A stretch of 64,000 bases of DNA, from the NCBI GenBank assembly GCA_947502645.1, contig CANNAD010000001.1:124001-188000 (forward strand). The letters are read 5' to 3'. Within the stretch, counting starts at the first letter, position 1. Each line of letters opens with the position of its first letter. Under the pieces are notes generated by a model. The model ran no database searches. It was not told the DNA's origin and saw nothing but the letters and a program-made list of their open reading frames with translations. Source of the DNA: an uncultured Micrococcaceae bacterium (GTDB lineage Bacteria; Actinomycetota; Actinomycetes; Actinomycetales; Micrococcaceae). Of the stretch, positions 1 to 64,000 are shown one piece after another. Made by a program: the position numbers and the translations under genes.

Positions 1-2
1 GT

Positions 3-617
3 CTCCTCTTCGGCCTCGGACGTCTCTCTGCCTTCGCTCCCCTGCGCTGGGTCACCGGAACGATCGTGGAGTTCCTGCGCGCAGTGCCCGTGCTGCTCAT
101 GATGATCTTCCTGTGGTTCGGCATCTCCATGCTGGAGATCATGCCGGCAGGAAACGTCCCGTTCGTCGCCGTCGTCACCGCATTGACCCTCTACAACGGC
201 TCCGTGATTGCCGAACTGGTCCGGTCCGGTGTCTTCGGGCTGCCGAAGGGGCAGCGGGAAGCCGCGCTGGCTATCGGGATGACACGGCCGCAGTCGCTGC
301 GTGCCATCGAGGTACCACAGGCGCTGGTGGCCATGCTGCCGGCCCTGATCAGCCAATTCGTGGTCATCCTCAAGGACTCCGCGCTCGGATACATCATTAC
401 CTTCTCGGAGCTTCTGTCCACCTCCCGCAGGCTTGGCTCGGGAGAGGGCAACATGCTGCCCGCGCTGATCGTCGCGGCCGTGATTTTCATTGTCATCAAC
501 TACGCGCTGTCAGCGCTGGCGCAATGGCTTTCCCGATTCCTCAGTCACCGCTCAGGCAAGCCCGCCCGCGACGAAGAGCCGCTGATGGATGCGAACAACA
601 ACGCGGGAACGCTCTAA
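3..617 (+). CDS. Amino-acid ABC transporter permease (HisM/GluD-like), 5' truncated by window edge
   Basis: Frame open from base 3; contains the EAA-loop-like segment 'QREAALAIGMTRPQSLRAIEVPQALVAMLPALISQFVVILKDSALG'. Confidence 0.88.
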   Translation, partial: LLFGLGRLSAFAPLRWVTGTIVEFLRAVPVLLMMIFLWFGISMLEIMPAGNVPFVAVVTALTLYNGSVIAELVRSGVFGLPKGQREAALAIGMTRPQSLRAIEVPQALVAMLPALISQFVVILKDSALGYIITFSELLSTSRRLGSGEGNMLPALIVAAVIFIVINYALSALAQWLSRFLSHRSGKPARDEEPLMDANNNAGTL

Positions 618-629
618 CCCTGAGCAGGA

Positions 630-1712
630 TCAGGACAGCCAGGTCCTCAGCGCCGACAGGCACCGCCGGATTTCTTCGGCTGCGACGTGCTCATTGTCCG
701 AGTGCGCCAGCAGGGCATCCCCCGGACCAAAGTTCACCGCTGGAATGCCGAGTTCACTGAAGCGGGCGACGTCGGTCCATCCGTATTTGGGCTTCGGTTC
801 GGCCCCTACAGTTTTGACGAATGCTGCAGCAGCCGGGTGCGTGAGACCGGGCCGGGCGCCAGCGGCGGCATCTGTTCGCACGAGGTCGACGCCGTCAAGA
901 ACAGTCCGCACGTACGTCTCGGCTTCCTCGATGGACCTGGACGGCGCGAAGCGGTAATTGATTTCAACCACGGTGCTGTCGGGGATGACGTTGCCTGCGG
1001 TTCCACCGATGATCCGGACGGCGTTCAGGCCCTCACGAAATTCCAGTCCGTCAACGTTGATCGTCAATGGCTCGTGGTCGCGCAGCCGGGACAGGACATC
1101 CGCTGCGGCATGGATGGCGTTCTCCCCCATCCATGCACGAGCCGAATGGGCGGCGCGTCCTGCGAGCGCCGCTTCGAAGCGCATGGTGCCGTTGCAGCCG
1201 CCCTCCACTGTTCCGTTGGTGGGCTCGAGCAGAATGGCGAAGTCGCCGTCGAGCAGTTCCGGATGGTTCCGCGCCAGCCGGCCGAGGCCGCTCTTGGATG
1301 CTTCGACTTCTTCGTGATCGTAGAAGACGTAGGTGATGTCCCGGTCTGTCTCCTGCAGGGATGCTGCGAGCGCGAGCTGGACGGCGACTCCGCCCTTCAT
1401 GTCCGTGGCGCCGCGGCCATACAACACGTCACCGTCCCAGGACGCCGGGACGGTCCCCCTGGATCCGGGGGCGGTGGGCAGCGGAACGGTGTCGAGATGC
1501 CCTGCAAGAATGACCCGTTCGCTGCGTCCCTGTTCGGTTCGGGCGATGAGCGCATCGCCGTCGCGCACCACCGTCAGATGTGGGAGTCGCATAAGGGACG
1601 CCTCCACGGCGTCTGCAAGAGGCGTCTCCTGACCGGAGACGCTGTTGATGTTCAGAAGCGCGTGCGTCAGCTCCGCTACGTCCGCTGTCAGATCCAGGGC
1701 TGCATAATTCAC
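630..1712 (-). CDS. dapE: Succinyl-diaminopimelate desuccinylase
   Basis: M20 peptidase motifs (LAGHLDTVP, GRGATDMKGG, HEEVEA); divergent from dapD. Confidence 0.93.
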   Translation of the reverse strand: MNYAALDLTADVAELTHALLNINSVSGQETPLADAVEASLMRLPHLTVVRDGDALIARTEQGRSERVILAGHLDTVPLPTAPGSRGTVPASWDGDVLYGRGATDMKGGVAVQLALAASLQETDRDITYVFYDHEEVEASKSGLGRLARNHPELLDGDFAILLEPTNGTVEGGCNGTMRFEAALAGRAAHSARAWMGENAIHAAADVLSRLRDHEPLTINVDGLEFREGLNAVRIIGGTAGNVIPDSTVVEINYRFAPSRSIEEAETYVRTVLDGVDLVRTDAAAGARPGLTHPAAAAFVKTVGAEPKPKYGWTDVARFSELGIPAVNFGPGDALLAHSDNEHVAAEEIRRCLSALRTWLS

Positions 1713-1785
1713 GATCCCAGCCTAGGTCACCGCAAGGATCGGTCATAGAGTCTTCTCCCTGAGGTGTCCTCGTTAGACTTGGAAC

Positions 1786-2763
1786 ATGACTGATCGCACC
1801 GCTGGTAAGAACGAATTCCTCCCTGTTGCCCCGCGTACCGCCTATGGAAGCGGCATTGCTACCGTGTCCGATGACGGCACCGTCCTTGACGTCTGGTATC
1901 CGAAGCCTGGTCTTGGTTCCACAACGACTGACGCTGAACTGGACACGGTGCTCGGACAGTTGGACGGCGACAGGGACGACGCCCGGAAAACTGCTCTGCA
2001 GAGGATCGATCGTGAGATTGCCCTCGACGATGCACCGGTGGACACCGCTGACGCCTATCTGCGGCTGCATCTGTTGTCGCATTGCCTGACGCCGCCGAAC
2101 AGCATCAATCTTGACGGCATTTTCGCGTTGCTTCCGAATGTGGTGTGGACCAACTTCGGACCCTGCGCAGCGGAGGGGTTCGAGACCACGCGTGCCCGGC
2201 TGCGTCTGCGCGGAACTGTCACCGTTTACGGTGTGGACAAGTTTCCGCGCCTGGTGGACTACGTCGTCCCCCAGGGTGTGCGGATTGCCGACGCCGACCG
2301 GGTGAGGCTGGGAGCGCATCTGGCGCCGGGAACCACGGTCATGCATGAGGGCTTCGTGAACTTCAACGCCGGCACGCTCGGAACCTCCATGGTGGAGGGC
2401 CGCATTTCGGCTGGTGTGGTGGTCGGTGACGGGACCGACGTCGGCGGCGGCGCCTCGATCATGGGCACCCTTTCCGGTGGCGGCAGGGAGAAGATCACGC
2501 TCGGTGAGAGGGTTCTGCTGGGGGCAAATGCCGGTGTTGGCATCAGTATCGGGGATGACAGTGTGGTGGAGGCCGGGCTGTATATCACTGCTGGCACGCT
2601 CGTTCGGGTGGCCTCCCCCGATGGTGCGGAAACGGTGAAAGCCGTGGAACTATCCGGTGTCCCCCACCTGCTATTCCGCCGGAACTCGGTGTCCGGTGCG
2701 GTGGAGGCCCTACCCCGCGATGGCCAGAGTGTTGAGCTCAACTCTGTGCTGCACGCCAACTAG
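1786..2763 (+). CDS. dapD: 2,3,4,5-tetrahydropyridine-2,6-dicarboxylate N-succinyltransferase (actinobacterial type)
   Basis: Left-handed beta-helix hexapeptide repeats; [14 protein letters not shown] and [26 protein letters not shown]. Confidence 0.93.
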
Positions 2764-3642
2764 ATGCCTTCTCGTTCAGCCAGTGCTATCAGGGAACGAC
2801 GGCGACGTCGCGCCCAGACCGCGCTGGTCATGCTGGTGCTCATTTTACTGACCAGTGCGGGCGGTTTCCTGGCGGTATCCGCTCTTGAACCATCGGAGGC
2901 GGTCCTTCGGGAACGGTGCGCCGCCGTCGTCGGCCCTGATACATACGAGCTGACGCCAGAGCAGGCGTCCAACGCGGCCCTTATCGCCGGGGTTGCCCTG
3001 AGCAGGGGGCTGCCGCCACGGGCGGCGTCCATCGCCATCGCGACGGCAATCCAGGAGTCCGGGCTGCGGAACCTGGACTATGGGGACAATGCCGGCCCCG
3101 ACTCGCGCGGGCTGTTCCAGCAGCGACCATCGCAGGGGTGGGGTACCGAGGAGCAGATCATGGACCCGTATTATGCTGCCCACGCGTTCTATAACGGGCT
3201 CGTGAAGGTACCTGGTTACACCGAGATGCCAGTGACAGAAGCCGCTCAGCAGGTCCAGATCAGCGCCTTCCCCGAAGCATATGCCGATCATGAGCCGGAA
3301 GCCCGAGCTTTCGCATCGGCACTCACGGGGCATTCGGCCGCTGCCCTGGACTGCGTACTGCGAAGCGCGGATGGTTCCGGGAATCCTGTACAGGTTGTCG
3401 AGGAAGCCGCCGTTGTCTTCGGGAACCAGTCCGCGGTCATCGATGGATCCAACATCACGTTGAAGGCCACGGACCGGACGGGGTGGGCGACGGCGCAGTG
3501 GGCGGTGGCCAATGCTAAGCGACTGAATCTGACCGGGGTTTCATTCGGCGGCCTCCAGTGGGTTCGCTCCGGCGGGTGGTCCACTGCGGAAACCGCGCCC
3601 GGAATCGTCACCGTCCAGGTGGCGACGGGCGCCTGGCAGTAG
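2764..3642 (+). CDS. Hypothetical secreted/membrane-anchored protein with lysozyme-like fold signature
   Basis: N-terminal TM helix; 'AIATAIQESGLRNLDYGDNAGPDSRGLFQQRPSQGWG'; ATG abuts the dapD stop. Confidence 0.75.
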   Translation: MPSRSASAIRERRRRRAQTALVMLVLILLTSAGGFLAVSALEPSEAVLRERCAAVVGPDTYELTPEQASNAALIAGVALSRGLPPRAASIAIATAIQESGLRNLDYGDNAGPDSRGLFQQRPSQGWGTEEQIMDPYYAAHAFYNGLVKVPGYTEMPVTEAAQQVQISAFPEAYADHEPEARAFASALTGHSAAALDCVLRSADGSGNPVQVVEEAAVVFGNQSAVIDGSNITLKATDRTGWATAQWAVANAKRLNLTGVSFGGLQWVRSGGWSTAETAPGIVTVQVATGAWQ

Positions 3643-3681
3643 GTCCGCCTAGAACAGCCATCTACGAACTAGGCTGGTGCC

Positions 3682-4695
3682 ATGAGAATTTTGGTTACCG
3701 GCGGAAGCGGTTACATAGGCTCCCACACAGTGCTCGCTCTCCTTGAGGCCGGGCATGATGTTGTGGTGATAGATAATCTGGCGAACTCGAATCAGGAGTC
3801 CCTTCGCCGGGTGGGGGAAATTGCGGGCAGGTCCGCGGAGTTCCTTCAGGTTGATCTGCTGGACGAGACAGCTCTGGATAACGCATTCAGCAGCCAGAAT
3901 GTTGACGCCGTCATCCACTTCGCAGGCTTGAAAGCCGTGGGCGAGTCTGTTGAGAAACCGCTGTATTACTACCACAACAACGTGGGCGGCACACTGAATC
4001 TGTTGCGCTGCATGGAGCGGCACGACGTCCGCACCCTCGTCTTCAGTTCGTCGGCGACAGTCTATGGGGCTTCCGAGGAAGTTCCCCTGGTGGAGAAGCT
4101 TCCTCTCGACGCCGTCAACCCATATGGGCGGACCAAGGAACAGATCGAGGACATCCTGTCCGACGTCGGCGCTGCTGACGAGCGGTGGAACATTGCGCTT
4201 CTGCGTTACTTCAACCCGGTAGGCGCGCACGAGTCCGGGAGAATCGGCGAGGACCCAACAGGGACGCCGAACAACCTATTGCCGTTCGTTGCCCAGGTTG
4301 CTGTGGGACGGCGCGAGAAGGTCATGGTTTTCGGCAATGATTATCCGACGCCGGACGGTACCGGAATCCGCGACTATATTCACGTGGTGGACCTGGCGGC
4401 AGGACACCTGGCAGCCTTGGACTACGTCCATTCCCACAGCGGCGTCCACCGTTGGAATCTGGGGACCGGGAAGGGGTCCTCCGTACTGGAGGTCCTCGCG
4501 GCATTCTCTGCCGCCGCAGGCCACGAGGTGCCTTACGAGTTCGGTCCCCGACGTCCGGGCGATGCTGCCGTGAGCTATGCGGATCCCTCCGCTGCGCTTG
4601 CAGACCTCGGTTGGTCCGCACACAAAACCCTGCAGCAGATGTGTGACGATCACTGGCGCTGGCAGAAGGAAAATCCCCTGGGTTACTCCTCCTGA
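3682..4695 (+). CDS. galE: UDP-glucose 4-epimerase
   Basis: MRILVTGGSGYIGSHT; YGRTK; RYFNPVGAHESGRIGEDP. Confidence 0.95.
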   Translation: MRILVTGGSGYIGSHTVLALLEAGHDVVVIDNLANSNQESLRRVGEIAGRSAEFLQVDLLDETALDNAFSSQNVDAVIHFAGLKAVGESVEKPLYYYHNNVGGTLNLLRCMERHDVRTLVFSSSATVYGASEEVPLVEKLPLDAVNPYGRTKEQIEDILSDVGAADERWNIALLRYFNPVGAHESGRIGEDPTGTPNNLLPFVAQVAVGRREKVMVFGNDYPTPDGTGIRDYIHVVDLAAGHLAALDYVHSHSGVHRWNLGTGKGSSVLEVLAAFSAAAGHEVPYEFGPRRPGDAAVSYADPSAALADLGWSAHKTLQQMCDDHWRWQKENPLGYSS

Positions 4696-4713
4696 GCATC
4701 CCCCTTAAATGAC

Positions 4714-4762
4714 TCTGCAGTAGGGGCAGTTCCCGGATCCCGGGAACTGCCCCTACTGCAGA
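4714..4762. terminator. Bidirectional hairpin between convergent galE and gltA
   Basis: Perfect 23-bp inverted repeat tctgcagtaggggcagttcccgg-atc-ccgggaactgcccctactgcaga. Confidence 0.85.
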
Positions 4763-4777
4763 ATCAACAAGTTTGTA

Positions 4778-6070
4778 CTAGATAGCCGGGTACTGCCGCT
4801 CGGGCTCACCCGTGTACAGCTGACGCGGACGGCCGATCTTGGTCTGCGGGTCCTGCATCATTTCGCGCCACTGAGCGATCCAGCCGGGAAGCCGGCCCAT
4901 GGCGAACAGCACCGTGAACATCTTCTCCGGGAAGCCCATGGCCTTGTAGATCAGGCCCGTGTAGAAGTCCACGTTCGGGTACAGCTTGCGCTCAATGAAG
5001 TAGTCATCCGCGAGGGCCTTCTCCTCAAGCCGCATGGCGATGTCCAGCAGTTCATCGTTGCCGCCGAGTTTTTCAAGAATCTCGTGGGCTGTGGCCTTGA
5101 CGATCTTGGCGCGCGGGTCATAGTTTTTGTAGACACGGTGTCCGAAGCCCATCAGCTTCACACCGTCTTCCTTGTTCTTGACCTTCTCCATGAAGTCCTC
5201 AGGCTCCATGCCCTTGGCCTTGATCTCGCGCAGCATGTTGAGCACAGCCTCATTGGCGCCGCCGTGAAGCGGGCCGAACAGCGCGTTGATGCCAGCTGAG
5301 ACGGAGGCGAACATGTTGGCGTTGGAACTGCCCACCAACCGAACCGTTGACGTTGAGCAGTTCTGTTCATGGTCCGCATGAAGAATGAGCAGCAGGTCCA
5401 GGGCCTTGACCATCGTGGGATCAAGCTCGTAGGGCTCTGCAGGCAGCCCAAAGCTGAGCCGCATGAAGTTCTCCACCAGGTTCATGGAGTTATCCGGGTA
5501 GAGCATCGGCTGACCGATGGACTTCTTGTGCGCGTACGCAGCGATTACCGGAAGCTTGGCCATCAGACGGAACGTGGAGAGCTCTACCTGTTCGTCGTCG
5601 AACGGGTCCAGGCTGTCCTGATAGAACGTGGACAGTGCTGATACTGCCGAGGACAGGACGGGCATCGGGTGTGCGTCCCGCGGGAAGCCGCCAAAGAAGC
5701 CCTTCAGCTCCTCATGCAGCAGAGTGTGCCTGCGAATTCGCTGGTCGAATGCGTCCAGCTCGGAGGCGCTCGGCAGGTTTCCGTAGATCAGGAGGTAGGA
5801 AACTTCCAGGAAGCTTGAGTGCTGCGCGAGCTGGTCGATGCCATACCCGCGGTACCGCAGAATGCCCTTCTCACCGTCGATGAATGTGATGGCGGAGGTT
5901 GTTGCCGCGGTATTCATGAAACCGGGGTCAAAGGTGACATTTCCGGTTTCCTTCAGCAGACGGGAAACGTCGTAGCCGTGGTTACCCTGTGCCGCTTGTA
6001 CGCGTGGAAGGTCCAGTCCCTGTTGCTGGTCCTGGCCGAAAACGAGTCTGGCTCCGGCTTGCTCAGTCAT
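4778..6070 (-). CDS. gltA: Citrate synthase
   Basis: Full-length type II-like citrate synthase; GPLHGGANEAVLNML, GFGHRVYKNYDPRAK, NVDFYTGLIYKAMG. Confidence 0.95.
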   Translation of the reverse strand: MTEQAGARLVFGQDQQQGLDLPRVQAAQGNHGYDVSRLLKETGNVTFDPGFMNTAATTSAITFIDGEKGILRYRGYGIDQLAQHSSFLEVSYLLIYGNLPSASELDAFDQRIRRHTLLHEELKGFFGGFPRDAHPMPVLSSAVSALSTFYQDSLDPFDDEQVELSTFRLMAKLPVIAAYAHKKSIGQPMLYPDNSMNLVENFMRLSFGLPAEPYELDPTMVKALDLLLILHADHEQNCSTSTVRLVGSSNANMFASVSAGINALFGPLHGGANEAVLNMLREIKAKGMEPEDFMEKVKNKEDGVKLMGFGHRVYKNYDPRAKIVKATAHEILEKLGGNDELLDIAMRLEEKALADDYFIERKLYPNVDFYTGLIYKAMGFPEKMFTVLFAMGRLPGWIAQWREMMQDPQTKIGRPRQLYTGEPERQYPAI

Positions 6071-6239
6071 GAAATCTCCTTCAGGAGGTGCTCAGTCAAC
6101 TTACGCAGCCCTGCCGATGTCCAGGGCCAAGATGCATATTCCCCTAAAACGCTACCCGTAAATGAGCGCTCGGCACTAATTGAACGGGTGATTTCTGTCG
6201 GATCGGGATGAAGACGTTACCCGTTGGTACGGTGATTAA

Positions 6240-7358
6240 CTACGCCAGCAGCCTCTCGACAGCAGCGTCCACGCGTTCGTCTGTGGCGGTCAGCGCTACC
6301 CTGATATGGCCGTTGCCGGCCTCACCGTAGAACGTTCCCGGACCGACGACGATCCCTCTGTCTGCCAGCCTGCCAACCGTTGTCCAGGTGTCCTCGCCGG
6401 CACTACCCCATAGGTAAAGGCCAGCCTCTGACTGGCTGATCTCCACGCCGAAATCCTGAAGGGCTGGCAGCAGCCTCTGCCTCCGGGAGCGATAGAGGTT
6501 CTTCTGCTCAACGACGTGCGCTTCGTCCTCGAGCGCAGCGCGCATAGCTTCCTGCACTGGGAAGGGAACGATCATCCCGGCATGCTTGCGGCTGTTGACC
6601 AGGTTGGCCATTACCTCCGGATCACCGCCGATGAAGGCTGCACGGTATCCGGCCATATTGGATTGCTTGCTCATGGAGTACACCGTCAGTAGGCCCTTAT
6701 GGCTTCCAGCGGACGCTACCGGATCTAGAATGCTCGGCACTGTGTGATCATCCCAATCACCCCATCCGAGCTCCGCATAACACTCATCAGAGGCCACGAG
6801 CGCACCGATGGCTCGCGCCTGTTCAACGATGGATGCCAGTGACTCCCTGGAACGAACAGCTCCCGTGGGGTTACCGGGGCTGTTGACCCAGATGAGCCGC
6901 ACGCGGGATCTCGTCGCGGCATCGAGCTCATCGAGGTTGTCAGCGGCAACGGAAGTGGCGCCTGCCAGACGCGCACCGACGTCGTAGGTGGGATACGCCA
7001 CCACAGGACGGACGACGATGTCGCCGGCCCCCAGCCCCAACAGCGTTGGAAGCCACGCCACCATTTCCTTGGATCCGACCGTCGGCATGATGTGCTGCGG
7101 ATCGAGATCTGGAACCCCACGGCGTCGCGCGAACCACGCCGAAATGGCGGCCCTCAGGGCGTCGGTCCCGTGCGTCGTCGGGTAACCGGGCGCGTCCGAG
7201 GCCGCGGCCAGAGCGTCCCGGACTACTGCGGGGGTGGGATCAACAGGGGTTCCGATGGAAAGATTGACGATGCCGTCAGCGTGCTGGGATGCCCGGGCCA
7301 GGTACGGCGCCATCGCCTCCCACGGGTACTCGGGCAGATCAAGGCCGAATTGGGCCAC
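6240..7358 (-). CDS. dapC: Succinyldiaminopimelate aminotransferase
   Basis: Class I/II aminotransferase; NSPGNPTGAV, SDECYAELGW, YSMSKQSNMAGYR; adjacent to fdxA. Confidence 0.9.
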   Translation of the reverse strand: MAQFGLDLPEYPWEAMAPYLARASQHADGIVNLSIGTPVDPTPAVVRDALAAASDAPGYPTTHGTDALRAAISAWFARRRGVPDLDPQHIMPTVGSKEMVAWLPTLLGLGAGDIVVRPVVAYPTYDVGARLAGATSVAADNLDELDAATRSRVRLIWVNSPGNPTGAVRSRESLASIVEQARAIGALVASDECYAELGWGDWDDHTVPSILDPVASAGSHKGLLTVYSMSKQSNMAGYRAAFIGGDPEVMANLVNSRKHAGMIVPFPVQEAMRAALEDEAHVVEQKNLYRSRRQRLLPALQDFGVEISQSEAGLYLWGSAGEDTWTTVGRLADRGIVVGPGTFYGEAGNGHIRVALTATDERVDAAVERLLA

Positions 7359-7361
7359 GCC

Positions 7362-7685
7362 TCACTCCTGGTTCTGCGGAGGCAGGGACGCGATGCCGGG
7401 GTGGTCCTTGTGCGTATTGCCGAGTTTGGCTGCACCGCCAGGAGAACCGAGGTCATCGAAGAACTCGACGTTGAACTTGTAGTACTCCGCCCATTCCTCG
7501 GGCGTGTCATCCTCGTAGTAGATAGCTTCGACCGGGCAAACGGGCTCGCATGCGCCGCAATCCACGCACTCGTCCGGATGTATGTAGAGGGAGCGTTCAC
7601 CTTCATAGATGCAATCTACGGGGCATTCTTCGATGCACGCCTTGTCCTTGACATCCACGCACGGCTGCGCGATTACATACGTCAC
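7362..7685 (-). CDS. fdxA: 7Fe/4Fe-4S ferredoxin (GTG start at 7685)
   Basis: VTYVIAQPCVDVKDKACIEECPVDCIYEGERSLYIHPDECVDCGACEPVCPVEAIYYEDD. Confidence 0.95.
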   Translation of the reverse strand: MTYVIAQPCVDVKDKACIEECPVDCIYEGERSLYIHPDECVDCGACEPVCPVEAIYYEDDTPEEWAEYYKFNVEFFDDLGSPGGAAKLGNTHKDHPGIASLPPQNQE

Positions 7686-7798
7686 GACCCAACGCCTTTC
7701 CTTCGGGCACTTTGACTCACCCAATACACCGGGAGCCACTCTTCGACCAGCTTAGTAACCAAATCCGCAATACCCTAGCCGGACCATAAACTATCAGC

Positions 7799-8023
7799 AT
7801 GGACCCTCGAAATCTTCTCCTGTCATTGGAAGTCGGAGCCCGCGTAGTGGTCCGCTACCGAATTGATGTCGGGTTCACGGATGCGTTGGGGGATCTCCTG
7901 GAGATCAGCGACACTGCGTGCACGGTGAGGACCCGGCGGACCGACGTCGCGATAGCTCTGGACACTGTGACGGCCGCCCGCGTGGTGCCTCCCGCTCCCC
8001 CTCGCCGAAGCCGCTCGCACTGA
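7799..8023 (+). CDS. Small SH3-like protein resembling the N-terminal domain of Rv0428c-type GNATs
   Basis: VGARVVVRYRIDVGFTDALGDLLEISDTACTVRTRRTDVAIALDTVTAARVVPPAPP. Confidence 0.55.
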   Translation: MDPRNLLLSLEVGARVVVRYRIDVGFTDALGDLLEISDTACTVRTRRTDVAIALDTVTAARVVPPAPPRRSRSH

Positions 8024-8077
8024 AACAAGCCATTGATCTTTGTCAATCATAGGGGCCAGATACCGTATGATTTCCCT

Positions 8078-8572
8078 ATGGCTACAGACGAGGACGTACA
8101 GGCGCGGGGACGGGCCCTGAGCTCACCCGTGAGACTCCGCATCCTTCGGCTCTGCCTCCACAAGGCACGAACGAACAAGGAAATCGCCGAAAGTCTCAAC
8201 CTGAACCCAGCAACATCACTGCACCACGTGCGCACGCTCCTGTCCACAGGGTTCCTTGCCGCAGAGGAAAGCCGGACAGGCAACCGCGGCGCCAAGGAAA
8301 TCCCCTACCGAGCCACCGGCCTTTCCTGGTCCTCCAAAATCCCGGACGCCGCCCCCATCCTGGTTGAAACGTTCCTCCAGGAAATCGACGGGCTGACGCC
8401 GTCGGACATCGACGTCTGGCGCATGGGTGTAAAACTCAATGATGAGAACCGACGCGAAATGATGGCCAAACTCCGCGAAGTCTTCGAAGAGTACGCAGCG
8501 AAGGAAGCGGACGACGACGGCACCGCCACGTCAATCCTCCTCGCCCACCACATAGACCGCACGGCCAACTAG
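8078..8572 (+). CDS. ArsR-like winged-helix transcriptional regulator
   Basis: SSPVRLRILRLCLHKARTNKEIAESLNLNPATSLHHVRTLLSTGFL; ATG at 8078 preferred over the longer ORF. Confidence 0.85.
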   Translation: MATDEDVQARGRALSSPVRLRILRLCLHKARTNKEIAESLNLNPATSLHHVRTLLSTGFLAAEESRTGNRGAKEIPYRATGLSWSSKIPDAAPILVETFLQEIDGLTPSDIDVWRMGVKLNDENRREMMAKLREVFEEYAAKEADDDGTATSILLAHHIDRTAN

Positions 8573-9081
8573 CCGGCCGAGCCCGGAACAGCTTTCCGGT
8601 CACCGGTTTTCCGATACGTCCGCAGCACCAGGGTCACGACCACCACGGCCAGAATCCCGACGACGGCCTGCCCGAAGATCCACAGGTTTCCTGCTACCGC
8701 GACAGGCAAGGTCTGCAGGCCAGTGGAACCAGTAACAATCAACGTTGACGGGCCGCCGGACGTAGCGAGAAGCCCCGTCATCGAATAGGTGAGCACTGCC
8801 ACCGCAGCCGTTGGCCACACGCTCCTGGACCAGGCCCCCACAAAGACCGCCACGGAACCGCTCAAGACCAGCGCAGCTAGGGCGCCCAACGGGAACCCGT
8901 CCAGAGTCTGCGCGTGGAGCCCAGCCCCCAGAGCTGTGGCAGCAACCGCTCCCGCGATTACCACCAGCAACGTTCCCAGTAATGACCGGGCAGAGCGCTG
9001 CTTACGGGCCAAGGCGTCGTCGGGTTTGGGCTTAACGGCCAACGGCAGCCCACTGTTGGTGGGCTGCCGTTGGATCGTCAT
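8569..9081 (-). CDS. Hypothetical membrane protein
   Basis: About four predicted TM segments; follows typA on the same strand. Confidence 0.6.
   Translation of the reverse strand: MTIQRQPTNSGLPLAVKPKPDDALARKQRSARSLLGTLLVVIAGAVAATALGAGLHAQTLDGFPLGALAALVLSGSVAVFVGAWSRSVWPTAAVAVLTYSMTGLLATSGGPSTLIVTGSTGLQTLPVAVAGNLWIFGQAVVGILAVVVVTLVLRTYRKTGDRKAVPGSAG
9039..9073. terminator. Hairpin just after typA, inside the annotated 5' end of the next ORF
   Basis: Perfect 15-bp arms ccaacggcagcccac-tgttg-gtgggctgccgttgg. Confidence 0.6.
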
Positions 9082-9090
9082 GCGTTTACT

Positions 9091-11013
9091 CTATGCGCGA
9101 GAACGTGAACGCGCGGCCTTGGCGCGCTCGCTCGCATTGAGGATGAGCTTCCGGATACGGATGGTTTCCGGAGTCACCTCAACACACTCATCCTCGCGGG
9201 CGAACTCGAGTGACTCTTCCAGCGTGAGCTTGCGCGGCGGGGTAAGGTTCTCGAAGGAATCAGAAGAAGCAGCACGCATGTTGGTGAGCTTCTTTTCCTT
9301 GGTGATGTTGATGTCCATGTCGTCGGCGCGGGAGTTCTCCCCAACGATCTGGCCCTCGTACACCTCGGATGTGGGCTCCACGAAGAAGGATCCACGCTCC
9401 TGCAGGTTGATCATCGCGAACGGCGTGACGACGCCGGCGCGGTCAGCGATCAGCGAACCGTTGGTGCGATACTCGATGTCGCCGGCCCACGGCTCGTAAC
9501 CGTCAGAGTAGGACGCCGCGATGCCAGCACCGCGGGTGTCCGTCAGGAACCGGGTGCGGAAACCGATCAGACCACGGGCAGGAACCATGAATTCCATCCG
9601 GACCCAGCCGGTACCGTGGTTGGCCATATTGGTCATGCGTCCCTTACGGGCAGCCAGCAGCTGCGTCACGTTGCCGAGGAACTCCTCGGGGACGTCGATG
9701 GTCATGTGCTCGATCGGCTCGTGAACCTTGCCGTCCACGATGCGGGTCACAACCTGCGGCTTTCCAACCGTGAGCTCAAAACCCTCACGGCGCATCTGCT
9801 CAACGAGGATGGCCAGAGCCAACTCGCCGCGGCCTTGGACCTCCCAGGAGTCAGGACGTTCCGTGGGCAGAACACGCAGGGAAACGTTACCGATGAGTTC
9901 CTTGTCCAGACGATCCTTCACCTGGCGTGCAGTGACCTTGGAACCCTTGACACGGCCCGCGAGCGGGGACGTGTTGATACCGATGGTCATGGAGATCGCA
10001 GGATCATCCACGGTGATCAGCGGCAACGGGCGGGGGTCATCCACATCAGTCAGCGTCTCACCGATGGTGATGTCCTCGATACCGGCGACGGCGACAATTT
10101 CACCGGGGCCAGCGGAATCGGTGGGCACACGATCCAGGGCTTTGGTAGCCAGCAGCTCAGTGATCTTCACGGTCTTCAGCTGGCCGTCCTGGCGCGCCCA
10201 GGCAACCTGCTGGCCCTTGCGGAGTGTGCCGTTGAAAATACGAAGCAGTGCCAGACGTCCGAGGAACGGCGAGGCGTCAAGGTTCGTGACGTGCGCCTGA
10301 AGAACACCATTGGGGTCATAAGTGGGCGCAGGGATGTGATCAACGATGGTCTTGAACAGCGGTTCCAGATTGTCGTTGTCCGGTGCAGTGCCGTCAGCAG
10401 GCTGCTCGAGCGAAGCTGCGCCGACACGTGCTGCGGCGTAGACCACAGGAACGTTGAGAATGGAGTCGAGGTCCAGATCTGGCACCTCATCAGACAGGTC
10501 CGAGGCAAGGCCCAACAGCAGGTCCATGGACTCGCTGACGACGTCTTCGATCCGGGAGTCTGGGCGGTCCGTCTTGTTGACCAGGAGGATCACGGGCAGT
10601 TTTGCAGCCAGCGCTTTACGCAGCACGAAGCGGGTCTGCGGGAGAGGGCCCTCGGATGCGTCAACGAGGAGGACGACGCCGTCGACCATGGACAGTCCAC
10701 GCTCAACCTCGCCACCGAAGTCCGCGTGACCCGGGGTGTCAATCACGTTGATGGTGATCGTTTCGCCATTGGCTGCCGGACCGTCATAGAACACGGTTGT
10801 GTTCTTCGCGAGAATGGTGATGCCCTTTTCGCGTTCGAGGTCTCCGGAGTCCATGACTCTCTCTGCGACTTCGCCGTGGGCGGCGAAAGAGTTCGTCTGG
10901 CGAAGCATTGCATCGACCAGGGTGGTCTTTCCATGGTCAACGTGGGCTACGATTGCCACATTGCGGAGGTCGCTCCGCGTAGCGGTTTCGACGGCCGAGT
11001 TGGTTTCAGACAT
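9091..11013 (-). CDS. typA: Translational GTPase TypA/BipA
   Basis: [44 protein letters not shown] at 11013 gives [29 protein letters not shown]. Confidence 0.95.
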
Positions 11014-11185
11014 GCGTGAAGACTCAATTCCGGTTGTTAAGAACAGAATGCGCCCGGTTGGGGCAGTTATGGCCGCCAAGCCCTGGGGCCTACTAATTCC
11101 GGCAAAGACTTCCGGTCCGACAAGGCAGCAGCCCTATTCTACGTTATAAGGCAATTGATGGCCTAACGGGCATTGGCTTTAAGCA

Positions 11186-11217
11186 CCGATGGCGCACTGC
11201 GGGCAGTGCGCCATCGG
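11186..11217. terminator. Hairpin terminator downstream of the peptide ABC ATPase gene
   Basis: 14-bp perfect arms ccgatggcgcactg-cggg-cagtgcgccatcgg. Confidence 0.7.
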
Positions 11218-11230
11218 GTTGAGCGAACGG

Positions 11231-12940
11231 TCAGGCCACCTCAGGGGGCAGCATCAGACCAGCGCCGGGAATAGCATCCAGCAACGCCTGGGTGTAGGCA
11301 GTCTGCGGCTTCTCGAACACATCATCCGTAGTGCCCTTCTCCACCAGCTTCCCCTTCTCCATCACACAAACGTGATCCGCGATCTGCCGGACTACGGCGA
11401 GATCGTGGGTGATGAACAGGTAGCTCAGGCCCAACTCCGACTGCAGATCAGCCAGGAGCTTCAGGATCTGAGCCTGTACCAGAACGTCCAATGCCGAGAC
11501 AGCTTCGTCGCAGATCACCACTTCAGGATCCAGCGCCAGAGCCCGTGCGATGGCCACCCGCTGCCGCTGCCCACCCGAGAGCTCGTTCGGGAAGCGCTGC
11601 ATCATGGAGGCAGGCAATGCCACCTGATCCAACAGGTTGCGAACCTTCGCCTCACGGCTTTTGGCATTACCTACGCCGTGAACGCGCAGAGGCTCCTCGA
11701 TGGTCCGGAAGATGTTGTACATCGGATCCAGTGAACCGTACGGGTCCTGGAAAATCGGCTGCACACGGCGACGGAAATTGAACATCTCCTTCCGACCGAG
11801 CGACGTGATGTCGACACCGTCGAAAGTGATGCTGCCATCCGTGGCATCCTCCAGGCCAAGCACCATCTTTGCCACCGTGGACTTGCCGGAACCCGACTCC
11901 CCCACGACCGCCGTCGTCGTACCCCGCTTGATAGCGAACGAGACATCATCCACGGCCTTGAAATCGGAGGACTTCCCCCAACCGCCGCGGATCTTGTACA
12001 CCTTGACCAGGTTTTTGACCTCAATGACGTTATCCGTCTGGAGGTCCTCAGCGTGAGGTGCGAGCACCTCATCCGATTCCCGCCCGGTCCCCTTGGAGGA
12101 CTCGATCCGGCGTGAAGCCAACGACGGCGCGGACGCCACGAGCTTCTGCGTGTACGGGTGCTGTGGGTTCGTCAGCAGTTCAAGTGCCGGCCCTGATTCC
12201 ACAACCTGCCCCTTGTACATGACCACAACCTTGTGAGCGCGTTCCGCCGCAAGGCCCAGGTCATGGGTAATCAGCAGAACGGCGGTGCCCAACTCATCGG
12301 TCATCGTCTCCAGATGGTCCAGAATTTGCCGCTGCACCGTCACGTCCAGGGCCGACGTCGGCTCATCAGCGATAAGCAGACGTGGACGGCACGCAAGACC
12401 AATGGCGATCAACGCACGCTGGCGCATACCACCGGAGAACTCATGCGGATACTGGTTTGCACGCGCCGCAGCATCCGGAAGCCCTGCCTCGGTCAGCACC
12501 TTGGCAACATCCTTCGGGCCGCTCGGCAGCCCGTTGGCCTTCAACGTCTCCTTCACCTGGAAACCGATCTTCCACACCGGGTTGAGGTTGGACATCGGAT
12601 CCTGCGGAACCATCCCGATCGATGAACCACGAAGCTGGATCATCCGTTTCTCGCTGACGTTCGTCAGATCCTCACCATCGAAAACGATGCTGCCGCCCGA
12701 GACACGCCCGTTCGAGGGAAGCAGACCAATAGCGGCCAGCGCCGTCGTCGACTTCCCCGAACCGGACTCCCCCACAATGGCAACCGTCTCGCCCGGCATG
12801 ATCGTCAGATCCGCCCGCTTCACAGCCGGCACTTCACCGTTGTTGGTTTTGAACGTGATCGCAAGATCCTTCAGCTCCAACAACGGAGCCACAGGATTCT
12901 GTGCTGATGGGTTCTCAGTATTCATCTCCGCCCCGTTCAT
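11231..12940 (-). CDS. Peptide ABC transporter ATP-binding protein, two NBDs fused (OppD-OppF type)
   Basis: Two Walker A motifs (VGESGSGKSTTALA, VGESGSGKSTVAKM) and two LSGGQRQR/FSGGMRQR signatures. Confidence 0.93.
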   Translation of the reverse strand: MNGAEMNTENPSAQNPVAPLLELKDLAITFKTNNGEVPAVKRADLTIMPGETVAIVGESGSGKSTTALAAIGLLPSNGRVSGGSIVFDGEDLTNVSEKRMIQLRGSSIGMVPQDPMSNLNPVWKIGFQVKETLKANGLPSGPKDVAKVLTEAGLPDAAARANQYPHEFSGGMRQRALIAIGLACRPRLLIADEPTSALDVTVQRQILDHLETMTDELGTAVLLITHDLGLAAERAHKVVVMYKGQVVESGPALELLTNPQHPYTQKLVASAPSLASRRIESSKGTGRESDEVLAPHAEDLQTDNVIEVKNLVKVYKIRGGWGKSSDFKAVDDVSFAIKRGTTTAVVGESGSGKSTVAKMVLGLEDATDGSITFDGVDITSLGRKEMFNFRRRVQPIFQDPYGSLDPMYNIFRTIEEPLRVHGVGNAKSREAKVRNLLDQVALPASMMQRFPNELSGGQRQRVAIARALALDPEVVICDEAVSALDVLVQAQILKLLADLQSELGLSYLFITHDLAVVRQIADHVCVMEKGKLVEKGTTDDVFEKPQTAYTQALLDAIPGAGLMLPPEVA

Positions 12941-13929
12941 CGTTTACGCGCCTTCGGGTCAAGAGCATCCTGCAGGGCATCGCCCAACATGATGAAGCTC
13001 AAAACCGTCAGGGAAAGTGCCAGACCCGGCCAGAACAGCGCCATCGGGTTGGTCCGCAGCGAACTCTTCGCAGCGAAGATGTCATTCCCCCAGGACATGA
13101 CGTCCGGCGGAAGTCCGATACCCAGATAGGACAGTGTGGACTCCGCAACAATGAAGATACCCAGCGAGATGGTCGCGATCACGATCACCGGAGCCAGCGC
13201 ATTCGGAATAACGTGACGCACCAGAGCACCGAACGGGCTCACACCGAGAGACCTCGCCGCCGTCACAAAATCAGCATTCCGAACTTCGATCACAGCAGCA
13301 CGCGTGATACGCGCAATCTGCGGCCAGCCGAACGTCATGAGGATCAGCACAAGGGTCCACACATTCCGGTTTTCCCGGAAGAAGGGAACCTGCACAATAA
13401 CAATGGCGCCAAGAATCAGCGGCAGCGCGAAGAAGATATCTCCCAGACGGGCAAGAATGGCGTCAACCCAGCCACCGAAGTAGCCGGACACTGCACCGAT
13501 CAGGCCACCGACAATGACAACGCCGATCGTGGCAAACAGCCCCACCGTCAGCGAGGACTGCGTGCCGTATACAACGCGCGCCAGAATGTCGCAGCCCTGC
13601 TGGGTAAAGCCCAACAGGTGACCCGGCGCAGGACCGCCGTCTGAATTACTGAGCATGCAGTTGTCATTCGGGGCCTCATTGGTGAACAGGCCCGGAAACA
13701 ACGCCACAAAAATGACAGCAATGATCAGAATCGCGCTGATGATGAACAGCGGCTGCTTTCGCAGATTGCGCCAGGCCTCGCGCCACAGGCTCGTCGGCGC
13801 ATCGTCAGAAATTTTGCTGTCGGTAGCGGCCACCGGGGTCTCCGAGACGTCCGCAACAAAATGCTCAACCGGGTAGGCCGAGGTTTTCGCCCTTCTCGGC
13901 GAAGGTGTGGGGTTTTCTATTTCAGGCAT
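12937..13929 (-). CDS. Peptide ABC transporter permease (OppC-like)
   Basis: BPD-permease architecture; 4-nt overlap with the ATPase gene. Confidence 0.92.
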   Translation of the reverse strand: MPEIENPTPSPRRAKTSAYPVEHFVADVSETPVAATDSKISDDAPTSLWREAWRNLRKQPLFIISAILIIAVIFVALFPGLFTNEAPNDNCMLSNSDGGPAPGHLLGFTQQGCDILARVVYGTQSSLTVGLFATIGVVIVGGLIGAVSGYFGGWVDAILARLGDIFFALPLILGAIVIVQVPFFRENRNVWTLVLILMTFGWPQIARITRAAVIEVRNADFVTAARSLGVSPFGALVRHVIPNALAPVIVIATISLGIFIVAESTLSYLGIGLPPDVMSWGNDIFAAKSSLRTNPMALFWPGLALSLTVLSFIMLGDALQDALDPKARKR

Positions 13930-14848
13930 ATCGAATCCTCGGGTCCAGCCACGCGTACAGAAGATCCACCAGCAGATTAGCCAGGCAGAAAATCAGAATG
14001 AGTACTGTGACAATGGAGACGACCACGGGGGCCTCACCATTGAGCACTGCGCGGTACAGGGTGTTGCCAACTCCGTTGACGTTGAAAATACCTTCGGTGA
14101 CAATCGCGCCGCCCATGAGGGCACCAAGATCCGCACCAAGGAATGTAGCCACAGGAATCATGGAATTTCGCATGACATGAACGCCGATGACACGGCGGCG
14201 GCTCAAGCCCTTCGCTGTCGCCGTGCGCACGTAATCGGCGCTCGCGTTTTCGATCACGGCCGTGCGGGTAAGCCTCAGTACATACGCGAAGGAAACCAGA
14301 CCCAGCACGAGCGCGGGAAGGATGAGTTCCGTGAAAGTGGCGTCGCCGCTGACCGTGGGATTGGTCCACTCAAGCTTCACACCAATCAGGAACTGCATGA
14401 GGAAGCCCAACACGAAAATCGGGACAGCGATGACAACCAGTGACACCACCAGCACGGTCGAGTCGAAGAGTTTCCCCTTCTTGAGACCGGCAAAAAGACC
14501 AACGACGACGCCGGCAACAGCTTCGAAGACCAGAGCCATGACAGCAAGTTTGGCCGTCGTCGGGAAGACATTCGCGATGATTTCGGCGATCGGGCGACCA
14601 GCAAAATTGGTTCCCAGATCAAACGTCAGCAGCCCCTTCAGATACAGGAAGTACTGCACCCAGAAAGGCTCGTCGAGGTTATATTGCGCACGAATGGAAG
14701 CCTCAACCGCAGGTGTACAACCCTTTTCGCCACAAATTGCGGCAGTCGCATCGCCGGGAAGGCTGAAAACCAGAAAGTAGATGAGCAGCGTCGCGCCAAG
14801 GAATACGGGGATCAGCTGCAGGAATCGGCGGACCAGGTACCAGGCCAT
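13922..14848 (-). CDS. Peptide ABC transporter permease (OppB-like)
   Basis: MAWYLVRRFLQLIPVFLGATLLIYFLVFSLPGD N-terminus typical of OppB/DppB. Confidence 0.92.
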   Translation of the reverse strand: MAWYLVRRFLQLIPVFLGATLLIYFLVFSLPGDATAAICGEKGCTPAVEASIRAQYNLDEPFWVQYFLYLKGLLTFDLGTNFAGRPIAEIIANVFPTTAKLAVMALVFEAVAGVVVGLFAGLKKGKLFDSTVLVVSLVVIAVPIFVLGFLMQFLIGVKLEWTNPTVSGDATFTELILPALVLGLVSFAYVLRLTRTAVIENASADYVRTATAKGLSRRRVIGVHVMRNSMIPVATFLGADLGALMGGAIVTEGIFNVNGVGNTLYRAVLNGEAPVVVSIVTVLILIFCLANLLVDLLYAWLDPRIRYA

Positions 14849-14932
14849 CAGGCCTCACCCGCCGCGGCGTGCGTCCGGACGGAACGCTCGGTAAATATCA
14901 TCAGAGTTTAACCTCTTTGTAGTGGGCACGCG

Positions 14933-14967
14933 TGCGGGGGCCGTCCCTGTAGGGACCGGCCCCCGCA
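14933..14967. terminator. GC-rich hairpin downstream of the first substrate-binding protein gene
   Basis: tgcgggggccgtccct-gt-agggaccggcccccgca with a single-nt bulge. Confidence 0.65.
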
Positions 14968-14978
14968 AACGAATGGGA

Positions 14979-16613
14979 TTACTTGCCGGTGATGGCGTAA
15001 TAGAGTGGTACGCCGTTCCAGCCGAACTCAACGTTTTCTACGTTGTTGCTCCAGCCGCCCTGAGCAACCTGGTACCAGAGCGGAATCGCCGGCAGGTCCT
15101 CGAGGAGCATTTCCTGGGCGTCGTTCATAGCCTGGTTGCCCTCTTCAACGGAACCAGCCGACAGACCTTCCGAAACCGCCTTGTCGAACTTCTCGTTCGA
15201 GTAACGCGCATCGTTCGAGCCCGCACCCGTGGTGTAGATCGGGCCGAGGAAGTTGGCCAGCGACGGATAGTCTGCCTGCCACCCGGCGCGAATCGCACCG
15301 GTCAGCTTGCCCTCGGTCGCTACCGTCCGGACCTCCTTGAAGGAAGCGAACGGCTTACCCGTTACCTCGATGCCGAGTTCGTTCTTGATGCTGTTGACCA
15401 CAGCCTGAACCCAGGTCTTGTGATCGCCCTTGTCGGCGTTGTACGCGATGGTCAGCGGCTTGCTCTTGTCGAATGGCTCGAGCTCTTCGGCCTGCTTCCA
15501 GAGTTCCTTGGCCTTCTCCGGGTTGAACTCAAGGTTCTCGCTGCCTTCCAGGCTGTCCGAGTAACCGTCCAGAACAGGTGCGGTGAATTCCTTGGCCGGA
15601 GTGCGACCGTTGTTGAAGATCACCTTGGTGATCTCGTCGCGGTTGATCGCCATGGAGATGGCCTGACGGCGCAGCTTGCCCGCTTCTCCATCCCAGTTAT
15701 CCAGGTAGTACGGGATAGCGATGGTCTGGTTGCCAGCGTACGGCGCCTCAATCCAGCGGTCGCCGAGGTCGTTCTTGAAGTTCTGGATGTCCGAGGTCGG
15801 GATGGTCTTCAGAACATCCAGGTTGTCGGAGATCAGATCCTGGTACGCCGTGGTGTCGTTCTGGTACATCTTGAACGTCACGCCGCCGTTCTGGGCCTCG
15901 CGGGGACCTTCGTAGTCCTCGTTCGGAACCAGATCGATCTGCTGGTTGTGCTGCCAGGCGCCCTCGCCGTCGAACTTGTAGGGGCCGTTGCCCACAGGGT
16001 TCTCGCCGAACTTCTCAGGGTTCTCCAGTGCCTCTGCGGGCATCGGGTAGAACGCGCTGTAACCAAGACGCAAGGGGAAGTCGGATTCCGGCTGGCTCAG
16101 CTTGACCGTGAACGTCAGGTCATCGACGACCTTCAGCCCGGACATCTCCTCCACCGTGGAGCCCTCGGCGGCAGCCTCGTCATAGCCTTCGATGCTCTCG
16201 AAGAAGTAGCTGCTCAACTGTGCATTCTTCGCTGCGGCGCCATAGTTCCAGGCGTCAACGAATGAGCTGGCTGTCACAGGATCACCGTTGGTGAAGGTCT
16301 TGCCTTCCTTCAGCGTGATCGTGTAGTTCTGCGAATCCTCAGTCTCGATGGACTCGGCCATCTCGTTCTGGGACTTGCCTTCGGCGTCGTAACTGATCAG
16401 TCCGGCAAAGAGAAGGTCAAGGACCTGTCCGCCGCCAACTTCGTTGGTGTTGGTGGGGATCAGTGGGTGCTGGGGCTCTGAACCATCCACAACGATGACA
16501 CGGCTGGCGTCGCCCTCTGATTCGGTGGAACTGTCTCCCCCGCCGCATGCGCTCAGTGCCAGAGCAGCGATAGCTGCTACGCCGAGCATTTTGGAAGTGC
16601 GCGAATAACGCAT
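14979..16613 (-). CDS. Peptide ABC transporter substrate-binding lipoprotein (SBP_bac_5)
   Basis: Lipobox LSACGGG; OppA-like; ATG at 16613 (MRYSRTSKMLG). Confidence 0.92.
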   Translation of the reverse strand: MRYSRTSKMLGVAAIAALALSACGGGDSSTESEGDASRVIVVDGSEPQHPLIPTNTNEVGGGQVLDLLFAGLISYDAEGKSQNEMAESIETEDSQNYTITLKEGKTFTNGDPVTASSFVDAWNYGAAAKNAQLSSYFFESIEGYDEAAAEGSTVEEMSGLKVVDDLTFTVKLSQPESDFPLRLGYSAFYPMPAEALENPEKFGENPVGNGPYKFDGEGAWQHNQQIDLVPNEDYEGPREAQNGGVTFKMYQNDTTAYQDLISDNLDVLKTIPTSDIQNFKNDLGDRWIEAPYAGNQTIAIPYYLDNWDGEAGKLRRQAISMAINRDEITKVIFNNGRTPAKEFTAPVLDGYSDSLEGSENLEFNPEKAKELWKQAEELEPFDKSKPLTIAYNADKGDHKTWVQAVVNSIKNELGIEVTGKPFASFKEVRTVATEGKLTGAIRAGWQADYPSLANFLGPIYTTGAGSNDARYSNEKFDKAVSEGLSAGSVEEGNQAMNDAQEMLLEDLPAIPLWYQVAQGGWSNNVENVEFGWNGVPLYYAITGK

Positions 16614-16764
16614 TCCGCCTCCTTGGTTAACGTATGGCGCCAAGGAAATGTCCGAGGCGGACCAATCGACTTTGATGATGTATGAGTTGATTCACACGTC
16701 GTACAGCCTAGAACAAAAATGCTCATGTTGCTGACATCACGTTGTTCGATCGGTCACGCCGCGA

Positions 16765-16793
16765 CCGACGCCGGAAGATTCCTCCGGCGTCGG
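16765..16793. terminator. Hairpin downstream of the second peptide ABC ATPase gene
   Basis: 11-bp arms ccgacgccgga-agattcc-tccggcgtcgg. Confidence 0.6.
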
Positions 16794-16804
16794 GCGAAGT
16801 GTAC

Positions 16805-18634
16805 CTACTCCCCTACAGTTGCGAGAAGTTTCGCACGCAGTTCACGCCGTTCTTTCTGCTTCTCCGGGTCCGGCAGCGGGACAGCCGCAAGCAGTCTCTG
16901 AGTGTAGGGATCCTGCGGATTCCGTAGGATATTGTCCCGCGAACCCTGCTCGACGATCCGTCCACGACGCATCACACAGATGTGATCAGAAACAGCATCC
17001 ACAACCGCGAGGTCGTGCGTGACGAACAATGCCGCGAAGCCAAGTTCCCGCTGCAATTCCTGGAACAGCTCAAGCACCGTGGCCTGAACTGAAACATCCA
17101 GGGCCGACGTCGGCTCATCAGCTACCATGAGCTTCGGCTTCAGGGACAGCGCCCGGGCGATGCCCACACGCTGCTTCTGACCGCCGGAAAGCTCATGCGG
17201 GTAGCGGTTGCGGTATGCACGCGGCAACTGCACCTGATCGAGCAGCTGCTCAATGCGCTTCTGCAGCTCAGCACCCTTGGCCTCCTTGGCAAGGAACATC
17301 GGCTCACCGATGCTCTCACCAATGGGAAGCCGCGGATTCAGCGACGACGACGGGTCCTGGAAGACCATTCCCACGTCCCGACGCAGCTCGTGGAGCTCCT
17401 TCGAGTTCCGCTTCAGATTGGCAATATCCTTGCCCACGACCTTGAGCGAGCCGGAAGCCACGGGCAGGAGACCCACCGCGGCACGGCCGATGGTGGTCTT
17501 TCCCGAACCCGATTCCCCAACGAGACCAACAACCTGGCCGGGGTACACCACGAGATTGGCACCTTCAACTGCCCGGAACGCGGGAACCCGACCCTGTTTG
17601 GGGTACTCGATCGCGACGTCGCTCAGTTCCAGAACTGGCTGTTCCGTGTGCTGCTGATCACGGTCTGACTTCAGCCCAGCCAGAACCGCCTGTTCGCGTC
17701 TCTCAAGTTCGGTCTTGTCTACGCCCTCGATCTCGGCGTGAGTTGCTGCAGCGAGAGCGGCAGTGATATCCACACCACCATCTTCTCCGCGTCCGCCAAG
17801 GTGTGGGACGGCAGCCAGCAGAGCCTGTGTGTACTCGTGCTGAGGATTCTTGAAGATATCCTCGGCCGTACCGCTCTCCACAATTCGACCCTGACGCATA
17901 ACGGCAATGCGGTCTGCGAGGTCGGCCACCACGCCCATATCGTGGGTGATGAGCACGATTGCGCTGTTCAGTTTGTTCTTGAGGCTGCGGATCAGGTCAA
18001 GAATCTCAGCCTGGACAGTCACGTCAAGTGCCGTGGTGGGCTCATCGGCAAGGAGCAGCTTCGGATCACAGGAAAGTGACTGCGCGATCATGGCACGCTG
18101 ACGCTGACCGCCGGAAAGCTGGTGAGGGTAGGATTTGAAGGCTTTTTCCGGATCCGGAAGTTCAACCATTTCCAGCATCTTCAGAGCCCGCTGCTTGGCT
18201 TCGTCCGGAGAGATCTCGTTATGGAGTCGCAGGGTCTCGATGATCTGGAATCCCACGGTATATACCGGGTTCAGGGCTGTCATCGGCTCCTGGAAGATCA
18301 CGGCGACATCATTCCCACGGATCTGACGCAGCTTTGCCGGGGATAGCTCGAGAACGGACTTCCCGTTGAGCATCACATTCCCGGTGACACGGGAGTTCGA
18401 TGGCAGGAGCCCAAGAAGAGCCATGGAGCTGGCGCTCTTGCCTGATCCGGACTCGCCGACGATGGCCAGCACCTCACCGGCGTTGACGTAATAGTTGAGG
18501 TCGATAGCGGCGGGGACCCATTCTTTCTCCACGCCAAAATCCACGCACAGGTTTTCCACCTGAAGCACAGGGCCGCCCTTGCTACCACGCCTTGTGGGCA
18601 GGTTGTCTGAATTTTCGATGACTCCATCAGTCAT
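16805..18634 (-). CDS. Peptide ABC transporter ATP-binding protein, two NBDs fused
   Basis: Two Walker A (VGESGSGKSASSMA, VGESGSGKTTIGRA) and two LSGGQ motifs. Confidence 0.93.
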   Translation of the reverse strand: MTDGVIENSDNLPTRRGSKGGPVLQVENLCVDFGVEKEWVPAAIDLNYYVNAGEVLAIVGESGSGKSASSMALLGLLPSNSRVTGNVMLNGKSVLELSPAKLRQIRGNDVAVIFQEPMTALNPVYTVGFQIIETLRLHNEISPDEAKQRALKMLEMVELPDPEKAFKSYPHQLSGGQRQRAMIAQSLSCDPKLLLADEPTTALDVTVQAEILDLIRSLKNKLNSAIVLITHDMGVVADLADRIAVMRQGRIVESGTAEDIFKNPQHEYTQALLAAVPHLGGRGEDGGVDITAALAAATHAEIEGVDKTELERREQAVLAGLKSDRDQQHTEQPVLELSDVAIEYPKQGRVPAFRAVEGANLVVYPGQVVGLVGESGSGKTTIGRAAVGLLPVASGSLKVVGKDIANLKRNSKELHELRRDVGMVFQDPSSSLNPRLPIGESIGEPMFLAKEAKGAELQKRIEQLLDQVQLPRAYRNRYPHELSGGQKQRVGIARALSLKPKLMVADEPTSALDVSVQATVLELFQELQRELGFAALFVTHDLAVVDAVSDHICVMRRGRIVEQGSRDNILRNPQDPYTQRLLAAVPLPDPEKQKERRELRAKLLATVGE

Positions 18635-18726
18635 GGCTACTACTTTCCTTCCGACCGGGCCGGATGCTGCCGGGAATTCCCGGGATTGATTTCAGCACTG
18701 GCACGGAATCCTGAAACTATAGGGTT

Positions 18727-19362
18727 ATGACAAACCCACAAAACATGGCCAGCACCGATGTGTTCCGACCCCGCACTTCCATCTGGTTCACTGGACTGGC
18801 GCTGGTGCTGGTTGTCCTTGGATTGATTTCTTCGGTCATGATCTACGGCCTTGCTGCCGGCGTTGCCGGCTCCTGGCCACTGATCGTCATTGCTTTTCTC
18901 GCGTGGTGGCTGTTCTGGTATCCACGCATCGAGGTTTCCCCGAGCGCTGTCACTATCTACAATCCGCTCCAGGTGATCGAGACTCCCTGGGAAGCGCTCA
19001 TCAATGTGGATACCCGGTTCGCCATGAAACTCGTGACGCCTGGTGGCAGCTTCACCGCCTGGGCCGCACCTGCGCCCGGCATTATTGGCACACACCGCGG
19101 CCGCAAGGAACACGTGCAGGGTTTGCCTGCCACGACCTACGGTCCGGCGCAGTCCATCAGGCCCGGCGATTTGAAGAACACGGACTCCGGAGCTGCGGCA
19201 TACCTTGTCCGTTCCCGCTGGGAGAACCTCGTGGAGGCCGGCGCCATCGACATCCACGCCACGGAGGCCGCTCTCGTGAACAAGAAGGCCAACGTTCTGC
19301 AGATCGCAACCTTTGTTGCACTGGTGGCTGCTGGGCTGCTCGTAGCGCCGCTGTTCTACTGA
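18727..19362 (+). CDS. DUF3093-like membrane protein
   Basis: Two N-terminal TMs, 'RIEVSPSAVTIYNPLQVIETPWEALINVDTRFAMKL'; opposite strand to flanking ABC genes. Confidence 0.65.
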   Translation: MTNPQNMASTDVFRPRTSIWFTGLALVLVVLGLISSVMIYGLAAGVAGSWPLIVIAFLAWWLFWYPRIEVSPSAVTIYNPLQVIETPWEALINVDTRFAMKLVTPGGSFTAWAAPAPGIIGTHRGRKEHVQGLPATTYGPAQSIRPGDLKNTDSGAAAYLVRSRWENLVEAGAIDIHATEAALVNKKANVLQIATFVALVAAGLLVAPLFY

Positions 19363-19472
19363 GAACCGCTGGAGGGACCTTGCACGAGGATCCCTCCCGC
19401 GTGGCTTCTGGGCCCGGCTGCCTCCCCCACTACATTGTGCAGTGTGGGAGACAGCCAACGGAGAGAGTTTCA

Positions 19473-20504
19473 TTACGCTTCAGATACCCTGTCTTTGGCC
19501 CGCTTGGCATTGAATTTCTTCTGCCGCGGGTCGAAGGCGTCCCGTAGCCCATCACCGATGAAGTTGATGGACAGGCAGATCACCACGATGAATAGGCCAG
19601 GGAACCAGAACAGCCAAGGCCGCGTCTGGAATGCTTCCTGATTATCACTGATCAGTTTGCCCAGTGACACATCCGGTGCCTGCACGCCGAAACCGATGTA
19701 ACTCAGAGCGGTTTCAATCAGGATGGCTGCAGCCATCAGCAAGGTGGTGTTCACGATGATGACACCAACAGCGTTCGGCAGGATGTGCTTGAAGATGATC
19801 CGGTTGTTGGATGCTCCGGCAATCTTCGCGGCGTCGACAAACTCCCGCTCACGCAGGGACAGGAATTCACCGCGAACCAAACGAGCCATACCAGTCCAGG
19901 CGATGAGCCCGATAAGGACCCCCAGGAAGTAGATTCCTGCACCACGACCGAATGTTTCCTGAGCGATCTTTCCAAGAACGGCTGCGAGAACGATCACCGG
20001 AACAATGATGATGACGTCGGTGAGGCGCATGAGCACGGCTTCGATCATGCCCCGGAAGTATCCGGAGACGGCGCCGACAACTACGCCCACGAACGTGGCG
20101 AGGATGCCGATGATGAACATGATCACGATGGAGTTCTGAGCACCGCGCATGGTCATGGCGAACACGTCACGACCGATGGTGTCCTGGCCAAAAGGATGAT
20201 CACCCCAGCTGAATAGGTGCTGGTACGTTGGCGCACCGTTGTTGACGAGCGTCATCGGCTCAGTGTGGCTGTACTTCCACCAGCCCGGGATACCGAAGTA
20301 CCCCATTGAGCTGAAGGACAGGAGGACGATCATCACAAACACCACGAGAGAGACGATGGCCGCGGTGTTGCCGAGGAATCGTTTCCGAACAAGCTGCGCC
20401 TGGGAAAGGCCCTTGGTGTTGTCAAGGACTTCCTTCGACTGGCTCTCCTTGGGATCTGGGCCGGGCTCCGTGCTTGGCGTATCCGGCGGATTCTGAATAG
20501 TCAT
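19473..20504 (-). CDS. Peptide ABC transporter permease (OppC-like)
   Basis: BPD-permease; 'SWGDHPFGQDTIGRDVFAMTMRGAQNSI'. Confidence 0.92.
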   Translation of the reverse strand: MTIQNPPDTPSTEPGPDPKESQSKEVLDNTKGLSQAQLVRKRFLGNTAAIVSLVVFVMIVLLSFSSMGYFGIPGWWKYSHTEPMTLVNNGAPTYQHLFSWGDHPFGQDTIGRDVFAMTMRGAQNSIVIMFIIGILATFVGVVVGAVSGYFRGMIEAVLMRLTDVIIIVPVIVLAAVLGKIAQETFGRGAGIYFLGVLIGLIAWTGMARLVRGEFLSLREREFVDAAKIAGASNNRIIFKHILPNAVGVIIVNTTLLMAAAILIETALSYIGFGVQAPDVSLGKLISDNQEAFQTRPWLFWFPGLFIVVICLSINFIGDGLRDAFDPRQKKFNAKRAKDRVSEA

Positions 20505-22054
20505 GCTTTCACCCTTACGCGCGGATCGAGGACGGAGTAGGCAAGGTCAGCGATGAGGTTGAAAACCAGCGCCAGAATGCCTGTAATCAGGAAGAAGCCC
20601 ATGATGGGGTTAGGGTCCACACGGTTCAGCGCGTTGATGAACAAAGCTCCCATGCCGCTGAACGCAAAGACCGATTCCGTGATGACCGCACCGCCGATGA
20701 GCGCGCCGATATCGAACGCCACGAGAGTAGCCAACGGAATCAGGGCGTTGCGGAATGCGTGACGCATAACCACTGTGCGTTCGGACAAGCCCTTGGCGCG
20801 TGCCGTGCGGATGTAGTCCATGCTCATAATTTCGAGCATCGAGGATCGTGAATAGCGGCTGTAGCCGGCCAATGAGGCAAGCATCAGGGCTATCGTGGGC
20901 AACAACAGGTGCGTGAAGTTGTCCAGACCGGAGATCCAGAAGTCACCGTCAAGACCCGGGGTGGAGGCGCCTGTTGTTGCAATGGGCCTGCCGCGGACGC
21001 GTGAGTGGCTGGAGTAGGCGGACCAGGTGACGAGAAACCTGTCCAGAACAATCAGTCCACCGATGAGGAACGCTGAGATGGCCCCGGCTCGCATACTCTG
21101 ACCGCGATCGTAGCCACCCATAAAGTAACCGACGATACAACCAACCAGAATGGTTGCCACTGCCAGCAGAACGATCATCAACGGTGTTGCCATGGACAGG
21201 AGCGGATTGATTGCGTAGTAGGAGATCAGCCCGATCGGAACCATCAACAGGGCTGTGTAAAGCGCTCTGCGGTTCTTCAACCCGGAGGTTAGTCCGGTGA
21301 CCGCGTAGGCCACTCCCACGCCGAAGATGGCGATAAGAACCGGCCCGAGTCCTGGATTAACAAACCATCCGGTCTTGTCCATGACGAACAGGATGGCGAA
21401 GGCCACGACGAAGCCGATCAGGGCTGCGAGACCTTTGCGCTTCCAGGAGCCGCCTGCCAAGATGCCCCAAATGACGGCACTCACAAGCCCAATAATGAGT
21501 AGGGCCGATAACGGAATCTTTGGTTCTGCCAGGAAATCGTTGAATCCGATTGCGGCGTATTCCTTGAGAAGCACTGCGAGCCAGAAGATCGGCAGTGAGA
21601 AGAAAAGGAAGGCCATGAAGGTGACGCCGTAGTCCAGTCCGCTGTACTGGCGGAGAGCTGTGATGATACCGAGCGAGATTCCGACGATGATAGCCAGGAC
21701 CGTGGCTGCTGTTACCAGCGAGATAGTTTGACCCATAGCGCGTGCCAGCGCTTCAGTGACCGGTTCGCCCTGAATGCTCTGGCCGAGATCACAAGTGCCA
21801 AGGAACGGGACGACGCACTTCACGGCCCCCGAGAGCCAGATGAAGTACCGGATGGGTGGTGGTGTATTCAGGTCCAGCAGCTCAGTGCGGGCCTGAATGA
21901 GGGCGTCCTTGTTCGGTGTCCTTAGCTGGCGGAGATCGGCCAGCGGGTCCCCTGACAGAGCTGTCAGGACATAAACGATGAAGGAGGCACCAAACAGGAT
22001 AAGGACGGCGGTAATAAGGCGCCGAACAATGTAGGTAACCATAGTTGCTTTCAA
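20501..22054 (-). CDS. Peptide ABC transporter permease (OppB-like), unusually long (517 aa)
   Basis: OppB N-terminus (VTYIVRRLITAVLILFGASFIVYVLTALSGDPL) and C-terminus, with a large central hydrophobic insertion. Confidence 0.9.
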   Translation of the reverse strand: MKATMVTYIVRRLITAVLILFGASFIVYVLTALSGDPLADLRQLRTPNKDALIQARTELLDLNTPPPIRYFIWLSGAVKCVVPFLGTCDLGQSIQGEPVTEALARAMGQTISLVTAATVLAIIVGISLGIITALRQYSGLDYGVTFMAFLFFSLPIFWLAVLLKEYAAIGFNDFLAEPKIPLSALLIIGLVSAVIWGILAGGSWKRKGLAALIGFVVAFAILFVMDKTGWFVNPGLGPVLIAIFGVGVAYAVTGLTSGLKNRRALYTALLMVPIGLISYYAINPLLSMATPLMIVLLAVATILVGCIVGYFMGGYDRGQSMRAGAISAFLIGGLIVLDRFLVTWSAYSSHSRVRGRPIATTGASTPGLDGDFWISGLDNFTHLLLPTIALMLASLAGYSRYSRSSMLEIMSMDYIRTARAKGLSERTVVMRHAFRNALIPLATLVAFDIGALIGGAVITESVFAFSGMGALFINALNRVDPNPIMGFFLITGILALVFNLIADLAYSVLDPRVRVKA

Positions 22055-22171
22055 GCCTCGAATGTTGGGGTCCGGGGATCGCCCGGCGATATGGCAAGAG
22101 TGTAATCCAGCTCACGACATCTGGGAATTTGGCAAGTGCCAATCACTGACGTTTGTTATGTATTCATACTA

Positions 22172-22206
22172 AAGGCGCCAAGACCAGTACCTGGTCCTGG
22201 CGCCTT
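22172..22206. terminator. Hairpin terminator downstream of the second substrate-binding protein gene
   Basis: aaggcgccaagaccag-tac-ctggtcctggcgcctt (one mismatch). Confidence 0.65.
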
Positions 22207-22231
22207 CAGATGGTGAAGGAACTATGTTCCG

Positions 22232-24007
22232 TTACTCTTTGACGGACCACTCCCAGAAGTTCCACCAGACACCGGTCTGGTTAGGCATGTACTTCACGCC
22301 TTCGATGCGGTCGCTGTATGCGTCCACGCCGACTGGCTGGAAGAGCGGCAGACCGAAGCGGTCACCCCAGAGCTCTGTGTCGATCTTGATCTGAATTTCT
22401 TCCTGCTTCTTCGGGTCGGTCTCGAGGATCAGCTGATTCGAGAGCTCGTCGACCGTCTCGTTGGAGTAACCACTGTAGTTACCGCCGCCATCAGTGCTGA
22501 ACAGCTGCGGGACGCCGGTTACGCCAACGCCGGAGTTGACCCAGCCGAAGATGGATGCATCATAAGTACCCGTGCCCAGGGCGCTGCCCCAGTCGGAGGC
22601 ACCGAGGCCGCCATCAACAACCTTGAAGCCGGCCTTTTCAGCCGATGCTGCGATCAGCGTGTAGGCGTCAACACGGTTGGGGTTGGCGTTGTTGTACATG
22701 ATCTTGACTTCGGGAGTCTTGCCATTGAGAAGCTCCTTGGCCTTCTCAATGTCGACTTCCTGGAAGTTCTCGGATCCGTTGGCCTTGACTGCCTCAGCAT
22801 AGGCTGCCTGCTCCGGGAGGAAGATCTGCGAATCCAAGGGGGAACCCTCAGGATTCAGTGGCTTCATGATCGCATCGTAGATCGCGTCGCGGGGAACGGT
22901 CAGCATGAATGCTTCGCGAACATCCTTATCGGCGAACGGACCGGTGAAGTTCAGGTCCAGGTGGTCGTAGGAGAGCTGGTTGCCTCTCTCGACCGTGACG
23001 CCGTCGAGTGCTTCAAGCTGCTCGATGGTGTCGGCTGAAGCCTGCGGAGCGATGATGTCTACTTCACCGTTGTCCAGCGCCTGGATCTGTGCCGGAGCTT
23101 CTCCGATGTACTTGACTGTGATCTCATCGATCTTGGGCATGGGGCCCCAGTTGTAGTCTTCGTTGCGCACCATGGTCATGGACTGCTCAGGAACGATGTC
23201 CTTGACGATGAACGGGCCGCTGGAAAGGTACAGCGATGCATCGCTTGGCAGTGACTTGGTATCAAAACCGGTGTTCCAGAAGTCTGCAACCTTCTTGAGT
23301 TCGGGGCGTTCCTGGGGCTTTGCCGGGTCACCCTCGGGTGCCGACTGGAGGAGCTCGATGAGAGCATCCTCGTCAGCGAGTCCACCCTGGGTGGCTACAA
23401 CGTGTGCAGGGACGCCAACGCCGAAGGAGATTTCCCAGTCAGCGAAGGGCTTTTCATACACGAGAGTGATGGAACGGCCGTCTTCGCCAATTTCAGGAAC
23501 ATCAGTCAGGCCGAGACCGGAAGTGTCGCCTGCGTAGTCGAAGTAGTTGTGTCCGGAGACAACTTCGCCCTCTTTGTCCGTCTTGGCGTCATTGAAGTGA
23601 CCGGACATGACTGCCCAGCTCAGCATGAGGTCGCCAGCGTCAATGGGCTCGCCGTCGGACCACTTGACACCTTCGTTGACCGTGTACTTGACCGTCAGCG
23701 GATCTTCGGAGACGACTTCGTAGGAACCGAACTTCTCGTTCTTGACGATTTCGAGATCGTTGTTGATGTAGTTGAAGTCCGAATGCGTTGCATATTCGAT
23801 CTTGCTGTTGATGTCGACATTGCCCTTGGCTGTGTCCGGGTTGAACGAGCTGAACGCGTTCACCTCAACGACGCGAACTTCACCGCCGCTCTCCTCGCCG
23901 CCGCCATTGCCGCCGTCTTCTGTGCCTGTGTTTGCAGCACAGGCGCTCAGTGCGAGTGCAGCAACTGCTGCAACTCCCACAGCTTTGGAAGTACGTCCGA
24001 AACGCAT
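22232..24007 (-). CDS. Peptide ABC transporter substrate-binding lipoprotein (SBP_bac_5)
   Basis: Lipobox LSACAANTG; OppA-like. Confidence 0.92.
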   Translation of the reverse strand: MRFGRTSKAVGVAAVAALALSACAANTGTEDGGNGGGEESGGEVRVVEVNAFSSFNPDTAKGNVDINSKIEYATHSDFNYINNDLEIVKNEKFGSYEVVSEDPLTVKYTVNEGVKWSDGEPIDAGDLMLSWAVMSGHFNDAKTDKEGEVVSGHNYFDYAGDTSGLGLTDVPEIGEDGRSITLVYEKPFADWEISFGVGVPAHVVATQGGLADEDALIELLQSAPEGDPAKPQERPELKKVADFWNTGFDTKSLPSDASLYLSSGPFIVKDIVPEQSMTMVRNEDYNWGPMPKIDEITVKYIGEAPAQIQALDNGEVDIIAPQASADTIEQLEALDGVTVERGNQLSYDHLDLNFTGPFADKDVREAFMLTVPRDAIYDAIMKPLNPEGSPLDSQIFLPEQAAYAEAVKANGSENFQEVDIEKAKELLNGKTPEVKIMYNNANPNRVDAYTLIAASAEKAGFKVVDGGLGASDWGSALGTGTYDASIFGWVNSGVGVTGVPQLFSTDGGGNYSGYSNETVDELSNQLILETDPKKQEEIQIKIDTELWGDRFGLPLFQPVGVDAYSDRIEGVKYMPNQTGVWWNFWEWSVKE

Positions 24008-24467
24008 TCCGCCTCCTATTTATTCGTGTAGTGATAATTCCGGACGATCTGGCCAGGAACCGACAACCATGGATAGTGGCGTGTCTCACATGCCTAGAAT
24101 CCTAAGTGGTGTTCGTCACTTCCGTGTAGTTAAAACCACCAAAAAACACGGATGTTATCGAGATGAAACCTAAGGCCTTCAGGAGCCGATCAGCTAACGC
24201 TCAGCCAAGAGCGAGCCTGCGGGAGTTGTTGGGATTTGCCATTCACTTCTGCGAGTAGGTCAGCGACGGCGTCCGTGAGCGGAATTCCGCACAGCCCTTC
24301 GCTCTCGATGGGGTAGCGAGGACACGGTTGCCAATGACGTGGACCCTCTGGTGGTCGGTGCCAGTCACGAAGTACTGCAGTATGAGCCGCGTGCACCACA
24401 GCGTCGGTTAGGTCAGATTGTGACGAATTGTGTAAACAGGATGTCTGAATCCCGTTCAGGGTAATCC

Positions 24468-25226
24468 TCAAGGGGCAGCGCTTTTTGCCAGAGTGCGCTT
24501 GTCACGAACAAGGACTATCTGGTTGTCTCTCCTGAGATCGAACAGCCCGATGGCTTCGATGAGGTCACTCAACTTTCGATAACCGTAATTGCGGGAATCC
24601 AGTGACGCCTGATTGCCTATTTGACTTCCTACCGCAGCTAAATGCGCCCAACCGTCATCTCCACTGGCAGCTTCGACCGCGTTACGCATCAAGAGCACGA
24701 GACGGGTATCGCTGCGCAACCTTTTCGGGTCAACGCGTCCTTCAGGCACTGCATCAGGGGTAGCGCGTGATTGCCCCAATCCCTCGACGTAGGTGAATAG
24801 AGAACAAGCATTGACGAACGGCTCCGGCGTTTTTCTCTGACCGAACCCGTACACTTTCAGGCCATCCGCCAGGATGCGCATAACCAGCGGAGTGAAGTCC
24901 GCGTCGCTGGAGACAAGAGCAAAGGCATCGACCGAACCTCCACTCAGCAAATCCATGGCGTCAATCACCATGGCCATATCAGCAGCATTCTTGCCACTGC
25001 TGTAAGCAAACTGCTGCATAGGCCGAATCGCATACGGGTGGAGTGCGGCTTCCCATTGCTGTAGATATGGGCTCTTCCAATCACCATAGGCACGCCGCAC
25101 ATTAGCAACTCCATGACGCGCCACTTCAGCAAGGACAACATCAACCTTGGAGGCTGGTGCGTTGTCAGCATCGATGAGCAAGGCAATGCGATTCTCTACA
25201 GGCTTCACCTGTAGAGAATGTGGCAA
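24468..25226 (-). CDS. NYN-domain (LabA/PIN-like) protein with C-terminal LOTUS/OST-HTH-like domain
   Basis: IALLIDADNAPASKVDVVLAEVARHG, ADMAMVIDAMDLL, FALVSSDADFTPLVMRI; C-terminus 'NYGYRKLSDLIEAIGLFDL'. Confidence 0.88.
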   Translation of the reverse strand: MPHSLQVKPVENRIALLIDADNAPASKVDVVLAEVARHGVANVRRAYGDWKSPYLQQWEAALHPYAIRPMQQFAYSSGKNAADMAMVIDAMDLLSGGSVDAFALVSSDADFTPLVMRILADGLKVYGFGQRKTPEPFVNACSLFTYVEGLGQSRATPDAVPEGRVDPKRLRSDTRLVLLMRNAVEAASGDDGWAHLAAVGSQIGNQASLDSRNYGYRKLSDLIEAIGLFDLRRDNQIVLVRDKRTLAKSAAP

Positions 25227-25280
25227 GAAACCGAACCGGTCAACTCAAATGATGATTCGACGGGTGGTTAGGCTGACTGC

Positions 25281-25994
25281 ATGGCGACAGTTATTCTCGT
25301 GCGGCACGGCCGCACCACAGCAAATGCCACCGGGCTGCTGGCCGGTAGGTCCTTCGGCGTAAGCCTGGACCAGATCGGGCGCGACCAAGCGGCTCTCACC
25401 GGAGAACGGCTGGCGACAGTTCCCCTCGTGGCGGTGGTGTCGAGCCCCCTTGAGCGTTGCCAGCAGACCGCCCAGCACATCCTCGATCGACAGACGGGCA
25501 CGCCATTCACGGAGGATGATCCCGATCTCATCGAATGCGACTACGGCCAGTGGCAGGGCCGCACGCTCACCGATCTCGCAACCGAAGATTTGTGGCCGCT
25601 GGTGCAGTCGCAACCATCCGCCGTCGTCTTCCCCGGCGGTGAATCCATGGCGGCGATGCAGGCCCGGTCGGTGGCAGCGATTCGCCGCCACGATGCAGCC
25701 TTCGAAGCCGAACATGGACCCGAGGCCGTGTGGGTTGCGGTCAGCCATGGTGACATCATCAAGTCAATACTCGCCGACGCGCTCGGCATGCACCTTGACC
25801 TGTTCCAGCGCATCAACGTGGGCCCCGCATCCGTATCGATCGTGACCTATGGTGCTGGCCGGCCGAGCGTCCACGCAACCAACACCGATGCAGGTGATCT
25901 TTCGTGGCTGTCGAAGGGTACGCACTCTGGCGATGCGCCGGTGGGTGGCGGGGCAGGACAAGGCGCCGTGAACCACAAGCGCCTAGAATACTGA
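25281..25994 (+). CDS. Histidine phosphatase (MSMEG_4193-like phosphoglycerate mutase family)
   Basis: ILVRHGRTTAN; SSPLERCQQTA; VWVAVSHGDIIKSILADALG. Confidence 0.9.
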   Translation: MATVILVRHGRTTANATGLLAGRSFGVSLDQIGRDQAALTGERLATVPLVAVVSSPLERCQQTAQHILDRQTGTPFTEDDPDLIECDYGQWQGRTLTDLATEDLWPLVQSQPSAVVFPGGESMAAMQARSVAAIRRHDAAFEAEHGPEAVWVAVSHGDIIKSILADALGMHLDLFQRINVGPASVSIVTYGAGRPSVHATNTDAGDLSWLSKGTHSGDAPVGGGAGQGAVNHKRLEY

Positions 25995-25995
25995 T

Positions 25996-26550
25996 ATGCC
26001 TACACGTGTTCACGAGTTTGCCTGGCCTGATCGGGTCGTCGTTGGCACCATCGGACCTCCGGGGGCACGCACGTTCTACCTGCAGGTGCGTGCAGGGACA
26101 CAGGTGGTGACCATCGCCCTCGAGAAGCAGCAGTCGGCGCTGCTCGCGGAGAAGATCGACGAGATTCTCGACCAGCTCATCACCGTCGAGGGAAACCGCT
26201 TCAGCGTTCCGACGAGCACTCCCATTGAACTTGTCGACAATGACCAGCTCGAAGATGTCCAGGAGCAGTTCCGCGTCGGCGCCATGAGCCTGGGCTGGGA
26301 CCCAACCACGGCCCAGGTTGTCATCGAAGCCCACGCCATCACCGACGGCGATGCTGATAACAACGACGAATTGCTTGCTGAGGACGGCGCGCGCGAAACT
26401 GAAATGCTGCTGGTGCGAATGCCTGTTGGCACTGCCCGCGCATTCGCCAAGCGCACCCGCGAGATCGTCGGCGCCGGACGCCCGGCGTGCCCGCTCTGCG
26501 GTTACCCCATAGACGCCGACGGACACATCTGCACCCCTCCCGAGGCCTGA
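25996..26550 (+). CDS. DUF3090 family protein
   Basis: PDRVVVGTIGPPGARTFYLQVRAGTQVVTIALEKQQ; C-terminal zinc ribbon CPLCGYPIDADGHIC. Confidence 0.9.
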   Translation: MPTRVHEFAWPDRVVVGTIGPPGARTFYLQVRAGTQVVTIALEKQQSALLAEKIDEILDQLITVEGNRFSVPTSTPIELVDNDQLEDVQEQFRVGAMSLGWDPTTAQVVIEAHAITDGDADNNDELLAEDGARETEMLLVRMPVGTARAFAKRTREIVGAGRPACPLCGYPIDADGHICTPPEA

Positions 26551-27317
26551 TGCCAGCACAGGACCTGGTGACCGCCGAACTGACACTCACCGGGCGCATC
26601 AGGACGGCTTCCAACGCTACATTTCTGGGCAACATCGGCGACGTGAGCGTCGTCTATAAGCCGATAGCCGGCGAAAGTCCGCTGTGGGACTTCCCCGACG
26701 GCGCCCTGGCGCACCGCGAGGTAGCCGCCTACCTGGTCTCGGAAGCCTTCGGCTGGGACGTGGTACCGCACACCTGGCTCCGCGATGGTCCGGCGGGCGA
26801 AGGCATGGTGCAACTCTGGCAGGAGCAAGACCCCGAACAGATCGCCGTCGACCTGGTCGCTACAGACCAGGTGCCGGAGACGGGCTGGAAACACGTTCTC
26901 GAAGGGCAAGACCAAACCGGGCAGATGGTCACCCTCGTTCACGAGGACTCACCAGCGCTCAGGCGAATGGCTGTGTTTGACCTGGTCGTCAACAACGCCG
27001 ACCGCAAAGGCGACCACATCCTTGCCATGACGGACGGACGCCGATACGGCGTGGATCATGGGCTCACCTTCCACCGTGACCACAAACTGCGCACGGTTCT
27101 GTGGGGATGGCTGGGAGAGACTCTGACTGCCGAGGAGCACGACGGCCTCGAGCGTGTCAGGGAAGGACTACACGGTGAACTGGGCCGACACCTGGCGGAC
27201 TTGCTCAGCGCCGAAGAAATCTCAGCGCTCGCTGCTCGCTGCGCTGGATTGCGCCTGACAGGGCGGTTTCCGGCTCCCTCCGGTGAGATGCCGGCGGTTC
27301 CCTGGCCACTGTTCTGA
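26550..27317 (+). CDS. SCO1664-family protein (phosphatidylinositol kinase-like)
   Basis: TGA/ATG overlap with DUF3090; VVYKPIAGESPLWDFPDG, FDLVVNNADRKGDH, GVDHGLTFH. Confidence 0.88.
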   Translation: MPAQDLVTAELTLTGRIRTASNATFLGNIGDVSVVYKPIAGESPLWDFPDGALAHREVAAYLVSEAFGWDVVPHTWLRDGPAGEGMVQLWQEQDPEQIAVDLVATDQVPETGWKHVLEGQDQTGQMVTLVHEDSPALRRMAVFDLVVNNADRKGDHILAMTDGRRYGVDHGLTFHRDHKLRTVLWGWLGETLTAEEHDGLERVREGLHGELGRHLADLLSAEEISALAARCAGLRLTGRFPAPSGEMPAVPWPLF

Positions 27318-27469
27318 GGGAATTACGGCTAGGGGCTTCGCCGGCCTTTGTGAGGATAAGCCGGTCCCTGCGGGGCGCCACGCACTAGGCAAGAACGGTG
27401 CATTGAGTCTTTTGGCCCGTTTAGATGAGGGTCACGACGACTACCGGTGATCCTACTTCTGCGCGGCGG

Positions 27470-27991
27470 TCACCCGATCATGTAGGCGAATCCGCGTCCC
27501 TCCGACGCGACCGCCCGGACGAAGTTTTTGGCTCGATGAAGGAACTGGGTGGCATAGGCGACGGACTCGGTCTCAAGTATCTGAGGCGAGTAGTACCGCT
27601 CCAGACCTGCTTCGATGTCGTGATCGCCAATCGTCTCTATATCCCGGGCGATCAGTGCGACCTCGTCCGGTGGGAGTGTCCGCAGCCATGGGTGCCATGC
27701 GAAACCGTCCGTGTAGGTCACGTGTCCTTCGAACATGCGATAGGCCGGTCTGGCTCTAGCACCCGGAGTAGGCGGTTCAGTGAGTCGCTGTAAATACGAC
27801 CATGCCTTGTCAAGGTAGAGAAGGTCGCGCTCCGGAACGGATTGTCGGAAATCTGTGATGCCCTGCGTGAAGCCCTCTTCGAGTCCCAAAACGTCTGCGA
27901 GCGGGTCCGAGCCGATCACGGCGAGTGGGTCGGCGAGCGCCTTCTCGGTCTGCTCGCTGGCGAACGCGTATGCGTAGTATCTGATTCCCAT
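27470..27991 (-). CDS. DUF1877-like (YfbM-type) protein
   Basis: MGIRYYAYAF...LYLDKAWSYLQRL pattern with conserved Trp/Asp. Confidence 0.65.
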   Translation of the reverse strand: MGIRYYAYAFASEQTEKALADPLAVIGSDPLADVLGLEEGFTQGITDFRQSVPERDLLYLDKAWSYLQRLTEPPTPGARARPAYRMFEGHVTYTDGFAWHPWLRTLPPDEVALIARDIETIGDHDIEAGLERYYSPQILETESVAYATQFLHRAKNFVRAVASEGRGFAYMIG

Positions 27992-28179
27992 ACGACGACT
28001 CTAGGACTGCACATATGCTTTCGCTCGTCGGCACCTGCTATCTGTGGATAACTCAACCTCACAGGGCACGCGGTCGTCAGACGTTGAACGGGAACTCCTC
28101 CACGTCGCCGCCCGGAGAAACGTCACGGAGCGGCGAACGCCGGCACCGGGGCCATCCTGTCTATCGGCCGCTTCGTTCG

Positions 28180-28485
28180 TCAGGCGACCTGCAGTCGCTG
28201 GTCGCCGACGACGTATTCAACGGCCATCCCGCCGCCGACGGCTTCAAGGTAGCCGCGGATCGTCCCGATCTTTGCGCTGTCGAGGTCGCCGTGCTCGATC
28301 TTGGAGATCTGGCGTTGGCCGACGCCGATGCGCTCTGCCAGCTGGGCCTGTGTGAGACCGGCCTGCTCGCGCAGCTCACGCAGGCGATAGGCGCGGACCT
28401 CGGCGAGCATCCGCTCCTTGTGCGCCTCGACGCGTTCCCGATCCACAGGCTGCTCTGCGACGAAGTCCTTCAGGGTCCTGGTCAT
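28180..28485 (-). CDS. XRE-type helix-turn-helix antitoxin-like protein
   Basis: LRELREQAGLTQAQLAERIGVGQRQISKIEHGDLDSAKIGTIRGYLEAVGG; ATG at 28485 (MTRTLKDF). Confidence 0.8.
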   Translation of the reverse strand: MTRTLKDFVAEQPVDRERVEAHKERMLAEVRAYRLRELREQAGLTQAQLAERIGVGQRQISKIEHGDLDSAKIGTIRGYLEAVGGGMAVEYVVGDQRLQVA

Positions 28486-28490
28486 CTCAG

Positions 28491-28652
28491 TCACTCTCCT
28501 CTTAGCCTGCACAGGTGGTCGTCGAACAGGTCGTCGGCCACCGGGATGTTCTTCTTGTACCAGCGAGTCCAGTTACCTGCCTTGTCACCGGCCGTCAGCA
28601 TAGACCCTGCAAGGTCTGCCTGCAACGAACCCCCATTCCACTGCGGCGCCAT
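28491..28652 (-). pseudogene. 3' remnant of a RelE/HigB-type toxin gene upstream of the XRE antitoxin
   Basis: Reading by hand: ...AGDKAGNWTRWYKKNIPVADDLFDDHLCRLRGE*, a typical toxin C-terminus; no intact N-terminal half found upstream. Confidence 0.6.
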
Positions 28653-28740
28653 CCCATATAAGTCCCTTGGGTGCAGTGATCGATCATAATTACACCCACC
28701 CGAGCGCCGTTGCCGCTGCTACCGTCCCCGCCCATAACGC

Positions 28741-28785
28741 TACGTTGAAACAGAACTCCACTACGTTGCGTAGCCGAATAACGTC
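28741..28785 (-). repeat. Short dispersed direct repeat, copy A
   Basis: tacgttgaaacagaactccactacgttgcgtagccgaataacgtc; about 37/45 identical to copy C. Confidence 0.6.
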
Positions 28786-28839
28786 ATGTTCGTACACGCT
28801 GTCACGTGCGAAGCCTCGGAGTTGGGGCACAATAATCGT

Positions 28840-29280
28840 GTGGACGACTTGCGTGTTCCCCCGGGGCCCGGTTCGCCCCGCGGCCTCCGGGTACCGGCAG
28901 GAGAGCTGGCCGAGCAGTTCTCTCGCGCCTCCGGCCCTGGTGGCCAGAGCGTCAATACCGCCGACTCACGTGTGCAACTCAGTCTCGATCTAGGCACGAC
29001 AACGACGCTGAGCGAGGTCCAACGCAAACTCGCCATCGACCGCCTCTCCGAGAGACTCTCCGGCACGGTGCTTACCATCAGCGCCTCCGAGCACCGCTCC
29101 CAACGGCGTAACAGGGCCGCGGCGAGGCAACGCCTCGCGGCGGCCCTGCGAGACGCAGTGGCTCCCCCTGTCGTACGGCGAGCGACCCGCCCGACGAGTG
29201 GCTCGCGACGTCGTCGCCTCGAAGCAAAACGATTGCGCTCCGAGGCCAAGCGCAACCGCAGGCGCCCTGGGCCCGAATGA
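28840..29280 (+). CDS. arfB: Peptidyl-tRNA hydrolase ArfB/YaeJ-like (GGQ) ribosome-rescue factor
   Basis: FSRASGPGGQSVNTADSRVQLSLDL plus basic Arg/Lys-rich tail; GTG start at 28840. Confidence 0.85.
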   Translation: MDDLRVPPGPGSPRGLRVPAGELAEQFSRASGPGGQSVNTADSRVQLSLDLGTTTTLSEVQRKLAIDRLSERLSGTVLTISASEHRSQRRNRAAARQRLAAALRDAVAPPVVRRATRPTSGSRRRRLEAKRLRSEAKRNRRRPGPE

Positions 29281-29289
29281 GCTGCCTGA

Positions 29290-29530
29290 TTTATGGAGTG
29301 TGGCACGCCGCTCGAGCCGCAGCTCGTAATTCGACTGCAGATTCATCCAGAACTCATCGGAGGTCCCGAAGTACCTCGCCAGACGGATCGCCGTGTCAGC
29401 CGTGATTCCCCACTTGCCGTGCACGATCTCGTTAATCCGACGCCGTGAGACGTCGATCGACACGGCGAGCTTGTTCTGAGTGATGCCGACGAGGTCACCG
29501 ACCAGCCGCCCCAAATTCAACCGCGTTCCG
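29290..29530 (-). pseudogene. HigA-type antitoxin remnant inside a longer shadow ORF
   Basis: LVGITQNKLAVSIDVSRRRINEIVHGKWGITADTAIRLARYFGTSDEFWMNLQSNYELRLE; the HigA N-terminus is replaced by unrelated sequence. Confidence 0.65.
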
Positions 29531-29545
29531 CAGCCGAATAACCTG
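29513..29545 (-). repeat. Short dispersed direct repeat, copy B (partial)
   Basis: aaattcaaccgcgttccgcagccgaataac; about 28/33 identical to copy C. Confidence 0.55.
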
Positions 29546-29875
29546 TTGCGCGCGGGCTCTTCGCACCGGAAGCCGAAAGCATCTTCACTCTGGATGCTGG
29601 CTGTGGTCTTCGACGTCTGGTTTCGCCCGCAGGACGTCGGCGATCTCTTCCTCCGGACGCGGCGCCGTCGTCTGGTCGACTTCAATCTCCGGGACGGTGG
29701 GTTCTTCAGGGTCGGGAATGTGCCCATTGGACGAATACTCATTGTGGGAAGACACGGCGAATCCTTCGGTTGGCAACACCCACAAGCCTATGCCGATCAC
29801 GGCGGCTCTGGCGATACGCCTTGCCGCTAGCTCGTCGGGTTCGTCGCCGCTAGTAGTAGAAGGGCAGCTCTTGGT

Positions 29876-30562
29876 TTGTTTCGACCGGAACAACGTCGTG
29901 GTTCGGTCAATAGCGAGTCGATCACCGGGATCGACTTGGACGACATCCGTGACGCCTTTGCTGACACGGCTCCTGCTGGTGCCGTCAGCGACCACGACGT
30001 CTCTGTCGTGCTGCGCATGCGCACCCCAGGCGGCAAGATGAGTCTGCTCTCCGACTTCGTCACCAGCCGCCTCAAGAGCCTGCCCGAGGGCACCCTGCGC
30101 CAGGCGGACCTGGACAACCTGCTGGTCATCGAGCGGATCTTCAGCCCGCTCGGTGCGGCCGTCAATGCCTCCCGATACATCGCTTTGGCCACCCATCCGG
30201 GTCTGCGGGAGGAATCCGACCGCGTTGATGCCGCCGAGGCGGCACTCGATGACACCATCCCTGCCGACGACCCACGCGTGGCACAGGTCGCTGCCGAACG
30301 GCACGCCTTCGAACAGGCGTTGAACGCCGTCATCGAGGATTCCGGCCTGGCGGAGGACGATGATGCGATTTTCGACTCCTGGGAAGATCTGCACCCCGCT
30401 GCCCCTGATGAAGACGAGGTCCGCCAAGACCCTGACACGGGGCAAGAGTCCATGAGCGCAGTCGAAGCCATCGGAAAGATGCCCTACGACTGGTCCCCGG
30501 CCCGCCTGCGTTGCATGGAACTGGCCCAAGAACTCGCGGCCCACGAGCCGCCCGCTTGCTAA
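29876..30562 (+). CDS. Hypothetical protein in accessory region (possibly partial)
   Basis: Acidic, compositionally protein-like 228-aa ORF; no family recognised; start uncertain. Confidence 0.4.
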   Translation: MFRPEQRRGSVNSESITGIDLDDIRDAFADTAPAGAVSDHDVSVVLRMRTPGGKMSLLSDFVTSRLKSLPEGTLRQADLDNLLVIERIFSPLGAAVNASRYIALATHPGLREESDRVDAAEAALDDTIPADDPRVAQVAAERHAFEQALNAVIEDSGLAEDDDAIFDSWEDLHPAAPDEDEVRQDPDTGQESMSAVEAIGKMPYDWSPARLRCMELAQELAAHEPPAC

Positions 30563-30592
30563 GACAGGGCCTATGGAACCGGAATTCAGTCA

Positions 30593-30637
30593 CACATTGA
30601 AGCGGAACTCCACCGCGTTCCGTAGCCGAACAACGTC
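30593..30637 (-). repeat. Short dispersed direct repeat, copy C; minus strand reads ...NAVEFRFNV*
   Basis: cacattgaagcggaactccaccgcgttccgtagccgaacaacgtc; first 22 nt match the ychF 3' end (35377-35398) at 19/22. Confidence 0.6.
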
Positions 30638-30920
30638 TACGTAGACCACTGCAATCCCGGTGGCCCAGAGACTCCACTCCGTCTAGCCGTGATCCCAGCT
30701 CAGGGAAGACAACTCACCCCAGAGCAGCTCGGGTACCGCATCAACCGCCGGGTCCAAGAGAAACTCGATTCTCGACACCGATGCCGCGCAACACCGGATA
30801 TGGCGACAGCAACTCACGGACTTCTTCGGCCGGCGTCGCGTGCCGGTTCCCCAAACTGGGTACTCGGATTCCCAGGTCCGGGGTAAATGTTCTCCCGTTG
30901 TAGACATAAAACATCCGTGA

Positions 30921-33596
30921 TCAGACGGGCGTACCCGTCCCGCCATGGGCGTCAGCATCATGCGCCACCGGATCGATACCGAAAAAAAACACATGCGGAG
31001 CTTCGCCAGGCCACACAACGAAGTACTCGCCGGTTTCAACTCGGACACGCGGCTCATCCTCGTCCTCTATGTCCTCAAACACCCCGAGCGCAATCGAAGT
31101 ATCGCCAACCGGCTCGAGGCCCTCCTTCATCTCAGGCTTGCGGCAAGAAATCAAGGTCGTGCGCCGGTCGAAGAGAATTGCCTCTTCATACAGCGAGGAA
31201 GTCTCAAAGTGGCTCACACGGGCGAGCGCCTCTGAGAACGCAGTCGAATACCACTCACCCAAGTCCGTGAGTCCTCCATAGGGCGTCAAGAGAACGTAGT
31301 GCTCCGCCTGGTCTCCGAGCGAATCAATCTGTTCACGGATCGCCAGCGCCGACGGTTCAAGTACTCCCTCCTTAAGAGAACGCAGCATCCCGACGATCTT
31401 GCGTTCCTCGCCGTCGGTGAAGCCGCGCGCGATCATCTGGCCGAGATCTGCCGGGTCGGCGTAGGTTTGGTTAAAGATCCTGTCGACGAGGTAGAGCTTC
31501 GGAACGCGGAAGTTCATCCCGAGGATCGGTCTCGATGCGTCAGCCCCTTCTGCAACCTCACTTGAATGAGAAATCATGTCAGCGAGTCGCTCGCCAGCGT
31601 CGAGGGTCTCCTTCAGCGCGGTCCGCAAGACGTCAATTCGTGTGCCGGACAGCGGCTCGGTGGCCAGACGCGAATCTTCCGCGGTCTTCCATTTGTCGAT
31701 CTCTTCGACCAACGATTTCTTGAGATTAACCTCCTCTGTGGTTGAGCCTCCGTCATGCTCGTCGAGAAGCCTCAGGAGACGCTGGTACTCTGAGGCAGTC
31801 TGCTGATCATTGGCCGGGGGAAGCGGTCCATACGACAATGCGAGAGCGTTCAAAAGGGCCCTGTCAATGTAATGAGATAGCTCGAGCAACTGGGCGTGAA
31901 CAGACCCACTGAGCTCCGTCTCCCACCAGTCCCAGCGGCTGAACGGGGCCTCCCCTCGTTCGGCGAGACCTCGGGCGGCGAGGATCTCAGCCCATGTGCC
32001 ACTGGGCGTCAACAGCGCTCGGAGGTCATCATCGGTTGGGTCTCGATCGTCGCCCTTATCTGCGAGGTAGTCCAACCAGCCCGCCAGAACTAGTTGACCC
32101 GCTCTGACTTGCGCTCTCTGGCCGCCATCTCGGTCGGAATACTCGAACAGACCACCGAGTTCCCCTGCAGCGCGGACGGCAAATTCCGGCTTATGCGCAT
32201 CCAGAGCGAGTTTGACCAGTTCGACCATCGCCCACGTCGCGCGTCTTGAGAGATCCCCACGCTTCTCCGTTGTGGAGTACGCCGCAAGGTTTTGCACGCA
32301 TAGGACGATCCGGCCAGGAATCTGATCGAACTCCGTCCCGCCTTGCCGAAGGACGTCGAGCCAAATTCGGGTGAAGCTGCGGAGGCATTCGTCAACGTAT
32401 TCGGCCGAGCCTGTACGAGGAGCTTCAAGTGTCCTCGTCATAGCTTGGCTAACAAACATACTTGCCGCGCGTGGCGATAGGAGAGCATCCTGTTCAACTT
32501 CTCCGATGCTGCGAAATAGCCAGTCGCGTCGGGTGATGGATGCACGACGAGACGTGTCGACGCCGTCTAGCTGGATCATCCACACACCTCTCACGACGTG
32601 TCCGAGCAATTCGACGGCTCGCTCTGCCGTGGCGTAAGCACCGGATCGAATGTTGGTTCCGACGGCATCTTTCAGACTCGCGATCTCACGTTCTGTCTCT
32701 TCATCGGGCGTGACCACCTCCGGAGCCTCAAACTCGACGCTCGACTGCAGCAGTCGGATGATCCGGCTTCGGCCCAGGCCGTCCAGAGGTTCGTTTGTGA
32801 TAACGCGGAACGCTGTTTCGCCAAGGCGGGTACGATCGCCGGGCTCAACTTCCAGGATGATTTGGGCCGGGGCGTAGTCCTTGAGACTCTCCGCCTTGGT
32901 AGAGCGACCCTCAGTCGCCGGCGGCGCGAGTGCGTCGAGCGCTTGCCTCACAGCTTTCACCCTGATTGCTTTAACTACAGCGCCGACTTGAGGCACTGGC
33001 ACTCGAAGTGTGACGGTCTTAGGCCTAAGGTCAAAATGGGTCCAACCCCATGTGACGAGGCCGTCCAGCTGCTTAGTCGCTTCGGAATACCTATGCGAAA
33101 CCTCTTCGAGACGACTGGACAAGGAGCCAACTAAGGAGGTGCGGACCACTTCGTCGAGCAACGACGGGCGTCCGAAAAGCTTCGTCAATCTGACCGTCGA
33201 TACCACCAATAGGACAACTGTAGGTACAAACCAGACGAGGGCAATGAAGAGGACGCCGAGGCCGCTGGACAACCAAATCGTCTCGATAGCAATGACAGCG
33301 TTTCCGACAAGACCAACGCCGACGAACCGGCCGGCTCCGATGTACTTGAGCACTCGGTCTCGAGAGGCTCCGATCGCGAGCGGAGTCTCGGCAAATAGTT
33401 GCGCGGCTATAGCGAGTCCTGCCAACCCAACTGACAGGAACGTCGTTTGCACCTGCCATAAGATCCCGTCACCTCCGGGTGCGGCCGGCAGGTGCAAGGC
33501 GAGCCACGGGGGATCACCAAGGAGGCGGGTGATCGCAAGCAGTGCCACGCTCACGAATAGCGAGCACCCTAGGAAGGTCCAGCTCCGCCACGTCAC
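30921..33596 (-). CDS. Unknown 891-aa protein: four N-terminal TM helices plus a large soluble region
   Basis: Long ORF with protein-like composition; GTG start preceded by GGGGGA; no family recognised. Confidence 0.8.
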   Translation of the reverse strand: MTWRSWTFLGCSLFVSVALLAITRLLGDPPWLALHLPAAPGGDGILWQVQTTFLSVGLAGLAIAAQLFAETPLAIGASRDRVLKYIGAGRFVGVGLVGNAVIAIETIWLSSGLGVLFIALVWFVPTVVLLVVSTVRLTKLFGRPSLLDEVVRTSLVGSLSSRLEEVSHRYSEATKQLDGLVTWGWTHFDLRPKTVTLRVPVPQVGAVVKAIRVKAVRQALDALAPPATEGRSTKAESLKDYAPAQIILEVEPGDRTRLGETAFRVITNEPLDGLGRSRIIRLLQSSVEFEAPEVVTPDEETEREIASLKDAVGTNIRSGAYATAERAVELLGHVVRGVWMIQLDGVDTSRRASITRRDWLFRSIGEVEQDALLSPRAASMFVSQAMTRTLEAPRTGSAEYVDECLRSFTRIWLDVLRQGGTEFDQIPGRIVLCVQNLAAYSTTEKRGDLSRRATWAMVELVKLALDAHKPEFAVRAAGELGGLFEYSDRDGGQRAQVRAGQLVLAGWLDYLADKGDDRDPTDDDLRALLTPSGTWAEILAARGLAERGEAPFSRWDWWETELSGSVHAQLLELSHYIDRALLNALALSYGPLPPANDQQTASEYQRLLRLLDEHDGGSTTEEVNLKKSLVEEIDKWKTAEDSRLATEPLSGTRIDVLRTALKETLDAGERLADMISHSSEVAEGADASRPILGMNFRVPKLYLVDRIFNQTYADPADLGQMIARGFTDGEERKIVGMLRSLKEGVLEPSALAIREQIDSLGDQAEHYVLLTPYGGLTDLGEWYSTAFSEALARVSHFETSSLYEEAILFDRRTTLISCRKPEMKEGLEPVGDTSIALGVFEDIEDEDEPRVRVETGEYFVVWPGEAPHVFFFGIDPVAHDADAHGGTGTPV

Positions 33597-33739
33597 CTCG
33601 CCGTGTCCCCCACATCGGCGGCCCTCAATTGCGCCTCAACATGGTGTGCCAAGGCGGGCGCCGTCAGGACGACGTGAGTGCTGCCTAGCCCATCTTCCTG
33701 GTGTTTCCCATGCTTCATCACTACTTCTCCCAATGTCAT
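33593..33739 (-). CDS. Small 48-aa ORF (41 aa from ATG at 33718) overlapping the 891-aa gene start by GTGA
   Basis: Hand translation MTLGEVVMKHGKHQEDGLGSTHVVLTAPALAHHVEAQLRAADVGDTAR*; TTGGGAGAA precedes the second ATG; absent from the ORF track because it is <60 aa. Confidence 0.45.
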   Translation of the reverse strand: MTLGEVVMKHGKHQEDGLGSTHVVLTAPALAHHVEAQLRAADVGDTAR

Positions 33740-33826
33740 TTCTCCCAACTATCCGTACCCGTATCGGAGCGTATGGCGACTCGATGTTCTGTCCCTATGC
33801 CTGCCCTGCTGTCCATCCGTTGGCGG

Positions 33827-35041
33827 TCACAAATAATTTATGTCGAAAGTGACGGAATTTCTGTCGTCGAGATCGGTGCTAGAGCACTCAAAGAAGACGA
33901 CCTTTGTCGCTTCCAAAGGAACGGATGTTAGCCACCCTCGCCGGCGATCACCGGGACCCTGGACGGCAACTGGTGTACACCAGCCCTCGCCCACGTCGTA
34001 TGCAACGCATAGTTGGGAATTTGTTACTACCGCCGAGCCATGAATTTCAAGCTGTTCTCCCACCCTCTGCTCGCCGATGACTTCGATATGGGGTCGCCCG
34101 TCATAGCTAATAGTTGCCGAGCGGTGTTGGGCCCATGGAATCAAATGGCGATAGAAGTCCATGACCGACGATACAAACGCCGGATTGGAGTTGTGTTTCT
34201 CAATACGTGCCTCAAGTAGGGTCTGGCGAACCCCGCCCATCGAACTTCGCGCTGGGTAATAACCAGCATGCTCTTGGCACAGCGCTTGAACAGATTGGGC
34301 ATCGCTCAATGGGTGGGATGCGGTTATCTGCGCCACTCCGTAGCTACCACTAGGAACGAGACGTCCTTTAGCTCGCTCCAGGCTCCGCATCCATCTCGGT
34401 CGTTGCAGTGCCTCCGCCGCCACGATGGCCTGTATCAAGACCGGCTCACAGTTAGCGTCAAGGGCAGCTTGATTCACAAACTCCCAAGTGTCTTCTCCTA
34501 TATCCCTCCGCGCCGCTGCCAATTTCTGTTCGACACTTAGCGCCGGGGAGCGTAAGAGCTGCTGGAAAGCAGTGGCGAGTACCGCGGCAAAGACGGCAGT
34601 CCATACAGCGAAAATGAGTTCATCCGGCTCTGGGATGAAAGCCGCGTACCAGTGATACGTAAAGTAGGACAGGACGACGAGCCCTGCGATCAGAACGAGA
34701 TTAAAGACGTAGTAGAACCACAACACGGGTCCCCTCCCTGCTCCCCCGCGCCGCAATCGCCAAAGGGCGCGACCATCGTTACCCAACGCATATGGGACGC
34801 CCATGCACACCAGTGCGACCAGTGCGTTACCGCCCAGCCGTTCCCCCGTGATGGCCAGCAGGCTACCAACCGCATAAGTCGGGAAGCAGCGGAAAAGCAA
34901 GTACCTCAATGCACTCGATCGAGGAGCACTGTCGAGCGCTGTCCGGACTGACATATAGGACTCTGGCCAATGGGATTGCATGCTTGTGTAAAGGACATGC
35001 AAGAAGCCTGCCCCTAGCAATCCGAGTATTACTGACGTCAT
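33827..35041 (-). CDS. Unknown 404-aa multi-TM protein with a lysozyme/lytic-transglycosylase-like motif
   Basis: About five N-terminal hydrophobic segments, then 'EPVLIQAIVAAEALQRPRWMRSLERAKGRLVPSGSYGVAQITASHPLSD', resembling the E...S.GvmQ signature. Confidence 0.7.
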   Translation of the reverse strand: MTSVILGLLGAGFLHVLYTSMQSHWPESYMSVRTALDSAPRSSALRYLLFRCFPTYAVGSLLAITGERLGGNALVALVCMGVPYALGNDGRALWRLRRGGAGRGPVLWFYYVFNLVLIAGLVVLSYFTYHWYAAFIPEPDELIFAVWTAVFAAVLATAFQQLLRSPALSVEQKLAAARRDIGEDTWEFVNQAALDANCEPVLIQAIVAAEALQRPRWMRSLERAKGRLVPSGSYGVAQITASHPLSDAQSVQALCQEHAGYYPARSSMGGVRQTLLEARIEKHNSNPAFVSSVMDFYRHLIPWAQHRSATISYDGRPHIEVIGEQRVGEQLEIHGSAVVTNSQLCVAYDVGEGWCTPVAVQGPGDRRRGWLTSVPLEATKVVFFECSSTDLDDRNSVTFDINYL

Positions 35042-35312
35042 GGGATTACCTTGAACGGTGAGCGCCCCAAAACAAAATCAACGACTGATCAGCGCCAGGC
35101 CAGACAATTTCTGAGAGGCCACCAGCTCCCTTCCACGCAGACCATACCTTGGCTCGATCGTACAACCGACAACCGTGGACTGGACTTCTGGGCGAAGGCA
35201 ATCGCAGATTCACTTCCACCTATATCCGAGAACTTGTAGCGCCAAAGCCTAGGGCCGCATTAGACGAAGATACATGAGGGTTAATCTCCTTTAGGCCCTC
35301 GAACCTGTTATA

Positions 35313-35354
35313 AGAAATGCCGCCCTCATCGTTTCCGATGAGGGCGGCATTTCT
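35313..35354. terminator. ychF terminator hairpin
   Basis: Perfect 19-bp arms agaaatgccgccctcatcg-tttc-cgatgagggcggcatttct. Confidence 0.85.
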
Positions 35355-35373
35355 ACTAATTCAGGCGAAGGGT

Positions 35374-36459
35374 CTACACATTGAAGCGAAATTCAACCAC
35401 ATCGCCGTCGACCATGACATAGTCCTTGCCTTCAATGCGGACCTTGCCGCGGGACTTGGCCTCGGACATTGATCCGGCGTCCATGAGGTCGTCGAAGGAG
35501 ACTACTTCAGCTTTGATGAAGCCTCGTTGGAAGTCTGAGTGAATGACTCCTGCAGCCTGCGGGGCGGTGTCTCCACGGTGGATGGTCCAGGCCCGCGTTT
35601 CTTTTGGCCCGGCCGTCAGGTAGGTCTGCAGTCCAAGAGTGTGGAAGCCTACCCGCGCCAACTGGTCAAGGCCGGACTCATCCTGTCCGTTCATCTCCAG
35701 CATTTCGCGGGCCTCTTCCTCGTCCAGCTCAACGAGGTCCGACTCAAGCTTCGCGTCAAGGAAAATGCAGTCCGCAGGAGCAACGAGTTTCCGCAGTTCG
35801 TCCTGCTTCTCCGTACTGCCGAGAATTCCCTCGTCAGCGTTGAAAACATAGATGAAAGGCTTCGCCGTCAGGAGACCGAGTTCCTTCAGGTGCTCCATCT
35901 CAAGTTTATCGCTCGTGATCGACGAGAAGATCGTGTCCCCACGTTCCAGAACGGTCAGCGCAGCCTTCAGCGCAGTAAGTTCCGAAGCCTCGCGCTTCTT
36001 GATCTTCACTTCTTTTTCGATGCGTGGGATAGCCTTTTCCACGGTCTGGAGGTCGGCGAGGATCAGTTCGGTGTTGATCGTCTCCATGTCTGAGGCAGGG
36101 TCAACCTTGCCGTCAACGTGAATAACATCAGGGTCATCAAAGACGCGCACTACCTGTGCGATGGCCTCCGCCTCACGGATGTTGGCCAGGAACTGGTTAC
36201 CCAGGCCCTCGCCCTCAGACGCCCCGCGGACGATCCCGGCGATGTCAACGAACGAGACAGTCGCAGGCAATATGCGCTGCGAACCGAAGACCTCAGCCAA
36301 CTTGGCCAGACGCGGATCAGGCAGACTGACGACGCCAACATTCGGTTCAATAGTGGCAAACGGATAGTTTGCCGCCAGAACCTGATTGCGCGTCAGCGCG
36401 TTGAAGAGGGTTGATTTGCCGACGTTGGGCAGTCCGACGATGCCAATAGTAAGAGCCAC
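35374..36459 (-). CDS. ychF: Redox-regulated/ribosome-binding ATPase YchF
   Basis: GTG start: [22 protein letters not shown]; ends [10 protein letters not shown]. Confidence 0.96.
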
Positions 36460-36521
36460 GGTCCACCATCCTACCGGGGACCAAGTCCAAAATGTCACCG
36501 ACGCATGTCAGGCTAGCCACC

Positions 36522-37721
36522 ATGAACGCATTTACAGTTGTCCTGGCAATCCTGACCTGTCTCGCCGGTGCTGCCCTCGGCTTCGCCGTCGCCGCCTGGA
36601 TGGCCAGCCGGCGCATCCGCCCACTGGAATCAGAAGCGGACGACGCCGTCGCCCGCCTTTCCGAGGTACGCCAACAACTCGCGGCGGCAGAGGCCGAAAA
36701 CCGTCTACTCAAAGAGCACAACCACAGGCTGACGCGGCAGGGTGACGAGTCCGGTTCAGTGCTCAGAGCATTGGCACCTGTTGCGGAGAAACTGGGGCAC
36801 GTACAGCAGCAGGTATCCGTGCTGGAACGTGACCGCGTGGAACAGTTCGGTCATCTGACGGAAGCTCTCCGGCTGTCACGACACACGGATGAGCAGCTGC
36901 TGACCACTACGCAGTCCCTGTCAGCGGCGCTGCGCAACAACGCGGTTCGTGGCACGTGGGGTGAAGCCCAGCTACGTCGCGTGGTGGAGTCGGCCGGCAT
37001 GCTCAACAGCGTGGACTTCTCTGAGCAGGTCACCCTGACCGAACACGACGGCGGGCGGCCGGACATGGTGATAAATCTTCCCGGGTCCAAGTGCATGGTC
37101 CTGGACGCGAAGGTGCCTCTTTCGGCCTATCTCCGAGCGGAAGAAGCAGCGGCGAACGGCACGGACAAGGGAGTGCGGGAACAAGCCGAGCTCCTCAAGG
37201 AACACGCCAAAGCTGTCCGGGCTCACATCGATGCGCTGGCAGCACGCAGGTATTGGGAAGGTGCGCCCAACTCCCCAGAACTGGTGGTCTGCTTCATCCC
37301 CGCGGAGTCGTTCCTTTCGGCTGCGCTCCAGGCCGACTCCGGGCTCCTTGACTACGCGTTCACCAAGAACGTGGCTTTGGCCTCACCAGTAACATTGCTC
37401 GCCGTACTGAAAGCAGTAGCTTTCAGCTGGCGCCAGGACGTCCTTACAGAAAATGCGAAGGAGCTGTTTGACCTCTCCACCCAGCTGTACAACCGGTTGG
37501 GAACCATGGGAGAGCACGTCTCCAAGCTCGGCAACTCCCTCAAATCCTCGGTGGAGAAGTACAACGCGTTCGTGGGAACGCTCGAGTCTCGGGTACTGCC
37601 GACAGCAAGGAAAATCAATGAACTCGATCCCACCGGATTGCGGGAGAGCCGGGCACCAGCCGCCCTCGACACCACTCCCCGGTTACTGGGGTCCCCCGAA
37701 CTGATCGACGGCGTTTCGTAG
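36522..37721 (+). CDS. rmuC: DNA recombination protein RmuC family
   Basis: Coiled-coil N-terminus; GTWGEAQLRRVVESAGML; VLDAKVPLSAYL; FIPAESFLSAAL. Confidence 0.92.
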   Translation: MNAFTVVLAILTCLAGAALGFAVAAWMASRRIRPLESEADDAVARLSEVRQQLAAAEAENRLLKEHNHRLTRQGDESGSVLRALAPVAEKLGHVQQQVSVLERDRVEQFGHLTEALRLSRHTDEQLLTTTQSLSAALRNNAVRGTWGEAQLRRVVESAGMLNSVDFSEQVTLTEHDGGRPDMVINLPGSKCMVLDAKVPLSAYLRAEEAAANGTDKGVREQAELLKEHAKAVRAHIDALAARRYWEGAPNSPELVVCFIPAESFLSAALQADSGLLDYAFTKNVALASPVTLLAVLKAVAFSWRQDVLTENAKELFDLSTQLYNRLGTMGEHVSKLGNSLKSSVEKYNAFVGTLESRVLPTARKINELDPTGLRESRAPAALDTTPRLLGSPELIDGVS

Positions 37722-37730
37722 ATGCGTAGG

Positions 37731-38585
37731 TCAGGCGCGATCAGTCCGACGACGGTCAAACCGACGGCCCACCATGCTCCGAATCACGCTCCCGAGGACG
37801 AAGACCACGGCTCCGGCACCCATCAGGTAAACCGTCCACAAGGAGAATTCGTCCGCCCCGCGAGCAAGCAGGGAATCCCGGAACAGGCGCCCAACCTCAG
37901 AGCCGCCGCCCTGTTGGGGAACCACGTCACGGTAGTTCTCCGTCAAATACCAGAGGAGCGCACCCGAAAGTGCCACGCCCAGACCCATCAGGGCCAACGT
38001 CGTCGAACGGACCTTCGCCACCAACAACGCGATAACCGCCGCCACACCGGCCACCACCGCGATGGGCAGCCACACGGATGCCACACGCTGCATCTGGTTC
38101 ACGAGTTGCCGCTCATTGCCGCTACCGACCTCCACGGGAACTGAGCCAGGAGCTTCAACATTGAACCCGGTCGATTCCGAAAAACTGCTGACTGCCAGGG
38201 CGACGATCGGAGCGATTTCCAGGGACAGCCCCTCGCCACCAGTTTGCTGCCCGGTGAAGATCAGCTCATGGGAGCGGTGCAGTGACTCATTCCAGGCGTC
38301 CTCGTAGCCGGGAAGGGTCGCCACAGACTGGACCGTCTCCGCGATCACCGGTTTCACCAGCGCGTTGAGCTCAGCGGGCAGACCGGTCTGCGTGCTCAGG
38401 TGCTCCCCCAGCGCATCAGCCAGTGACGACTGAAATTCCTCATCCCCACCCAACGGTCCGGCGAGTTCGACGAAACCCTGCTCGGAGACCACCTGCTGAT
38501 CCATCCAGGCCGCAGACACCGCGACGGGCGTCAGCACGATGGCGACAATAGCGAATAGCGCCGAAAACAAGGTTCGCATGAGCAT
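37731..38585 (-). CDS. Hypothetical membrane protein (signal/TM N-terminus, multiple C-terminal TMs)
   Basis: MLMRTLFSALFAIVAIVLTPVAVSAAWMDQQVVSEQGFVELAGPL. Confidence 0.7.
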   Translation of the reverse strand: MLMRTLFSALFAIVAIVLTPVAVSAAWMDQQVVSEQGFVELAGPLGGDEEFQSSLADALGEHLSTQTGLPAELNALVKPVIAETVQSVATLPGYEDAWNESLHRSHELIFTGQQTGGEGLSLEIAPIVALAVSSFSESTGFNVEAPGSVPVEVGSGNERQLVNQMQRVASVWLPIAVVAGVAAVIALLVAKVRSTTLALMGLGVALSGALLWYLTENYRDVVPQQGGGSEVGRLFRDSLLARGADEFSLWTVYLMGAGAVVFVLGSVIRSMVGRRFDRRRTDRA

Positions 38586-38700
38586 CCTTAGCGTTGACTT
38601 CTCCTGCACAGTACACGCTAGCGGTGGGCGTATTGGGGGTGGAAGCTGATAGACATAAACCTGACAACGAATTCCCACGGACACCAGGTGAAAAATCAGC

Positions 38701-39966
38701 ATGGATCCATCAGAAACATCGCCTCCGTCGAGTGCTGCAGAGACGACCCCGCCAGTTCTGGCAGCAACTGCAGCCGAGACAACAGCGGAAAACCCCTGGC
38801 CGCTGCACCTGCTCTCCGAGAAATTGAAAGCGCACATTGATCGGGCTCCAGCGGCGTGGATCGAGGGGCAGATCATTGAATACAACCGCCGCGCCAACGT
38901 CAGCTTCATCACTCTGCGGGATACTGACGCGGAAGTATCGCTACCCCTGACCGTGTGGCGGACCGTCCTCGACCGGCTGGACGCACCTCTGGAACAGGGC
39001 AATCGTGTTGTCGCGCATCTCAAAGCCGACTTCTGGACGAAGACCGGCCGTCTCTCCATGCAGACAAGAGACATCCGTCCCGTCGGATTGGGGGACCTTT
39101 TGGCACGCCTCGAACGGCTCAGGCAGGCACTGACCGCGGAGGGGCTCTTCGCCGCCCACAGAAAACGTCCCCTTCCGCTGCTCCCCCAACGAATCGGTCT
39201 GATCACCGGACGCGGCTCGGACGCCATGAAGGATGTGCTCCGCAACGCCACCCTGCGGTGGCCCTCAGTGGAGTTCGAGGTCCGGGAGGTAGCTGTTCAG
39301 GGCGTCCATGCAGTGCGTCAGGTCATGGGTGCCCTTCAGGAACTGGACGGCCACCCGGAGGTGGACGTCATCATCATCGCCCGCGGTGGCGGGTCCATGG
39401 AGGATCTGCTGCCCTTCAGCAACGAAGACCTCATCCGAGCAGTTTCAGCGGCGACAACACCAGTCGTCAGCGCAATCGGGCATGAAGCAGACCACCCACT
39501 GCTCGACGACGTCGCTGACCTTCGCGCGTCCACCCCCACGGACGCAGCCAAACGGACTGTGCCTGACGTAGCTGAGGAGCTCCAACGGGTCCGCCAGGCC
39601 AGAGAGCAGCTGGACCGCTGCATCGACCGCCTGCTCCTTCGGGAAAATGAGCGTCTCACGGCAGTGCGCAGCCGGCCCGCACTCGCCAACCCTGAAGGCC
39701 TGATCCAGGTGCGCGGCGAAGACGTCAGCCGGTTGTCAGACCGCGCACACCACTCGATGAGGGCAGCGGTCACCCGTGATCTGGACCGGATCCAGCACCT
39801 CAGAACGCAGGTGAGATCCCTCTCCCCTCAGAACACGCTGGACCGCGGATACGCCGTCGTGCAGTTGGAGGACGGCAGCGTTGTGCGTTCCCCCGAGGAA
39901 GTGAGCCCGGCCTCACCACTCCGGATCAGGGTGGCTCAGGGAGAGCTGCAGGCAACATCATCATGA
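38701..39966 (+). CDS. xseA: Exodeoxyribonuclease VII large subunit
   Basis: IGLITGRGSDAMKDVLRNATLRWP; VIIIARGGGSMEDLLPFSNEDLIRAV; SAIGHEADHPLLDDVADLRASTPTDAA. Confidence 0.95.
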   Translation: MDPSETSPPSSAAETTPPVLAATAAETTAENPWPLHLLSEKLKAHIDRAPAAWIEGQIIEYNRRANVSFITLRDTDAEVSLPLTVWRTVLDRLDAPLEQGNRVVAHLKADFWTKTGRLSMQTRDIRPVGLGDLLARLERLRQALTAEGLFAAHRKRPLPLLPQRIGLITGRGSDAMKDVLRNATLRWPSVEFEVREVAVQGVHAVRQVMGALQELDGHPEVDVIIIARGGGSMEDLLPFSNEDLIRAVSAATTPVVSAIGHEADHPLLDDVADLRASTPTDAAKRTVPDVAEELQRVRQAREQLDRCIDRLLLRENERLTAVRSRPALANPEGLIQVRGEDVSRLSDRAHHSMRAAVTRDLDRIQHLRTQVRSLSPQNTLDRGYAVVQLEDGSVVRSPEEVSPASPLRIRVAQGELQATSS

Positions 39967-40238
39967 CAACAAACCATTCACCAGCCACGGGAGAAACCAT
40001 GAACGAGACACCATCCACGCCGGACACCTCCAACCCGGATGTTGCTGCCATGTCCTACGAGCAGGCCCGCGAAGAACTCGTGGCCGTCGTCGGGAAGCTC
40101 GAGACCGGCGGTGCGAGCCTGGAAGATTCACTCTCCCTGTGGGAGCGCGGGGAAGCCCTGGCGGCACGCTGCGAGTCGTGGCTAGAGGGAGCCCGGGAAC
40201 GGCTCGATGCGGCGCGTGCCCGGAAAGACAGCGAATAA
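39963..40238 (+). CDS. xseB: Exodeoxyribonuclease VII small subunit
   Basis: MSYEQAREELVAVVGKLETGGASLEDSLSLWERGEALAARCESWLEGARERLD; overlaps xseA. Confidence 0.94.
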   Translation: MTTNHSPATGETMNETPSTPDTSNPDVAAMSYEQAREELVAVVGKLETGGASLEDSLSLWERGEALAARCESWLEGARERLDAARARKDSE

Positions 40239-40242
40239 CCCG

Positions 40243-41460
40243 CTACGGCTTGTAGGTCGCCAGGAACGCCGCCAACCTGGTGATCGCCGATTCAATCACT
40301 TCAACGGAAGGAAGCGTGACCATCCGGAAGTGGTCCGGCCGTACCCAGTTGAAGGCCGTCCCGTGGGAGATCAGGATTTTCTGCTGCTTGAGAAGATCCA
40401 GCGCGAAGAGCTCGTCATTCTTGACCGGATAGACCTCAGGGTCCAGGCGCGGGAAGAGGTATAGGGCGCCCTGTGCCTGCTCACAACTCACGCCGGGGAT
40501 GGCGTTCAGCATTTCATAGGCTCTGTCCCGTTGGGCTTTGAGCCTGCCTCCGGGCAGAATCAGGTCCTCGATGCTCTGGTGTCCGCCAAGGGCCGTCTGG
40601 ATAGCGTGCTGCGCAGGGACATTCGCACACATGCGCATGTTCGCCAGGAGGTTGATGCCCTTGATGTAGTCCTCGGCATCACGCTTCGGGCCGGAGATGG
40701 CCATCCAACCACTGCGGTACCCGGCGATCCGGTACGCCTTGGACAAGCCGCTGTAGGTCAGGCACAGCACATCATCGCCGGCGAGTGCTGCGGTGTGAAC
40801 GTGGACTGCGTCGTCGTAAAGGATCTTTTCGTAGATTTCATCGGCGAAGACGATCAGGCCGTGCTTCCGGGCGAGATCCACAATTTTGCGGATGACTGAC
40901 TCCGGGTAGACCGCGCCGGTGGGGTTGTTCGGATTGATCAGGACGATGCCCTTGGTCTGGGGCGTGATCTTGGATTCGATGTCCTCGACGTCTGGCCACC
41001 AGTGCTGTTCTTCGTCGCACAGGTAATGTACTGCGGTGCCTCCGGCGAGACTGACCGACGCCGTCCATAGCGGGTAGTCGGGGCTGGGCACCAGGATTTC
41101 GTCGCCGTCGTTCAGCAGTGCCTGCAGGGAGAGCGTGATGAGTTCACTCACGCCGTTGCCCAGGTAGATGTCGTCTACGTCGTAGTTGAGCAGGCCGCGG
41201 CTCTGGTAGTACTGCACCACGGCTGTCCGGGCTGAGTAGATTCCCCGGGAGTCGCTGTAGCCCTGTGCGTTGGGGAGGTTCCGGATCATGTCCACGAGGA
41301 TGGAGTCGGGCGCCTCAAAGCCGAACGGTGCCGGGTTTCCGATGTTGAGCTTGAGGATCCTGTGGCCCTCTGCTTCCATCCGCTGCGCCTGTTCCAGGAC
41401 GGGGCCCCGGATGTCGTAGAGGACGTTGTGAAGCTTGTTTGACTGTGTGAACTCTGGCAT
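40243..41460 (-). CDS. PLP-dependent aminotransferase (AlaA-like)
   Basis: LNIGNPAPFGFEAPDSI; NPNNPTGAVYPESV; YSGLSKAYRIAGYRSGWM. Confidence 0.9.
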   Translation of the reverse strand: MPEFTQSNKLHNVLYDIRGPVLEQAQRMEAEGHRILKLNIGNPAPFGFEAPDSILVDMIRNLPNAQGYSDSRGIYSARTAVVQYYQSRGLLNYDVDDIYLGNGVSELITLSLQALLNDGDEILVPSPDYPLWTASVSLAGGTAVHYLCDEEQHWWPDVEDIESKITPQTKGIVLINPNNPTGAVYPESVIRKIVDLARKHGLIVFADEIYEKILYDDAVHVHTAALAGDDVLCLTYSGLSKAYRIAGYRSGWMAISGPKRDAEDYIKGINLLANMRMCANVPAQHAIQTALGGHQSIEDLILPGGRLKAQRDRAYEMLNAIPGVSCEQAQGALYLFPRLDPEVYPVKNDELFALDLLKQQKILISHGTAFNWVRPDHFRMVTLPSVEVIESAITRLAAFLATYKP

Positions 41461-41536
41461 TTATCCAGCATGCCACAGCAGGAAACAGGCACCCTCGACA
41501 TGACGGGCACCTGTTCCCAGTGTGTCGGCGAAAAAT

Positions 41537-42499
41537 TTAGCCGGTGAAGCCGTTCTCATTCAGCCAGTCTTCGGCAGCGGCGGCAGGGCTCTGTTTCGCA
41601 TCCCCGCTGACGGCCTTGTTGAGTTCCATCAGGTCCTCGGTGGTGAGCTTGGAGGAGACCTTGTTCAGCACGTCAACACCCTTGTCTCCGAGAGCGTCCT
41701 TGTTGATCAGCGGCACCACCTGCTGGGCCAGGAAGTTGTTCTTGGGGTCCTCCAGAACCACGAGTGAGTTCTCTTCGATGGAGGGGGTGGTGGTGTAGAT
41801 GTCTGCAACCTGAACCTTGTTGGCGAGGAGCGCGTCCAGGGTTACCGCTCCACCGCCGTCGTTGATTCCCTCGAAGCTCTTCGGTACGCAGTCATAGTTC
41901 TCTTTCAGCCCCGGCAGGCCGTAGGCCCGCTCCGCGAAGGTGCTCGGTGCTGCGAAGACGAGCTGGTCGCAGACCTCACTCAGGTCTTCGATGGAGGTGA
42001 GGTCGTACTTTTCTGCGGTGGCCTGTGTGACAACCAGGGAGTCCTTGTTCTGCGCCTCAGCTGGCTCAAGGACGCCGAGGTTCACATCCGGGGACTTCTC
42101 CTCAAGTGCTTTCGGTAGCGCTTCCATGATCTCCGATGCACTCGAAGCCTCCGTGTCGGAGTCGGCGAAGAGCAGCAGGTTTCCGGTGTATTCAGGGATG
42201 ACGTCGATGGAGCCGTCCTGCAGAGCCTCGTAGTAGATTTCGCGGGAGCCGATGTTCAGCTTGGTGCTCGATTCAACCCCGGCCGATTCGAGTGCGCCGG
42301 AGTAGATTTCAGCGATGATCTGGCTTTCGGGAAAATCTGCGGATCCGACGACGACGGGACCGGACGTCGAGCCGCCGTCGCCTGAGCCTTCCTCCAGTGG
42401 ATCTCCGCTGGCTCCGCACGCGGTCAGGGCGAGCATCAACGCCATTCCTGACGCTGCTGCGATTGTCCGCTTCCGGGTCCGTGACGTGCTCTTGCTCAT
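41537..42499 (-). CDS. Glycine betaine/osmoprotectant ABC substrate-binding lipoprotein (OpuBC-like)
   Basis: Lipobox LTACGAS; VVVGSADFPESQIIAEIYSGALESAG; EYTGNLL. Confidence 0.9.
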   Translation of the reverse strand: MSKSTSRTRKRTIAAASGMALMLALTACGASGDPLEEGSGDGGSTSGPVVVGSADFPESQIIAEIYSGALESAGVESSTKLNIGSREIYYEALQDGSIDVIPEYTGNLLLFADSDTEASSASEIMEALPKALEEKSPDVNLGVLEPAEAQNKDSLVVTQATAEKYDLTSIEDLSEVCDQLVFAAPSTFAERAYGLPGLKENYDCVPKSFEGINDGGGAVTLDALLANKVQVADIYTTTPSIEENSLVVLEDPKNNFLAQQVVPLINKDALGDKGVDVLNKVSSKLTTEDLMELNKAVSGDAKQSPAAAAEDWLNENGFTG

Positions 42500-43242
42500 G
42501 CGCTTCCTCCCTGTACGCTGTCCGCCATCTGGCGGGCAGCCGTCGTGTGTTCCGCCGGACGGCGAACTGTTCTAAGACCCCGCGGGGTTGCGTTGCGTTG
42601 TAGCACCATCATGAGGCCGTCCACGAGGGCGGCAACGATGGCGATGACCACCGCGCCGCCGAAGAGCTGGCCGCCGTCGCTGAGCTGCGACCCGTCGATA
42701 AGGTACTTTCCGAGGCCGCCGAGGTTAATATACGCAACGATAGCGGCGGTAGCGATGACCTGCAGGACGGCGGCACGGAATCCTCCGAGGATGACCTGCA
42801 GGCCGTTGGGAACTTCCACCCGGAAAAGTATCTGCAGTTCGGTCATTCCCATACTTCTCGCCGCATCGACGACGTTCGTATTTACGGACGAGATGCCGGC
42901 GTAGACCCCGGCGAGAATAGGTGGCACTGCGAGGAGCACCAGCGACCAGATGGGCGGCATGAGCCCGATTCCGGATAGGAGCACGAACAGGATCAGCATA
43001 CCGAGGGTGGGAAGCGCCCGCAGAATACCGGCGAGCGCCACAATGACCACTCGGCCCCTCCCCGTGTGGCCTACATAGAATCCGACGGGCACAGCGATTG
43101 CGGCCGCAATCAGGATGGTCAGACCGGTGTAGCCAAGGTGTTCGAGGGTCCGCACCGGGATTCCCGCTGGACCGGACCAGTTAGTCGGGTTCGTCAGCCA
43201 TTCGTAGATCTGGACGAGCACGTTGTTCGACGAATAGTCCAT
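42496..43242 (-). CDS. Osmoprotectant ABC permease
   Basis: BPD permease with 'ALPTLGMLILFVLLSGIGLMPP' and EAA loop. Confidence 0.9.
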   Translation of the reverse strand: MDYSSNNVLVQIYEWLTNPTNWSGPAGIPVRTLEHLGYTGLTILIAAAIAVPVGFYVGHTGRGRVVIVALAGILRALPTLGMLILFVLLSGIGLMPPIWSLVLLAVPPILAGVYAGISSVNTNVVDAARSMGMTELQILFRVEVPNGLQVILGGFRAAVLQVIATAAIVAYINLGGLGKYLIDGSQLSDGGQLFGGAVVIAIVAALVDGLMMVLQRNATPRGLRTVRRPAEHTTAARQMADSVQGGSA

Positions 43243-43919
43243 CAGGCCTGCCCTCCAACACTCACGGGGGTGTTCCGCCGGGACGGCCGGATGCGGGTCC
43301 AGGGCGTGAGCACCCGTTCCAGGAGGACGAGCAGAAGGTCCATGATGAGGGCAAGGGTCAGCGTCAGAACGATTCCGACGACGATCTCTGTCACGAAGGA
43401 ACGGTTCAATCCGTCGGTGAAGAGGGTGCCAAGGCTGGAAATGCCGATGAGGGCTCCCACGCTGACGAGGGAAATGTTGCTGACGGAAATGACCCGTAGC
43501 CCGGCGATCAGCACGGGGATGGACAGTGGGAGGTCCACCGTGAGGAAACGTCTCAACGGCTTGTAGCCCATGGCCGTTGCTGCCTGCCGGACGTCGTCGT
43601 CCACTGAATCAAGGGCGTCCGCCGTGGAGCGAACCAGCAAGGCCACGGCGTAGATGGTGAGCGCGACGATCACGTTGATCATGTCCAGGACCTTCGTTCC
43701 CAGAAGTATGGGCAGCAGAACGAACAGGGCCAGCGACGGAACAGTGTAGAGCAGCGAGGAAGCACCAAGGATCAGTGTTCCAGCGGTCTTGTTGAGCCTG
43801 GCAAGCTGCGCCAGAGGGACGGCAACGACCACGCTGAGCACCAGCGGCAGTACGGACTGGTACAGGTGCAGACCCGTCAGCTCCAGCACGTAGTCGATGT
43901 TGGTGAGGAACCAGTCCAT
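43242..43919 (-). CDS. Osmoprotectant ABC permease
   Basis: LLYTVPSLALFVLLPILLGTK; RQAATAMGYKPLRRFLTVDLPLSIPVLIAG. Confidence 0.9.
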   Translation of the reverse strand: MDWFLTNIDYVLELTGLHLYQSVLPLVLSVVVAVPLAQLARLNKTAGTLILGASSLLYTVPSLALFVLLPILLGTKVLDMINVIVALTIYAVALLVRSTADALDSVDDDVRQAATAMGYKPLRRFLTVDLPLSIPVLIAGLRVISVSNISLVSVGALIGISSLGTLFTDGLNRSFVTEIVVGIVLTLTLALIMDLLLVLLERVLTPWTRIRPSRRNTPVSVGGQA

Positions 43920-43920
43920 G

Positions 43921-45057
43921 TCAGACCGCCGTGTGGTGGATTGACCGCGCTCTTTCGAGCCGCGCTGCGTCGATCAGGTCCATGATTTCGGTGGGGTGGA
44001 CAACGCCGACCAGGCGGCCGTCGTCGTCGACCGCCACTCCCCTGCCCGACGGTGATGAGAGGCCGGCGTCCAGCGCCTGCCGGAGTGTATCGCCGTGCTG
44101 GTAGAGGGAACCGCCAGGTACGAGGTCCTCAGCGTTCCGGATGTTGTCGCGCTCGTTCTCGGGAACCCAGCCCTTCGGCCGGTTGTCCGCGTCAACAGCC
44201 AGCGTCCATCCATCGCCGACGCGGACCGCAGGATCGACGAGTTGTTCCACGAAAATGGTGGGTACGTCATGCAGTGGCACGCTGCTTCCGTCCTGGAAAG
44301 CCAGGTGGCGGAAGCCGCGGTCCCGGCCGACAAATCCCGCCACGAAACTGTCAACGGGCGCGCGCAGGATTTCCTCAGGCGGAGCGTATTGAGCCAGCCG
44401 GCCGCCGACGTCGAACACGGCCACTTTGTCTCCCAGGGTCACCGCTTCATCAATGTCATGGGTGACGAAGACAATGGTTTTGGACAGATCGCGCTGCAGC
44501 CGCAGCAATTCCTGCTGCAGCTCGGCGCGGACCACCGGATCCACAGCGCTGAACGGTTCATCCATGAGGAGGATCGGCGGATCCGCCGCCAAAGCACGCG
44601 CAACGCCTACACGCTGCTGCTGCCCGCCAGAGAGCTGCGCGGGGTAACGCTTGCCGAGTTCGGGTGCGAGCCCAACGATTTCCAGCAGCTCCAGTGCGCG
44701 CTGCCTGGAGCTATGACGGGATACGCCGTTGAGCCGGGGGACGGTCGCAATGTTGTCCACGACGCTGCGATGAGGCAGAAGGCCCGAGGACTGCATGACA
44801 TAACCCATGGAGCGTCGAAGCTGGGACGGTTCCTGCCCTGAAATGTTCTGTCCGTCGACGAGTATAGTTCCCGTCGTCGGATCCACCATGCGGTTGATCA
44901 TCCGCAGCGATGTTGTTTTTCCGCAGCCGGACGGACCCACAAATACTGTGACAGCACCGCGGCCGATGTCCATACTCAAATCCTCGACGGCGGGGGTCCC
45001 CGGGCCGTACGACTTGGTCACGCTGTGAAATTCGATCATGGCTCCGGGACCTGGCAT
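43921..45057 (-). CDS. Osmoprotectant ABC ATP-binding protein (OpuBA/ProV-like) with CBS region
   Basis: VGPSGCGKTTSLRMINRMVDPTTGTILVDGQNI; LSGGQQQRVGVARAL; start 45057 or 45039. Confidence 0.92.
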   Translation of the reverse strand: MPGPGAMIEFHSVTKSYGPGTPAVEDLSMDIGRGAVTVFVGPSGCGKTTSLRMINRMVDPTTGTILVDGQNISGQEPSQLRRSMGYVMQSSGLLPHRSVVDNIATVPRLNGVSRHSSRQRALELLEIVGLAPELGKRYPAQLSGGQQQRVGVARALAADPPILLMDEPFSAVDPVVRAELQQELLRLQRDLSKTIVFVTHDIDEAVTLGDKVAVFDVGGRLAQYAPPEEILRAPVDSFVAGFVGRDRGFRHLAFQDGSSVPLHDVPTIFVEQLVDPAVRVGDGWTLAVDADNRPKGWVPENERDNIRNAEDLVPGGSLYQHGDTLRQALDAGLSSPSGRGVAVDDDGRLVGVVHPTEIMDLIDAARLERARSIHHTAV

Positions 45058-45136
45058 AGCGTTGCTTTCCCTCGACGACGTGGGGCACTTCTGAGCCGAG
45101 TCTAGCGGCGGCGCCACAGCTCGTACAGCTGATATG

Positions 45137-46363
45137 TCACCGTACGCGGCGTGCCGCAAACCCTGCCAGCGCGAGGCAGGCCACCGCAATCACGGCTGAG
45201 AAGAACGCCACCGAAGCGGGCAATCCCCAGACGCCCGCAGCTGCACCAAGGCCAAGGACCGGCAGTGCGCTCCCCAGGTAGGTGATGACGTAGAGCATGC
45301 TGATGATCTGCGCGTGACGCGAACTTTCCACCTTGAGCGCGACGTCGTTAAACGCAACCCGGAATGCAAAGCCCTGACCTGCCCCCGCGGCAATGCACGC
45401 GACGATGAGCAGTGGCAGGCTTCCGAGCAGGCCAGCGACGGGGATGAGAGTTACACCAGCAGCCATGACACAGAGCCCGATGGGGATGATGAAACGGCCG
45501 CGCATGGCAATGAGCTGGCTGACAGCCGAGGCCATGAGGACGAGTGCGGCGAGAAGACCGACGGAAGCCGGAGTGCTGGCGTTGGCAATGTCAGCGAAGT
45601 ACGTGGGCGCGAGGCTCAGGGTGAATCCGAAGACGGAAAAGCTCACGAAACCGATGATCGACGCCATCCAGAACGTGGAACTCGCCTCTTTCGAGACCGA
45701 AGGCATCCGCGGCTTCAGTGCCTTCATGGGTCCTTCGACCGCCGGGCTGATAGCCGGTCGCGCTTTGAGCACGAGCAACGGAATCAGCACCAGGACCAGG
45801 ACGGTCACATGTAGTTGGAAAGGGACCCGAGTGGGGTCCGGAAAAATGCTGAGCAAACCGCCGATAACCGGCCCCGCGGCGACACCGCCGGCGGATGCAA
45901 GAAGCGTGAATCGTGACGCCCACTCGGGTCGATGCGGAAGCATCTCGCGCAAGGCAGCAGAGCTGGCGCCCGTCGCCAGAGCAACCGATGCGCCCTGCAG
46001 CCCGCGGCCAAGGCAGAGAGCCAGCAGCCCGTCCGCCGTCGAGAACACCATTCCGCCAATAATCCCGACGACGACGGCCAGGACCAGCGCTGCCCGCCTG
46101 CCAATGTGGTCGGACCAGTGCCCCACAGTCAGAAGCCCTGCGATGAGGGCTAGCACGTAGGTGGAGAAGGCAACCGTAACGTGGAATGCGCTCAGCCCGA
46201 GTTTCGCCTGTAGCAGCGGATATATGGGCGTTGCGAGGTTCGCTCCGATGAGGAGTACGGAAAAAACCAGTCCGGCAAGGACCAGCCGGACCGTTATCGA
46301 TGCGTCCCAGCCCCAGCGGTCGGCGATCACGGGACGCATTCGAAGTTCACTGATGACCGTCAA
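45137..46363 (-). CDS. MFS transporter
   Basis: 12-TM MFS; VGHWSDHIGRRAAL loop. Confidence 0.9.
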   Translation of the reverse strand: MTVISELRMRPVIADRWGWDASITVRLVLAGLVFSVLLIGANLATPIYPLLQAKLGLSAFHVTVAFSTYVLALIAGLLTVGHWSDHIGRRAALVLAVVVGIIGGMVFSTADGLLALCLGRGLQGASVALATGASSAALREMLPHRPEWASRFTLLASAGGVAAGPVIGGLLSIFPDPTRVPFQLHVTVLVLVLIPLLVLKARPAISPAVEGPMKALKPRMPSVSKEASSTFWMASIIGFVSFSVFGFTLSLAPTYFADIANASTPASVGLLAALVLMASAVSQLIAMRGRFIIPIGLCVMAAGVTLIPVAGLLGSLPLLIVACIAAGAGQGFAFRVAFNDVALKVESSRHAQIISMLYVITYLGSALPVLGLGAAAGVWGLPASVAFFSAVIAVACLALAGFAARRVR

Positions 46364-46445
46364 AACAGCTCACTTTCCAGACGTCACGGGTAGTCTTGTC
46401 TATAGTGAATGATTCCTACCAATGAATCCGTTCCAGATCCGAAAT

Positions 46446-46462
46446 TTGATCATCGTGATCAA
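46446..46462. promoter_or_regulatory. Candidate Lrp/AsnC-type operator in the divergent MFS/regulator intergenic region
   Basis: Perfect dyad TTGATCA-TCG-TGATCAA. Confidence 0.5.
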
Positions 46463-46487
46463 TCTGAGTAGATACAACTAATCTGGA

Positions 46488-46970
46488 GTGATCGTCGTGA
46501 GCAAACTCGACTCCCTCGACCTGAAGCTGCTGCTCGAACTCATCCGTGACCCCCGCGCGCAGATCGGCGAACTCAGTGAACTGCTCGGCGTCGCCCGGAA
46601 CACCGCTCAGGCACGGATCCGCCGGCTCCTGAGGGCCGGAGCCCTCCGTCATGGGGGCAGAGAACTCGACCTGGCAACGCTGGAGTACGACGTCGCAGCT
46701 TTCGTCACCCTTGAGGTGGTGCACCGCGAGCTCGACGGCGTGATCTCCTCGTTGAGGACGCTCGCCCAGGTCCTGGAGGTTCATGAGATCTCCGGCCGCG
46801 GCGACGTCTGGTGCCGGGTAGTAGCCTCTGACACCCACAACCTGCAGACCGTGCTTCGCGCCATCCTGCGGATCAAGGGCGTCATACGCTCGGAGACCGT
46901 GCTTGTTCTCCACGAACACATCCCCTACCGGACCGAACCTCTCCTCCGGAAACTGACGGGCACCCATTGA
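46488..46970 (+). CDS. Lrp/AsnC family transcriptional regulator
   Basis: LDLKLLLELIRDPRAQIGELSELLGVARNTAQARIRRLLRAGAL plus RAM domain. Confidence 0.92.
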   Translation: MIVVSKLDSLDLKLLLELIRDPRAQIGELSELLGVARNTAQARIRRLLRAGALRHGGRELDLATLEYDVAAFVTLEVVHRELDGVISSLRTLAQVLEVHEISGRGDVWCRVVASDTHNLQTVLRAILRIKGVIRSETVLVLHEHIPYRTEPLLRKLTGTH

Positions 46971-47021
46971 CGCGTCACCCCTGGTTTGCTCCAGTGGGCG
47001 TGGGCAGATAAGACTATGGAC

Positions 47022-48752
47022 ATGGCCGATTCCGGATACCGAACCGACCGGCTCGAGGCTTTGCTCGCCGGGGACGGCAATCAACACGAGCCGACCACCC
47101 CGCTGGAGTACCTCCATCGGGGTTACGAACTGGCTTTCAGCGACCGCCCGGAGGCGGCGATTGACTCTGCCCAGGAAGCGTTGCGCACCGCAGAACCCTC
47201 CAGCGATCTTCGGCTGCGCATACTGGCCTTCATGGTTTCCCTGCTCCTGGGTGAAGGACACAGCGACAAGGCACAGGAACTCTTCGACGAACGGCTGGAG
47301 CTGCTCTCCACCATGGGCAGGGACGTTCAGCAGGAGGTGGAGGACCGGCTAGGGCTGATGCTTTTTCGGGAAGCCACCATCGAGGAACTGCCCATCCTGG
47401 CAGTGGAGCTCGAGACACAGACGGCGGCAGACGCCCCCGCCGCTGTTCTGGCTGACCTCTCCTTCGCCGTCGGCGCGGCACATTCATCCGGCGCATCGCA
47501 TATGGAAGCCACGATCCTCATGCGTTCAGCCGCTGAATACTACCGCGAGGATGACAACAGCGACGGCGAGGCAGCCGCACTCATGTACCTTTCCGGCAGT
47601 CTGATGGCCCTCGGCGACGAAGACCGCGCAGTGGAGGTCATCGGCCGGGCACTCGAACTTCCGGCGACGCCGACGATCCATGCATCTGTGCTGATGCTTC
47701 GCGCGCGAACCGGTTTCGGCACCCCCTCGCGCGCAGAGCGGGCCATCGACGACGCCATCTCCGCCCTGGAGATCTATCAGAGTGCAGGGATCCGGCAGGG
47801 CGCCATCGCGGCGGCTGCGACGGCGGGGCAGGAACTCCTGGAGCTCGACGAACCCTCCGACGCCGCCCTGGCACTGCGGATTGCAGCCGATGAGGCGGAG
47901 CGAGGCGAGCACCCCACCCTTCCCATCCTCCGGCTCAACCTCGGCAATGCCCTCTTGCAGTCCGCAGAGTACGCGGGCGCGATGTCCAACCTGTCGGATG
48001 CCCAACGACTCCTAAGCGTGGGCGGAAACCCTCCGGAACAACTCGCCAACGCCCTGTCCGGACTGGGTCACGCCCAACGCCACACAGGGCTCGACGACGA
48101 GGCTCTCGCCACCTGGCAGGAAGCAGCTGAGCTCTTCGAAACAGCAGGTCAGTTCGCTGAACAGGCACAGATCCTGGTCTCCATGGGAACCCTGCTGGCC
48201 AAGGGCGGCCGGCTGGATTCGGCGCTCGTCTCCTTCGAGGCCGCCGTTGTCGCAGCACGGCGTGAAGAGGCAAATCCGCTGGCGCTCCCCCAGGCCCTGC
48301 ACACCTGTGGTTACGCGCGGTGCGAAGCGGGCGATGCGCTCGGGCTCGTGGAACTCGATGAAGCCATCGAGCTGTCCAAAAAACTCAATACCCCGTGGCT
48401 CGTGGCGGACTTCACGGATTCTCGGGCACGCGGTCTCTTCACGCTCAATCGCCATGTCGAAGCGATTGCCTGCGCTCTCGAGGCAGCAGACATGTTCTCG
48501 GAAGCAGGAGACTACTCAGCTGCCGGGAACGCAGAACTGCTCGCGGGCCAGGTGCTCCTGTCACAGCATCAAGCCGCTGAGGCAGAAGCAATCCTCCGCA
48601 ACGCCATTGGTCACATGACGGAAGACTCAGGGCTCCGGGTAGCGGCGTGGACCGCCATCTCCGAGGCCTTGGACCAGCTGGAACGCCCCGAGGAAGCCGA
48701 AGCCGCCAGGGCGCAGGCAGCCGGCATTGCTGACGACCCGGACAACGTCTAA
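47022..48752 (+). CDS. Tetratricopeptide-repeat protein
   Basis: Repeated 34-residue-like Ala/Leu helical units across about 570 aa; several start codons possible. Confidence 0.75.
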   Translation: MADSGYRTDRLEALLAGDGNQHEPTTPLEYLHRGYELAFSDRPEAAIDSAQEALRTAEPSSDLRLRILAFMVSLLLGEGHSDKAQELFDERLELLSTMGRDVQQEVEDRLGLMLFREATIEELPILAVELETQTAADAPAAVLADLSFAVGAAHSSGASHMEATILMRSAAEYYREDDNSDGEAAALMYLSGSLMALGDEDRAVEVIGRALELPATPTIHASVLMLRARTGFGTPSRAERAIDDAISALEIYQSAGIRQGAIAAAATAGQELLELDEPSDAALALRIAADEAERGEHPTLPILRLNLGNALLQSAEYAGAMSNLSDAQRLLSVGGNPPEQLANALSGLGHAQRHTGLDDEALATWQEAAELFETAGQFAEQAQILVSMGTLLAKGGRLDSALVSFEAAVVAARREEANPLALPQALHTCGYARCEAGDALGLVELDEAIELSKKLNTPWLVADFTDSRARGLFTLNRHVEAIACALEAADMFSEAGDYSAAGNAELLAGQVLLSQHQAAEAEAILRNAIGHMTEDSGLRVAAWTAISEALDQLERPEEAEAARAQAAGIADDPDNV

Positions 48753-48788
48753 CCACTCGCTGCAACCACCACCAAGAGAAGAGGCACC

Positions 48789-49652
48789 ATGACCCTGCCC
48801 TCCCAGGACACGCTTGTCACCTACCCCACCGGGACAACGCGCGACGACGCCGTCGTCCTCCATGTTCAGGAGCGGGAGGATGGCACCGCCGTCGTGCTCC
48901 TCGACTCGACTCCCGCCCACCCCGTTGACGCCGGGTGGCCGGACCAGGGTCCTGACCACGGCAGCCTGCTCGCGGGTGAGCGGGAACTGGACCTCGTGGA
49001 CTGCATCGTGGGCGCAACCGATGGGAACGAGCTATTCCTGGGCAGCGAGATTCCCGTCTCCAAGGGCACCGAGGGATGGAGTTTCGTGGTGTGTCACGTG
49101 GTGCAGGGAACAGCGCCGTCAGAGGGCAGCACCGTCTCCGTCGTCATTGACGAGGCACACAGGAACGCCCTGTCCGCAGGCCACACCGCCTGTCACGCAG
49201 CCTCGCTGGCCCTGAACCAGGCAACTGCCGGGCTGTGGAAGAAAGAAGTCCGCGCTGATGCGCTGGGATCACCGGACTTTGACGGCCTGGCCATCAGCAG
49301 CTCAACGATCACCGCGCACGGCTCCGTCGATGTGTACCGCATGGGAAAATCTCTTCGCCGCAAAGGATTTGTCACCCAGGACCTGGCCGTGGAGGACGTA
49401 CAGTCAGCGGTCAACAGCACACTGGCTGAGTGGGTTGCGTCCGGGGCGGACGTGACGATTGAACGGGACGGTGAGCTGCTAACCGACCGCCGCTACTGGA
49501 CCTGCACGCTCCCAGACGGAACGGCCCGCATCCCGTGCGGAGGAACCCACGCTGGCTCGCTCGCTGAATTCACAGCGATCACCGTGGCTCTCGAGTTGGA
49601 TGACGACGGCGGAACACCGGTGCTGCGTATGGTCACCAGCGCAGCACAGTGA
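48789..49652 (+). CDS. AlaX-like trans-editing / metal-dependent hydrolase (threonyl/alanyl-tRNA synthetase SAD domain)
   Basis: AGHTACHAASLALN and IPCGGTHAGSLAEF zinc-binding motifs. Confidence 0.85.
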   Translation: MTLPSQDTLVTYPTGTTRDDAVVLHVQEREDGTAVVLLDSTPAHPVDAGWPDQGPDHGSLLAGERELDLVDCIVGATDGNELFLGSEIPVSKGTEGWSFVVCHVVQGTAPSEGSTVSVVIDEAHRNALSAGHTACHAASLALNQATAGLWKKEVRADALGSPDFDGLAISSSTITAHGSVDVYRMGKSLRRKGFVTQDLAVEDVQSAVNSTLAEWVASGADVTIERDGELLTDRRYWTCTLPDGTARIPCGGTHAGSLAEFTAITVALELDDDGGTPVLRMVTSAAQ

Positions 49653-49669
49653 TCAGCGCCGTGCAGTGA

Positions 49670-50329
49670 TCAGGCCCGACGGCGCTGCAGGACGTCGTCG
49701 AGGTTGATCCGGCCCGTGGTGGGGCGGGGATCCTCGGCGACAGAATGGGTAGCTGCCCGATGCTCGGACGCTGCCTGCTTCATGGTCGGCTTGCCCTCGG
49801 GCTTTGGAGCCTCGGGGAGCCGCAATGGTTCGGGAGCTGGGCGTTCGGCCTTGGGAGCCTGAACGTAAACGGGTGTCGGGACCTCGGTTGGCTCCCAGGT
49901 TGCGCCCGCCGTGGGAGCCGAGTCGCCAGCCGCTGCTGCGACAGCCAGAGCTGCCTGACGAAGATCCTCGGCCGACAGCGGAGGCACCTCCGCGACTTCC
50001 TGCCCGTGCTCGGCGTCGAACAGTTCCGTATCCTTGTTCGGCTGCTCCGGCGCCTTCTGCTGCTGAGGGGCTGAGTACATGGCATCCCTGAAAGCAGCGT
50101 TCATGCGGGAACGGCGGTCACGAACTGCCAGAGTCCGCAGGATCACCACCGACAACGCCGTGACAGCCAGGGCAATCAGAGGGGCCCAACCGGAGACTGC
50201 CCCAAAGAGAGCTGCGACCGTCAGACCAACGGCAGCAACGAGCGCACAAGCACCAACGAGAGCCAGAGCTGTCCGTCCGTATCGGATCTTCAGTGCTGGC
50301 TGCATCGGCTGCGCTGTTCCCTTCTGCAC
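49670..50329 (-). CDS. Hypothetical protein, two TM helices plus Pro/Ala-rich C-terminus
   Basis: ALALVGACALVAAVGLTVAALFGAVSGWAPLIALAVTALSVVIL. Confidence 0.65.
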   Translation of the reverse strand: MQKGTAQPMQPALKIRYGRTALALVGACALVAAVGLTVAALFGAVSGWAPLIALAVTALSVVILRTLAVRDRRSRMNAAFRDAMYSAPQQQKAPEQPNKDTELFDAEHGQEVAEVPPLSAEDLRQAALAVAAAAGDSAPTAGATWEPTEVPTPVYVQAPKAERPAPEPLRLPEAPKPEGKPTMKQAASEHRAATHSVAEDPRPTTGRINLDDVLQRRRA

Positions 50330-50436
50330 CGGTGGAGTGTTTCACCGTGGACGAATAATTGGTCCACTCTCAAACCGTAGGACTCTTTGAGTTCGCGCAG
50401 GTGTATTGGAAGCGGTGTGTCGAGGGGGAAGCCTGA

Positions 50437-51048
50437 TTATTTCTGTACGGCACGGCGTTCCAGCCACGGGTTCAATATGCCGTCCGGAACTTCATCCCGG
50501 GTCAACGCATAACTACGATGATCAGCCCACTGCCCATTGATGTGCAGGAAATTTCGCCGCAGACCCTCAAATCTGAATCCCAGCTTTTCAACAACACGGA
50601 GACTCGCAGCGTTCTCGGGCCGGATATTGATCTCCATCCGATGCAGACCCAATGCTCGGAAACAGTGATCCGTTGCCATGGCAACGGCCGTAGGAGCCAC
50701 TCCCCGACCGGCCACGGACTGATCCACCCAATATCCGATGGAAGCGCTCATCGCGGACCCCCAGATGATCGTGGAGACCGTCAGCTGACCGATGATGACC
50801 GGACGCTTCAGGGTGGGTCGTCTCTCCGTGATCACGAAGGGCAAAGCCGACAGGCTCCGAGCCTGCGCATTCAGGGACCTGACCATTTCGCGGAACGTGG
50901 GCAGCCTCCCCGTCGGTGACGGGTTGGATGCGTCCCACGGAGAGAGCCACTCAATGTTACGACTGCGGACGGAAGCCCACTCAGAGTGATCCCGGTACCG
51001 GATTGGCCGCAGAATCAAGTCGCCGCACTCCAGGCTTACCGGCCACAC
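50437..51048 (-). CDS. GNAT acetyltransferase (RimJ/RimL-like)
   Basis: SIGYWVDQSVAGRGVAPTAVAMATDHCFRALGLHRMEINIRPENAASLRVVEKLGFRFEG; GTG start avoids overlap with galU. Confidence 0.9.
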   Translation of the reverse strand: MWPVSLECGDLILRPIRYRDHSEWASVRSRNIEWLSPWDASNPSPTGRLPTFREMVRSLNAQARSLSALPFVITERRPTLKRPVIIGQLTVSTIIWGSAMSASIGYWVDQSVAGRGVAPTAVAMATDHCFRALGLHRMEINIRPENAASLRVVEKLGFRFEGLRRNFLHINGQWADHRSYALTRDEVPDGILNPWLERRAVQK

Positions 51049-51073
51049 GTTATAGCCGGCTGAACTCACAGAA

Positions 51074-51976
51074 TCAGGCGTCCAGACCGGCGGTGAAACC
51101 CTTGAGCCAGCTTCTGAGCTCAGGGCCAATGTCCTCGCGCTCGGAAGCAATGGTCATCACGGCCTGCAGGTAGCTGAGCTTGTCTCCTGTGTCATAACGC
51201 CGGCCGCGGAATACAACGCCATACACGCCGGAGCCTTCTCCGTCCGCCGCAGCGAGCGTCTGGAGAGCATCGGTGAGCTGGATTTCACCGCCGCGGCCCG
51301 GGCCCGTTTCCTCGAGCACATCGAAAACGCGCGGGTGCAGCACATAACGACCAATCATGGCGAGGTTCGACGGCGCTTCATCAACCGACGGCTTCTCCAC
51401 CATCTGCTTGACCTTGACGTAAGACTCGCCGTCCACCTCTTCAATATCGGCACAGCCGTAGGAGCTGATCTGCGACGGATCCACCTCGATCAGACCAACC
51501 ACAGAACCACCGGTGCGCTGCTGGACCTCAATCATCTGCGAGAGCAGATCCTCATGCTCATCAATCAGGTCATCGCCGAGCAGCACAGCAAACGGCTCAT
51601 CATCCACGTGCTGCTTGGCACGCAGTACCGCATGGCCCAGCCCCTTGGGGTCACCCTGACGCAGGTAGTGGATATCGCCGAGCTCGGTGGGCTGACGCAC
51701 AGCAGCGAGCTTCTCTGTATCACCCTTGTTCTCAAGGGTCTGTTCAATAAACGGAACGCGGTCAAAGTGATCCTCAAGTGAACGCTTGTTCCGGCCCGTG
51801 ATCATCAGCATGTTGTGCAGACCGGACTTCACGGCCTCTTCCACGACGTACTGGATGGCGGGTTTGTCCACCACGGGGAGCATTTCCTTGGGCATAGCCT
51901 TCGTTGCCGGAAGAAACCTGGTCCCCAGACCGGCAACAGGGATCACAGCTTTGGTTACGCGCTTTTCATTGGTCAT
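51074..51976 (-). CDS. galU: UTP-glucose-1-phosphate uridylyltransferase
   Basis: AVIPVAGLGTRFLPATKAMPKEMLPVVDKPAIQYVVEEAV. Confidence 0.96.
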   Translation of the reverse strand: MTNEKRVTKAVIPVAGLGTRFLPATKAMPKEMLPVVDKPAIQYVVEEAVKSGLHNMLMITGRNKRSLEDHFDRVPFIEQTLENKGDTEKLAAVRQPTELGDIHYLRQGDPKGLGHAVLRAKQHVDDEPFAVLLGDDLIDEHEDLLSQMIEVQQRTGGSVVGLIEVDPSQISSYGCADIEEVDGESYVKVKQMVEKPSVDEAPSNLAMIGRYVLHPRVFDVLEETGPGRGGEIQLTDALQTLAAADGEGSGVYGVVFRGRRYDTGDKLSYLQAVMTIASEREDIGPELRSWLKGFTAGLDA

Positions 51977-52070
51977 GGCAACACCCTACAGAACGGTCAG
52001 TTGGATGTGTAAGCGAACGTGCCGATTTCGTTACCCCGAGAACCTTGCCCTCACTTGACACAATGGTTCC

Positions 52071-52706
52071 ATGGACTCCACCGCACCCCAGGCCCCTCAC
52101 CACACCAGACCGGAAAAGGAGCTGACACGGCAGCGGTACCGCTCGCTGCGAAAAGAGCTGACCGACACCGAACAGCAAAACGCCGCACAAGGTCTTCTAC
52201 ATCACGCCCAGCCACTGCTCGAGGAACTCTACAAAGGGACTCCCGGCACCATCGCCGCATACCTTTCCATCGGATCCGAACCCGGCACCGCTCCATTACT
52301 GGAGCTGCTCGCCGAGCAGGGGTACGACGTCGTCGTGCCCGTCTGTGAGAAGGACTACAGGTTGAGCTGGACCCACTGGAGTCCAGAGGTGGAACTGGTG
52401 CCCAGCCCGCGGTCCTGGGTCCGCGAACCTTCCGGGCCGCGCTCCGCATTCCATGAGCTTCCCGAGGTGCCGCTAATCCTGGTCCCAGGGTTGGTGCTCG
52501 ATCAGGACGGCAACCGGATGGGTCAGGGCGGAGGCTACTATGACCGCTTCTTGGCCGATGTCTATCAACATCCCAACCGCCCGGCTACCGTGGGCGTTGT
52601 TCATGCCCACGAGGTGGTGGAACCGGGCACCTTTGCATGCGACCCCCATGACATGCGCCTCGACGGTGTTCTCACCCCCGCAGAATTTTCATGGTTTTCA
52701 CGCTGA
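52071..52706 (+). CDS. 5-formyltetrahydrofolate cyclo-ligase
   Basis: RQRYRSLRKEL; LILVPGLVLDQDGNRMGQGGGYYDRFLAD. Confidence 0.93.
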   Translation: MDSTAPQAPHHTRPEKELTRQRYRSLRKELTDTEQQNAAQGLLHHAQPLLEELYKGTPGTIAAYLSIGSEPGTAPLLELLAEQGYDVVVPVCEKDYRLSWTHWSPEVELVPSPRSWVREPSGPRSAFHELPEVPLILVPGLVLDQDGNRMGQGGGYYDRFLADVYQHPNRPATVGVVHAHEVVEPGTFACDPHDMRLDGVLTPAEFSWFSR

Positions 52707-52723
52707 CGTAGTAGAATCCCGGG

Positions 52724-53053
52724 GTGCCCACATACGCTTACGCCTGCAAGGAATGCACGCATTCCTTCGATATCCAGCAGTCCTTCTCCGAGAACTCCCT
52801 GACGGAGTGCCCGGAGTGCGGCGGTGTCCTGCGCAAAAAGTTCAACAGTGTCGGCGTGGTCTTCAAGGGCTCCGGCTTCTACCGGAATGACTCCCGCAAC
52901 ACCACGAGCACCTCTTCGGCCGCGTCAGGCACCTCAGATTCTTCCTCGCCGAAGACTGAAACAGCGAAAACCGAGTCCAAGCCGTCGTCGTCCACTGGTT
53001 CGACATCCGGCAACTCCGGTTCAGGCGGCGGACAGGCTGCAGCCTCCAGCTAG
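52724..53053 (+). CDS. FmdB-type zinc-ribbon protein (GTG start)
   Basis: MPTYAYACKECTHSFDIQQSFSENSLTECPECGGVLRKKFNSVGVVFKGSGFYRND. Confidence 0.93.
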   Translation: MPTYAYACKECTHSFDIQQSFSENSLTECPECGGVLRKKFNSVGVVFKGSGFYRNDSRNTTSTSSAASGTSDSSSPKTETAKTESKPSSSTGSTSGNSGSGGGQAAASS

Positions 53054-53163
53054 GCGTTCCACCTGCACCACTTCTCCTCCACAATCATCGGCCGGCAGGG
53101 CCTCTTCCACAGAGCACGCTCTTGCACGGACCTAAGACCGGTTTGCGTTTTAGCGTCTATAGC

Positions 53164-53850
53164 ATGGCACCACCCACCAAGCTCACTCTGCCCCGCTACT
53201 CGCTAACTAGCCGCGTCCGGCGCTTCCTGTTTCGTCGCCGCCGCCTTCTTGCCGCGCTGCTGATGTGCGCGGCCGCTGGTGTGGCCGTCCAGCAGCTGAT
53301 CCCCGCCGATGCCACAACGACCGTCGCCGTAGTTGCGGCACAGGACCTGCCTGCAGGCATGGTGCTCACTGCCTCACATCTGACGGTTGAGACAGTCCCC
53401 GCCGGTGCGGCCGCCGCCCACGCCTTTACCGATACGGAAGGTCTGCTGGGAGAACAACTTGCCACACCGCTCTCAGCCGGAAGTCTGCTGGAGTCCACCT
53501 CTTTGGTAGGTCCCGGACTCCTGACAGGAACCGAACCCGGCACGGTGGCTGTCCCCATTCGACCAGCAGATGCATCAGTTCTGGAACTACTGACTCCCGG
53601 CCAGCTGGTGGACGTGGTTCACAGTACGGGCAACGGTTACGAGGTTGAGTCCACAAACACTGTCATTGCCCGGCACGTTGCCGTGCTGTGGGTTGCCGGT
53701 GCTGCCAATGACGCCGGAGCATGGCCCGGGGCCGGGAACAGCACCAGCGGCCTGGTGGTCATCGCCGCCACGCCAGAACAATCGACGGCGCTGGCAGGCG
53801 CGTCCAGCACGGGGAAGGTGCATCTGGTGCTCACCTCGGCGACCGACTGA
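53164..53850 (+). CDS. SAF-domain protein (CpaB/RcpC-like)
   Basis: TTTVAVVAAQDLPAGMVLTASHLTVETVPAG; single N-terminal TM. Confidence 0.8.
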   Translation: MAPPTKLTLPRYSLTSRVRRFLFRRRRLLAALLMCAAAGVAVQQLIPADATTTVAVVAAQDLPAGMVLTASHLTVETVPAGAAAAHAFTDTEGLLGEQLATPLSAGSLLESTSLVGPGLLTGTEPGTVAVPIRPADASVLELLTPGQLVDVVHSTGNGYEVESTNTVIARHVAVLWVAGAANDAGAWPGAGNSTSGLVVIAATPEQSTALAGASSTGKVHLVLTSATD

Positions 53851-53906
53851 GCCGGTTCAGCGCGGGGTTTCCTGCCGGTTCAGCGCGGGCGGGCATTCCG
53901 GGCGGT

Positions 53907-56900
53907 TTAGCCCCAGTGCGGCGGGCGCTGTTCCAGCAGCCAGGAATCGCGATCTTCTTCGCGGTCGCCCCACGCCTGCGGGCTATCAGCAGCACCGCTG
54001 GAGGGCAGGACGTCCTCCACCGGTGTGACAGCGGGCTGTTCCATCTTCTCTTCTTCCTCTACTGCTGATGGGTACCTCGGAACCTCTGCGGGTTCGAGTC
54101 CCAGATATGTGCCCACGAGGTCTGCACAGGCCTCGGGATCCGTGAAGACCTCGATGGTCCACAACGGCATGGCCCGCCACCCCAGGCGCTCAAGCAGCTG
54201 GGGGCGAAGACGTGAACGCTCCCGGACGGACATCCGCCGGTAGCGTTCAGTGCCATCAGATTCGATCGCTATAGGTGGCCGGTCGCTGTCCGGGCCCTCT
54301 GACTGAGGTCCAGAGGTTGCAGCGATGTCGAGCTCACCCTCAAAGGTGTCCCAGATGCGGGCTCCTCGCGCGGCCAGCCGATCCACGAGATCTGCCACCA
54401 GCGGATCGTCCTCCAACACGCTGCCGGACCCGGTTTTCTCACCCGTTGGTTGCCCATCCACGGGTTCCTCATTCACGGAAACATCGGATGCTGCGCTTTC
54501 CGGCTCGGCACCAATGCGGGCAGCCAGCAAGTCATAAAAGTCCCGCGCGCCGAATTCGAGCCGTGACGGATCCAGATCCTCGGGGCGGAAACAGGTCACC
54601 ACGTGCAGTCCCTGCCGCGCACGGGTCATCGCTGTCAGGAACCGGCCGCGTCCATCCGGCTGCGAAAGCGGACCAAAGTTATGTAACGCACGGCCGTGAG
54701 GTGTCCGGCCATAACCCAGGGAGAAAATGATGTTGTCCCGAACCAGGCCTGCCGCACGCTCAACGGGCACCACACGGAACGATTCCTTGCCTGGCTGGAA
54801 GAAGTCCGAAGCCCACGGGTAGTCGGCAAGGTAGAGCCGGGTCGCTTCCGCAACCCGGGCCGCATGACGCGCGCTGGCCGTGATGACCGACAGTGAATGG
54901 TTGGGGCGGCGCCGCACGTGTTCAAACACGAGGTCAACAACCCGGTTCACTTCCGCTGCAACACTTTCCACGCCACCGTGCTCTGAACTGGGCATACCCG
55001 TGCCGTCCGGAAGGTACTCGACGACGACGGCAGACCCGCTCTGGTCCAGTGATCGCGCTTCGGGCAGCCGGGAGAGCCTGCCGCCATAGAAGGCAGAGCT
55101 CAGTGATTCCACGAGCTTCTTGTCCACCCCCCGGTAGATCTCGGAGAGGCCCTCGATCGGCAGGACTCGCGTCAGTGCGGTGAAAGCACTCACCAGCTCA
55201 CTGCCCCCAGTGCCCTCGACGCCAGGATCCGTGCCAACGTTGAACGGCTGCGGCGCACCCAATTGGCCATCGCCAAACGCAATCACCTGGGTGGCCCTGC
55301 CCATTGCTGGAACGGCAGACTGCAACGACATTGACTCCGCATCAAGCAGCAGAACCGCGTCAAAACGTTTCTCCGCAGGAAGGATGGTGGAGAGCATCAA
55401 CGGACTTGCTGCCCACACAGGCATCAGCGCAGAGACCAGGTCCTCCGGCAGAGAGCTCAGCGAACCCAGACTCACTGAGCCTGCTTTCAAGAGCTCCCGA
55501 AGACTGGCCGACTCCGAGATTCGCTCGCCGATGGCCGAACGCCAACGTTCCGCCAGACCCCACCTCAGCCGGGAGCTGCCGGAAGCAATATGCGCATTGT
55601 CTGCCAGGCGGTATTCGGCTTCCAACCTGCGAAGGCTCTCGCCGTCAGACATGGCCAGATAGTCGTCTCCGCTGATCATGGCTTCCAGTGCCGACTGCCA
55701 CCAGGCCAGCTCGAGTTCGGACGCCACCTGGCGGTAACCGACTTCCCGTTCTGCAAGATCATCCAGAAGCTCGCCGAGCCCGTGCTCACGCATTTCATTC
55801 AGCAGCAGAGTGCGCTCCGGCAGCGTGGCCAGAGTCTCCTTATCCTGAACCAGCTTGTTCAGGTGCTCGATGAGGTCCTTCACGGGTAGCGCCTCTAACG
55901 ACGTATCCGGTGAGGTGGCAAGAATGCCTACCAGTTCCTCCATCTTGCGCTGGACCGACTGGTGGAAATTGTTGAGTTCGGCCAGGCCTGTGGGCACGGA
56001 GGGATGCCGTTGGGTGGTGGCGTACCGCGTCCAGGTGGTTCGTTGCTGCTGCACCAGCAACAACGAATTATGCAGATCCGAAATATGGACTCCCGGCCGG
56101 ACATATTCCTTGGCCACCCGGCGCAAGCGGGACCGGGTCATGGAGCTCATCTCGATGCCCCGCTCCTTGCGCCAACTAGAGGACGCAGTAGCGGAGATGA
56201 GGTCAGTGACTGGACGATCAAAAATGTCCGGAGTGAACTTGTCCAGGCTCCCGCGCACGGCGACCAGCAGATCCAGCTGCTCACCCCATTCGCCGAAGGT
56301 GTCTCCGAGTTCGATCTGCGAGTGATCTGCTACCTTCCGCAGCTCATCCTGCAAACGCGGAATCTCCTCAGCAAGCGCCGTCGCCAAAGCATGGGCTGAC
56401 TGGGTATCTGCCTTGTTGTGCAGTTTTGCGCCGTACCACGGGCTGTGCGTTGCAGCCTTGGAAAAACTTCCGAGCTCGGCAGCCCTGCGCAGGCGGCCCG
56501 TCACATCGCTACGATCCGTGATGCTGTCCAGCACGCTGCGCTTGAGCCGCACGGACGTGGACGGTGCGGGGCTCAGCGACGTGAGCTCAGCCAGGGACTG
56601 CATTGCCTGATACGGCGAACATCCCCATCGGCTCCGGACATTGTGCAGCGACTTGACGTGATCCTGCAGCTTGTGGCGGTTCTCCACCAGATTGCGGTGC
56701 AGACTCTCAAGTTGCGGTTCCGTGGCCTTTTCATTGCGGACAATGGCCCGGATCAGTTGGTCTTTGAGCTGCTGATCGGTGATATTCGCGTGCAGCTGCA
56801 GGATCAACGAGCCAAGATTCAGCTCGTCCAGTTCCTGAACGAGCTGGTTAAGGGTGCCCCGACGTTCTGCAGCAACGAGCACGCTCTTCCCCTGGTGGGC

Positions 56901-57827
56901 AAGGGCGGCTATCGCATTGATCGCGGTTTGGGTCTGCCCGCTCCCGGGAGGCGCGGACACCACCAGCGACTCCCCTGCGCTGATGCGGTTCAGGACCTGC
57001 TGCTGTGCGGCATCGGCGTCCTTCACGAGCATTTCCTCGTCAGGGTGCAGGCTGTCCAGGACCGCGCTGTCCACTGGGGCAGGGTTTACCGGTGAGCCTT
57101 CACCGAGGTCGCCGTCGACCGCCGATTTCATGAGCGCTTCAAGGATCGGATGATCCGGAGTGACAGCTGGATCATGTCCAACATCCCCCAGGTCCGCGAA
57201 CGTGGAGATCAGCAGGTGATGCTCAATGTTCATGCCGCGAACGTTTGCGGTCAGCGCACGCAGCCGTTCAAGCACCGGATGCGGATCGAACCGTGCGGTG
57301 CCGTAGGCCAGAGCGGACAACGCAGCCGCATCCACGGGAAGCTGCTCCTGCCGACGCAGATGCCTGACCAGCGCCGGGTTGAGCTTGGCCTGCTCTGTGA
57401 TCTGGAGCTCGTAATCATCCCTCGAAGAGTGGACGGTCAACGCCACAGCCGTTAGGAGAACCGGAGCGGTCAGCGTTTCGGAACGTCCGTCGTCGTTCTG
57501 GGCTCTCCAGCTCGCAGTGCCGGCAGCGAGGTAACCCACATCGATGCCGCGCTCGCTTCCGAGCTCGTAAATACGTGCACGGAGAGCCTTGGCAGCCTTC
57601 ATCGCCTGCGCATACTGTGCCGGATCCCTCAGCAGAGTGGACAGGCGGGTACGCCTGCCAGCCAGCAGCTGAGCGAGACCCGACGGATGCGCATGCGTGA
57701 GGTCGATGCTGTTGCCAGCCGACGCCGTGAAGTGGAGCAACGTGTCAGGACCCGCGTAGCTTCCGAGTCGCTGCAGCCACGGCAGGAGGAACGCCGAGGC
57801 GTTGTCCCCGGATAGTTCTTCCGTCAT
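53907..57827 (-). CDS. Large DUF4011/superfamily-1 helicase-like protein with C-terminal Vsr/MTES_1575-like nuclease domain
   Basis: SAPPGSGQTQTAINAIAAL, MTRARQGLHVVTCFRPEDLD, C-terminal PIAIESDGTERYRRMSVRERSRLRPQLLERLGWRAMPLWTIEVFTDPEA. Confidence 0.8.
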   Translation of the reverse strand: MTEELSGDNASAFLLPWLQRLGSYAGPDTLLHFTASAGNSIDLTHAHPSGLAQLLAGRRTRLSTLLRDPAQYAQAMKAAKALRARIYELGSERGIDVGYLAAGTASWRAQNDDGRSETLTAPVLLTAVALTVHSSRDDYELQITEQAKLNPALVRHLRRQEQLPVDAAALSALAYGTARFDPHPVLERLRALTANVRGMNIEHHLLISTFADLGDVGHDPAVTPDHPILEALMKSAVDGDLGEGSPVNPAPVDSAVLDSLHPDEEMLVKDADAAQQQVLNRISAGESLVVSAPPGSGQTQTAINAIAALAHQGKSVLVAAERRGTLNQLVQELDELNLGSLILQLHANITDQQLKDQLIRAIVRNEKATEPQLESLHRNLVENRHKLQDHVKSLHNVRSRWGCSPYQAMQSLAELTSLSPAPSTSVRLKRSVLDSITDRSDVTGRLRRAAELGSFSKAATHSPWYGAKLHNKADTQSAHALATALAEEIPRLQDELRKVADHSQIELGDTFGEWGEQLDLLVAVRGSLDKFTPDIFDRPVTDLISATASSSWRKERGIEMSSMTRSRLRRVAKEYVRPGVHISDLHNSLLLVQQQRTTWTRYATTQRHPSVPTGLAELNNFHQSVQRKMEELVGILATSPDTSLEALPVKDLIEHLNKLVQDKETLATLPERTLLLNEMREHGLGELLDDLAEREVGYRQVASELELAWWQSALEAMISGDDYLAMSDGESLRRLEAEYRLADNAHIASGSSRLRWGLAERWRSAIGERISESASLRELLKAGSVSLGSLSSLPEDLVSALMPVWAASPLMLSTILPAEKRFDAVLLLDAESMSLQSAVPAMGRATQVIAFGDGQLGAPQPFNVGTDPGVEGTGGSELVSAFTALTRVLPIEGLSEIYRGVDKKLVESLSSAFYGGRLSRLPEARSLDQSGSAVVVEYLPDGTGMPSSEHGGVESVAAEVNRVVDLVFEHVRRRPNHSLSVITASARHAARVAEATRLYLADYPWASDFFQPGKESFRVVPVERAAGLVRDNIIFSLGYGRTPHGRALHNFGPLSQPDGRGRFLTAMTRARQGLHVVTCFRPEDLDPSRLEFGARDFYDLLAARIGAEPESAASDVSVNEEPVDGQPTGEKTGSGSVLEDDPLVADLVDRLAARGARIWDTFEGELDIAATSGPQSEGPDSDRPPIAIESDGTERYRRMSVRERSRLRPQLLERLGWRAMPLWTIEVFTDPEACADLVGTYLGLEPAEVPRYPSAVEEEEKMEQPAVTPVEDVLPSSGAADSPQAWGDREEDRDSWLLEQRPPHWG

Positions 57828-57974
57828 GTTAGGCATCTCTCCTGCACTTACGCGTGCTGATCGTGACCAGAGTGGCATATCTCCCAAGCTATCGGAAGTC
57901 ACCCGGTATGACGGTCAGGCAACACCGGGTGAGGTCCAAAAGTTAGCGTTGACCGCTCCCCCACGGGTGCGACG

Positions 57975-59564
57975 CTACTCCCATTCGATAGTTCCCGGCG
58001 GCTTGGACGTGACGTCGAGAACAACGCGATTGACGCCGTCGACCTCGTTGGTGATCCGATTGGAGATCCGAGCCAGCAGGTCATACGGCAACCGTGACCA
58101 GTCAGCCGTCATGGCGTCTTCGCTCGACACCGGACGGAGCACGATGGGGTGACCGTACGTCCGGCCGTCACCCTGGACGCCGACGCTGCGGACATCCGCC
58201 AGGAGAACAACCGGCATCTGCCAGACTTCCTGATCCAGTCCTGCCGCTGTGAGTTCTGCACGCGCGATCGCATCCGCACGGCGCAGCAGGTTCAGCCGCT
58301 CGGCAGTGACATCGCCCACGATACGGATGCCGAGACCGGGCCCGGGGAACGGCTGACGTCCGACGATCTCGGCCGGCAAACCAAGCTCAGCTCCGACAGC
58401 GCGGACCTCGTCCTTGAAGAGGTTACGCAACGGCTCAACCAGCTCGAAGCGCAGGTCCTCAGGAAGACCGCCCACGTTGTGGTGGCTCTTGATGTTTGCG
58501 GCACCTTCGCCGCCACCGGACTCGACAACATCAGGGTAGAGGGTGCCCTGGACGAGGAACTTGATCTGCTCGCCGTCAGCTTCAGCCTCACGGATGATGG
58601 CCCGCTCTGCCTCTTCGAAGGCCCTGATGAATTCCCGGCCGATGATCTTGCGCTTGGTTTCAGGGTCTGACACTCCGGCGAGCGCGTTCAGGAAGCGCTC
58701 CTGCTCATTGGCGACGTAGAGGTTTACCCCTGTTGCAGCAACGAAGTCCCGTTCAACTTGCTCCGCCTCGCCCTCACGCAGCAGTCCGTGATCAACGAAC
58801 ACACAGGTCAGCTGATCTCCCACGGCCCGCTGAACGAGTGCCGCAGCGACGGCGGAATCCACGCCGCCGGACAGTCCACAGATGACCCGTGAGGTGCCGA
58901 CCTGCTGGCGGATGCGGTCCACCTGCTCTTCCACGATGTTGCCCGTGGTCCACTCACCCTTGATGCCCGCACCCCGGTAGAGAAAGTTCTCCAGTACCTT
59001 CTGGCCGTGGGCTGAGTGCTTGACCTCTGGGTGCCACTGCACCCCGTAGAGCCGCTTCTGCTCGTTGGCGAATGCGGCAACCGGCGCGCCTGCGCTGCTG
59101 GCCAGCACGTCGAAGCCCTCAGGGGCAGCGTGAACGCTGTCCCCGTGGCTCATCCATGCATTCTGGTGTTCGGGGATACCTTCCAGAATGGAGCGGCAGC
59201 CATCCGTTGCGGCGACGTCTGTTGAACCATATTCACGCAGGCCTGTCTGGGCGACATTTCCGCCCAGCGCGTTTGCCATGGCCTGGAATCCGTAGCAGAT
59301 GCCCAGCACGGGCACACCGGCTTCAAAGAGATCCGGGCCCACACGGGGAGCCCCCTCTGCGTACACGCTCGACGGGCCGCCCGAAAGGATGATGGCGACA
59401 GGGTTCTTCGCGAGGATCTGTTCGGTGGTCCAGGTGTGTGGAACGACTTCCGAGAAGACGTTGGCCTCACGGACGCGGCGGGCGATCAGCTGTGCATACT
59501 GGGCACCGTAGTCCACAACGAGGACAGGCCGGTGTTCGGTCAGGGCGGAGTCGGGATTCATCAC
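57975..59564 (-). CDS. guaA: GMP synthase (glutamine-hydrolysing)
   Basis: [46 protein letters not shown]-terminal KPPGTIEWE. Confidence 0.97.
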
Positions 59565-59610
59565 CAGCTCAGTTTATCTGCCGAAGTGCCCAGCCCAAAC
59601 CGGGGCTAGG

Positions 59611-60081
59611 TCAGTAACGCTTGGCGGCTTCGGGGTGTTCGGCCAGCTCGCGCTCCACCTGGCGATGAGTTCTGGTTTCGACGATGAAGGACATCAGCGG
59701 CACCACGCCGCCAAGGGCAAGAATGATGAACTTGCTGAAGGGCCACCGCATCATCTGCCACAGTCTGAAGTCGGCGAACAGGTAGACGACGTACATCCAG
59801 CCGTGAACGATGAGCACCATGGTGGAAAGGTTGATTCCCCCGGTATCAGCACCCTTCGTGAACATGCCCAGGGGCACCGTTTCGCCGGCTTCGTTGACCC
59901 CGCCGGCAATGATGTCCGATCCGAAACCGTAGGCAGCGATCATCTCGACAACCACCAGCAGCAGCATCACGCCCGTGGCGTAGGCGAGCACTTTGTAGAA
60001 CGTCAGGGCCGAGCGGATCTGGCTGTGGGTTCCGCCGAACCTCCGCTTTTTGGGTGTGGTGCCGGGCTGGGTTTCGGTCAC
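59611..60081 (-). CDS. DUF3817-family membrane protein
   Basis: SALTFYKVLAYATGVMLLLVVVEMIAAYGFG; VLIVHGWMYVVYLFADFRLW. Confidence 0.85.
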   Translation of the reverse strand: MTETQPGTTPKKRRFGGTHSQIRSALTFYKVLAYATGVMLLLVVVEMIAAYGFGSDIIAGGVNEAGETVPLGMFTKGADTGGINLSTMVLIVHGWMYVVYLFADFRLWQMMRWPFSKFIILALGGVVPLMSFIVETRTHRQVERELAEHPEAAKRY

Positions 60082-60893
60082 TTCTGTACCTCGCTCTGGG
60101 ACTGGCTGGGGGAAAGTTGTTCTGCCGCGGCTGCATCTTCGGCGTCTTCCTGCTGTCTGCGGTAGTCATCGGCTACCAGGCGCCACCAGAGGAAACAGGC
60201 GAAACCAGCAAAGACGAACCACTCGATGGCGTAGAAAATATTCAGCCAGTTCAGCGGTGTCTCCTGCGGCTGCGGGTCAACGAGTACGCGCTCAACGCCT
60301 GAAGGAGCCTCTGCCGGCTCGCCTTGATAGGAAATCTCGCTTGCGGTGACGAACCCTGAGTACGACGGCGCGTCCCACAGGTTGACCAGTTGAGCCACGG
60401 ACAGGCTGGCCACCTGGCCGTCAGGCATGGGCCCGGCAATGGGGGCTTCTGTGGGCAGGAGGCGGCCGACGACGGTGGCGGTACCTGATTCGGGGTCCGG
60501 CGGCGCAGCGCCCTCATCGGCGATCCAGCCACGAACCACGGGAATGACGGGTGTCTCCCCTGCTGTCTCGGGCGCACTGGCTACGTGAAAAGCGTTGATG
60601 ACCCAGTAGCCTTCGCGCTCATCCTGCAAGCGTCCGGGAATCAGCAATTGCGTTCCGGCGAGAAAGGACCCGTCGATGCTCACGCGCTGGTCGGCGTCGG
60701 GCTTGTACAGTGGTTCGCCCGGTTTGAAAGTCTTTGTCAGCGGCTTGACGGTTTCCGTCCTGGAGGAGGGCGGCGGCGCATCTCCCTCTGACTGTGAGAA
60801 CTGCCACTGGCTGAGGACCACGAAGACCGATGCCAATACCAGCGCAAAGATCAACGACAGGATCCAGCGGGGTTTCAGGGCGGTCTTGAGCAC
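60078..60893 (-). CDS. SURF1-family protein
   Basis: Two terminal TMs; VVLSQWQFSQ; LLIPGRLQDEREGYWVINAF; overlaps the DUF3817 gene. Confidence 0.88.
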   Translation of the reverse strand: MLKTALKPRWILSLIFALVLASVFVVLSQWQFSQSEGDAPPPSSRTETVKPLTKTFKPGEPLYKPDADQRVSIDGSFLAGTQLLIPGRLQDEREGYWVINAFHVASAPETAGETPVIPVVRGWIADEGAAPPDPESGTATVVGRLLPTEAPIAGPMPDGQVASLSVAQLVNLWDAPSYSGFVTASEISYQGEPAEAPSGVERVLVDPQPQETPLNWLNIFYAIEWFVFAGFACFLWWRLVADDYRRQQEDAEDAAAAEQLSPSQSQSEVQK

Positions 60894-60991
60894 CCATTCA
60901 TGGTACTTCGACCCTGCGTAGAAAACCCAATGCAGACACTGATTGGGATTCGCCTATCGCTGTGGCGGAATTGTGACTAAGATGGATCCTC

Positions 60992-62710
60992 GTGCGCTCC
61001 TATCCCTACCCCGATCCCGGCAAGCCGGTACTGACCTCCCCTGCCCGCTACCTGCTCTGGCTCGCGTCGAAGCAGAAGGGCAATCTGTCCCTCGGCATCG
61101 TTTTCGGCATCGTCTGGATGGGCGCCCAGGCCTTTGTGCCCTTTGTCATAGGTAGCGCGATCGACGACGGGATTGTCGGAGGGGACACTGCGCAACTTGC
61201 CCAGTGGGTCCTGCTGCTCATCGGCCTCGTAGCGGTGCAGGTCGTCGCGGGAATGATGAGTCACCGTGCCTCCATCAGCAACTGGATGCAGGCAGTCTTC
61301 AAGTCCATCCGCCTCATCGGCTATCGCATCACCCGCACCGGCGATGCCCTCCCACGCAAGCTCTCCACGGGCGAAGTGGTTTCTACCGCGGCCTCTGATG
61401 CCACCCGGATCGGCGACACCTTCTACATGGTGGATGCCGCCGCGGGTGCCGTCGTCGGCTGGCTGACGGTGAGTGTGCTCATCACGCAGACCTCTCCCCT
61501 GCTCGGTCTCATCGTGTTCCTCGGCGTTCCGCTCGCCTGTGCCGTGCTCGCGCTGGTGGTCCGCCCGCTTCAGGAGAAACAGCGCGAACAGCGTGAAGCC
61601 TCCGGTCGTATGACCGCCGTCGGCGCAGACACCGTGGCCGGTCTCCGGGTGCTGCGGGGAATCGGCGGGGAAGACATTTTTGTGGGCCGCTACCGCGAGC
61701 GCTCGGCCGCCACGCGCGACGCCGGCATCAAGGTAGCTGGCTCGCTGGCCACGCTTGAGGCGTCGCAGGTGCTTCTTGCCGGCATTTTCGGTGTGGTCTT
61801 CACTTGGGTAGGTGCCACCCTGGCACTGAATGGTGAGATCCAGCCTGGGCAGCTGGTGGCCCTCTACGGTTACTCGGTGTTCCTGACGAGCCCCATCAGG
61901 TTTGCCTCGCAGGCGGCGTCGAGTTACATCCGGGCTCACGTGGGTGCCCGGAAGATTATCAACGTCCTGTCCATTGATCCCAACGTGTCCGACGACGGCC
62001 CAAGAGTTGGCGCACCAGCAGCAGCAAGCCCGCTGACGGATGCTCGCACCGGCGTCGTCGTCCATCCCGGCCGGATCACCGCCGTGGTGTCGCGCGATCC
62101 TGCACAGTCTTCGGAACTGGCTACACGGTTGGGGCGCTTTGACGACGAGATCCTCAGCGAGGCTGAGGTCCGGTGGGGCAAGGAGCTTCTGCACCACGTT
62201 CCCCTGGAGGAGATCCGGAACCGGATTATCGTCAGCGAGGCAAGCCCACAACTTTTCACCGGAACCCTCCGTTCACAGCTGGACCCCTATGCCAGGCACG
62301 ACGACGACGCCATCCTGACCGCACTGGATGCGGCCAGCGCGATGGACATCCTGGACGGGCTGGAGCACGGGCTGGATGAGGAAGTCACCGAACGTGGACG
62401 AAGCTTTTCGGGCGGGCAACGGCAACGGCTCGTCCTGGCCCGCGCCCTCCTGACGGAGGCGGAGTCCCTCGTGTTGATAGAGCCGACGTCGGCCGTTGAC
62501 GCGCATACCGAATCTCGTATCGCCGCACGGCTTCAGGCCGCCCGCGGCGGTAAGGACCGGACAACGGTGGTGATCACCGCGAGTCCGCTGATGCTCGGGG
62601 CCGTGGACCATGTTGTTTTTCTCAAGGACGGGCAGGTGCGCGGTGAAGGCCGCCACGAGGACCTGATCAACGATCCCGAGTACAGGAATGTGGTGATTCG
62701 CAGTGAGTGA
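60992..62710 (+). CDS. ABC exporter half-transporter with degenerate NBD
   Basis: 6-TM ABC domain; signature SFSGGQRQRLVLARALL, but no GxxGxGKS/T and LVLIEPTSAVD Walker B. Confidence 0.9.
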   Translation: MRSYPYPDPGKPVLTSPARYLLWLASKQKGNLSLGIVFGIVWMGAQAFVPFVIGSAIDDGIVGGDTAQLAQWVLLLIGLVAVQVVAGMMSHRASISNWMQAVFKSIRLIGYRITRTGDALPRKLSTGEVVSTAASDATRIGDTFYMVDAAAGAVVGWLTVSVLITQTSPLLGLIVFLGVPLACAVLALVVRPLQEKQREQREASGRMTAVGADTVAGLRVLRGIGGEDIFVGRYRERSAATRDAGIKVAGSLATLEASQVLLAGIFGVVFTWVGATLALNGEIQPGQLVALYGYSVFLTSPIRFASQAASSYIRAHVGARKIINVLSIDPNVSDDGPRVGAPAAASPLTDARTGVVVHPGRITAVVSRDPAQSSELATRLGRFDDEILSEAEVRWGKELLHHVPLEEIRNRIIVSEASPQLFTGTLRSQLDPYARHDDDAILTALDAASAMDILDGLEHGLDEEVTERGRSFSGGQRQRLVLARALLTEAESLVLIEPTSAVDAHTESRIAARLQAARGGKDRTTVVITASPLMLGAVDHVVFLKDGQVRGEGRHEDLINDPEYRNVVIRSE

Positions 62711-64000
62711 TACCCAGACTCTGACGGGGGAACCTGCCGCGCAGGCAGCGCACCAATCGGGCAAGCTCCCGATTGCCTCAGGGGATCAGGTCCGGCACGA
62801 GACAGGCCGGTTGATTCGTAAACACCGCAGCGGCCTGGCCCTGGTACTGGTGCTGTATGTCCTCTCCGCTGTGGCAGGGCTTGTTGGCCCGTACCTGATC
62901 GGACGCCTCATCGATGCCGTCATCGCGGGCACCACCTCCGAGACGGTGACCATCATTGCGAGCCTGATGCTGGCAGCGATCCTGGTGCAGACTGTGCTGC
63001 GGCGCTATGCCGTTTCGGCCGGCATGATTTTCGGTGAGCGCGTCTTCGCGGAGCTGCGTGACGATTTCATGGCCGACGTGACGTCGCTTCCACTCTCCAC
63101 GGTGGAGAAGGCCGGAACCGGTGACCTCGTGTCCCGAACCACGAACGACATTGATTCGGTGTCGCACTCAGTACGGTTCGGCATCCCCCAGGTGCTGGTC
63201 TCCGTGGTCACCATCGTTCTGACGGTTGGCGCGGCCGTACTGGTTTCGCCGGTCCTGTCCCTTGCGCTGCTGATCGGTCTGCCGATCCTGATTCCCATTA
63301 CGCGGTGGTACCTCAAGCGAAGCACCGCCGGGTATCAGCGCGAACGTGAATCGTACGCCGTCATCAACGGCGCGGTCACCGAGACGATCGAAGGCGCCCG
63401 CACTGTCGATGCCCTCAGCCTGGGCTCGTTGCGCCGGGAACGCATGGACGCGGCAATCGGAGGCAGTTTCAAGGCCGAGCGTTACACACTGTTTCTGCGT
63501 TCCGTACTCTTTCCTGCCGCGGACTTTGCGTTTTGGGTTCCCGTGGCAGGCGTACTTCTGTGGGGAAGCTGGCTGGCCGCCAACGATGCTGTCTCACCGG
63601 GTATGGTCTCGGCTGTGGCCCTGTTTGCCGTGCGCCTGATCGATCCCGTGGACACGCTGATCATGTGGACGGATGAAATTCAGGTGGGCGCCGCATCGCT
63701 GGCCCGCATCATTGGCATCAAGGATGTACCACCGGACCGCACCGCTTCCGCAGCCCAGCCTGTGAACGAGGATATTCTGCTCTCCGACGTCCGCTACGCG
63801 TACCGTCCCGGCCACGATGTCCTCCACGGCGTGAACCTCACCCTGAAACAGGGCGAGCGACTCGCCATGGTTGGGCCTTCGGGTGCCGGTAAATCGACGC
63901 TCGGCCGGCTGATTGCTGGTATCCATCCGCCGACGTCGGGCTCCGTCACCGTAGGTGGCGTACCCCTCGTGGACCGCCCGCTGGACGAGCTGCGGCGCGA
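62703..64000 (+). CDS. ABC exporter half-transporter with canonical NBD, truncated by window edge
   Basis: Overlaps the upstream gene; Walker A MVGPSGAGKSTLGRLIAG. Confidence 0.9.
   Translation, partial: MSDTQTLTGEPAAQAAHQSGKLPIASGDQVRHETGRLIRKHRSGLALVLVLYVLSAVAGLVGPYLIGRLIDAVIAGTTSETVTIIASLMLAAILVQTVLRRYAVSAGMIFGERVFAELRDDFMADVTSLPLSTVEKAGTGDLVSRTTNDIDSVSHSVRFGIPQVLVSVVTIVLTVGAAVLVSPVLSLALLIGLPILIPITRWYLKRSTAGYQRERESYAVINGAVTETIEGARTVDALSLGSLRRERMDAAIGGSFKAERYTLFLRSVLFPAADFAFWVPVAGVLLWGSWLAANDAVSPGMVSAVALFAVRLIDPVDTLIMWTDEIQVGAASLARIIGIKDVPPDRTASAAQPVNEDILLSDVRYAYRPGHDVLHGVNLTLKQGERLAMVGPSGAGKSTLGRLIAGIHPPTSGSVTVGGVPLVDRPLDELRR

What the first reader, a model, noticed from the sequence alone, without database searches (positions are those of the whole stretch)
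30921..35041. Candidate undescribed membrane module: 404-aa lysozyme-like membrane protein, 48-aa ORF and 891-aa 4-TM protein
Seen: three minus-strand ORFs in one run, inside an island between otherwise conserved genes. The 891-aa protein has four N-terminal TM helices (WTFLGCSLFVSVALLAI; TTFLSVGLAGLAIAAQLF; FVGVGLVGNAVIAIETIW; VLFIALVWFVPTVVLLVV), then about 700 aa of soluble helical-looking sequence matching no family I know. The 404-aa protein pairs several TMs with a lysozyme-like motif. Known: multi-TM proteins with large soluble domains, encoded in small operons on islands, are common among antiphage effectors. Inference: this may be a two- or three-gene defence or envelope-stress system. 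Nothing in the sequence proves the function.
Basis: partly seen in the sequence, partly recalled or inferred. Interest (0 to 1): 0.75.

Follow-up and report, generated by a model that had tools for sequence, protein, structure and literature searches.

The report
Defence-gene cassette in a ychF array
The two membrane-protein genes are real but are not a fixed pair: they are cargo of one unit in an apparently unreported string of swappable gene cassettes attached to the end of the conserved gene ychF in many actinobacteria, a string that carries many anti-virus genes.

Summary
The 404-aa and 891-aa ORFs are real genes with relatives; the 48-aa ORF has none. They are not a conserved module: 8 genomes with 404 relatives lack 891, and 2 with 891 relatives lack 404. 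They are cargo of one unit (30590-35373) bounded by direct repeats of the last 30 bp of ychF. The window holds four repeats, delimiting three units. The same repeats form tandem arrays of short cassettes (median 1.9 kb) directly behind ychF in other Micrococcales: 89 of 287 sampled genomes have at least 2 copies, 47 at least 3; reversed-pattern control zero. Internal copies carry a conserved cassette-side half-site, and related cassettes recur in different genomes with ends at the repeat. No recombinase was found in the arrays; a Streptomyces phage satellite has the ychF end beside its tyrosine integrase. The 891 protein is a remote DUF2254-like 4-TM protein with an alpha-solenoid; it lies behind ychF or in such arrays in four lineages, near AbiH or AbiTii/ApeA in two, and beside CBASS in another. 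404 is a 5-TM protein with lysozyme-like motifs, also found near restriction/DISARM and SoFic genes. Defence function is plausible but untested. The array is the main novelty.

The parts
35374..36498 (-). ychF (OBG-family GTPase), core gene whose 3' end is the attachment site
   Evidence: YchF-GTPase_C E=3e-38 and MMR_HSR1; present in 13 of 13 relatives searched
35374..35403 (-). core site 0: last 30 bp of ychF (GATGTGGTTGAATTTCGCTTCAATGTGTAG)
   Evidence: matrix score 37.9; shuffled background at most 9.7
30590..35373 (-). cassette 1 (4.78 kb): 404-aa gene plus 891-aa gene, ending in core site 1
   Evidence: site positions; nothing matching this stretch in the sister species
33827..35041 (-). 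404-aa protein: 5 TM, lysozyme-like helical domain (conserved E210, G235xxQ238, N284), C-terminal beta domain
33593..33748 (-). the '48-aa ORF' (51 aa from TTG); probably not a gene
   Evidence: no relatives; not present upstream of any 891 homologue
30921..33596 (-). 891-aa protein: 4 TM, beta domain, alpha-solenoid; remote DUF2254-like
30590..30619 (-). core site 1 (AACGCGGTGGAGTTCCGCTTCAATGTGTGA), matrix score 43.0
30620..30637 (-). cassette-side half-site of core 1 (GACGTTGTTCGGCTACGG), similar to half-sites in other arrays
28738..30589 (-). cassette 2 (1.85 kb), containing an ArfB-like gene at 28786-29280 (+); ends in core site 2 (28738-28767, score 30.0)
28077..28737 (-). cassette 3 (0.66 kb), 79.6% identical over 0.42 kb to cassette 5 of the array in L102; ends in core site 3 (28077-28106, score 37.3)

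Best explanation
The 404-aa and 891-aa genes are cargo of one unit in a tandem array of small gene cassettes inserted site-specifically at the 3' end of ychF. A cassette carries a copy of the last ~30 bp of ychF flanked by a conserved cassette-side half-site (consensus roughly AGAGGTTnnTnnGnnnCGG). Recombination with the ychF end places the newest cassette directly behind ychF, restores the reading frame, and pushes older cassettes downstream. The recombinase is supplied in trans and is most likely a tyrosine integrase. Cargo is mostly one to three genes: toxin-antitoxin, abortive-infection, restriction and miscellaneous accessory genes. The 891 protein is a horizontally moving stand-alone gene, most likely a membrane-anchored abortive-infection effector: 4 TM plus a beta domain remotely related to DUF2254, with an alpha-solenoid as sensing or scaffolding arm. 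404 is an independent 5-TM protein with lysozyme-like motifs that happens to share the cassette. Shown: repeats, arrays, cassette sharing between genomes, synteny, remote homology. Inferred: recombinase class, direction of insertion, defence function.
For: Repeats: window sites score 30-43 against a shuffled maximum of 9.7; Demequina has an exact 32/32-bp copy of its ychF end just after its 891 gene. Arrays: 75 cassettes from 20 newly fetched segments and 4 earlier loci, median 1.9 kb. Survey: 257 of 287 Micrococcales genomes have the ychF end, 89 have at least 2 copies, 47 at least 3, and the reversed control gives 0 in every row. Half-site: about 80 internal sites share ~17 bp on the cassette side that ychF itself lacks, with a partial dyad CGGAAC-8 bp-GTTCCG at the best of 40 centres. 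Mobility: related cassettes recur in different genomes with ends at the core; the sister species lacks the cassettes. Recombinase class: the MulchRoom satellite carries a 13-codon ychF 3' end just upstream of its tyrosine integrase gene. 891: ychF-adjacent or in an array in the window, L029, L030 and L143, up to 75% identical between orders; neighbours AbiH, AbiTii, ApeA, CBASS cyclase/TRIP13/NucC. DUF2254: hhalign score 40.7 against block-shuffle 17.6 +/- 3.2, maximum 30.5.
Against: No recombinase was found in the arrays or window, and whether this genome encodes a matching integrase was not tested. Many cassettes carry non-defence genes (hydrolases, oxidoreductases, acetyltransferases), so neighbourhood alone is weak evidence for a defence function of 891. 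Three 891 homologues (L031-L033) show no ychF or core site within about 8 kb. DUF2254 similarity is remote (hhalign probability 44%) and the family's NDP motif is not kept. No excised circle or activity was observed.
Confidence: 0.65

Rival explanations
1. Fossil accretion at an ordinary prophage or satellite attachment site: full-size satellites or ICEs with their own integrase integrated at ychF and decayed, leaving att-bounded remnants. There is no dedicated cassette system.
For: MulchRoom-type satellites carry a ychF 3' end beside a tyrosine integrase; some arrays keep ~150-codon ychF fragments, as an integrative element might leave (L136, L137, L149); an integrase remnant lies near the 891 homologue in L033.
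Against: Cassettes are mostly small (median 1.9 kb) with one- to three-gene cargo; related small cassettes recur between genomes with ends at the site; no integrase was recognised among the cargo; the conserved cassette-side half-site is shared across unrelated cargo.
Confidence: 0.3
2. 404 and 891 form a two-gene defence system, with 404 the wall- or membrane-acting effector and 891 the sensor.
For: Same strand, same cassette, 230 bp apart; both families occur separately near defence genes.
Against: Never found together elsewhere: 0 of 8 genomes with 404 relatives have a convincing 891, and 0 of 2 tested 891 genomes have 404; no 404 hit in the other 891 loci.
Confidence: 0.1
3. 891 is a transport or envelope-stress accessory protein (DUF2254-like) carried as a niche-adaptive cassette and not a defence gene.
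For: Remote homology to DUF2254, widespread membrane proteins of unknown function; arrays also carry many non-defence genes.
Against: Repeated placement beside abortive-infection and CBASS genes in separate lineages; very patchy distribution.
Confidence: 0.3
4. The repeats are a regulatory or chromosome-structure element that resembles the ychF end by chance or by gene conversion.
For: All array copies lie in the ychF orientation.
Against: Copies lie downstream of ychF; conservation ends at the ychF stop codon; related cassettes recur with ends at the repeats; ends of 27 other window genes show no such tandem copies.
Confidence: 0.03

Closest known systems
Integron gene-cassette arrays (IntI/attC)
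   Same: Tandem array of short one- to few-gene cassettes, each ending in a recombination site, tied to a fixed chromosomal site; cargo includes toxin-antitoxin and accessory genes
   Different: No IntI found; site is the 3' end of ychF plus a short half-site, with no consistent single-strand hairpin
SCC elements at the rlmH 3' end (staphylococci)
   Same: Tandem accretion at the 3' end of a conserved gene with direct repeats at every junction, including units without a recombinase
   Different: Different gene, no Ccr serine recombinase seen, units far smaller
CIMEs / accretion-derived islands at 3' ends of genes
   Same: att-flanked units lacking their own recombinase, stacked in tandem
   Different: Known ones derive from decayed ICEs of many kb; here mostly 0.5-6 kb cassettes with a conserved half-site, up to 9 copies in one genome
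MulchRoom phage satellite of Streptomyces (PMC10690885)
   Same: Carries the ychF 3' end as a likely attP next to its tyrosine integrase
   Different: Satellite phage with integrase and capsid genes; whether its integrase acts on the cassettes is unknown; the passages of the paper read do not name the target gene
DUF2254 (PF10011) membrane proteins
   Same: 4 N-terminal TMs, beta domain with a PGD motif, following helical region; collinear profile alignment
   Different: 891 adds about 400 aa of solenoid and C-terminal domain, lacks the NDP-TA motif and is not recognised by the Pfam model

Membership tests
DUF2254 (PF10011) | Matches the Pfam model above its cut-off | tested here: not met
   PF10011 not among matches of the 3 family members scanned, even at E 10
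DUF2254 (PF10011) | Profile-profile similarity beyond chance | tested here: met
   hhalign score 40.7 against reversed 15.7 and 60 block-shuffles 17.6 +/- 3.2, maximum 30.5
DUF2254 (PF10011) | Conserved ALSPxxNDPxTA motif | tested here: not met
   Aligned region in 891 reads IRSGAYATAERA
Integron | IntI-type tyrosine recombinase next to the array | tested here: not met
   No tyrosine-recombinase motif in the 31 loci scanned, arrays and window included; a motif regex, not a full profile search
Integron | attC sites that fold as single-strand hairpins | tested here: not met
   6 sites folded: z -0.4 to -3.3, no common structure; only one below -2
Integron | Tandem short cassettes, each with one recombination site, shared between genomes | tested here: met
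SCC | rlmH target and Ccr serine recombinases | tested here: not met
   Target is ychF; no credible serine-recombinase motif
CIME / non-autonomous integrative element | Cargo flanked by att-like direct repeats at a gene 3' end, no recombinase | tested here: met
CIME / non-autonomous integrative element | Mobilised in trans by a related autonomous element | not testable with these tools
   A candidate integrase was seen only in MulchRoom; excision needs experiment
GH23-like lysozyme / lytic transglycosylase (404) | Catalytic Glu plus GxxQ and N motifs conserved in the family | tested here: met
   E210, G235, Q238, N284 invariant in 8 sequences
GH23-like lysozyme / lytic transglycosylase (404) | Significant match to a lysozyme family | tested here: inconclusive
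   Only goose lysozyme at E=0.53; no lysozyme family in Pfam; fold model too poor
Known anti-phage system (PADLOC) | Model match for 891 or 404 | tested here: not met

The most novel reading that the evidence does not exclude
Micrococcales, and at least some other actinobacteria, possess a further kind of natural gene-cassette system besides integrons and SCC: integrase-free cassettes captured by a trans-acting tyrosine recombinase into arrays at the ychF 3' end, serving as a shared reservoir of defence and toxin-antitoxin genes, and carrying undescribed membrane effectors such as the 891 family.
Probability: 0.45. Interest if true: 0.9.

Novelty: new variant of a known kind. Interest (0 to 1): 0.76.

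Why it matters
If right, defence and toxin-antitoxin genes of a large actinobacterial order move as small cassettes into one predictable address, behind ychF. The array then becomes a catalogue of candidate defence genes whose boundaries can be read from a 30-bp pattern. It also raises a testable question: which recombinase exchanges integrase-free cassettes. The 891 family gives a first undescribed candidate effector to assay.

Tried and rejected
A three-gene module: rejected, since 404 and 891 do not co-occur and the 48-aa ORF is not conserved. 891 as a known family: no match in Pfam, NCBIfam, PADLOC or PDB sequences; Foldseek against PDB gives only generic designed and armadillo-type solenoids, all but one at E > 0.001. 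Hidden core site between 404 and 891: none above score 11, so they share one cassette or an older site was lost. Integron-like attC hairpins: not seen. Recombinase inside the arrays: not seen by motif; relatives of the MulchRoom integrase are absent from other phage and plasmid records. Viral-contig scans gave no answer. Plasmids: no 891 or 404 relatives. Literature on ychF as a cassette site: only S. pneumoniae prophage or mobilome papers and an unrelated review; broader searches did not find this array. The library holds open-licence papers only, so absence there is not proof.
Full report
WHAT IS THERE. The window is from an actinobacterium (2.67 Mb assembly). Its order is inferred to be Micrococcales from the named relatives of its genes and the general gene content; the genome itself is unnamed. 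The two large ORFs are as described: 891 aa at 30921-33596 (-) and 404 aa at 33827-35041 (-). Neither matches Pfam, NCBIfam or PADLOC or solved structures. The 48-aa ORF has no relative anywhere in the fetched DNA, and the upstream regions of the 891 homologues share no sequence with it or with each other.

THE TWO GENES ARE NOT A PAIR. Relatives of 404 were found in 8 to 11 other genomes of the same order out of about 350-400 sampled in each of two searches. Relatives of 891 were found in none of 393 other family genomes, in two convincing cases of about 395 class genomes, in six loci of the GTDB-wide scan, one of them apparently the same Jiangella contig as, and once more inside an array (L143). 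The 8 other genomes with 404 relatives that were tested have no convincing 891, and the two 891 genomes tested have no 404.

WHAT THE PROTEINS LOOK LIKE. An AlphaFold model of 891 with seven sequences in the alignment (mean pLDDT 62) shows four TM helices, a small beta domain at 195-289 and an alpha-solenoid at 297-667 with high local confidence. Foldseek finds only generic helical-repeat proteins. The N-terminal half is remotely related to DUF2254: the profile-profile score is 40.7, against 15.7 for the reversed family and 17.6 +/- 3.2 (maximum 30.5) for 60 block-shuffled versions, with a collinear alignment from the TM region through the beta domain. The family's NDP motif is not kept and Pfam does not recognise it, so this is kinship, not membership. 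404 has five TMs, a helical domain with invariant E210, G235xxQ238 and N284 and a C-terminal beta domain. The profile's only PDB match is goose lysozyme at E=0.53, over the helix that leads to the catalytic Glu. Its single-sequence model is too poor for a fold search. Positive-inside charges suggest the domain is cytoplasmic, which would sit badly with wall hydrolysis; this is unresolved.

THE BOUNDARY. In the sister species (ychF 94% identical) only about 1 kb lies between ychF and the opp substrate-binding gene, against 11.4 kb here. Its genome has no match to the stretch from about 27.35 kb to 35.3 kb. Comparing the ends, short pieces of the ychF 3' end recur in the window. In Demequina the last 32 bp of ychF are repeated exactly just after the 891 gene. 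A weight matrix of the 30-bp ychF end finds four sites in the window, at 35374, 30590, 28738 and 28077, all on the ychF strand, scoring 30-43; five shuffled windows gave one hit above 8, at 9.7 (the window sites were among the 21 used to build the matrix, so the independent evidence is the arrays below). Ends of 27 other window genes show no such tandem copies. The unit from 30590 to 35373 therefore holds 404 and 891. The unit at 28738-30589 holds an ArfB-like gene. The unit at 28077-28737 is 80% identical over 0.42 kb to a cassette in another genome's array (L102).

AN ARRAY SYSTEM. The same repeats form tandem arrays directly behind ychF in other genomes: eight copies in L099, six in L102. 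A pattern search of 287 genomes of the order found the ychF end in 257; by my count of the printed table 89 have at least two matches and 47 at least three, up to nine, while the reversed pattern gave zero in every row. A few of these multiple matches lie on different contigs, so 89 is an upper bound for arrays. Twenty array segments were fetched; together with four earlier loci they give 75 intervals with a median of 1.9 kb. Internal sites share about 17 further bases on the cassette side that ychF itself lacks; conservation stops at the ychF stop codon on the other side. A partial dyad CGGAAC-8 bp-GTTCCG is the best of 40 possible centres and is weak in ychF's own site; this is the kind of core a tyrosine recombinase binds, but it is modest evidence. 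Related cassettes occur in arrays of different genomes with matches that begin or end at the core, for example L138_3, L150_2 and L151_2, or the shared first 0.6 kb of L142_2, L143_3 and L153_2. Cargo includes HTH/toxin-antitoxin genes, PIN, GNAT, OLD/AbiEii-type ATPases, GmrSD, AbiH, AbiTii, ApeA and HEC-06-like genes, and also hydrolases, methyltransferases and oxidoreductases.

THE RECOMBINASE. No tyrosine- or serine-recombinase motif was found in the arrays or window (Pfam listed only the 25 commonest of 136 families, so a rare one could be hidden). The phage collection gave one informative match: the Streptomyces satellite MulchRoom carries the last 13 codons of ychF (7338-7376) just upstream of its 251-aa tyrosine integrase gene (6514-7269, minus strand). 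The passages of the paper that describes it which I read mention a tyrosine integrase but not the target gene (PMC10690885). So a tyrosine integrase that most likely uses the ychF end exists; that such an enzyme moves the cassettes is inference. Further relatives of this integrase were not found in phages or plasmids.

891 AS CARGO. 891 homologues lie directly behind ychF in the window's array, in Actinopolyspora (L029, where the ychF C-terminus is altered inside the core: EFRSGLASGGKK instead of EFRFNV), in Demequina as a cassette of its own next to an AbiH cassette (L030), and in G596 in one cassette with AbiTii and ApeA (L143). The window and Actinopolyspora proteins, from different orders, are 75% identical. 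In Jiangella the gene is beside a CBASS cyclase, TRIP13 and NucC. Three further homologues (L031-L033) show no core site within about 8 kb. The 404 family likewise occurs beside type IIG restriction/DrmD-like genes and SoFic, without ychF sites.

MECHANISM AND CONFIDENCE. That the genes are cargo of a ychF-end cassette array: about 0.9. That a trans-acting tyrosine recombinase exchanges the cassettes: about 0.6. That 891 is an anti-phage effector: about 0.45. That 404 is one: about 0.35. The main rival is that the arrays are fossils of satellites or ICEs that used ychF as attB.

KNOWN OR NEW. The array works like an integron or SCC region but meets neither definition (no IntI or Ccr seen, no attC hairpins, different gene). 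It fits the broad class of att-flanked non-autonomous elements, with a conserved half-site and cassette-like sharing that I did not find described in the searchable literature. I therefore file it as a new variant of a known kind, with a real chance of being more. Descriptions of integrons, SCC and CIMEs here rest on my own knowledge.

Noticed in passing
L156 (OQ784832.1 MulchRoom) 6514-7376: The satellite's ychF-derived sequence (last 13 codons of ychF) lies next to its tyrosine integrase; the passages of its paper that I read do not name the integration target.
   Followed up: partly
L029 (Actinopolyspora righensis) 6644-7741: YchF ends EFRSGLASGGKK instead of EFRFNV; the change lies inside the 30-bp core, as if the 3' end had been exchanged.
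   Followed up: partly
L136, L137, L149, L154: Some arrays hold 75- to 160-codon ychF 3' fragments and not just 30 bp, perhaps marks of larger integrated elements.
   Followed up: no
L034 (Jiangella) 764-5183: A 1088-aa protein combining an RNase III-like domain, a dsRNA-binding motif and a histidine-kinase ATPase, next to a response-regulator-like gene and near the CBASS genes; unusual domain mix.
   Followed up: no
window 28786-29280: An ArfB-like ribosome-rescue gene lies inside cassette 2; no DNA match to it in the sister species.
   Followed up: no
L095 (sister species), between the opp substrate-binding gene and ychF: A 269-aa ORF, possibly DUF2071-like, sits where the window has the array; genes at window 25266-27345 lie elsewhere in that genome.
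   Followed up: partly
L142_2, L143_3, L147_3, L153_2, L154_2 (cassette names): Many cassettes start with a CGTTATTGACGnnnnCGTTAT-like element followed by a small toxin-like ORF; the same short unit recurs in many arrays.
   Followed up: partly
L157 (MT836021.1): A record labelled 'Bacteriophage sp.' from human faeces holds a full ychF followed by a toxin-antitoxin-like cassette; it looks like bacterial chromosome.
   Followed up: partly
L158 (Nocardia farcinica NZ_LN868939.1) 5997-6026 and 7980-8009: Core sites also in Nocardia, so arrays are probably not limited to Micrococcales.
   Followed up: partly
L033 6302-6568: Fragment of a phage-type integrase near the 891 homologue of a Nocardia MAG.
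   Followed up: no
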